Source of the DNA: Acidobacteriota bacterium
GTDB taxonomy: Bacteria > Acidobacteriota > Blastocatellia > Pyrinomonadales > Pyrinomonadaceae
Direction of reading: 5' to 3'
Assembly: GCA_003223975.1 (NCBI GenBank)
Contig: QHXS01000035.1
Location: forward strand, 1-32,143
DNA: 32,143 nucleotides
The notes under the pieces are model-generated. The model did no database searches and had not been told where the DNA came from. It was given only the letters and a program-made list of their open reading frames with translations. This document shows, piece after piece, positions 1 through 32,143 of this stretch. Every line of letters starts with the position of its first letter. Position 1 is the first letter of the stretch. Made by a program: the position numbers and the translations under genes.

Positions 1-1344
1 ATATTTTTCGACGGATTCTCGTACCCGTATTTCCCTGGTTTTCGGCGATACATTCCGGCTCTTGCGATGCCCGCGTTTTTTGGGTTTGTCGCGATGATCT
101 GGAAACTCGTAGGCGGTCAGCAAGAGCTTACGAATCCAAAATCCAAAATCCAAAATCCAAAATTGATCTTCGGGGGTCTCGCCGTCCTGTGCTTTGCATA
201 CTGCGTCTTTTCGTACTTTTACATCTGGACGACGGCGGCGGCGTTCCTTGGCTGCGTGGTTCTGGTATGGCTTGTGCAGAGGCCTGACGGTTGGCGACGC
301 GACATCAAGAATCTCGCAATTGTCGGTGCGGGTTGCGTGCTCACATTGATTCCATATGCCTATCTGCTATCAAAGCGCACCGACACGATGGACAACGTGC
401 AGCTTCTTGTAAATACCCACGCACCCGACCTTTTTCGATTTCCCGAATATGTGAGTTTTGCAGTCTTGATCTTGTTGATCGCCGGGCTGGCATGCAAGGC
501 GATCGACCTGAACGGCCGTTCGACAATGTTTGTTCTTTCCCTTACATCGGTCGCATTTGTGATCTTCAACCAGCAGATGATCACGGGAAGGTCGCTGCAG
601 CCGATCCACTATCAGGTCTTTATTGGGAATTACGTCGCGGCATTGGCAGCAATGTCTGCGATCGGCATTCTTTGGAAAAAGAAGTTGGTAGCGGGGAAGT
701 TCGTTTCCAGGATCGCCTGTTCGGCGTTGATGATCGCCGCGATATTTTGGGGATTTGTCGAGTGCCATTACACCGTTCGGGTACTTGATGATGCGAATAT
801 TGAACGCGATAAAGCAGTTCCCGTCGCGAACAGATTAAGCGAGCTGGTGAAAGATGATCCGTCGCGAAATAGAAAGACAGTGCTTTCATTCGACGGCATT
901 TTTGCCGACGACATGCCGACCCTCGTTCCGCAAAACGTGCTTTGGGCGCGGCATCAGCATGTTTTCGCTGGTTTGTCTTGGGACGAAAGCAAAGAAAGGT
1001 ATTTCCAGCAGCTCTATTATCAGAACGTCGACGAACGCGGATTAGATTACTTGTTGAAGAACGACTTTGTTTCTCAGATCGCTCTTTTTGGCTGGGGTCG
1101 ACACACGGACCGGCTCAGCGTGGAATCAAAGCCCCTGACGTACGGCGAGGTCGCTGTCGAAGTGCGAAATTATAAGGCGTACCGCGAAAATTTCGGGCGG
1201 GCCCAGGCGTCGAACCCTTTGATCTCATTTGTCGTCATTCCGAACGACAACGCATTCGATCTTTCGAAAGTGGAACAGTGGTACGACCTGGACGAGGGGG
1301 AAGTTATCGGCGGGCATACGCTTTACAGAGCTATCTTCAAATAA
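1..1344 (+). CDS. Polytopic membrane protein, 3' part (5' end outside window)
   Basis: The reading frame is open from base 1, so the gene starts upstream and the track's start at 67 is only an internal Met. About 447 residues are visible. The first two thirds hold several hydrophobic segments (for example around LIFGGLAVLCFAYCVFSYF, FLGCVVLVWLV and FAVLILLIAGLAC). A soluble C-terminal part of roughly 190 residues follows. Multi-span architecture with a soluble tail recalls GT-C glycosyltransferases and O-antigen ligase-like proteins, but no diagnostic motif is visible and the N-terminal loop that would carry a catalytic acid is missing. An ATCCAAA tandem repeat (134-161) is read in frame as NPKSKIQNPK between membrane segments. 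I do not recognise the family; function is unknown. Confidence 0.75.
   Translation: MFFDGFSYPYFPGFRRYIPALAMPAFFGFVAMIWKLVGGQQELTNPKSKIQNPKLIFGGLAVLCFAYCVFSYFYIWTTAAAFLGCVVLVWLVQRPDGWRRDIKNLAIVGAGCVLTLIPYAYLLSKRTDTMDNVQLLVNTHAPDLFRFPEYVSFAVLILLIAGLACKAIDLNGRSTMFVLSLTSVAFVIFNQQMITGRSLQPIHYQVFIGNYVAALAAMSAIGILWKKKLVAGKFVSRIACSALMIAAIFWGFVECHYTVRVLDDANIERDKAVPVANRLSELVKDDPSRNRKTVLSFDGIFADDMPTLVPQNVLWARHQHVFAGLSWDESKERYFQQLYYQNVDERGLDYLLKNDFVSQIALFGWGRHTDRLSVESKPLTYGEVAVEVRNYKAYRENFGRAQASNPLISFVVIPNDNAFDLSKVEQWYDLDEGEVIGGHTLYRAIFK
134..161. repeat. ATCCAAA heptanucleotide tandem repeat (4 copies) inside a gene
   Basis: Four perfect copies of the 7-mer ATCCAAA lie back to back within the membrane-protein frame. 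Because 7 is not a multiple of 3, the copies are read in successive frames and give the peptide NPKSKIQNPK. The array falls in a hydrophilic loop between two hydrophobic stretches, where an insertion would be tolerated. Confidence 0.85.
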
Positions 1345-1350
1345 GCACTC

Positions 1351-1365
1351 CCGGCAAGAAGCCGG
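1351..1365. repeat. GC-rich small hairpin, possible REP-like element
   Basis: CCGGC-AAGAA-GCCGG forms a 5-bp stem directly after the stop codon of the membrane-protein gene. No T-run follows on the plus strand, so it is not a convincing intrinsic terminator. It may be an interspersed palindromic repeat or a weak 3'-end stabiliser. Confidence 0.35.
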
Positions 1366-1370
1366 CGTTC

Positions 1371-1401
1371 CAAACAAAAAAGACCGCCTTCGGAGGCGGT
1401 C
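1371..1401 (-). terminator. Rho-independent terminator of the 82-aa gene
   Basis: GACCGCCT-TCGG-AGGCGGTC forms a perfect 8-bp GC-rich stem with a 4-nt loop at 1382-1401. On the minus strand it is followed by TTTTTTGTTTG. This fits a terminator for the minus-strand gene ending at 1436. Confidence 0.88.
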
Positions 1402-1435
1402 AATGTTGGTATTACTAAAAAATATAAGTACTTCT

Positions 1436-1684
1436 TCAGGCTGCCAATAAGTCGTTCGACGTCTCGGCAAAAACTCGTCTGCCGTTCATAGCATCGTCAA
1501 TGATCTCGCGCACGGCCGAGGCATCAGGATTCACGTCCATTCGAGCACAAGCCCGAAGATGTCTGATGATGCCCTGGGTAGCAATATCTATACAATCGCC
1601 AGTTAACTTGGTAAACCGGCGAGCCTGGATATGATCGATTTGCAGAATTCTCTCCTGCAAAGTCATAGGTTTAGCTGCTGCCAC
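1436..1684 (-). CDS. Small hypothetical protein (82 aa)
   Basis: The frame begins with GTG at 1682-1684, preceded by a strong Shine-Dalgarno AAGGAG with an 8-base spacer, which favours GTG over the internal ATG six codons later. The product is small and soluble, has two histidines and one or two cysteines, and is probably mostly helical. I see no known domain. It ends just before a clear intrinsic terminator, so it looks like a monocistronic real gene despite its size. A function cannot be assigned; a small regulator or DNA-associated protein is possible but unsupported. Confidence 0.7.
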   Translation of the reverse strand: MAAAKPMTLQERILQIDHIQARRFTKLTGDCIDIATQGIIRHLRACARMDVNPDASAVREIIDDAMNGRRVFAETSNDLLAA

Positions 1685-1996
1685 TTTAAGGTCTCCTTTG
1701 TCTAAATCTAACTAAATAACCCTTTTCCCCAAAATAACTTGGTCGGAAAACAACGCAAAACTCCGCCGATCCGCATCCTGATGATGCAGTTAGTTCAATG
1801 ATCTAACTCTCGGGTTGCTAATGTTTACTGCGCTCTTCCGTATACCCAACTTATGTTACAGAAGCATAACAAAAAGTAATGGATATGTCACCATTTTTTT
1901 TTGATCCAATATGGGTTTTGGTAAAACCAATCGCAAAAAAACCGCCGGTGCTGCGGTCCCGGCGGCCTTTAGAAAGGGCTAATCTATTGATAATAA
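1685..1996. other. Intergenic region between hup-type gene and 82-aa gene
   Basis: About 310 bases without a supported gene. It holds the HU-gene terminator (1934-1966). It also holds a weak dyad AGTTAG-9-CTAACT near 1788-1810 and a small GCATC-5-GATGC hairpin near 1773-1790. The minus-strand promoter of the 82-aa gene must lie here, but no box pair is convincing. The short plus ORF 1879-2064 has no ribosome binding site and runs into the HU gene. Confidence 0.6.
1934..1966 (-). terminator. Rho-independent terminator of the HU gene
   Basis: On the minus strand CCGCCGG-10 nt-CCGGCGG (plus positions 1942-1948 and 1959-1965) is followed directly by seven T residues. It sits about 30 bases after the HU stop codon. 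Confidence 0.92.
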
Positions 1997-2278
1997 TTAG
2001 CTTATTGAATCCTTCATGGCTTTACCAATTGCGAATTTTACGGTGGTTTTCGCTGGGATCTTGATCACCGCGCCGGTCGCCGGGTTGCGGCCTTCGCGTG
2101 CTTTACGATTGGTCTTCTTCAGCTTGCCGAAACCCGGCAATGTGAATTCTCCGTTTTTCTTTACTTCGCTGGTGGCCATGGTTGCGAGCCCTTCCAAAAA
2201 TCCTTTTACATCGGATTTCTTCATTCCGGATTGCTCAGCAAGAGCGCTGATGATCTCGGATTGTGTCATACGAGCCAT
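1997..2278 (-). CDS. hup: HU family DNA-binding protein
   Basis: A 93-residue protein with the whole HU/IHF fold. The N-terminal helices are MTQSEIISALAEQSGMKKSDVKGF. The signature GEFTLPGFGKL leads into the beta arm, which carries the DNA-intercalating RNPATG motif (about residues 63-69), and the end is AKTTVKFAIGKAMKD. HU proteins bind and bend DNA without strong sequence preference and compact the nucleoid as dimers. The start is the ATG at 2276-2278, 10 bases after GGAGGA; the second Met (MTQ) is a less likely start. The gene stands alone between tRNA-Pro and an intrinsic terminator. Two adjacent palindromes lie just upstream and may be an operator or promoter region. Confidence 0.95.
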   Translation of the reverse strand: MARMTQSEIISALAEQSGMKKSDVKGFLEGLATMATSEVKKNGEFTLPGFGKLKKTNRKAREGRNPATGAVIKIPAKTTVKFAIGKAMKDSIS

Positions 2279-2305
2279 AGTTCAATTATCCTCCAAGGTG
2301 GTTTG

Positions 2306-2331
2306 AGTATTAATACTTTCTAACTTTAGAA
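2306..2331 (-). promoter_or_regulatory. Two adjacent dyads upstream of the HU gene
   Basis: A perfect 12-bp palindrome AGTATTAATACT (2306-2317) abuts a second dyad which on the minus strand reads TTCTAA-AG-TTAGAA (2318-2331). Both lie 28-53 bases before the HU start. The TATTAA inside the first palindrome could serve as a -10 box, but no good -35 is seen. Likely a promoter/operator region; the binding factor is unknown. Confidence 0.45.
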
Positions 2332-2399
2332 CTGCGATGCCGGCGAGGGAAGAAACAGCAACGTCGGGTGAAGTGTTCCTAACTGAATTGCCAGCCTGA

Positions 2400-2476
2400 T
2401 GGTCGGGGCGGCAAGATTCGAACTTGCGGCCTCACGGTCCCAAACCGTGCGCACTACCAGGCTGTGCTACGCCCCG
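2400..2476 (-). tRNA. tRNA-Pro (anticodon TGG)
   Basis: The minus strand folds as a full cloverleaf. The acceptor stem is CGGGGCG/CGCCCCG, the D arm contains AGCCTGGTAG, and the anticodon stem is CACGG/CCGTG around the loop TTTGGGA. The T arm is GCAAG-TTCGAAT-CTTGC. The anticodon TGG reads CCA and other proline codons. The CCA tail is encoded (discriminator A at 2403, CCA at 2402-2400). A well-placed promoter precedes it at 2509-2537. Confidence 0.97.
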
Positions 2477-2508
2477 TTATTTTTATGCGAAACGGTTCCA
2501 AGCATCGA

Positions 2509-2537
2509 ATTTTACAGGCGAATATTACGAGGGTCAA
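2509..2537 (-). promoter_or_regulatory. Sigma-70-like promoter of tRNA-Pro
   Basis: The minus strand reads TTGACC, 17 bases, TAAAAT. The -35 box overlaps the stop codon of rdgB, and the predicted start is about 25-30 bases before the tRNA 5' end. Confidence 0.72.
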
Positions 2538-3127
2538 GCGAAATCGCGTAAATATCGCATTATTTTCGCGATCGCACGCGCTCGATGACTGGTCTTTTGC
2601 TTCACTTGATCGCTCAATTCGCCGAATGTTTGATCGAAACCTGCGGGTATGAAGACAGGATCGTAGCCGAAACCGTTCGTCCCTTTTGGCTTGAAAGCGA
2701 TCGATCCCTCGCACACTCCTTCAGCTTCGAATAACACGTCGCCATTGGGTGACGCGAAGGCTATATGCGAAACGAACCGAGCCCTTCGGTCCTTGTTTTC
2801 GGCTTCGTCGAGCTGTTCTAAAAGCAGACGGATCTTTGCGTCGTAATTCTTTTTCACACCGCCGTAACGTGCCGAGAAAACGCCAGGTCGCCCGTTCAAA
2901 GCCTGGACCTCAAGACCCGAATCGTCTGCCAGCGTATGCAGTCCGAAATGCGTCGAATACGCCGCCGCTTTTAGCTTTGCATTTTCAGCGAACGTATTAC
3001 CCGTTTCTTCGACGTCCGGAATATCCGACAAAGCATCGAGGCCGATGAATTCATGCCTTTCATCGGAAAGCAGTGACCGAAGCTCTGCGATCTTGCCTTC
3101 ATTCTTCGTTGCGATCAGGATCTTCAT
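2534..3127 (-). CDS. rdgB: XTP/dITP (non-canonical purine NTP) pyrophosphatase, RdgB/HAM1
   Basis: A 197-residue protein of the usual RdgB length. It hydrolyses ITP, dITP and XTP to the monophosphates and keeps deaminated purines out of DNA and RNA in the cytoplasm. Family signatures are present in order: the N-terminal [11 protein letters not shown] (SxNxxK-type nucleotide-binding motif), the metal and catalytic block [15 protein letters not shown], the substrate loop [11 protein letters not shown], and the C-terminal SHRARA. The start ATG gives the standard N-terminus [10 protein letters not shown] minus promoter candidate lies at 3159-3188, and the stop codon overlaps the tRNA-Pro promoter. 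The neighbouring gene at 3232 is divergent. Confidence 0.96.
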
Positions 3128-3136
3128 AGAATTGCG

Positions 3137-3188
3137 TTGCCTTGAGCCGAACCTATGATGTATAAATTAGTTAGCGGCATAACCGCAA
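3137..3188. promoter_or_regulatory. Overlapping divergent promoters (rdgB / 3232 gene)
   Basis: On the plus strand TTGCCT (3137-3142) is 18 bases from TATAAA (3161-3166); a second pair is TTGCGT (3132) with 16-base spacing to TATGAT (3154). On the minus strand TTGCGG (3183-3188) is 18 bases from TATACA (3159-3164). The two -10 boxes overlap, so the promoters would compete. Confidence 0.5.
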
Positions 3189-3231
3189 CCCGCCTGCTCA
3201 ACGAACCAAATTTAGAGAGGAAACGCCTTTG

Positions 3232-4512
3232 ATGGCTGGAAAGACTCAAGCCCCTGCTTCCGATCGATCGGTCGCCGGCATCACCGAACGTAAATCGAAC
3301 GGCGATGCAGCGCTGCAAGATCTCGCGTTCGAGCTTGGGCTTTGGGTGCGCGGGCTTGAAGTCTTTTGCGCGACCGAACGACAGGTTTTTCCGCTGCGCA
3401 CCGGCCCGGAGCATGCTGAAAGGAATTATCGCGTTGAATTTCTGATAACGCACGCCGTTTTCATCAAATGCAGCGAGTTGATCGCTACGATCCATCGTGC
3501 ATTACAGGGTGATGGTTTTATCCAGCACGCGATCGCGGAGCTCGGCGAGGCCATCGGCTCCCTGACTGCGTTGAATAACTCGATCAGGCAGAACGCGACT
3601 TTAAGTTTCGTCGAATGGAACGCCTGGTGCAAGATGGTGGCGGAACGGCTTGCGAAGACATCTGTGTTCGCCACATTCGATTCTGATCTGGCAGCGACTG
3701 GCCGTCGGTATCTGCCCGAAAAGCTTGATAGGCTGATCGACGACGACACGTTAAGCATTTCGGACCGTTCAGACCTGAAACGTTATCTGCCGCGATTTGG
3801 CGGCATACTTCGCGTCCTGGATGTCGTAAAGGGAATGCTCGACCGCGATGAGCCGCTGCGGCCTGCTCTTGTTATTTTTGCCTTCCTGCACGAAGCTATC
3901 GATGAATTGAACTTTGATATCAATAATCGCCTTTTGCGCTCGCCGGACGAAAATGCCGAAATGTTCGTAATGCTTGATGCGGCATCGTATTCACTTTCGA
4001 TGGAGTCCAAGAAGGCGTTTTCGCAGGAGCTTGCCGGGGTCTCGGGAATCCGATCGGCGATCACGGTTTTCGCTCGCGTCGAGGCGGCACATGGCGTTCT
4101 GAACGACAATCTGCGGATGTTATTGACCGGATTTCTGCGTCTTACCGAATCCGGCCAACCTGAAAGTGATGTGTTTCCGGAATTCATTGAAAAACTGGAC
4201 CGGTCGTTGCAGCTTCGCGCCAAACTTTGGGAAATTCTCTGTGCGGTCCGCACGGCGGAAAGTCAGCTTACGGACGAAACGATCGGAAAACTACAAACGG
4301 AACTCGATTCATTTAGGCAAACGCCGCTCAGCTATCTTTTCTACAAAGACCGCGAAACGTTCGAACGGTTTTGCAAGGAGATCTCGATCACAACGGCGGG
4401 TCCCGATGCCGGGCCAGTGCTGCATCGATTTTCTGCCTATTCGGAAACGCTGTTCAATCAAGTAGGAATGCGTGCTGTGCTGCAAAACCATCCTTTCGAG
4501 CCTGCGGAATAG
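3232..4512 (+). CDS. Hypothetical protein, unrecognised family (426 aa)
   Basis: I chose the ATG at 3232 rather than the TTG one codon earlier in the track; AGAGAGG lies about 11 bases upstream. The protein is soluble by eye, with no signal peptide and no membrane segment. It is rich in Leu, Arg, Glu and Asp and probably almost all helical (for example DRLIDDDTLSISDRSDLKRYL, IDELNFDINNRLL). No nucleotide-binding, metal-binding or enzymatic motif is visible. It stands alone: divergent from rdgB, and convergent with ybbP with only 6 bases between the stops. A scaffold or regulatory role is possible but cannot be supported from sequence. Confidence 0.82.
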   Translation: MAGKTQAPASDRSVAGITERKSNGDAALQDLAFELGLWVRGLEVFCATERQVFPLRTGPEHAERNYRVEFLITHAVFIKCSELIATIHRALQGDGFIQHAIAELGEAIGSLTALNNSIRQNATLSFVEWNAWCKMVAERLAKTSVFATFDSDLAATGRRYLPEKLDRLIDDDTLSISDRSDLKRYLPRFGGILRVLDVVKGMLDRDEPLRPALVIFAFLHEAIDELNFDINNRLLRSPDENAEMFVMLDAASYSLSMESKKAFSQELAGVSGIRSAITVFARVEAAHGVLNDNLRMLLTGFLRLTESGQPESDVFPEFIEKLDRSLQLRAKLWEILCAVRTAESQLTDETIGKLQTELDSFRQTPLSYLFYKDRETFERFCKEISITTAGPDAGPVLHRFSAYSETLFNQVGMRAVLQNHPFEPAE

Positions 4513-4518
4513 CCATCT

Positions 4519-7044
4519 TTAATGTGACCGCAGTGTAGAAAGTGGTTTTTTGAACAACACGTCAAAGCTTGCGGCGGCGCCGACGATCATCACGATAGCA
4601 GCGGTGATTCCGATTCCCAAAACAAACAACACCGCGTCAAAAGTCCAATCTATATCGAGCAAATACTTGCTCACGGCGAACGAAAGCCCGACGGCAAAGG
4701 CCGCACCGATCACACCCGACAACATTCCCAAAACACCGTATTCGGAGAGCAGGATCGCGGCGAGCGTACGGCGTCGTGCGCCGAGCGTCTTCATTATCGC
4801 GTTCTCGTAGATCCGCTGTGATTTGGTCAACGCGATCGAACCGATGAAGATCAAGATCCCGCTCAGAATGACGAAACTGCCGACAAATGAAACCGCTATC
4901 ACGAAATTGTTTATAAGCCGCTGGACCGCTGTTAGTATGTCGGCGACATCAAAGACCTGGACGTTGGGAAATCGCGTTACGGCGTCACGCTGCAGCCGCT
5001 GGCGTTCGGTGGCACCGATTCGGCTAAGCGTCGTGGCTGCAAACGTCTGCGGCGCGTTTTCAAGCACGCCCGGCTTGAAAACAAAAACGAATGCAGTCCG
5101 AGTGTTTCGGGCATCGATCTTTCTAATGCTTCCTACACGCGTTGTTATCTTCCTACCTGATATCTCAAATGTCATCGAATCGCCCGGCTTTATGTTCGCA
5201 CGTTCCGCGACGCCTTCTTCGACCGAAACCTCTGGTACATCAGATGCCTCGTTCCACCAGCGGCCGGCGACAAGGGTCTCATTCTCGTCGAGATTTGGCC
5301 GATAAGTTACCGCAAACTCGCGGCCGATCTGGCCCTGTTGCTGCCGCACTTCGTTCGTTTGATTGCCGCCCATCGGTTCGCCGTTCACGAACGCAACGCG
5401 TGCACGGACCGTCGGCGTCAATTCAGGTGTTTCGCCTGTTTTCTCGACGATCAGATCTGCAAGTTCCTGCTTCTGGCTGTTTTGAACATCAATAAAGAAA
5501 AGGCTCGGAAGACGCTGGTTGCGAGAAAAGTCGAATTCGCGAACAAGGTTGGTCTGCAGCGATTGGACAGTCAAAACAACGAACGCTCCCAAGCCGACAG
5601 CCAACAAAATGACTCGGGTCTGATTCCCGGGCCGATAAAGCGAATTGATGCCCTGACGAAGTGCGAAAGATCCAAGCGGCTTGATACGTCTGAGCAGCCG
5701 AGTCAATACTATCGCTGCAACATAAAGTACGGCGGACGTCGCTCCAAGGCCGCCAATGAAAAACCCGCCGACAGTTAGCGAGCCTGCCTGCCACACCGCC
5801 AAGCCAAGCAGGCCAATAAGACTAAGTGCACCGATTAGCCATTTCGTCTTATCGAGCGCACGAAGGCTTTCGTTGTTTTCGTCGCGTAGCAAAAGCCGCG
5901 GCTTGATCGTGCGGACCTGAAGCAGTGGCAACGCCGAAAAAAGCAGCGAGATCAGCACGCCGAGCACGATGCCCTGGGCGACCGTCGAAACGTTGACCGA
6001 ATAGGTCATTCGGTCCGGCAACTCTGCAGCAAACCGCCAGCGAACAAACCAAAGCGTCAACTGTGCAAGCAAAACGCCAAACAGGCTGCCTGCAAAGCCA
6101 AGCGTCAAGATCTGAAAAAGATAAACGAGAATTATCCGGTTGCCCGAGGCACCGAGGCATTTAAGCACGGCGACTGCTTTTCGTTTTTGTTCGACGAAGG
6201 CCCGCGAAACGTTCCAGACGCCGATTCCGCCAAGCACGAGGATAAGCAATCCGGTCAGTGCCAGATAGTTTTCAGTGCGCTCAAACTGTTCCCCTAATCG
6301 CTCCTGCGTTTCGCGGTAGGACTGAACCGTCAGCGTCGTGCCTTTGAGCGTTTCCCGAAGCTGTTTTACAAGCTCGGTGGGATTGTCCGAAGTTCGATAT
6401 AGAATGCGATTTCTGACGCGGCTAGTCGTTCGGTTTATGCCTGCCTCGTCGAAGGCTTTCTTCTCCACAAAGACCCTCGCACCGAGTCGAAAACCGCTTA
6501 CTCCGCCGGGCTCTTCATCGAAAACTGCGTTGATCTTAAAATCGCCCTCGCCGATCTTGATCTGGTCGCCAACTTTTACTTTCAGGTCTTCGAGCAATAT
6601 CCGCGCGACAACAGCGCCATGATCGTCGAGCAGCGAGAAATCGAAAGGCTTGCCGCCATCGAGAACAAAGTTACCGACGAGCGGAAATGGAGGCTCGATC
6701 CCTTTCAGCTCGATCATTCGAACGCTTTCGTTCGCCACGTCTAGCGGCCGTGCCATTGTCGACGTAGTGATGGTTTCGTTTCTCGCCTCAATAATAGGGA
6801 AATTCACCAGAACGGAATCGATCTTCGCGAGATCGGCGGGAGAGAAATCATTGGTCGAGCTGACCTCAACGTCTGCCGTCATCAGCGCACGTGCGTCTGT
6901 CCCCACCGCTCGCGTGACATTCTGGATCAGCGAGCGTAGAGCCACGACGGAACCGACACCGAGTGCGATACATAAAAAGAAAAAGAGTAGCCGCCGCCAT
7001 GAAGAGCGGATCTCGCGCCGGGTTAAATTCAAAATAAAACGCAT
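4519..7044 (-). CDS. ybbP: ABC transporter permease, FtsX/MacB type (YbbP-like)
   Basis: An 841-residue inner-membrane permease close in length to E. coli YbbP (about 800). About ten membrane spans are visible: one near residues 15-38, a group at about 265-380 forming the first FtsX domain, a central block at about 400-500, and the final FtsX domain at about 725-835. Two large extracytoplasmic MacB-type periplasmic core regions lie between them (about 40-260 and 510-715). The coupling sequence AVAVLKCLGASGNRI and its repeat AIMKTLGARRRTL are typical of this family. It should work with the YbbA-like ATPase encoded upstream, probably as a mechanotransmission or lipid/lysophospholipid-handling system. 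Its ATG follows the 9-bp repeat array, so its ribosome binding site is weak and repeat-derived. Confidence 0.92.
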   Translation of the reverse strand: MRFILNLTRREIRSSWRRLLFFFLCIALGVGSVVALRSLIQNVTRAVGTDARALMTADVEVSSTNDFSPADLAKIDSVLVNFPIIEARNETITTSTMARPLDVANESVRMIELKGIEPPFPLVGNFVLDGGKPFDFSLLDDHGAVVARILLEDLKVKVGDQIKIGEGDFKINAVFDEEPGGVSGFRLGARVFVEKKAFDEAGINRTTSRVRNRILYRTSDNPTELVKQLRETLKGTTLTVQSYRETQERLGEQFERTENYLALTGLLILVLGGIGVWNVSRAFVEQKRKAVAVLKCLGASGNRIILVYLFQILTLGFAGSLFGVLLAQLTLWFVRWRFAAELPDRMTYSVNVSTVAQGIVLGVLISLLFSALPLLQVRTIKPRLLLRDENNESLRALDKTKWLIGALSLIGLLGLAVWQAGSLTVGGFFIGGLGATSAVLYVAAIVLTRLLRRIKPLGSFALRQGINSLYRPGNQTRVILLAVGLGAFVVLTVQSLQTNLVREFDFSRNQRLPSLFFIDVQNSQKQELADLIVEKTGETPELTPTVRARVAFVNGEPMGGNQTNEVRQQQGQIGREFAVTYRPNLDENETLVAGRWWNEASDVPEVSVEEGVAERANIKPGDSMTFEISGRKITTRVGSIRKIDARNTRTAFVFVFKPGVLENAPQTFAATTLSRIGATERQRLQRDAVTRFPNVQVFDVADILTAVQRLINNFVIAVSFVGSFVILSGILIFIGSIALTKSQRIYENAIMKTLGARRRTLAAILLSEYGVLGMLSGVIGAAFAVGLSFAVSKYLLDIDWTFDAVLFVLGIGITAAIVMIVGAAASFDVLFKKPLSTLRSH

Positions 7045-7048
7045 AAGC

Positions 7049-7124
7049 GTCCAGAGAGTCTTGGGAGTCCGGAGAGTCCGGAGAGTCCCGAGAGTCCCGA
7101 GAGTCCCGAGACTCCCGAGAGTTC
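7049..7124. repeat. 9-bp minisatellite (GAGAGTCC type), left bracket of 4HB gene
   Basis: At least seven near-identical 9-mers run from 7062 to 7124 (TGGGAGTCC, GGAGAGTCC twice, CGAGAGTCC twice, CGAGACTCC, CGAGAGTTC). They are preceded by GTCCAGAGAGTC. The same unit appears in inverted orientation at 7537-7575 on the other side of the four-helix-bundle gene. The array fills the gap between that gene and ybbP. Confidence 0.88.
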
Positions 7125-7128
7125 AAAT

Positions 7129-7497
7129 CTATCGAACGTTCCTCAGGTGTTTGGTCAGGCCCATTGTCATCCGCGAAATCTCGTCTAGTTCGACGTAAAG
7201 TTGTTGAAAATCGGCTTTCGCCAAATAACCCAGGTCCATCGCTACATACGCGTGGGATTGAGTTTCCGCGACGGAGCCATGAGCAATATTTAAGAAACTC
7301 GAAAACTCTTTGTCGGATCGACGACCAAAGCCTTCGGCAACGTTTGCCATGATCGACACACTGGATCTTCTGATCTGATCGCGAAGTCCAAAATCCTTCG
7401 AAAAATTGCCGCCGCTTGTGATCTGGTAAATCCTTTTAGTCACTTCTCGCGCTCTTTGCCAAACGATAAGATCTTCAAATCTTTCAATCGTAGCCAT
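7129..7497 (-). CDS. Four-helix bundle protein (S23 / 23S rRNA IVS-encoded type)
   Basis: A 122-residue protein if begun at the ATG 7495-7497, which has GGAGAG six bases upstream. The track's longer start adds 16 residues without family support. The family hallmarks are clear: [11 protein letters not shown] at the N-terminus, [27 protein letters not shown] in the middle, and the [19 protein letters not shown] helix. These proteins form pentameric helical bundles. They are found in 23S rRNA intervening sequences, as accessory (Avd-like) proteins of diversity-generating retroelements, and as scattered orphan genes; the molecular role of the orphans is not settled. Here it interrupts the ybbA-ybbP pair and lies between inverted 9-bp repeat arrays, which suggests insertion by transfer. 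Confidence 0.93.
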
Positions 7498-7536
7498 TCT
7501 TCTCTCTCCAAATTTCTGTCCAATTGTATTTACAAT

Positions 7537-7575
7537 GACTCTCAAGACACCCCAGACTCTCCGGACTCTCTGGAC
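7537..7575. repeat. 9-bp minisatellite, right (inverted) bracket of 4HB gene
   Basis: Four 9-mers in phase (GACTCTCAA, GACACCCCA, GACTCTCCG, GACTCTCTG) followed by GAC are the reverse complement of the array at 7049-7124. CAGAGAGTC-type ends match exactly (GTCCAGAGAGTC against GACTCTCTGGAC). The array encodes the C-terminal tail RESGESGVS of the YbbA-like ATPase and contains its stop codon. Confidence 0.82.
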
Positions 7576-8237
7576 CGGTCTTCGACAACCGCTCCGTCTT
7601 TCAAGACTATCTGCCTTTCCGCTCGGCGTGCGAGTTCGATGTCGTGCGTAACCAAAACCAGCGTGACTTTATTCTTTCGGTGCAATTCGGTCATTAGATC
7701 GAGTATGTGCCTACCATTTTTTGAGTCGAGGTTTCCAGTCGGTTCGTCCGCTAGCAAGATCTTTGGCGAATTGGCAAATGCACGCGCGACGGCGACACGC
7801 TGCTGCTCGCCGCCCGAAAGTTCCGAAGGGTAATGATGCCCCCGATTCGTCAGATCCACATCTGCGAGCAGTTTGTCCGCTCGCGATGCAGGATCGCTGA
7901 CGCCCAATATTTCAAGCGGAATAAGAACATTTTCATACGCCGTCAAACTCGGAATGAGGTGGAACGATTGAAAAACGAAACCGATCTTTCGGCTTCGAAT
8001 ATCGGCAAGGCCGTCTTCGCTCATCGACGTGATCTCTTCGCCGTCGATCGAGATCGTACCCGAGGTCGGCGCGTCGAGCCCTGCGATCAGGCCGAGCAGT
8101 GTCGATTTGCCGCTGCCCGAGGCGCCGGTGAGCGCGACAAACTGCCCTTCGGGTATTTCGATGGAAACATCCGAAAGGATAGTCAGGTCGTCGCTGCCAG
8201 AGCGGACGGTTTTTGAAACGCGGTTGATGTCGATCAT
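7542..8237 (-). CDS. ybbA: ABC transporter ATP-binding protein (YbbA/LolD-like)
   Basis: A 231-residue ATPase (E. coli YbbA is 228). I start at the ATG 8235-8237 giving [11 protein letters not shown]; the 49 residues added in the track have no family match. Walker [10 protein letters not shown], the Q-loop region [18 protein letters not shown], the signature [14 protein letters not shown], Walker B ILLADEP and the switch VTHD are all present. It belongs to the LolD/MacB/FtsE class that pairs with FtsX-type permeases. The partner permease is next but one downstream; the 4HB gene lies between. The last nine or so residues are encoded by the minisatellite and differ from a normal family tail. 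A candidate promoter TTGTCG-17-TTACAT lies upstream on the minus strand. Confidence 0.95.
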
Positions 8238-8370
8238 ACAAATTGAATCGTGAAGCGAATATGCAAAAATGTAAAATCGCCGCGCGAATACCGACAATCT
8301 AGTGCGGCGATCGAAACCGGAAGTTCGCGAACATTTGCAGCGGCCGCTACGTAAAACGCATCTAACCGAT

Positions 8371-9051
8371 ATGAAGCAATTCATCCATTTCCTGATATTG
8401 GCCGTGATCGGTGCCGCCTCGTTCGGCTGCAGCGTGAAAAGCGCCGAACAGATCGACGTTGATGGAAAGCCGCTCGTCCTGCCGAAAAGCGTTGCAGCAA
8501 AGCCGAAGATCGTAGCGTTTGGCGACAGTTTGACGGCCGGGTTCGGTTTGGAAGAGACAGAATCCTACCCTTATTTGCTTCAGCAGAAATTGAACGCCGA
8601 GGGCTACAACTACGAGGTCGTAAACGCGGGCGTTTCCGGAGATACCAGTATGGGCGGCCTCGAGCGCATTGATTGGACGCTTGAGAACGACGGCGTTCAG
8701 GTGCTAATCCTCGAACTTGGAGCAAACGATCTTCTGCGCGGCCTTTCACCCGCAAAAATGAAGGATAATCTTGACAAGATCATTCGAAAAGCGAAAGCGA
8801 AAAACGTAAAGGTGTTGCTATGCGGGATGCTCGCACCGCCGACGCTTGGTGCCGATTATCAGCGCGATTTTGCCAACGCATTTCCCGACCTTGCCGACAA
8901 ACACAAGGTCGCATACCTGCCGTTCCTGCTCGACACGATCGCCATGAAAAAGGAGCTCAACCAGGCCGATGGCATCCACCCGAATGCGCAGGGGACCAAG
9001 ATCATGACGGAGAACGTTTACAAAGAGCTAAAGCCGCTTCTCGTTAGATAA
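8371..9051 (+). CDS. tesA: SGNH/GDSL arylesterase, TesA-like (lysophospholipase L1)
   Basis: A 226-residue exported esterase. The start at 8371 gives a short signal sequence MKQFIHFLILAVIGAASFGC; the Cys at about 20 makes a weak lipobox, so it may be a lipoprotein. The TesA blocks are intact: block I IVAFGDSLTAGFG with the catalytic Ser, block II VVNAGVSGDTSMGG with the oxyanion Gly, block III LGANDLLRG with the oxyanion Asn, and block V DGIHPNAQG with the Asp-x-x-His pair. Enzymes of this type hydrolyse acyl-CoA, lysophospholipid and aryl esters in the periplasm. It is divergent from ybbA, the same layout as tesA-ybbAP in E. coli, which argues for a functional link. Its stop is 3 bases from that of the convergent next gene. 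Confidence 0.93.
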   Translation: MKQFIHFLILAVIGAASFGCSVKSAEQIDVDGKPLVLPKSVAAKPKIVAFGDSLTAGFGLEETESYPYLLQQKLNAEGYNYEVVNAGVSGDTSMGGLERIDWTLENDGVQVLILELGANDLLRGLSPAKMKDNLDKIIRKAKAKNVKVLLCGMLAPPTLGADYQRDFANAFPDLADKHKVAYLPFLLDTIAMKKELNQADGIHPNAQGTKIMTENVYKELKPLLVR

Positions 9052-9054
9052 CGG

Positions 9055-9441
9055 TCACTGGCCCAACGCCTTTGCAAGATATGATTCGATGGACGGCCCG
9101 GGAATGGTCTTGATCTCAAACTCCCCGATCTTTCCGCTCCGAACGTACATTTCGATAAAATCACAGCGAATAAGTTTCTGCGGCAATGTGATCACGATCA
9201 ATGCGTCGGGGTTGCCGGCACGCGGACTTCTGTCGATGCGTGCATCCGCGGGAATTGTGATCTTGACCTTCACAACATAGGACTCCCCGGTTCCTCGGTC
9301 TGCGCCGTGAACAAGACAGTTTTTCCATTCGTTTTGCGAAAAGTAGATCTTGCCTTCGTTATCAGCCGTAAGCCCGAAATTTCGAACGTTGTAGAGCATT
9401 TTCTCCGCGCTTGCACCATGAAAGAGTTCGTAATTATTCAT
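9055..9441 (-). CDS. Hypothetical protein, possible ADP-ribosyltransferase-like fold (128 aa)
   Basis: The ATG at 9439-9441 follows a strong GGGAGG with a 5-base spacer. The N-terminus reads LFHGASAEKMLYNVRNFGLTADNEGKIYFSQ. An HGT/HGA motif, then a helix ending in GL, then a strand ending in YFS is the pattern of the PARP/RNA-2'-phosphotransferase (ART) fold. The C-terminal part is made of beta strands (YVVKVKITIP, ALIVITLPQ) and ends in a short helix. The match is weak and rests on pattern memory only. No signal peptide is seen. It is a single-gene unit with no toxin or antitoxin partner in sight. If the ART idea fails it is simply an unknown small protein. Confidence 0.7.
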   Translation of the reverse strand: MNNYELFHGASAEKMLYNVRNFGLTADNEGKIYFSQNEWKNCLVHGADRGTGESYVVKVKITIPADARIDRSPRAGNPDALIVITLPQKLIRCDFIEMYVRSGKIGEFEIKTIPGPSIESYLAKALGQ

Positions 9442-9580
9442 CGTCGCCTCCCGGATTCATAGTTGTTTTCGTTTTCGGGAAAACATTCTATACCGGATCG
9501 ACGGAATTGGCCTTAGGAATTTGCGTTTCGAAATGCCGTATCGCTTGTGCCGGAAAGATCTGTTCGGTTAACCTCGCATC

Positions 9581-10804
9581 ATGAACGTTACACATCTCGA
9601 ATGTGCGCTTTGCGGCCTTCGCCACGAAGCGCGCGTGCTGCAAAACCTCTGCATCGAATGCGGAAAACCACTGCTCGTCCGCTACGACCTTGAAGCTGCG
9701 GCGCAGACATTGACGGCCGACAGCTTGAAAGACAGGGAAGCGAGCCTTTGGCGATATCGCGAGGTCTTGCCGGTCGATGACTGGACAAACGTCGTCTCTT
9801 TTGGTGAAGGGTGGACGCCGCTGCTGAATGCAAACAAGCTTGCCGAAGACCTGGACATCAGCATCAACCTGCTCATCAAGGACGAAAGCCAAAATCCTAC
9901 TCAGAGTTTCAAAGCACGCGGCATGACAGCCGCCATTTCGATGGCAAAGGAATTCGGTGTTCAGAAGGTTGCGGTTCCGTCCGCCGGCAACGCTGCCGGC
10001 GCAATGGCCGCGTACGCCGCGCGTGCGGGGATGGAAGCGCACATCTTCATGCCCGCGGATACTCCGAAAGCGAACGTCGTCGAGTGCCAACAAACCGGCG
10101 CGAACGTAACGTTGATCGACGGCCTCATCACCGACTGCGGGAAGATCGTCGCCGAGCGAAAAAAAGACGAAGGCTGGTTCGATGTTTCGACCCTCAAGGA
10201 GCCATATCGCGTCGAGGGCAAAAAGACGATGGGCTATGAGCTGGCTGAACAGTTGGCAGTGCCGGTTGGCAGCGGCAGCGGCAATCATTCCGCCAACCGC
10301 CAACAGCCGACTGCCTACACTTTACCTGACGTAATAATTTACCCGACCGGCGGAGGCACCGGCCTGATCGGAATGTGGAAGGCGTTTGACGAAATGCAGC
10401 AGATGGGTTGGATCGATTCGAAGCGGCCGCGGATGATCACCGTGCAATCCTCAACATGCGCGCCGATCGTTCGGGCGTTTGAGAACGGCGAGCGATTTGC
10501 AGATGAATTCGAAAATGCTTCGACAGTCGCCTCAGGCCTGCGCGTTCCGAAAGCCATCGGGGACTTTTTGATACTCGACGCCATCCGCGCGTCCGGCGGC
10601 ACCGCGATCGCCGTCACCGACGAAGAATTGATGGCCGCCGTCGCCGAGATCGGCGCCGCAACCGGCATCTTCGCCGCACCCGAAGGCGCCGCATGCCTGC
10701 CCGCCCTGCGAAAGCTCATCGCCGCCGGCCAGATAAGTTCCGGCGAAACCGTTGTCCTCTTCAACACCGGCTCGGGCATCAAGTATATGGAAGTCTTTGA
10801 GTGA
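9581..10804 (+). CDS. thrC: Threonine synthase (PLP-dependent)
   Basis: A 407-residue fold-type II PLP enzyme that converts O-phospho-L-homoserine to threonine. An N-terminal zinc-ribbon-like segment has C8-x2-C11 and C24-x2-C27, as in the longer threonine synthases. The PLP lysine is K111 in [10 protein letters not shown]. The glycine-rich phosphate loop is [12 protein letters not shown] and the C-terminal PLP pocket GSGIKY. The usual ELAEQ[13 protein letters not shown] junction is interrupted by about 18 extra residues ([17 protein letters not shown]) from an inserted repeat. The gene is divergent from the small gene at 9055, and no convincing ribosome binding site precedes its ATG. A related cysteate or diaminopropionate synthase is unlikely given the zinc ribbon and motif set. 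Confidence 0.93.
10255..10320. repeat. Repeat-like in-frame insertion in thrC with imperfect inverted ends
   Basis: GGCAGTGCCGGTTGGCAGCGG at the left and CCGCCAACCGCCAACAGCC...GACTGCC at the right are imperfect inverted copies around a short centre. The segment encodes the extra residues absent from the normal threonine synthase junction. It resembles short repeat families that invade genes and intergenic DNA. Confidence 0.6.
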
Positions 10805-10870
10805 ATCAAACAGTTAGGGGGTGCTTGAAACTGCATCGAGCCCAATCATGCTGTCGCATGCACAAAACAC

Positions 10871-10899
10871 TGTACAATCAGTGCAAATCGTGCTATCAT
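10871..10899 (+). promoter_or_regulatory. Candidate sigma-70 promoter with long leader
   Basis: TGTACA (10871-10876) lies 17 bases before TATCAT (10894-10899). Transcription would begin near 10906, right at a CGGGC/GCCCG hairpin, and leave a leader of roughly 235 bases before the permease ATG. Confidence 0.45.
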
Positions 10900-11025
10900 C
10901 TGGTCGGGCCGATCGCCCGGATCTTTGAAAATTGAATCAGGGAAACACGAAACCGGTCGAAGAAAAAAACTTTTTTCAAAATCGACCTGTTTTCGGGTGG
11001 GAAAAATCGGCAACTGTTGGATTTG

Positions 11026-11092
11026 AACAACTTGTTTGTCCGCTCACATTTGCCGGACAAGCCCCGGACAAGCGGTGGACAACGTGCGGACA
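11026..11092 (+). promoter_or_regulatory. Operator-like array: dyads plus four GGACA repeats at 11-bp spacing
   Basis: AACAA-C-TTGTT (11026-11036) runs into TTGTCCG (11036-11042), which is inverted against CGGACAA (11054-11060). GGACA then recurs at 11055, 11066, 11077 and 11088, an exact 11-bp period, so the copies face the same side of the helix. The array ends about 50 bases before the permease start. Confidence 0.55.
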
Positions 11093-11143
11093 GATCCCGA
11101 TTCGACCAGCACCGCTCGCTCCGTTAGAATAATCCTTTTGCCC

Positions 11144-12247
11144 ATGGATAGCCTTGTATTTTCAAACATGATGCACCGGCCGGCGAGGACGATCGTCAGC
11201 ATCGCCGGCATCGGCATCGGAGTTTTGTTGATCGCGTTCACTATCGGCCTTGCGAACGGCAGCCTCCGCGAGCGAGCGAAGCGCGAATCGAACGTCGGCG
11301 CCGAGATCATGTTCCGGCCGTCGGGAAGCATCGGCTTGACCGGATCGGATGGAATGCGTCTGCAGGCTGCGCTGGTCGATGACGTGAAAAAGGTTGACGG
11401 CGTCGCCGATGTCGTACCGATTGGGCAAAACAGCGTGCGTGCCGAAGACGGCATCACGGGCAGCAGACTAGTAGATGGCATTCCATACGCAGACTACGCG
11501 CGGGTTGCCGGGCTGCAGGTGATCCAGGGCCGCGAGTTTGTTGAGGGCCGGGACGAGATGATGTCTGACACGGCCTGGCTCGCGAACCGAAAGCTCAAGA
11601 TCGGCGATCATTTCAGCATCTACGAACGCGACTTTGAGATCGTCGGCACATACGAGCCCAGCGTCGGAGCGCGGATCAAAATTCCGCTGTCGACAATGCA
11701 GGCCCAACTTGGTGCTGAAAATCGAGCATCTGCATTCCTTATCAAGATCAAGCAGGGCTTTACGCCGCAGTCTGTCGGTGAAGCCATCTCGAACCAGTTC
11801 CCGAAATTTCAGGTAATGCTTACAAGCGAATTGGAAGAACTTTATATGCAGGGCGTCCCTGCACTGAACGTATTCCTCAATGTCGTCGTTGCCGTCGCCG
11901 GCGGCATCAGTGCTTTGATAATTTTGCTCACAATGTACACGACCGTTACCGAGCGAACACGTCAGATCGGCGTGCTCAAATCGCTAGGGATGTCGAAGAC
12001 GAAGATCGCTATCACCATTTTGCAGGAGGCTCTGCTTATCACATTTGCGGGCGTTATCTTCGGCGTCGTTGGTACCTTCGTTTTGAAGTTCCTGCTTTCC
12101 AAATGGACAACGCTGCAGGTTGAAGTGGACCCGCAGCTTGTTTTCAATATCCTTATCGTCGGGCTGGTCAGCGGCACGATAGGTGCACTTTATCCCGGAC
12201 TGCGGGCTGCACGGCTCGATGCGGTCGAAGCCCTCAACTACGAATGA
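11144..12247 (+). CDS. ABC transporter permease, FtsX/MacB family (no adjacent ATPase)
   Basis: A 367-residue protein if begun at MDSLVFSNMMHRPARTIVS, which gives the typical short cytoplasmic start before the first membrane span; the 36 residues added in the track lack support. Topology is classical: one N-terminal span (about 18-38), a periplasmic MacB-type domain (about 40-240), and three C-terminal spans in the FtsX domain (about 245-365). The coupling motif ERTRQIGVLKSLGMSKTKI and the ending PGLRAARLDAVEALNYE are standard. The ATPase that should drive it is not encoded nearby. The stop overlaps the next start by 4 bases (ATGA), so it is translationally coupled to the glycosyltransferase gene. 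The ATG lacks a good ribosome binding site. Confidence 0.92.
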   Translation: MDSLVFSNMMHRPARTIVSIAGIGIGVLLIAFTIGLANGSLRERAKRESNVGAEIMFRPSGSIGLTGSDGMRLQAALVDDVKKVDGVADVVPIGQNSVRAEDGITGSRLVDGIPYADYARVAGLQVIQGREFVEGRDEMMSDTAWLANRKLKIGDHFSIYERDFEIVGTYEPSVGARIKIPLSTMQAQLGAENRASAFLIKIKQGFTPQSVGEAISNQFPKFQVMLTSELEELYMQGVPALNVFLNVVVAVAGGISALIILLTMYTTVTERTRQIGVLKSLGMSKTKIAITILQEALLITFAGVIFGVVGTFVLKFLLSKWTTLQVEVDPQLVFNILIVGLVSGTIGALYPGLRAARLDAVEALNYE

Positions 12248-13977
12248 CCGCGGACCAGATCTCAACAGCCAATATCAATCCAACCACTTATTTCCGAGAA
12301 GGCGGCATCCTCGTGGGAAGGTTTGCGATCGTCGCGCTTTTGACAATATTCGTCATCGGCGGCTTCTGGCTCCGCGCGGTTAATCTGAGCGACGAAAGCC
12401 TCGGCGAGGACGAATGGAAAAAGCTCGAAAGCGTCGAAGACTATCGGGCGCATGGACTGACGGGTGCTAATGGCGAACATCCGCTGTTTCTCAAAGGAAT
12501 ACTCACGATCTCGGTTGTCGTCGCGGAGCGGTGGAATTCGGCGTTCGCTCAGAATAACGAATCGCTTCAGATACCCGTTGAAACGGCATTGCGTTTGCCC
12601 GTGACGATCTTCGGAGCGTCGAGTGCCATTCTTATTTTCCTGATCGGGGCGGAATTATTCGGGATCGAGGTCGGCCTCATCGCTGCCGGTCTGTGGGCCT
12701 TCGACCCTTCCGCTATCGGCTTTGCCCGGATAGCAAAAGAAGACGTCATCATGACGTTTTTCTTTATGCTCGCGAGCGTGTTTCTGCTCCGTAGTCAGCG
12801 GGTCGCGGAAACAACGCGTGGCAATTACATGAAGTGGATGTGGCTAACCGCCGCAGCTTTCGGCGCGCTGATGGCAACAAAATACATGCCGCATTTTCTG
12901 GCGATCGCCGCGGCCTATTACTTTACGTTTCAGGCATTGCCCACGACGAAATGGCGGCTCGGCCAAAAACGCTGGCTGATATTTCTCATCATTGTCGGCG
13001 TTTCATTCCTGGTATTTAATCCGACCATTCTGTTGCCCGACACGTGGCGAGCGATCGCGGCCTTCGTAAGCGAAAACCGAGTCGGCTACAAGGTTGAGAG
13101 CAGCTATGAATATATGGGCGTGATCTATCGAAATAAGCTCACGCTTTGGCTATTCGGGGTTCCGTGGCATTTTTATTACGTTTTCATGGCGGTGAAGCTG
13201 CCATTGACGACGATCGCCGGCTTTCTCATCGGACTAGTTCTCATGTTTCGGCGCCAGCTCGGTGACGGCCGTTATTTCCTTTTTTGGTGGTGCTTCTTTT
13301 GGTTTTGGCCTTTCACAGTGTTGGGCGGCAAATTCCTTCGCTATTTTGCATTTCCATTGCCGGCGGTAATGTTGATCGCGGCGATCGGTATCGCTTTTGT
13401 CGTGCGTCAGGTCACATATCGCCTCGCGAAAAATGGGTCAGATAACATTGCGGTCCGCAATGGAGTATTTGCCGCCGTTCTTTTGACAGCTACTGCGATC
13501 CCACTGATCGATTCGATTCGCGTAACGCCGCATTATCGGCTCTACACAAATATTCTGGGCGGCGGAATGGCGGAGGCCGGGAATTATTTCCCACATGACG
13601 AGTTTTTCGATTCAAGGCTTGGAGAAGCAATGAAGTTTGTTGCCGCCAATGCAGTACCTGATGCTCGAGTCTACAGCGAAACCGCCAAATTGACGGAATA
13701 TCACTTGCATCGATTGGGTCGCGACGATATCAAATCCGTGTGGCTCTCCGACCCTTCGGAGCTTGCACATATGCGTCCGGGTGACGTGGTCATCGACGCA
13801 CGCGGTCGCAGATACATTAGCAACAATGCTTTTCTCAAGCGACTCGAAGAGGTCTCGATGCCGGCCGAGATCGTCAGTCTCGGGGAAGTTCCAGCTGTCG
13901 ATATTTACGTTATTAACGAACAGTCACTAAAGTTATTGGTATTACCATTGCAAAGCAGGGATACTCCTGATTTGTAG
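12244..13977 (+). CDS. GT39/ArnT-like membrane glycosyltransferase
   Basis: A 577-residue polytopic protein with about ten membrane spans over residues 25-430 and a soluble C-terminal domain. The first extracytoplasmic loop carries acidic residues (SLGEDEWKKLESVEDY), the position of the catalytic Asp/Glu in GT-C enzymes. A second PMT-like element follows (AFDPSAIGFARIAKEDVIMTFFF), in which family members carry an acidic residue after the fourth span. Such enzymes move a sugar from a polyprenyl-phosphate donor to protein, lipid A or another carrier on the outer face of the inner membrane. Donor and acceptor cannot be told. The ATG overlaps the permease stop by 4 bases; the GMC oxidoreductase starts 71 bases after its stop and probably shares the transcript. 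Confidence 0.85.
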   Translation: MTADQISTANINPTTYFREGGILVGRFAIVALLTIFVIGGFWLRAVNLSDESLGEDEWKKLESVEDYRAHGLTGANGEHPLFLKGILTISVVVAERWNSAFAQNNESLQIPVETALRLPVTIFGASSAILIFLIGAELFGIEVGLIAAGLWAFDPSAIGFARIAKEDVIMTFFFMLASVFLLRSQRVAETTRGNYMKWMWLTAAAFGALMATKYMPHFLAIAAAYYFTFQALPTTKWRLGQKRWLIFLIIVGVSFLVFNPTILLPDTWRAIAAFVSENRVGYKVESSYEYMGVIYRNKLTLWLFGVPWHFYYVFMAVKLPLTTIAGFLIGLVLMFRRQLGDGRYFLFWWCFFWFWPFTVLGGKFLRYFAFPLPAVMLIAAIGIAFVVRQVTYRLAKNGSDNIAVRNGVFAAVLLTATAIPLIDSIRVTPHYRLYTNILGGGMAEAGNYFPHDEFFDSRLGEAMKFVAANAVPDARVYSETAKLTEYHLHRLGRDDIKSVWLSDPSELAHMRPGDVVIDARGRRYISNNAFLKRLEEVSMPAEIVSLGEVPAVDIYVINEQSLKLLVLPLQSRDTPDL

Positions 13978-14048
13978 ACGGGCAAGGGTAGGTTATAAAC
14001 TAATCAATTACGTCAATTCGGCGGCACGGCCGTCGATGAGGGTTATTG

Positions 14049-15557
14049 ATGAAAGTTGCGATAATTGGGAGCGGCCCCGCCGCCGCCGGCGTGTTGATAG
14101 GCCTTACCAAACACGCACCTGATGCATCAGTCACTGTCTTCGACATAGGAAAAGTCCCGGAAGTAAGTCCGGTGCACGACCGCGCTCCGAAAGATTGGTC
14201 GGAAGACGAGTACGAGAACCTTCACGCACAGATAAGGTCGCAATTCGGCTTTGCATTTCCTCCCCCAAAAACTTTTTTCGGCCAAGGTCTTCGAAAGCAC
14301 CAGGCAGGCCCAAATGCCAAACCATTCATAAGCGAGTTTTACGGCGGACTTAGCCGTCATTGGAGTGCAAGCGTTTTTCCTTTTGTCGAAAACGATTTCG
14401 AAGGGTGGCCGGTCGGACTTGCCGAAATGTCTGAATATTATTCAGAGATCTCGGAAGAGATCGGAATTTCAGGCATGCACGACGAGCTGAATACATATTT
14501 CGGCGAGGATTTCGTCAACCGGCCTCCGATCGACATTCCTGTTCCGATCAAAAAGCTCAACGATCAGATCAACAGCCGTAAGGACCAAGCAGGACCGTAC
14601 AATATCGTTTCGGGACTGAACCGGCTTGCAGTTGAAACGAAGAGTTCCGCTCCGAATTCGTGTGTATATTGCGGAGAATGCATGTACGGCTGCTTTCGCA
14701 GCTCGATCTACGACGCAACGAAAACTATCGAAAGAGCGAAGGCGCAAGGCATGGTCGAAAAGATCGTCAACGCGAAGGTGACCACCGTGTCGAGTGCGAA
14801 TGGATCGGTTTCGCTGAAAACGGCAGACGGTCATAACAATGGGTTCGATAAGCTGTATCTCGGCGCCGGCTGTTTCGGGACTTCCGAGATCATGATGCGG
14901 ACGTTGGGAATCGAAGACGGAATTACGGTCAAAGACAACAATTCGTACGTTTTCCCGATCTTCTATCTTGGTGGTAATTCACGAAATGGAAACCATTCCG
15001 AATATATTTCGATCACGAACACCATTCTGGCGTGTGTTCCACGAGACGAACACGGGCATTACGCGCATGTTCACATTTCCCCATTCGCTGATTATTATTG
15101 GCGATATTATTTCCCGGTCGGATATTGGCGATATTTGAAATTCTTTGCATCGAAATTCAAGGCGCGGATGATACTAGCAAAAATGTATTTCCCAACGCAG
15201 ATCTCGAAGTCATACTCGCTTTCATTGAAAGACGACAAGCTGGACGTTTCAAAACGATCGTACGGGCAGTCGGATGAACACGCCCGTAAGGTCCTCAAAC
15301 AATTGAGGAGCGTGGTTTCCGGTCGAGGGTTCATTTTGCCGCCGGTGAAGCTCGTGCGAATGAGCACAAGCTCACACTATGTCGGGGCATTTCCATATGC
15401 GGATGCTGCTGTGCCGGTGAAGCCGACCGGCGAGATCATGCCGAATATATATGTAGCCGATTCTTCGGTCTTTCCCGAAAGCCCAGCACAAACTTTGACG
15501 TTCACAATAATGGCCAACGCCGCGCGGACGGCGCGAGAGTCGCTCGATGACAAATAG
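14049..15557 (+). CDS. GMC-type FAD-dependent oxidoreductase
   Basis: A 502-residue flavoprotein. I use the ATG at 14049, with GAGGG upstream, not the TTG before it. The N-terminal Rossmann FAD-binding fingerprint is VAIIGSGPAAAG. Mid-protein a Cys cluster C205-x2-C208-x2-C211-x3-C215 (CVYCGECMYGC) is shared with the cholesterol-oxidase/long-chain alcohol oxidase branch of GMC enzymes and could bind an iron-sulfur cluster, which is inference. The C-terminal GMC domain is recognisable in SSHYVGAF (active-site His) and NIYVADSSVFPESPAQTLTFTIMANAAR. Family members oxidise alcohols or sugars with FAD. The gene overlaps the following SDR gene by 11 bases, so the two products are probably made together and may act on the same substrate. 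Confidence 0.9.
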   Translation: MKVAIIGSGPAAAGVLIGLTKHAPDASVTVFDIGKVPEVSPVHDRAPKDWSEDEYENLHAQIRSQFGFAFPPPKTFFGQGLRKHQAGPNAKPFISEFYGGLSRHWSASVFPFVENDFEGWPVGLAEMSEYYSEISEEIGISGMHDELNTYFGEDFVNRPPIDIPVPIKKLNDQINSRKDQAGPYNIVSGLNRLAVETKSSAPNSCVYCGECMYGCFRSSIYDATKTIERAKAQGMVEKIVNAKVTTVSSANGSVSLKTADGHNNGFDKLYLGAGCFGTSEIMMRTLGIEDGITVKDNNSYVFPIFYLGGNSRNGNHSEYISITNTILACVPRDEHGHYAHVHISPFADYYWRYYFPVGYWRYLKFFASKFKARMILAKMYFPTQISKSYSLSLKDDKLDVSKRSYGQSDEHARKVLKQLRSVVSGRGFILPPVKLVRMSTSSHYVGAFPYADAAVPVKPTGEIMPNIYVADSSVFPESPAQTLTFTIMANAARTARESLDDK

Positions 15558-16431
15558 ATCGGTCGTCGTTACGGGCGCTCATTCCTATCTTGGCCAAAAA
15601 CTTCTCGAACATCTTTCGGCGGTCGGCGGTTTTGACGTTACGGCATTAATTACCCCGTGGGCGGATGAAGACGGATTGATCAAGGGCGACCACATAACCT
15701 ATTTTAAAGCTGACCTGCAGGAAGCTCTGCCGGAGAAAGAGGCCGCTCGCGTTCGGACTGCGGATCGCGTCTTACATTTTGGGTGGATCCGAGGGAAGGA
15801 CGAAGACAAGATCCTCGACGAGAACCGTCGGATGTTCGAAAACTTGAAAGAGCATATTTCGAGTCCGGATAACCTCGTATTCATTTCATCCGTTGCGGCG
15901 TCGCCGGATACACTGAGCACGTATGGCAAGACGAAATTCAAAATGGCTCAAGAATTGTCGAAGTATGGCGCGATCATTCTTGTGACCGGATTGATCGTCG
16001 ATAAAGAACCGAAAGGCCCTTATAAATTACTCGTCAGCGTCGTGAAAAAAATTCCATTCTCATTCAGGTTCACAAAGAATTCGGTCAAGGTCTATCCAAT
16101 ACGCACCGACGATTTTTTGAATGCGATCGTAGCGATCCTATCGGCGCCGGTTTCGAGCGGTTCGTATAGACTTTATCCGTCCAATGCTGCTGACATCAAT
16201 GATTTTTTGGACCGGCTCGAAAAGAAGTATTTAAGAACCCGAGTTCCGCTGCCGATCAGTTATAAACTTGCCTTGGGACTGCTCAAATCGACGCATCGCC
16301 TTGGTATTTTGCCAGCGACACTTGGTGAAAAGCTCTTAACGTTTCTTTATAAAGACGAGGCCTATCTCGCAACGCATGCGACGCTTCCGGGAAGCGAGAA
16401 TATCGATCGGCCGTTCGATGAATTGATCTAA
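15547..16431 (+). CDS. NAD(P)-dependent epimerase/reductase, extended SDR family
   Basis: A 294-residue Rossmann protein. The dinucleotide-binding motif is VVVTGAHSYLGQ, close to the TGxxGxxG of extended SDRs but with His-Ser in place of one Gly. Catalytic residues are Ser in FISSVAAS and Y126-x3-K130 in YGKTK, an intact SDR triad. The C-terminal part (about 170-294) is the substrate-binding domain and ends with a possible amphipathic stretch. The first codons lie inside the GMC gene (11-bp overlap), so translation is coupled. With the flavoenzyme it could carry out a two-step oxidation and reduction of a sugar or lipid alcohol. Substrate unknown. Confidence 0.88.
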   Translation: MTNRSVVVTGAHSYLGQKLLEHLSAVGGFDVTALITPWADEDGLIKGDHITYFKADLQEALPEKEAARVRTADRVLHFGWIRGKDEDKILDENRRMFENLKEHISSPDNLVFISSVAASPDTLSTYGKTKFKMAQELSKYGAIILVTGLIVDKEPKGPYKLLVSVVKKIPFSFRFTKNSVKVYPIRTDDFLNAIVAILSAPVSSGSYRLYPSNAADINDFLDRLEKKYLRTRVPLPISYKLALGLLKSTHRLGILPATLGEKLLTFLYKDEAYLATHATLPGSENIDRPFDELI

Positions 16432-16442
16432 CTAGTGATTTT

Positions 16443-16631
16443 ATGGCATTGAAAGCGCTTTGGATAACACTTCTTGGGGTCTGGCTGGTGCTCGTTTTGA
16501 TGGGCAAAGGTGGGTTTATCCATCTTCTTCTTTTAAACGGCGTAAGCGTCTTGATGATCGATCTGGTCGCGATTTACCGCTCGCGAAATGTTCGTGATGC
16601 AATAAATGAAAATGGCCCGGCAAATAATTAA
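16443..16631 (+). CDS. Small membrane protein, DUF5670/lmo0937-like (62 aa)
   Basis: A 62-residue protein with two hydrophobic segments, about 5-20 (ALWITLLGVWLVLVLM) and 25-45 (FIHLLLLNGVSVLMIDLVAI), joined by GKGG. The pattern of a short first span, Gly-rich turn, FIHLLL and second span matches the small lmo0937/DUF5670 membrane proteins, whose role is unknown. It begins 11 bases after the SDR stop and closes the operon. The hairpin 16614-16638 overlaps its last codons and stop. Confidence 0.75.
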   Translation: MALKALWITLLGVWLVLVLMGKGGFIHLLLLNGVSVLMIDLVAIYRSRNVRDAINENGPANN

Positions 16632-16638
16632 CCGGGCC
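16614..16638 (-). terminator. Hairpin between convergent genes, terminator-like on minus strand
   Basis: GGCCCGG-11 nt-CCGGGCC is a perfect 7-bp stem overlapping the 3' end of the 62-aa gene. On the minus strand it is followed by ATTTTCATTT, a moderate T-run, so it best serves the flippase-like gene ending at 16664. On the plus strand no T-run follows. Confidence 0.6.
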
Positions 16639-16663
16639 AAATAGCAGATTATCGTTATCCGAA

Positions 16664-17773
16664 TTAAGCTTCCTCAGACGCGGGTTCAGTTCCCGGTTTT
16701 GCAAGGCTCTTGGCTCCTCTGTCAACCGTTCTCCATAAAAGGATCGCAAATCCGAAACCTGCCCAGAAGAGGATCGCTCCACGGCGAATCAATGCCAGAG
16801 CGACACCGATCGCGGTCGTGTATCCGAGTGCCTTCAGGATTATTCCATTACCACCTTCGTACACACCGACAACCCCGGGGATGAAACTGAACGCGGCATT
16901 GATCACTTTCGTTAATGATTCGATGATATAAGCGTGCGAAAACGTTGGAGTGTATCCGAGCAAATTCAGTCCGAGAAATACCTCGAGCACGCTGGTTACA
17001 TGAGCCAGAAATCCGAGCCCAAGCAGCGAGTAAAAGAGCGTCGGCCGCTCGTTGTAAACGCTGTAAACGTTTGTCTCTATCTCATGGATGTACTCGCGTC
17101 GAGTCGCTACAAAACCCGGCAGCCAACCCCGCTTGTCTAAACGCTCCAGCACGAAACTTAGAGGCCGCGCGTTGAACTTTACGACCAGGAACATGCCGAC
17201 AAGCATGACTGTTGCGGCGATCCCTACCCCGATCAGCGTATAACGAATGACCTTGCCATTCGCGCCGACTGTCAGGGCCATAAGTAATACGCCGCTCAGC
17301 ATCATCAAGGCCACGGAAACGTAATACATGATGTCGTCTACGATCACGGCTGCCGCGCTGCGGGCAAATGAAACGCGGTTTTTCAACATCGCCGCCTTTG
17401 TAGCTTCACCAAGAACCGGACCGGCAAAGGTCATAAGGTTCATCGCCTCGCCCGCAAGCCGCGCAGCTAGTACGTTGTGATAGCGCACGTTTCGATGTTC
17501 TTTCGGGATCGCAAGATAGATGCACAGTGCCCGGATGAGGTGCCGTGAGAAATTTGTTCCCACGATTATCAGGAATCCCCAACCTATTTGACTAATAGTT
17601 TCGGTTATAACGCTGAATCCGATCTTGTAAAGCACAAAAACGAGCAAACCAAGCCCAGCGGCAAATACCATCCCCTGGATCAAGATCAACTTACCTTTTA
17701 TTGCGGGTTTTGAATCAGGCTCTTCGAACGGGATATGTTCGGTTTCCGATGCGAGTAATTCTTCGTTAGTCAT
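16664..17773 (-). CDS. Flippase-like LPG synthase transmembrane domain protein
   Basis: A 369-residue membrane protein with about eight spans after a 25-residue cytoplasmic N-terminus. Recognisable family features are the RHLIRALCIYLAIP segment, the LAARLAGEAMNLMTFAGPVLGEATKAAML block, and the C-terminal FSFIPGVVGVYEGGNGIILKALGYTTA with RRGAILFWAGFG. This is the lysylphosphatidylglycerol_synthase_TM (UPF0104, AglD/HpnL-like) superfamily, in which members flip or move aminoacyl or polyprenyl lipids. There is no aminoacyl transferase domain, so it is not a full MprF. It is convergent with the glycosyltransferase/GMC/SDR operon, which also suggests envelope lipid work. No clear ribosome binding site precedes its ATG. 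Confidence 0.88.
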   Translation of the reverse strand: MTNEELLASETEHIPFEEPDSKPAIKGKLILIQGMVFAAGLGLLVFVLYKIGFSVITETISQIGWGFLIIVGTNFSRHLIRALCIYLAIPKEHRNVRYHNVLAARLAGEAMNLMTFAGPVLGEATKAAMLKNRVSFARSAAAVIVDDIMYYVSVALMMLSGVLLMALTVGANGKVIRYTLIGVGIAATVMLVGMFLVVKFNARPLSFVLERLDKRGWLPGFVATRREYIHEIETNVYSVYNERPTLFYSLLGLGFLAHVTSVLEVFLGLNLLGYTPTFSHAYIIESLTKVINAAFSFIPGVVGVYEGGNGIILKALGYTTAIGVALALIRRGAILFWAGFGFAILLWRTVDRGAKSLAKPGTEPASEEA

Positions 17774-17927
17774 TAATGCGTAATTTGTCGTACGTTAAAT
17801 TCAAACCGACAATATTAGCATACTCGCTGTGTCCGTTTACAATCTCCGAATGGAGTTGCGTTGGATAACGACGGTAAGCGGTGCGGGCAAACAGTTTAGG
17901 AGCTATTTGCATCCAAAAGAGGAAATT

Positions 17928-17957
17928 TTGACAGAAATTTCAGTTCAATAATATGAT
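17928..17957 (+). promoter_or_regulatory. Strong sigma-70-like promoter of the secreted two-gene module
   Basis: TTGACA (17928-17933) and TATGAT (17952-17957) are separated by 18 bases. The -35 is perfect and the -10 matches five of six. Predicted transcription start is near 17964, leaving a leader of about 110 bases. Confidence 0.75.
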
Positions 17958-17976
17958 TCTTCTGGCTTTACGGATT

Positions 17977-18012
17977 TACCACGAATCTTCATCATGCCGT
18001 TTATTCGTGGTA
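17977..18012 (+). promoter_or_regulatory. Leader hairpin (10-bp perfect stem)
   Basis: TACCACGAAT-16 nt-ATTCGTGGTA forms a perfect 10-bp stem within the predicted 5' leader of the 18077 gene, followed by a T-rich stretch (TTATTTGCAGATAATTTT). It may be an attenuator-like element, an mRNA stabiliser or an interspersed repeat of the CACGAAT type. Confidence 0.5.
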
Positions 18013-18076
18013 TTATTTGCAGATAATTTTGCCTTCATCAACTCCTCAGGCAAAAATAGAAATCGCTAATTAGGAC

Positions 18077-20131
18077 ATGAATTTGTTGGAATTCACTTAT
18101 TTTAAGAATGCTTCGGCGAAGTTCGCGCTTGTCGCGTTAATGTCCATTCTCTTGGGCAGCGTACCGGCTCGCTCGCAGGATCTTCTAAATAAGACCGGCT
18201 CCGTTAGTGCCCCAACAACATCCGAGGAAGCCAAACTTCCGTTTTCGGTTGAAAAGATAAATATCGAAGGTGGCGCTGAATTGATCACGATCTTTTATCG
18301 AATGAACGGCACGTTCGATAAGCCCGACGCGGACGGTGAGCGCCGTCCGGTGCCGCTTGTAAGCGTCTTACGAGACACCCTTGGCGACGATCGTGATGAA
18401 AACGACAAACTGCGATACTTGTGGATGCTCACGTACACCAAACCGACCACGTCTCAGCGGCTTTTTTCGATGATCCCTTTTTTCTATAAACGGGGTTCGT
18501 CGAAGCTGGATGCCGGTAAGTCGGTTCCACCCACGATAATGAATTTTGCCGGTTCTGGAATGGGCATAGAACCTATTATCTGGGAAATGCTGACGCGGAG
18601 TTGGTTCGGTGCTGCCGGTGATAAAGTAAAGCTGATCTACGGGCCGTTTCGCGGAAATCGCGAGGCTTATAAGAAAGCGGCGATCACTGAAGCCATGACC
18701 ATCATTTCGCTTTACCAACAGGTCGCGGGTGAGAACGGATTGAATGATCTCGAATTACTCGACCTGCAGACGAGGTTGGGCCTGACCGACAAAATGTTTG
18801 GCGGGATGATGCAGCAGGCTAATTTCCTCCGGGCGAATGACAAGATGTTTCTTGAAGGAGCGGCTAACCGAGGCCAGACGCGCGAATTGCTCAGGCGGTT
18901 TACAGAGGCTGCAGGTCTCTATTTCCAGCCGCTTGAAATGCCGAATGGCGACGCGAAACATGCGATCGCCTGGGTCTTTAAGGAAGATCTGGAAGCCAAC
19001 AAGACTCGCGCCTGGAATGGCCGGTTTCTAAATATCAAAAATCCTTGGGATGATGAGCGATTGCGGAATTGGAAAGGCTATTCGGAGGTTCGGTGGTTTG
19101 ACTCTGAAAGTCGCGAAGTAGAACCAAACACGCCCGGCGCGGTGAGCAAAACGCTTATTCCTTTGGCGGTGTACGGGCTTGACCATCCCAAAGTTCCGAT
19201 CATCTTAGTCGATTTCCGCGATGCTGGTAATCCAAAAAAGCGCGAAATGACCAAACGCGCGCTCGACGATATGATGGGGAATGTATTTTCGCTGTCACAA
19301 GGCGGTGGAAGGGCACTCGCTTACGGACGATTCATTTACAACTTCGTCACCGGCCGGCGTGGAACGGACCTTAACCAACCAACTCGCGTCCGCGCTTATT
19401 CGCAATTGAAAATGATCCTTGCGATGGACGAAAGCCTGAACGAAGACTTTCGTAAGGAAATTGAAACACGATTGGAGAAAGTTTCACTGAATCCGCTGGA
19501 TAACGATCTTGCAGCGGAAATGAATTTAGCTCGTAGCCAATACAAGAACCTCGTCGAATACGCGAAGAGTCCTGACGGACTTCGGCTAAAACTCGAAAAG
19601 GACCGTATACGAGAAATGACGCTTGCGGCCCATGGTGGCAAGATGCCTCTGGGCTATACGATAGCGAAATACCTCACCTTCGGATTGTATGAACATAACG
19701 TGAAACCCACACCGGAATTGATGGCTAAGGTAGATATTCGGCGGCAACTTGATTTCCACGAGCGCAAAATACGCGAAACCGCCTTTTATTCCGTTCGTCC
19801 CGAGATCGATGCCAACGTGAACGAGCTGATGCGATCGCTTACGTTCGTCGCGCAAAATGGTGGTCTTGCCAGCGAAAAGACGGCCGTAGCCATCGGAAAG
19901 ATCTTTACCGCGTCCGAAGAAGACGACATTCGAAATGCGTGTCTGGCCGGACTCTTCAAGATAGATAATAAGGGGGCAAAGGAAGTGCTCACCGCGATCA
20001 ACAATAATCAAAGATTTGAACCCCGGTGGCGCGAGGCGGCATCTGAATACCTAAAGCGTTCCAGAGCCGAAGGCCAAAGCGTTTCGAAACGCGATGGGGC
20101 AATTACAACAGATCTCCAACCTCAGCACTAA
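18077..20131 (+). CDS. Secreted hypothetical protein with HEAT-like C-terminus (684 aa)
   Basis: An exported protein: the N-terminal hydrophobic segment KFALVALMSILLGSVPARSQ ends in a plausible signal peptidase I site. Residues about 40-520 are mixed alpha/beta and I do not recognise them. The segment around 420-520 is helical, with a possible hydrophobic-poor coiled region (RKEIETRLEKVSLNPLDNDLAAEMNLARSQYKNLVEYA). The last 100 or so residues (ASEEDDIRNACLAGLFKIDNKGAKEVLTAIN) look like HEAT-type helical repeats. The ATG is preceded by TTAGGAC, a weak site. The next gene, an alkaline-phosphatase-superfamily protein, starts 15 bases after its stop, so both are one transcript and probably act together in the periplasm or outer face. 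Confidence 0.85.
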   Translation: MNLLEFTYFKNASAKFALVALMSILLGSVPARSQDLLNKTGSVSAPTTSEEAKLPFSVEKINIEGGAELITIFYRMNGTFDKPDADGERRPVPLVSVLRDTLGDDRDENDKLRYLWMLTYTKPTTSQRLFSMIPFFYKRGSSKLDAGKSVPPTIMNFAGSGMGIEPIIWEMLTRSWFGAAGDKVKLIYGPFRGNREAYKKAAITEAMTIISLYQQVAGENGLNDLELLDLQTRLGLTDKMFGGMMQQANFLRANDKMFLEGAANRGQTRELLRRFTEAAGLYFQPLEMPNGDAKHAIAWVFKEDLEANKTRAWNGRFLNIKNPWDDERLRNWKGYSEVRWFDSESREVEPNTPGAVSKTLIPLAVYGLDHPKVPIILVDFRDAGNPKKREMTKRALDDMMGNVFSLSQGGGRALAYGRFIYNFVTGRRGTDLNQPTRVRAYSQLKMILAMDESLNEDFRKEIETRLEKVSLNPLDNDLAAEMNLARSQYKNLVEYAKSPDGLRLKLEKDRIREMTLAAHGGKMPLGYTIAKYLTFGLYEHNVKPTPELMAKVDIRRQLDFHERKIRETAFYSVRPEIDANVNELMRSLTFVAQNGGLASEKTAVAIGKIFTASEEDDIRNACLAGLFKIDNKGAKEVLTAINNNQRFEPRWREAASEYLKRSRAEGQSVSKRDGAITTDLQPQH

Positions 20132-20146
20132 ATTCAAGAGAAATAA

Positions 20147-22645
20147 ATGTTCTCGTATTCAAGGTTTATCCGCCCGGTATTATTTTGCACTCTGATCGCG
20201 TTAATCGCCGGATTCGCAAATGCGCAGGGCGTAAAGCGCCTGGTATTGGTAAAGATCGATGGCCTTCCGTTCGATTCGGTAGATAAGTACGTCAAGATCA
20301 AAAATTCAGAAACCGGTAAGTCGACATTGCCGTGGTTTGACGAGATCTTTTATAAGAACGGTTCGCGTGTCGAGAATTTTTACACTCGCGGCATCAGCCT
20401 TTCCGGACCTGCGTGGGGAATGCTTGATACCGGACAGCACATGCAGATAAAGGGAAACGTCGAATTCGACCGGTTCACGCTTCAGACATACGACTACCTT
20501 CGTTTTTTCGCCTTCTATCTCGACAATTTCCGAAAGAAGCGTGCAGATATGCCGGCCGCCGAGGTAATGTCGCAACTGCAAATACCGCTTCTTGTCGATA
20601 TGTTTCCATTCGACAAGCGGTATCACAGCCCCCAGTTATATCAACGCGATAACCGATGGTTGAATCAGCTTGGAAGTGGATTCATTAACTTGTTTCCGAG
20701 GAACCCGATCGACCTGATGAACGAGTATTCAATGGGATTCGAGTTTCTCGCAATGACCATGAAGCAGAACGAGCGTGACATTGCTGATCGGGTCATCACA
20801 CAACCACAGATCGATTATTTCGACTATTACGATACGGCGTTTGACCACGTGATGCACGATAACAACGACGAGCGTTCACGGCTGATCGAGCTGAAAAAAT
20901 TGGACACGACACTTGGGCGCTTTTGGACCGGGATCCAGAGATCATCTCGTGCAGATGAAACCGCTCTGGTTTTGCTTTCGGATCATGGCTTTAACGCCGA
21001 ACAAGGGATCTTCAGCCAGGGATTCAATTTGGTAACAATGTTAACGGGAGCCGAGGGTGGCGGGCATCATGTGATGACCAAGCGCCGGATCCTTTTAGAT
21101 TATTCAGTACAGGGCGTCAACCCGCTTGTACCGGCAATAATCACGCCTTCGAAGGATACGTATTACCTCAAAGGTCAGCATAAAGAATATCCGACAGCTC
21201 TAGTGGATTTTGACGGAAACGAACGTTCCTCGATCCATTTGCGAGAGAGCGGGCTGAATGAGATGCACATTTTGTTGCAGCAGCTTCAGCGAAATGATCT
21301 CTCTCCTGAGTTGCGTCAAGCTGCGACGGAAGAATTCTTTGAGATCGTCGACGACCACCGAAACCATTGGCAGACGTCGGCTGATCAACTGACCGAAGAG
21401 CTAGACGCGCTTCAACGATGGATCGATACGACGGAAAAGTTGATACAAACGCTGCCGAAAAAGTTTACGCCTGCTGAGATCAACTTAGGACTCGATAAGG
21501 AACCAAGGCGGATCGAAGGCCTTGTTCGCTCCGAAAAGCAGAACATTCTGGAGTACAGGAATTATGTCGGTACGCTTCGAAATCTTCTGAAGCTTGACCG
21601 AACCAATTTCAAACCCAGTTCACTAAAGATCGAAGAGCTGATCGCGCCCGGTTCGATGGGGCGATCGAATTCGATCTTTCAAATGCAAAATTATGTAGCC
21701 GGGCTGAAACCTGGTGGGATGACTTCGGGATCCAATGGTATAGATTTCGAAAAGAGCTTTCAAACTGTTAACTATTTTCAGTTGCTAAAACAACAATCGA
21801 TACGCAGTAATATGCAGCCGAAAGTCAGCAACAAGCCGATCGATTTCATCGCAATACGCGTTCCGCTCGAGACTATCGTGAGCGAATTGCCGGATGACCT
21901 CAGGCCGAACGACAATCCGGTTTGGCTTTACGGAGGCGAAGATAAGCAGGTGCTGATCCTCACTCGTAAGACCGAGAGCGGTAACATTTCGCTACGTTAT
22001 TTGCCGGTGTCAGGCCTGAAGCAGGATGCAAATGGGAAACTTACGTTCAAGATAGAAGAGATCGCCGAAGGATTTCCGCTCAAGATCTTCGAAGACCCGG
22101 ATGTCGCCATTCCAGCCGATCAACGATCTGCGTGGCTCGGAGAATGGCACACGGAGATCGAATGGCTCCACGCTACCCACAAAGGTAAATATTCGAATGC
22201 GGTGATCGGCTTGAACGAGCAGCTTGACCGCCATCCTGTTTTCGACGACAACGAACCGAACCTGACTTCGGATGAAAAGCTGATCCGCCGATTTCGCAAC
22301 CGTCAGCGTCAATTGACCGAGTCGGACATGTTGATCCTTGCGAACGACCACTGGAATTTTGACATCCGCGGATTTAATCCCGGCGGCAACCACGGCTCGT
22401 TTTTCAGGGTATCGACGCATGCCACCTTTATGCTGGCAGGCGGACCGAAAACCGGAATACCTAAGGGCCTGGAGATCGACGAACCCTACGACAGCCTTGC
22501 GGTGATGCCGACGATCCTGAGGCTAATGGGACGGGTCGATAAAGACAACAGGCCGGATCCGGAATTGTACAAAATGGGCTATCGACGATTTCCGGGACGC
22601 GTCGTCAGCGAGGTGCTCGGCGGTCAGACGAGTTCGGTCAAGTAA
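20147..22645 (+). CDS. Secreted alkaline phosphatase superfamily (phosphodiesterase-type) protein, 832 aa
   Basis: The signal peptide ends FANA-Q. Core motifs of the alkaline phosphatase/nucleotide pyrophosphatase superfamily follow in order. They are LVKIDG with metal ligand D38, GISLSGPAWGML with a nucleophile candidate S84 or S86, FDHVMH with D233 and H237, and LLSDHGF with D279-H280. A GGGHH segment comes next. A long helical region of about 400 residues then separates these from NDHWNF (D734-H735), GGNHG (H749) and the family-like ending HATFMLAGG...YDSLAVMPTILRLMG. The final metal His would normally lie close after the SDHG motif, so the core looks split by an insertion or partly duplicated. 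Substrate unknown. The gene follows its 684-aa partner by 15 bases and overlaps the convergent pgi-type gene by 22 bases. Confidence 0.85.
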   Translation: MFSYSRFIRPVLFCTLIALIAGFANAQGVKRLVLVKIDGLPFDSVDKYVKIKNSETGKSTLPWFDEIFYKNGSRVENFYTRGISLSGPAWGMLDTGQHMQIKGNVEFDRFTLQTYDYLRFFAFYLDNFRKKRADMPAAEVMSQLQIPLLVDMFPFDKRYHSPQLYQRDNRWLNQLGSGFINLFPRNPIDLMNEYSMGFEFLAMTMKQNERDIADRVITQPQIDYFDYYDTAFDHVMHDNNDERSRLIELKKLDTTLGRFWTGIQRSSRADETALVLLSDHGFNAEQGIFSQGFNLVTMLTGAEGGGHHVMTKRRILLDYSVQGVNPLVPAIITPSKDTYYLKGQHKEYPTALVDFDGNERSSIHLRESGLNEMHILLQQLQRNDLSPELRQAATEEFFEIVDDHRNHWQTSADQLTEELDALQRWIDTTEKLIQTLPKKFTPAEINLGLDKEPRRIEGLVRSEKQNILEYRNYVGTLRNLLKLDRTNFKPSSLKIEELIAPGSMGRSNSIFQMQNYVAGLKPGGMTSGSNGIDFEKSFQTVNYFQLLKQQSIRSNMQPKVSNKPIDFIAIRVPLETIVSELPDDLRPNDNPVWLYGGEDKQVLILTRKTESGNISLRYLPVSGLKQDANGKLTFKIEEIAEGFPLKIFEDPDVAIPADQRSAWLGEWHTEIEWLHATHKGKYSNAVIGLNEQLDRHPVFDDNEPNLTSDEKLIRRFRNRQRQLTESDMLILANDHWNFDIRGFNPGGNHGSFFRVSTHATFMLAGGPKTGIPKGLEIDEPYDSLAVMPTILRLMGRVDKDNRPDPELYKMGYRRFPGRVVSEVLGGQTSSVK

Positions 22646-24306
22646 TCGAACCCAAAGTCCGCATCCTTCGAAAAATGGATCCGCAAAGCCCGGCGGCCGC
22701 GATCTAAAAGAACCTGAAAATCACCCCGTGCTTGCGCTGTGTTAACAACGCCAAACGTATATTTTTGCCCAGGGATCGATAGCTCGGTCTCGTCTTCAGA
22801 AGTGATCTGCAGAAATACTCCCGTGTTCGGGCCGCCTTTGTAAGCCTGGCCGGTCGAATGCAAAAACCTCGGTCCGAAGCCCAAACAGGTTGCAGGTAAG
22901 TATTTTTCCAATACGCGTCGCCGTAAGTCTTGCAGGGTCGATTCGTTCCCTGAGTTCATTTCGACATAGGCTAACATCCCAAAATAATCATGCTCTTCGA
23001 TCGTTGCTAGGTGCGCAGATAGGAATTCAACGATGCCGCGTTCGTCGACCATTTGGCGCAAGCGGTTCGCGTGTTGTTCAGATGTAAATAGCTGAATACC
23101 ATTTGATTCAAAAAACGGAGTCTCCTCAGAAAGCGAGCCGGTTCTTTCATATTCGTCGGTTATTTTCCTTGCTTCGATCTTCGCTGATTCGACGTCTGGT
23201 TGATCGAAGGGGTTGATCTGCATGATCGAGCCGGCCACCGCGGTCGCAAATTCCCACCGGAAAAATTCTGCCCCAAGGTCGTAGAGGTCATTTATCGATA
23301 TCTCGATCACAGGATGCCCTGCTGCAAAAAGTTCCGACAGGTCTGGCCCACTATCGCTTCCGTTAAACTTCAAATTTACGAACACACGGTCGTCCCCGTA
23401 ACTTACGGCCGGCTGTATCGGCTCACGGTCGACCGGGATAATAGCAACGCCATTTTTCCCTGTCGATTCTGCGATCAATTGTTCGAGCCATGCTCCGAGA
23501 TCATGGATCTCCGGCGACGTGAAAATGGTCAATTTGTCGCGTCCGATGCCGTGGCAAATCCCAAGGATCGTACCGAGAACCAATCCCGGATTTGACTGCG
23601 GATCTTCATTTCGACAAGCACCTCCCATTTCCGACCCCGGTCGCAACAAACGTTCGACATCCAGGCCCATTGCTGCGGCCGCGGTCAACCCGAACGCCGA
23701 AAGCGCCGAATACCGTCCGCCGATCTCCGGTTTTCCGTAGAAGATATGTCGAAATCCATCCGACTTTGCCGCCGCTTCCATTTTCGATCCCGGATCGGTG
23801 ATCGCAACGAAGTGCTTCCCGGCGTTTTCCTTGCCGACCGTTTGCGCAACGCGGTCAAAAAAGTACTGTTTGAAACAATTTGGTTCGAGCGTTGATCCGG
23901 ATTTGCTCGCGACGATGAAAAGCGTTTTCGCAATGTCGATCTTCGACTCGACGGTTTGCACCTGCGACGGGACGGTAGAATCCAAAATGTGGAAATTCGA
24001 TCTGTTAAATGTGAGTGCGAGAACTTCCGGGCAAAGCGAAGATCCGCCCATTCCCATCAAAAGTACGTCTTTGAAATCTGCTCGTTCGATATCGGCAGCA
24101 AGTTCGCGATACTTTTCGAGATGAGCCAATTCCTCATCAGCAATCGTCAGCCAGGCGAGCCATTTTGATTCGTCTGCATTTGTCCAAACGCTCGCATCCT
24201 TCGCCCAAATTCGCGACACGATATTCGAGCTCCGCATGGCCGCCAACTTCGCATTTAAAGCGAGGTCGAGGAGTTCAGGAAGCGAATAGATCATCGAAGG
24301 CAGCAT
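22624..24306 (-). CDS. pgi: Glucose-6-phosphate isomerase (stand-alone form of Tal-Pgi half)
   Basis: A 560-residue SIS-fold isomerase that interconverts glucose-6-phosphate and fructose-6-phosphate. The first SIS domain shows LLMGMGGSSLCPEVLAL and ASKSGSTLEPN, the phosphate-binding loops; the second shows STGKNG and the C-terminal HSTGQAYKGGPNTGVFLQI, which includes the family's conserved lysine. The N-terminus (AMRSSNIVSRIWAKDASVW) resembles the linker of bifunctional transaldolase/Pgi proteins, but no transaldolase domain precedes it here. I start at the ATG 24304-24306; the TTG before it is the track start. A promoter lies only about six bases upstream, so the mRNA may be leaderless. The 3' end overlaps the convergent phosphatase gene by 22 bases. 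Confidence 0.93.
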   Translation of the reverse strand: MLPSMIYSLPELLDLALNAKLAAMRSSNIVSRIWAKDASVWTNADESKWLAWLTIADEELAHLEKYRELAADIERADFKDVLLMGMGGSSLCPEVLALTFNRSNFHILDSTVPSQVQTVESKIDIAKTLFIVASKSGSTLEPNCFKQYFFDRVAQTVGKENAGKHFVAITDPGSKMEAAAKSDGFRHIFYGKPEIGGRYSALSAFGLTAAAAMGLDVERLLRPGSEMGGACRNEDPQSNPGLVLGTILGICHGIGRDKLTIFTSPEIHDLGAWLEQLIAESTGKNGVAIIPVDREPIQPAVSYGDDRVFVNLKFNGSDSGPDLSELFAAGHPVIEISINDLYDLGAEFFRWEFATAVAGSIMQINPFDQPDVESAKIEARKITDEYERTGSLSEETPFFESNGIQLFTSEQHANRLRQMVDERGIVEFLSAHLATIEEHDYFGMLAYVEMNSGNESTLQDLRRRVLEKYLPATCLGFGPRFLHSTGQAYKGGPNTGVFLQITSEDETELSIPGQKYTFGVVNTAQARGDFQVLLDRGRRALRIHFSKDADFGFDYLTELV

Positions 24307-24312
24307 CAAAAC

Positions 24313-24341
24313 ATAATCAGCAAAACGAAGTTAACTGTCAA
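24313..24341 (-). promoter_or_regulatory. Promoter of pgi, probably leaderless mRNA
   Basis: The minus strand reads TTGACA (24336-24341), 17 bases, GATTAT (24313-24318), then six bases to the ATG at 24304-24306. The predicted transcript starts at or next to the A of the start codon, and no ribosome binding site is present. Confidence 0.6.
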
Positions 24342-24343
24342 CC

Positions 24344-24360
24344 AACCCGGCAGCCGGGTT
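24344..24360. promoter_or_regulatory. Perfect 7-bp hairpin/dyad between divergent pgi and DUF885 genes
   Basis: AACCCGG-CAG-CCGGGTT is a perfect inverted repeat with a 3-base loop, just upstream of the pgi -35 box. It lacks a T-run on either side and may be an operator or interspersed palindrome. Confidence 0.4.
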
Positions 24361-24405
24361 CGCTCAGCGGGAGGATCATCGGCATTGTTTCTATGTCTAA
24401 ACTGA

Positions 24406-24434
24406 TTGCGTTTTTGGTCGTTATCTCATATAGT
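24406..24434 (+). promoter_or_regulatory. Sigma-70-like promoter of the DUF885 gene
   Basis: TTGCGT (24406-24411), 17-base spacer, TATAGT (24429-24434). Transcription would start near 24441, about 50 bases before the ATG at 24493. Confidence 0.55.
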
Positions 24435-24492
24435 CGGAAACATTCAAAATTAAGAGGTTCGTTACATTTTCAGATCATTTTGAACGGAATTT

Positions 24493-26235
24493 ATGAGATC
24501 AAAAGCGTATATCTTAACGGTGCTAGGAGCGTTGTTGTTTATGGGTTGTCAACCGGGTGGGCAAATCGCAAATAAACCGACGAACTCGAATTCGACGGCG
24601 TCGAATGCGAAATGGGACGCTTACGTCGATCAGTTTTTGAACGATTATTTCGCGGCAAATCCGACGTTTGCGGTTAATCAAGGCAAGCACGAATATGACG
24701 GCAAATTCCCCGATTGGAGCAACGAAGGCATTTCAAAAGAGATCGCTCGTCTAAAATCGGAGCGCGAAAAGGCGTCGGCCTTCAAGGATGCCGACCTCGA
24801 CGACCGGCAGCGTTTCGAACGTGATTATGTGATCGCGCAGATCGACAGCGACCTATTCTGGTCTGAGACGGCCGACCTGCCGCACACAAATCCGAACAGC
24901 TATTCGGGTGCGCTCGATCCCGGCATTTACGTTACCCGGGAATATGCGCCGCTTGAGACCCGGATCAAGGCCTATACGGCCTACGCGAAAAACGTTCCGT
25001 CCGCCCTTTCCCAGATCAAGGGAACGTTGAGAACGCCGATGGCAAAAGATCTGGTAAAGATCGCGCGGCAAACGATCGGCGGCCTTTCCGGTTTTTACTC
25101 GGGCGATGTAATAAAGGTGTTCGGACCGGTGAAAGACGAGGCCGCGCAAAAGGAATTCAAAGAAGCAAACGACGCAGCGATCAAAGCCGTAAAGGATTTT
25201 GATACCTGGCTTGCCGAACAGGAAAGCTCCGGGACGAATGATTTTGCTCTCGGGCCGGAGAAATTTAAGCTGATGCTCAAGCAAACCGAAGGAGTCGACA
25301 TCGACCTTGTTCAGCTTGAGGAGATCGGCAAAAAGGACTTGCAGCGAAACCTCGACGCGATGAAGGCAGAATGCGAAAAATATGCACCCGGGAAAACGCT
25401 GATCGAATGCAGCGACAAGGCGACCGCAAGTAAGGCCGAGGCAAAAAACGTCGTCGAGGCAGCCTCCGCTCAGCTTTCTGATTTGAAAAAGTTCATACAG
25501 GAAAAGGATGTATTAACCATACCCGGAACCGAAGAGCTAAAGGTGGCGCAGGCTCCGCCATATAAAGCTTGGAATTTTGCGTATATCGAGATCCCTGGTC
25601 CGTACGAAACAAATTTGCCGTCGATTTACTACGTTTCGCCTCCCGATCCAAAATGGGATAAGAAGAAGCAGGATGAGTATGTTCCCGGAAAAGGAAGCCT
25701 TTTATTTACCTCGGTTCACGAAGGATATCCGGGCCACTTTGTTCAATTCCTTCATGCTAATCGCGCCAAATCAAAATTCGGACAGGTGTTCGTCGGCTAC
25801 GCGTTTGCAGAGGGCTGGGCACATTACACCGAAGAAATGATGTACGACGCCGGGCTCGGGCAAGGCGATTCGGAACTGCACATCGGTCAACTTCAGGAAG
25901 CTTTGCTCCGCAATGTTCGGTTTCTTTCTGCGATCGGCCTGCATACGAAGGGCATGACCGTGGAAGAATCGAAGAAAATGTTCATCGAACAGGGCTTGCG
26001 TTCAGAAGGCGAGGCCGAGCAGCAATCGGCACGTGGTACATTCGACCCCGCTTACCTTAATTACACGATGGGCAAGCTGATGATCAAAAAGCTTCGAGAA
26101 GATTGGACCGCCTCACGCGGAGGCCGCTCCGCGTGGAAACAGTTCCACGACACTTTCCTCACTTACGGCGGCCCGCAGATCCCAATGGTGCGGAAAGCGA
26201 TGATGGGCAAGGATGATAAGGGTCCGCTCTTCTGA
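24493..26235 (+). CDS. DUF885 family lipoprotein, putative zinc metallopeptidase
   Basis: A 580-residue lipoprotein. The signal MRSKAYILTVLGALLFMGC ends in a lipobox Cys at 19, followed by a Ser/Asn-rich linker (TNSNSTASN). The DUF885 body follows. The key segment is VHEGYPGH (H409 to H415), a gluzincin-like HExxxxH variant with Glu next to the first His, and AEGWAHYTEEMM (E440, H444), which probably completes the metal site. DUF885 proteins resemble M32-type carboxypeptidases and oligopeptidases; the exact peptide substrate is unknown. It would act at the outer face of the inner membrane or in the periplasm. It is transcribed alone: its own promoter is at 24406-24434 and a strong terminator follows at 26260. 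Confidence 0.93.
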   Translation: MRSKAYILTVLGALLFMGCQPGGQIANKPTNSNSTASNAKWDAYVDQFLNDYFAANPTFAVNQGKHEYDGKFPDWSNEGISKEIARLKSEREKASAFKDADLDDRQRFERDYVIAQIDSDLFWSETADLPHTNPNSYSGALDPGIYVTREYAPLETRIKAYTAYAKNVPSALSQIKGTLRTPMAKDLVKIARQTIGGLSGFYSGDVIKVFGPVKDEAAQKEFKEANDAAIKAVKDFDTWLAEQESSGTNDFALGPEKFKLMLKQTEGVDIDLVQLEEIGKKDLQRNLDAMKAECEKYAPGKTLIECSDKATASKAEAKNVVEAASAQLSDLKKFIQEKDVLTIPGTEELKVAQAPPYKAWNFAYIEIPGPYETNLPSIYYVSPPDPKWDKKKQDEYVPGKGSLLFTSVHEGYPGHFVQFLHANRAKSKFGQVFVGYAFAEGWAHYTEEMMYDAGLGQGDSELHIGQLQEALLRNVRFLSAIGLHTKGMTVEESKKMFIEQGLRSEGEAEQQSARGTFDPAYLNYTMGKLMIKKLREDWTASRGGRSAWKQFHDTFLTYGGPQIPMVRKAMMGKDDKGPLF

Positions 26236-26259
26236 TCGAATAGCCATCGAATATACGCG

Positions 26260-26309
26260 AAAAACGCGAAAGTGGAGTAAAATGTCCTACCCTATTTTCG
26301 CGTTTTTTT
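26260..26309 (+). terminator. Rho-independent terminator of the DUF885 gene
   Basis: AAAAACGCGAAA (26260-26271) pairs perfectly with TTTCGCGTTTTT (26296-26307), a 12-bp stem with a 24-base loop, ending in a run of seven T. Confidence 0.85.
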
Positions 26310-26333
26310 CATATTTCACTGCTAATTAATTTT

Positions 26334-27638
26334 ATGACTCAAGCAGAACAAAAGTCTTCGCTCAAGAGCGCGATAGACAAACATAAGGAATTCCTTTTTC
26401 CAGCGGTTGCGACCTATTATCAGGAGCCGATCGCGATCACGAAAGGCGAGGGCGAGCACGTCTGGGATGACGCCGGTAATAAATATCTGGACTGCTTCGG
26501 CGGCGTGCTGACGGTGAGCGTAGGGCACGCTGAGCCGCGTGTCAACAAGGCGTGGATCGATCAGGTTAATACGATCGCGCACACGTCGACGCTTTACGCG
26601 AACGGACCGCAGGGCGATCTTGCGGAGAAGCTCGCCGAGATCACGCCGGGGAATTTAAAGAAATCGTTTTTTACGAACAGCGGCACCGAAGCCGATGACA
26701 CGGCGATCCTCGCGGCGAAACTCGCCACAGGAAATCATGAGGTCGTTGTTCTGCGTCACAGTTACGCCGGACGAAGTGCGACTGCGCTGTCATCGATCGG
26801 TCATTCGAACTGGAAACCGATCGCATCGCAAGTTCCTGGATTCGTCCACGCGCATGCGCCCTATTGTTATCGCTGTCCGTTCAATGCGACGCCGGACAAT
26901 TGTGGGCTCGCCTGCGCGAATGATGTTGAGGAATTGATCCGCACGACGACGACCGGTGAGATCGCCGCCTTCATGTCCGAGACGATCCTCGGCGTTGGCG
27001 GTTTCATCGTTCCGCCGAAAGATTATTTCAAACGCGTTCACGAGATCACGAAGAATCATGGCGGACTTTTCATCTCCGACGAAGTGCAAACCGCCTGGGG
27101 ACGCACGGGCGACAAGTGGTTCGGCATCGAGCACTACGGGGTCGAGCCCGACATCATCACATCGGCAAAGGGAATGGGCAACGGCGTGCCGATCGGCTGG
27201 ACGATCGCGACACCGGAAGTCGCGGATGCATTTCCGGGACTGACGTTCTCGACGTTCGGCGGCAATCCCGTTTCGATGGCTGTCGGCCTCGCGGTGATAA
27301 AAGTCATTGAGGAAGACGATCTGCGAACCAACTGCCGCGTCGTTGGCGATTATTTCCACGATCAACTTCTCGGGCTACAGGAAAAATATCCGATCCTCGG
27401 CGAGGTCCGCGGAATGGGGATCATGCAGGCGATCGAACTCGTGAAAGATCCTAAGACGAAAGAGCCAAATCCAGAAGCGGTTCTGAAAATCTTCGAAGAG
27501 ACAAAACGCCAGGGCGTTCTTATCGGAAAAGGCGGATTGTACGGCAACGTGATCCGAACGGGATTGATGCTGAATTCGTCGAAGGACACAGTTGACGAGT
27601 TGATCAAAGCCTTAGATGCCGGTCTTTCGACCTGCTGA
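26334..27638 (+). CDS. Class III PLP-dependent aminotransferase (AGXT2 / beta-alanine-type)
   Basis: A 434-residue fold-type I enzyme. Features are YLDCFGGVLTVSVGHAEPRV, FFTNSGTEADDTAILAAK, the cofactor Asp in LFISDEVQTAWGRTG, the PLP lysine K279 in ITSAKGMGNGVPIG, and TFSTFGGNPVSMA. A CYRCPFNATPDNCGLAC segment with four Cys in about 20 residues is typical of one branch and may support structure. Class III enzymes of this branch move the amino group of omega- or beta-amino acids to pyruvate, glyoxylate or 2-oxoglutarate. Because a dihydropyrimidinase follows in the same direction, beta-alanine or beta-aminoisobutyrate is a reasonable substrate, which is inference. The ATG has no clear ribosome binding site and lies just after a terminator. 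Confidence 0.92.
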   Translation: MTQAEQKSSLKSAIDKHKEFLFPAVATYYQEPIAITKGEGEHVWDDAGNKYLDCFGGVLTVSVGHAEPRVNKAWIDQVNTIAHTSTLYANGPQGDLAEKLAEITPGNLKKSFFTNSGTEADDTAILAAKLATGNHEVVVLRHSYAGRSATALSSIGHSNWKPIASQVPGFVHAHAPYCYRCPFNATPDNCGLACANDVEELIRTTTTGEIAAFMSETILGVGGFIVPPKDYFKRVHEITKNHGGLFISDEVQTAWGRTGDKWFGIEHYGVEPDIITSAKGMGNGVPIGWTIATPEVADAFPGLTFSTFGGNPVSMAVGLAVIKVIEEDDLRTNCRVVGDYFHDQLLGLQEKYPILGEVRGMGIMQAIELVKDPKTKEPNPEAVLKIFEETKRQGVLIGKGGLYGNVIRTGLMLNSSKDTVDELIKALDAGLSTC

Positions 27639-27664
27639 ATTTAAACCTATCTAAGGAAGCTACT

Positions 27665-28120
27665 ATGCGAAAACTGCTCCTCTTTACATTCGCACCTTTT
27701 ATCGTTATTTATGCAGCAACATCTGCCATTGGTCAGAATTCACTGAAAGGCGACTGGGAATGGCGCAGTCCGATGGATAAACAAAAGCGGCAAATCCTTT
27801 TCAGTATCAGGATCGATCCAAAAAACGGGAAGGTAGCCGGCACCTACTTTTTCAATGAGCTCGAGAACGGCGACACCGAAAGCGATGGTGCAGTCACCGG
27901 CTATATCGGGACGGTTGTCGGCAATGCGATAAAGATCGAGTTCGATCCGCAAGCTGCCGATCCAGGTTACACGGAACACGTCCGTTACAAGCGACCCAAA
28001 GGCCGACTGCCGAGCACCGCGACTCTCACTCTGAAGAATGGAAAACTTGAATGGGTGCAGAATCATGGGATCCTCGATAAGGAACTACCAAAGACGTTCA
28101 CGCTTACGCGGTCAAGGTAA
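27665..28120 (+). CDS. Small secreted hypothetical protein (151 aa)
   Basis: A signal peptide MRKLLLFTFAPFIVIYAATSAIGQ is followed by about 127 residues rich in beta strands (LKGDWEWRS, FSIRIDP, VAGTYFF, AIKIEFDP, ATLTLKNGKLEWV). The repeated short strands with G/D/N turns suggest a small barrel such as a lipocalin- or avidin-like fold, but no motif proves it. AAGGAAG lies about 6 bases before the ATG. It starts 26 bases after the aminotransferase stop, and the following hydrolase ORF begins at its stop, so it belongs to the same transcript. Confidence 0.8.
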   Translation: MRKLLLFTFAPFIVIYAATSAIGQNSLKGDWEWRSPMDKQKRQILFSIRIDPKNGKVAGTYFFNELENGDTESDGAVTGYIGTVVGNAIKIEFDPQAADPGYTEHVRYKRPKGRLPSTATLTLKNGKLEWVQNHGILDKELPKTFTLTRSR

Positions 28121-28180
28121 ATGTTCTTTTCAGAAGTAAAAGGAAATCGAACTTTAACAACCTGTCATCGTTTACGCTTT

Positions 28181-29833
28181 ATGTTCACAAATCCCTTCAG
28201 AATTCTCTGCATTATCTTGATCGTCTTTGGTTTTTCGGTCGCGCAGATTCCCGACAAGCAGAAGGTCGTCGCCGGGGCGGAACGAGCGCTTGAAAGGGCT
28301 GCTAAGACAAATTCGATGCCCGCTCCCGGCTGCGCCGTCGGCGTTTCCGTTAATGGCGAATCGGTATTTGAAAAAGCGTTCGGTCTTGCAGAAATGGAGC
28401 ATAATGTTCCGAACACGGCACAAACCATATTTGAATCTGGCTCGGTGGCTAAGCAATTCACGGCTGCCGCTCTTGTTTTGCTCCAGCAAGAAGGGAAATT
28501 GAGCATCGACGATCCGGTTCGGAAATACATCCCGGAATTGCCCGATTACGGAACGCCTCTGACGATCCGACACATGCTTAACCACACGGCTGGGCTTCGC
28601 GATTGGGGGTCTGTGATGGAGCTGACAGGAGCCGGACGCGGCGACCGGGTCATAACTCAGGACATCGCATTGGATGTGATCGCTCGTCAGAAAGCGTTGG
28701 ACTTCGCGCCCGGCGCCGAATATTCCTATTCGAACAGCGGCTACAACCTGGCGGCGATCATTGTCGAACGTGTTTCAAAGCAGAAATTTGCGGACTTTCT
28801 AAAGGAACGTATTTTTAAGCCCCTCGGCATGAACCATTCGTCAATTCGTGACGATTACAGGCGGCTCGTGCCCGGGCGGGCCCAAGGCTATTCAAGATCG
28901 GGTGCGAACGGGCCCTGGATGCTGAACATGCCGATCATGAATGTCTACGGCAATGGCGGGATCCTCACCACGGTCGGAGACTGGTTGAAATGGAATGCGA
29001 TGCTTGATTCGCGTTCGATGGGAGCGCCGTTGGTCGAAGCACTCGAAACGCAAGGCGTTCTTAACGACGGACGAAAGATCACGTATGCATTGGGGCTCGT
29101 TGTTGACTCATACAAGGGCATACGGCAGATCGGCCACAATGGGGCGACCGCTGGCTATGTTACCGCGCTTGGCCGCTACCCCGATCAGAAGTTGTCCGTT
29201 GCGGTGCTGTGTAACGGAAGCGCGATGGATCCCAACGAACTTTTGGAAAGCATTGTAGACGAATCACTGGGGCCATTTCCGTCGTCTCCGGTCCAGACGC
29301 CAACGTTTGTAAAGCTGTCGGAAGACCAATTAATGAAGTTTGTAGGCACATGGCGAAACGAGAAAACAAGGAATCCAAATCAGATCATTCTCGATAATGG
29401 AGAACTCAAGATCAACGGTGGATCGCTAAAACCGATTTCCGAAGACGCGTTCATGCTCGGCGAACGGAAAGCAAAATTCATCTCTAATAAGGACGGGCTC
29501 GCGAGCGTGATGGAGATCGCGAACACCGACGGCTCGATGACTCGGCTTTTGTTCGAGCGGGAATGGAAACCGACCGACCTGAATGAATTTGCAGGTGATT
29601 GGTACAGCGAAGAAGCGCAGTCGCGGATTTCCATCGCCATCGAGAACGGCAGTGCAATCCTGAATTTGCGGCCCGTGCTGCACTTCCAGCTCAGGCCGGT
29701 CTATCGAGACGCATTTAGCGGCCAGGGCTTTACATTGTGGTTTACCCGTGACCCATCGGGAAAGATAACCCAACTTCACGTCGGCGGCCCGCGGATGCGA
29801 GATATGCTGTTCACACGCGCACTCTCACGGTAA
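28181..29833 (+). CDS. Secreted serine hydrolase, beta-lactamase family (class C-like)
   Basis: I begin at the ATG 28181, which gives a normal signal peptide MFTNPFRILCIILIVFGFSVAQ; the ATG at 28121, right after the previous stop, adds 20 residues and is the alternative. The penicillin-binding/beta-lactamase fold motifs are SVAK (S88-x2-K91) in FESGSVAKQFTAAAL, YSN (Y183) in EYSYSNSGYN, and HNG in RQIGHNGATAGYV. Such proteins are esterases, D-aminopeptidases or transpeptidase-like enzymes more often than true beta-lactamases. After about residue 375 there is a long extra beta-rich C-terminal domain (to 550), unlike the shorter neighbour at 29844. The next gene starts 10 bases after the stop. 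Confidence 0.9.
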   Translation: MFTNPFRILCIILIVFGFSVAQIPDKQKVVAGAERALERAAKTNSMPAPGCAVGVSVNGESVFEKAFGLAEMEHNVPNTAQTIFESGSVAKQFTAAALVLLQQEGKLSIDDPVRKYIPELPDYGTPLTIRHMLNHTAGLRDWGSVMELTGAGRGDRVITQDIALDVIARQKALDFAPGAEYSYSNSGYNLAAIIVERVSKQKFADFLKERIFKPLGMNHSSIRDDYRRLVPGRAQGYSRSGANGPWMLNMPIMNVYGNGGILTTVGDWLKWNAMLDSRSMGAPLVEALETQGVLNDGRKITYALGLVVDSYKGIRQIGHNGATAGYVTALGRYPDQKLSVAVLCNGSAMDPNELLESIVDESLGPFPSSPVQTPTFVKLSEDQLMKFVGTWRNEKTRNPNQIILDNGELKINGGSLKPISEDAFMLGERKAKFISNKDGLASVMEIANTDGSMTRLLFEREWKPTDLNEFAGDWYSEEAQSRISIAIENGSAILNLRPVLHFQLRPVYRDAFSGQGFTLWFTRDPSGKITQLHVGGPRMRDMLFTRALSR

Positions 29834-29843
29834 CGATTGAATT

Positions 29844-31220
29844 ATGAAACTGGCATATCCACTTTTATTGCTTCTGCTTTTTTGTGGCTCACTTCTCGGC
29901 CAGAGTTCGATTGAACGGTCGGTGGACGATTTCATAAAGGCCGAGATGGAGCGGCAAAAGATCCCGGGCGTTTCGCTCGCAGTGGTAAGAGATGGAAAGC
30001 CTTTGATCGTAAAAGGTTACGGCTTTGCAAATCTTGAGCATCAAGTTCCGGTCAAACCTGAAACGATCTTTCAATCCGGGTCGATGGGCAAACAGTTCAC
30101 AGCATTTGCGGTGATGCTTTTGGTCGAAGAGGGAAAGATCGGCCTGGAAGAAAAGATCAGCAAATATCTTGGGGATGTTCCGCCAGCCTGGTCGAACATC
30201 ACAATACGCCACTTGCTGACCCATACAAGCGGTATGACCGATTATCCAGACAGTTTCGATTTCCGCCGCGACTTTACCGAGGACGAACTCCTGAAATGGG
30301 CGAAGGAGGTTCCGGTAGCTTTTGCCCCGGGTGAAAAATGGCAGTACAGCAATCTCGGCTTTGTTACGTTAGGACTGATCATTCACAAGGCATCTGGCAA
30401 ATTCTACGGCGATCTGCTGCAGGAGCGCGTGTTCAAACCGCTTGGAATGACGACGGCGAGGATCATCAACGAGGCTGATGTCATCCCCAATAGGGCCGCT
30501 GGTTACAGGTTGGACAAGGGCGAATTGAAGAATCAAAACTGGGTGTCGCCTTCTATGAATACGACTGCGGACGGCTCCTTATACCTGACGGTGCTAGACG
30601 TGATGAAATGGGACGACGCGCTCACTAATCGCAAACTTCTGAGCACCGCGTCGTACGACCAAATGTGGACGCCGGTTAAGCTGAACAACGGCAAGACGGA
30701 GCATTACGGATTCGGATGGGCCCTTCGCGAAGTGAACGGCAAACGAGTGATCGAACACGGCGGTGCATGGCAAGGCTTCAAGTCTTTCATCGCAAGATAT
30801 CCCGACAATAATTTGACGGTTATCGTATTCGCGAATTCTTCGAACACAAATCCAGCACGGCTTGCGAACCGTATAGCAGAGATCATCGATCCGCAGTTGA
30901 AGCCATATACGATGACCGATCCGGATCCTAAACTCACAGCTGACTTTCGACAGTTGCTTGCGAACATTTTGAAGGGAGACGTCGATGAGAAACGATTCGC
31001 AGCTTCAGTTCGGCAGGCGCTCACCGATCCTACCGATCGCTTGATCGCTCACATGAAAACGATCGGCCCGATCCAGAAATTCGAACTACTTGAGCGTAAT
31101 GTTTCAGATGCGGGAGTGCTCTATCGATACAGCGCCGAATTTGGAAGCATGACGGTAAACCTGTTCATTCGCGTGGGTAAAGATGGTCGAATCGATCGTT
31201 TTGAGTTGAATCCCGATTAG
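29844..31220 (+). CDS. Secreted serine hydrolase, beta-lactamase family, second copy
   Basis: A 458-residue exported protein with the signal peptide MKLAYPLLLLLLFCGSLLGQ. Catalytic motifs are SMGK (S80-x2-K83) in FQSGSMGKQFTAFAV, YSN (Y168) in WQYSNLGFV, and HGG (H305) in VIEHGGAWQGFK. It resembles the preceding gene over the catalytic domain, with similar stretches such as LEHQVPVKPETIFQSGS against MEHNVPNTAQTIFESGS, so the pair looks like a tandem duplication that has diverged. Its C-terminal domain is shorter (about 350-458). Probable role is an esterase or peptidase in the periplasm. It starts 10 bases after the upstream stop and the dihydropyrimidinase starts 11 bases after its own stop. 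Confidence 0.9.
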   Translation: MKLAYPLLLLLLFCGSLLGQSSIERSVDDFIKAEMERQKIPGVSLAVVRDGKPLIVKGYGFANLEHQVPVKPETIFQSGSMGKQFTAFAVMLLVEEGKIGLEEKISKYLGDVPPAWSNITIRHLLTHTSGMTDYPDSFDFRRDFTEDELLKWAKEVPVAFAPGEKWQYSNLGFVTLGLIIHKASGKFYGDLLQERVFKPLGMTTARIINEADVIPNRAAGYRLDKGELKNQNWVSPSMNTTADGSLYLTVLDVMKWDDALTNRKLLSTASYDQMWTPVKLNNGKTEHYGFGWALREVNGKRVIEHGGAWQGFKSFIARYPDNNLTVIVFANSSNTNPARLANRIAEIIDPQLKPYTMTDPDPKLTADFRQLLANILKGDVDEKRFAASVRQALTDPTDRLIAHMKTIGPIQKFELLERNVSDAGVLYRYSAEFGSMTVNLFIRVGKDGRIDRFELNPD

Positions 31221-31231
31221 TAAAGTTCCGT

Positions 31232-32143
31232 ATGAAAACATTAATTAAGAATGGCCGAGTAGTTACCGCTGTCGACGATTACACGGCTGAAATTCTCATC
31301 GAAGACGAAACGATCTCGATGATCGGAAAGCAGATCGACATCGATGCCGATGTTGTCATCAACGCAAAAAACAAACTCGTAATTCCGGGTGGCATCGATC
31401 CGCATACGCATATGGAACTGCCGTTTGGCGGCACCCAATCGAGCGACGATTTTTTTACAGGCACGCGTGCGGCGGCGTTTGGAGGCACCACGACTATCAT
31501 CGACTTTGCCGTGCAAACGAAAGGTGAGTCGATGATCTCCGGTGTCGACGCGTGGCACAAGAAGGCGGAAGGGAAGTGTGCGATCGACTATGGCTTTCAT
31601 CTCATCACCACCGATTTTGAAGACAAGCACACCGAAGAGATGTACACGTTGATGGACGAGGGAATTACGTCCTTCAAGCTATTTATGGCCTATCCCGGTG
31701 TGTTTCTCGCCGATGACGCGACGATCTTTCGCGCGATGTCGGCGGCCGGCGAACGCGGAGGTTTGATCTGCATGCACGCCGAGAACGGGATCGTGATCAA
31801 CGAGATCATCAAACGCTTTCTCGCCGACGGCAGAACAGCGCCGAAGTATCACGCGCTGACGCGACCGACGATCGCGGAAGCCGAAGGCGTCCATCGCGCG
31901 ATCGCGATCGCTGAGATGGCCGAGTCGCCGGTGTACATCGTGCATCTGAGCTGCACCGACGCGCTCAACAAAGTGCGCGAAGCACGCGATCGCGGCATCC
32001 CTGCATTCGCTGAAACATGTCCGCAATATCTTTTCCATTCGATCGAGGACTACGGTGATGACTTTGAAGGTGCTCGATATGTCATGACGCCGCCGCTCCG
32101 CGAGAAGCACAATCAGGCGGAGCTTTGGAAAGGCTTAAAGATG
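31232..32143 (+). CDS. hydA: Dihydropyrimidinase / D-hydantoinase, 5' part (3' end outside window)
   Basis: This frame is not in the ORF track because it has no stop before the window ends; 304 codons are visible of a usual 460 or so. It belongs to the cyclic amidohydrolase superfamily. Metal ligands are visible: H58-x-H60 in GGIDPHTHMELPF, the carboxylated lysine K149 in TSFKLFMAYPG, H182 in CMHAENG, and H238 in VHLSC. The SFKLFMAYPG and TCPQYLF segments are typical of dihydropyrimidinases rather than dihydroorotases or allantoinases. The enzyme opens 5,6-dihydrouracil to N-carbamoyl-beta-alanine in the cytoplasm. It follows the second hydrolase by 11 bases. Confidence 0.94.
   Translation, partial: MKTLIKNGRVVTAVDDYTAEILIEDETISMIGKQIDIDADVVINAKNKLVIPGGIDPHTHMELPFGGTQSSDDFFTGTRAAAFGGTTTIIDFAVQTKGESMISGVDAWHKKAEGKCAIDYGFHLITTDFEDKHTEEMYTLMDEGITSFKLFMAYPGVFLADDATIFRAMSAAGERGGLICMHAENGIVINEIIKRFLADGRTAPKYHALTRPTIAEAEGVHRAIAIAEMAESPVYIVHLSCTDALNKVREARDRGIPAFAETCPQYLFHSIEDYGDDFEGARYVMTPPLREKHNQAELWKGLKM

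Follow-up and report, generated by a model that had tools for sequence, protein, structure and literature searches.

Do two neighbouring genes for exported proteins, one of which belongs to no family described before, work as a single system, and if so, what might this system do in the envelope of the bacterium that carries it? The question is raised by the window analysed here, a stretch of 32,143 nucleotides of DNA from an Acidobacteriota genome. A sequence-only reading had placed in it a secreted module of two genes, called P1 and P2 below, and had suggested an envelope phosphoester system, together with two ways to examine the idea, namely structure prediction for both proteins and a search for their co-occurrence across genomes. 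The features which matter in what follows are:

11036 to 12247, forward strand: MacB/FtsX-type orphan permease (ftsx; FtsX 6.7e-17, MacB_PCD 1.2e-16)
12244 to 13977, forward strand: PMT-type (GT-C) glycosyltransferase (PMT; PMT_2 2.6e-10)
16664 to 17773, reverse strand: HpnL/MprF-type integral membrane protein, divergent neighbour of P1 (lpg; PF03706 5.7e-22, HpnL 3.9e-34)
17928 to 17957, forward strand: sigma-70-type promoter TTGACA-18-TATGAT, 5' of P1, 11 of 12 positions matching
17977 to 17986 and 18003 to 18012, forward strand: perfect 10-bp inverted repeat in the P1 leader
18077 to 20131, forward strand: P1, open reading frame for an exported protein of 684 amino acids
20147 to 22645, forward strand: P2, open reading frame for an exported protein of 832 amino acids

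Both open reading frames are indeed present as proposed, with 15 bases between the stop of P1 and the start of P2. Export signals and topology were assigned by hydropathy alone, which gives each protein a single hydrophobic N-terminal stretch of the Sec-signal type (residues 12-30 in P1 and 11-29 in P2) and, near residue 360 of P1, a weaker second hydrophobic window, with none comparable elsewhere in either protein. The near-consensus promoter claimed for the pair holds as well, being the top-scoring promoter site of the region, and no over-representation was found for sites with 9 of 12 matches in general. The hairpin leader fared less well: the repeat itself is real, but the folding of the leader is not convincingly better than that of its shuffles (z -1.77), no such repeat is seen 5' of P1 in the closest relative, and Rfam returned no match for the leader. 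An RNA element was for these reasons dropped as a candidate, and the repeat, with no evidence of function, is given no weight here.

The two genes prove to be inherited together. In a set of 396 genomes from across the Acidobacteriota, P1 occurs in 22, and full-length P2, taken as a match of at least 260 bits, in precisely these 22 (the remaining P2-profile matches in the set being short or partial), and the two genes adjoin in every one of them. Among 60 relatives there is no P1 without P2, and only three genomes appear to have P2 alone: two of these have a divergent P1 directly upstream, and in the third, G007, the locus is cut at a contig edge. The named loci number 53, three of them cut by a contig edge, and in 47 of the other 50, P1 directly precedes P2 (L107 and L109 being counted as adjacent after the recovery of open reading frames hidden by antisense frames). 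In the remaining three, L097, L098 and L100, P1 is not adjacent to P2 and lies elsewhere in the same genome. P1 and P2 distances correlate with r 0.98 over 39 loci, which shows joint inheritance of the two, a correlation that shared descent alone would also predict. In other words, P1 and P2 are an obligate and conserved joint unit, as the sequence-only reading would have it, and the finding that it had named as fatal, separation of the two genes in most genomes, is contradicted by the data.

The carriers of the pair form a patchy set within the Acidobacteriota. In one pattern scan, all named matches came from this phylum save HRbin08 and HRbin10, two bins labelled only as bacterium, and a scan of genome contigs with P1 alone gave no match. 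No P2 relative was found on plasmids, and the idea of a plasmid-borne pair was dropped on this ground. A defence system was likewise dropped, since PADLOC returned nothing for P1 and a weak, unrelated match for P2.

As for P1 itself, searches of Pfam, NCBIfam and the PDB gave it no match, and a profile built from 43 members of its family found nothing convincing in the PDB. The predicted structure (mean pLDDT 79) is helical in its C-terminal third and mixed beta and helical in its N-terminal part, and gave no fold match in the PDB or BFVD at E<=1e-3, by which a known fold is ruled out at this level in these two libraries. What does match is HEAT_2, in 4 of the 43 members when these are scanned singly, and this, taken together with the helical C-terminus of the model, lets the description of P1 as unrecognised apart from a HEAT-like end stand. 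P1 is, therefore, a family not described before, HEAT-like at its C-terminal end only; membership in a known and unrelated family, the other finding that could have undone the idea of a joint system, did not turn up.

P2, on the other hand, can be placed. It matches PF01663 (Phosphodiest) with 34.9 bits (1.7e-8), against a gathering cut-off of 23 bits, and all 47 aligned members of its family match this model at E<=1e-3. Seven residues, D38, S86, D233, H237, D279, H280 and H749, are invariant in the 47 sequences, and by motif they correspond to the Asp, Ser/Thr, Asp, His, Asp, His, His set of the alkaline phosphatase superfamily, so that a putative catalytic apparatus, the metal ligands and Ser86 as nucleophile, would be complete. 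The core of the structural model (pLDDT 90) is closest to the nucleotide pyrophosphatases/phosphodiesterases (NPPs), including ENPP6 and autotaxin, at E about 1e-7. The substrates of these last two enzymes are choline-lipid or lysophospholipid head groups. P2 is thus an alkaline-phosphatase-superfamily enzyme whose nearest relatives are the NPPs, and it shares with these (Xanthomonas NPP, ENPP6, autotaxin) the Pfam family, the fold of the catalytic core and the seven superfamily residues.

That said, P2 is not an NPP proper. The nucleophile motif of NPPs is T-x-P-N-H, with Thr as the nucleophile; in P2 the motif reads S-[GA]-P-[SA]-W, with Ser in place of Thr and Trp in place of the motif His. 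What is more, an insertion of some 400 residues, spanning about residues 300-700, separates the DHG motif from the last His; the NPP matches cover the core only and leave the insertion out, with a TM-score by query of about 0.22, and the obligate partner P1 is a further difference. Additional invariant residues (H307, D354, G357, N358, R360 and H668) lie in or beside the insertion. The expectation of an unusual member of the phosphatase superfamily is in this way borne out, and P2 is probably a metal-dependent phosphodiester enzyme of a new type.

What the original proposal did not capture is the extent of the module: restricting it to positions 18077-22645 leaves out lpg, PMT and ftsx, all of which are linked to the pair and lie outside this interval. 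In the genus of the window, orthologs of lpg (at least 290 bits) occur in 7 of 9 carriers of the pair and in 0 of 28 other genomes, and orthologs of PMT (at least 370 bits) occur in the same seven and in 0 of 28 non-carriers, a distribution to which the hypergeometric test assigns, for each of the two genes, a probability of 3.5e-6, uncorrected for phylogeny. The two genus carriers without either ortholog are G024 and G025, and the carriers in family f7 also have no lpg and no close PMT ortholog. In other families, too, lpg is joined to the pair, in some relatives as the immediate neighbour of P2; the arrangement of this linkage differs among f1, f4, f16, G183 and L121. The PMT gene is present in 18 of the compared loci, in many relatives directly upstream of P1. 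In the window, lpg and ftsx are separate genes; in the loci of 24 relatives, their domains are fused in one gene directly behind P2. The lpg protein is a PF03706 member by score and in this resembles the HpnL/MprF flippase domain (PF03706, TIGR03476); it differs in scoring 118 bits against the HpnL cut-off of 195.65 (TIGR03476), which places it outside HpnL, and in being often fused to a MacB/FtsX permease. In the literature that was searched, we found no paper on an HpnL-FtsX combination and none on a periplasmic pairing of alkaline-phosphatase-superfamily and HEAT proteins in Acidobacteria. We also note that a gene with a trypsin-like domain (Trypsin_2) at its C-terminal end, often upstream of PMT or P1, recurs in 21 loci of Pyrinomonadaceae (positions 3073-4632 in L079 and equivalents).

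The permease calls for some caution. It is present in all 60 relatives and is hence not specific to the module, and in G037, G045 and G057, ftsx and lpg relatives stand side by side with the pair absent. The pairing of permease and flippase must then be of greater age or wider spread than the P1-P2 module, and because ftsx is universal and such ftsx-lpg pairs occur without P1 or P2 in other families, the permease link may be a loose one.

Some lineages carry, beside the pair, genes which hint at the class of substrate. In family f4, the genes around the pair encode, among others, a CDP-alcohol phosphotransferase (F15), an Exo_endo_phos protein and a nucleotidyltransferase that is similar to one half, the cytidylyltransferase, of inositol-phosphate enzymes; F15 lies near the pair in L121 too. 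The Exo_endo_phos protein stands beside P2 both in family f4 (L045, 7989-8852) and in L118 (4620-5570) and also matches, more weakly, the C-terminal domain of PGAP2IP. We had tried NF041135 as a presence/absence marker of inositol lipids, and it proved too promiscuous, matching 36 of 36 genomes and 14 of 14 controls, for which reason an F15-specific alignment was used instead. In a comparison of 60 genomes, F15 reached at least 200 bits in 6 of 30 carriers and in 0 of 30 non-carriers (Fisher p 0.024, uncorrected for phylogeny). Phosphonate genes appear in other lineages. In L097 (3021-12953), where P2 is apart from P1, it is followed by ftsx and then by a phosphonate cluster with a PEP mutase (5e-93); this cluster comprises a PEP mutase-nucleotidyltransferase fusion, subunits of phosphonopyruvate decarboxylase, a further nucleotidyltransferase, lpg and F15, with P1 staying on another contig. 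In L149, which belongs to another family, the genes downstream of P1-P2 are those for phosphonopyruvate decarboxylase and a nucleotidyltransferase and then lpg, and ftsx lies farther on. Genes for PEP mutase, phosphonopyruvate decarboxylase and nucleotidyltransferase next to P2 (L097) or P1-P2 (L149) recall the phosphonyl tailoring (Pnt) pathways to phosphonolipids and phosphonoglycans (PMC6697681), a paper whose text makes no mention of Acidobacteria, a flippase, a membrane protein or alkaline phosphatase. The genome of the window (G000) differs from these pathways in having no phosphonopyruvate decarboxylase, strong matches to which were found in only three of the carriers tested, and it has no F15-type CDP-alcohol phosphotransferase either. 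For this reason, such genes point to a class of substrate rather than to the particular substrate in the genome of the window, and since most relatives in the family have no dedicated CDP-alcohol or phosphonate genes either, the substrate in these genomes may differ or may come from general lipid synthesis.

How could these parts work together? The reading we prefer, tentatively and with somewhat less than even confidence, is that P1-P2 is the extracytoplasmic part of a module for processing the head groups of envelope lipids, with P1 as the obligate partner; the pair probably processes the head groups of a cell-envelope lipid. In particular, a phospholipid or phosphonolipid would be made inside the cell, by CDP-alcohol chemistry where this is present, and the HpnL/MprF-type protein would move it outward. 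The MacB/FtsX-type permease, often fused to the former, would then extract the lipid and hand it over. Outside, P2, with two metals and Ser86 as the nucleophile, would cleave the phospho- or phosphono-diester of the head group and either free the head group or pass it to an acceptor, for example a glycan made with the help of the PMT glycosyltransferase; P1 would probably serve as a scaffold or a substrate-presenting subunit of P2. The direction of flow, the formation of a complex, the substrate and the reaction are all what we infer from this arrangement. Several observations speak against the reading: the missing CDP-alcohol and phosphonate genes in the genome of the window and in most family relatives, the ubiquity of ftsx, the carriers with no lpg or close PMT ortholog, and the three relatives in which P1 and P2 stand apart. 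As to the reaction, hydrolysis is favoured by the missing membrane anchor and the NPP-like core, and transfer by the glycosyltransferase and the phosphonate context. Of the envelope system first envisaged, the phospholipid-type handling is thus retained, as the neighbouring genes point to phospholipids or phosphonolipids, and the teichoic-type handling is not, as nothing indicates such a role. One can go further and imagine an undescribed Acidobacteriota pathway in which P1-P2, HpnL-FtsX and PMT flip and extract a phospho- or phosphono-lipid and deliver its head group to envelope glycans, with the supply of head groups, inositol-phosphate-like or phosphonate, interchangeable between lineages; in this full form we consider the proposal doubtful.

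Would the same observations be explained equally well in other ways? The closest rival takes P2 for a phosphotransferase like EptA, LtaS or the GPI ethanolamine-phosphate transferases, one that would bind the phospho- or phosphono-alcohol of the flipped lipid covalently on Ser86 as an intermediate and then pass it to an envelope glycan or protein. The lipid, glycosyltransferase and phosphonate genes around the pair would suit such an enzyme, as would the complete set of nucleophile and two-metal residues. EptA, LtaS and PIG-N, however, have a transmembrane domain that anchors the catalytic part, whereas the only hydrophobic segment of P2 is its signal, and the top fold matches of P2 are soluble hydrolases of the NPP type, on account of which we regard this alternative as rather unlikely. 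The sulfatases are another branch of the superfamily to be considered, as Sulfatase (PF00884) also matches 39 of the 47 P2 members and the S-x-P-S spacing resembles the sulfatase motif, with Ser86 at the formylglycine position. The motif of type I sulfatases, C/S-x-P-x-R, needs its Arg, and in P2 this place is taken by the invariant Trp90; the P2 of the window, moreover, matches PF01663 better, and a sulfatase-like enzyme is in our opinion scarcely credible.

Two explanations remain. If the role of P2 were to scavenge phosphate, as a secreted phosphodiesterase of a general kind or a nucleotide pyrophosphatase, with P1 as a partner in secretion or stability, its nearest solved relatives, NPPs which cleave nucleotide and phospholipid-type phosphodiesters, would be just what one expects; the restricted linkage to lpg and PMT, the fusion genes behind P2, the CDP-alcohol and phosphonate neighbours and the large conserved insertion outside the NPP matches would not, and they render this explanation improbable. 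One could also argue that P1 and P2 cooperate and are unconnected with lpg, ftsx and PMT, the neighbourhood reflecting the shared ancestry of the carriers. The universality of ftsx, the carriers without an lpg or PMT ortholog and the chance that the genus carriers are a single clade all speak for this. Against it, lpg is linked to the pair in f1, f4, f16, G183 and L121 in arrangements that differ, and in L097 a P2 apart from P1 still has ftsx directly after it and lpg in the cluster; mere shared ancestry therefore seems to us decidedly improbable.

The preferred head-group reading has a studied parallel in YbbAP-TesA, in which a type VII permease presents substrates to a periplasmic lipid hydrolase (PMC12646458). 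This precedent (PMC12646458) provides a parallel for the permease-to-hydrolase logic and does not imply homology of the enzymes. By working analogy, what the two share is a genetic link between a permease of the MacB/FtsX type and a periplasmic hydrolase and, as proposed here, substrates derived from the membrane. Our module differs in the superfamily of its hydrolase, in a single half-permease fused to an HpnL/MprF-type domain, in having P1 and in lacking an ATPase: instead of the dedicated ABC ATPase and the GDSL hydrolase TesA, no ATPase at all is seen among the typed neighbours of P1-P2. A separate YbbAP-TesA-like set is encoded elsewhere in the window (4519-9051), consisting of an 841-amino-acid MacB_PCD and FtsX protein, an ABC ATPase (7542-8384) and a TesA-like GDSL hydrolase (8302-9051), and in L035 and L039 such a set is likewise found close to the module.

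Acidobacteriota are abundant in soils and have unusual membrane lipids, and to our knowledge, only a small number of their envelope pathways have been described. An enzyme and a partner that are strictly inherited together, and tied to a flippase-permease fusion, offer a concrete entry point to this envelope, and one carrier of the pair, Pyrinomonas methylaliphatogenes K22 (L079), is in culture. The alkaline phosphatase superfamily gains a branch that combines a serine nucleophile with a large insertion, and P1 adds a protein family for which the fold libraries searched gave no match.

Two other regions of the window deserve mention in their own right. At positions 28121-31220 lie two tandem serine hydrolases of the beta-lactamase family, for which the closest NCBIfam model among the matches listed is D-aminopeptidase, the scores being below the cut-offs of the listed models. 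Finally, convergent with P2 at positions 22624-24309, there is a stand-alone protein of 561 amino acids, which matches only the C-terminal part of PRK09533, a model for a bifunctional transaldolase/glucose-6-phosphate isomerase.
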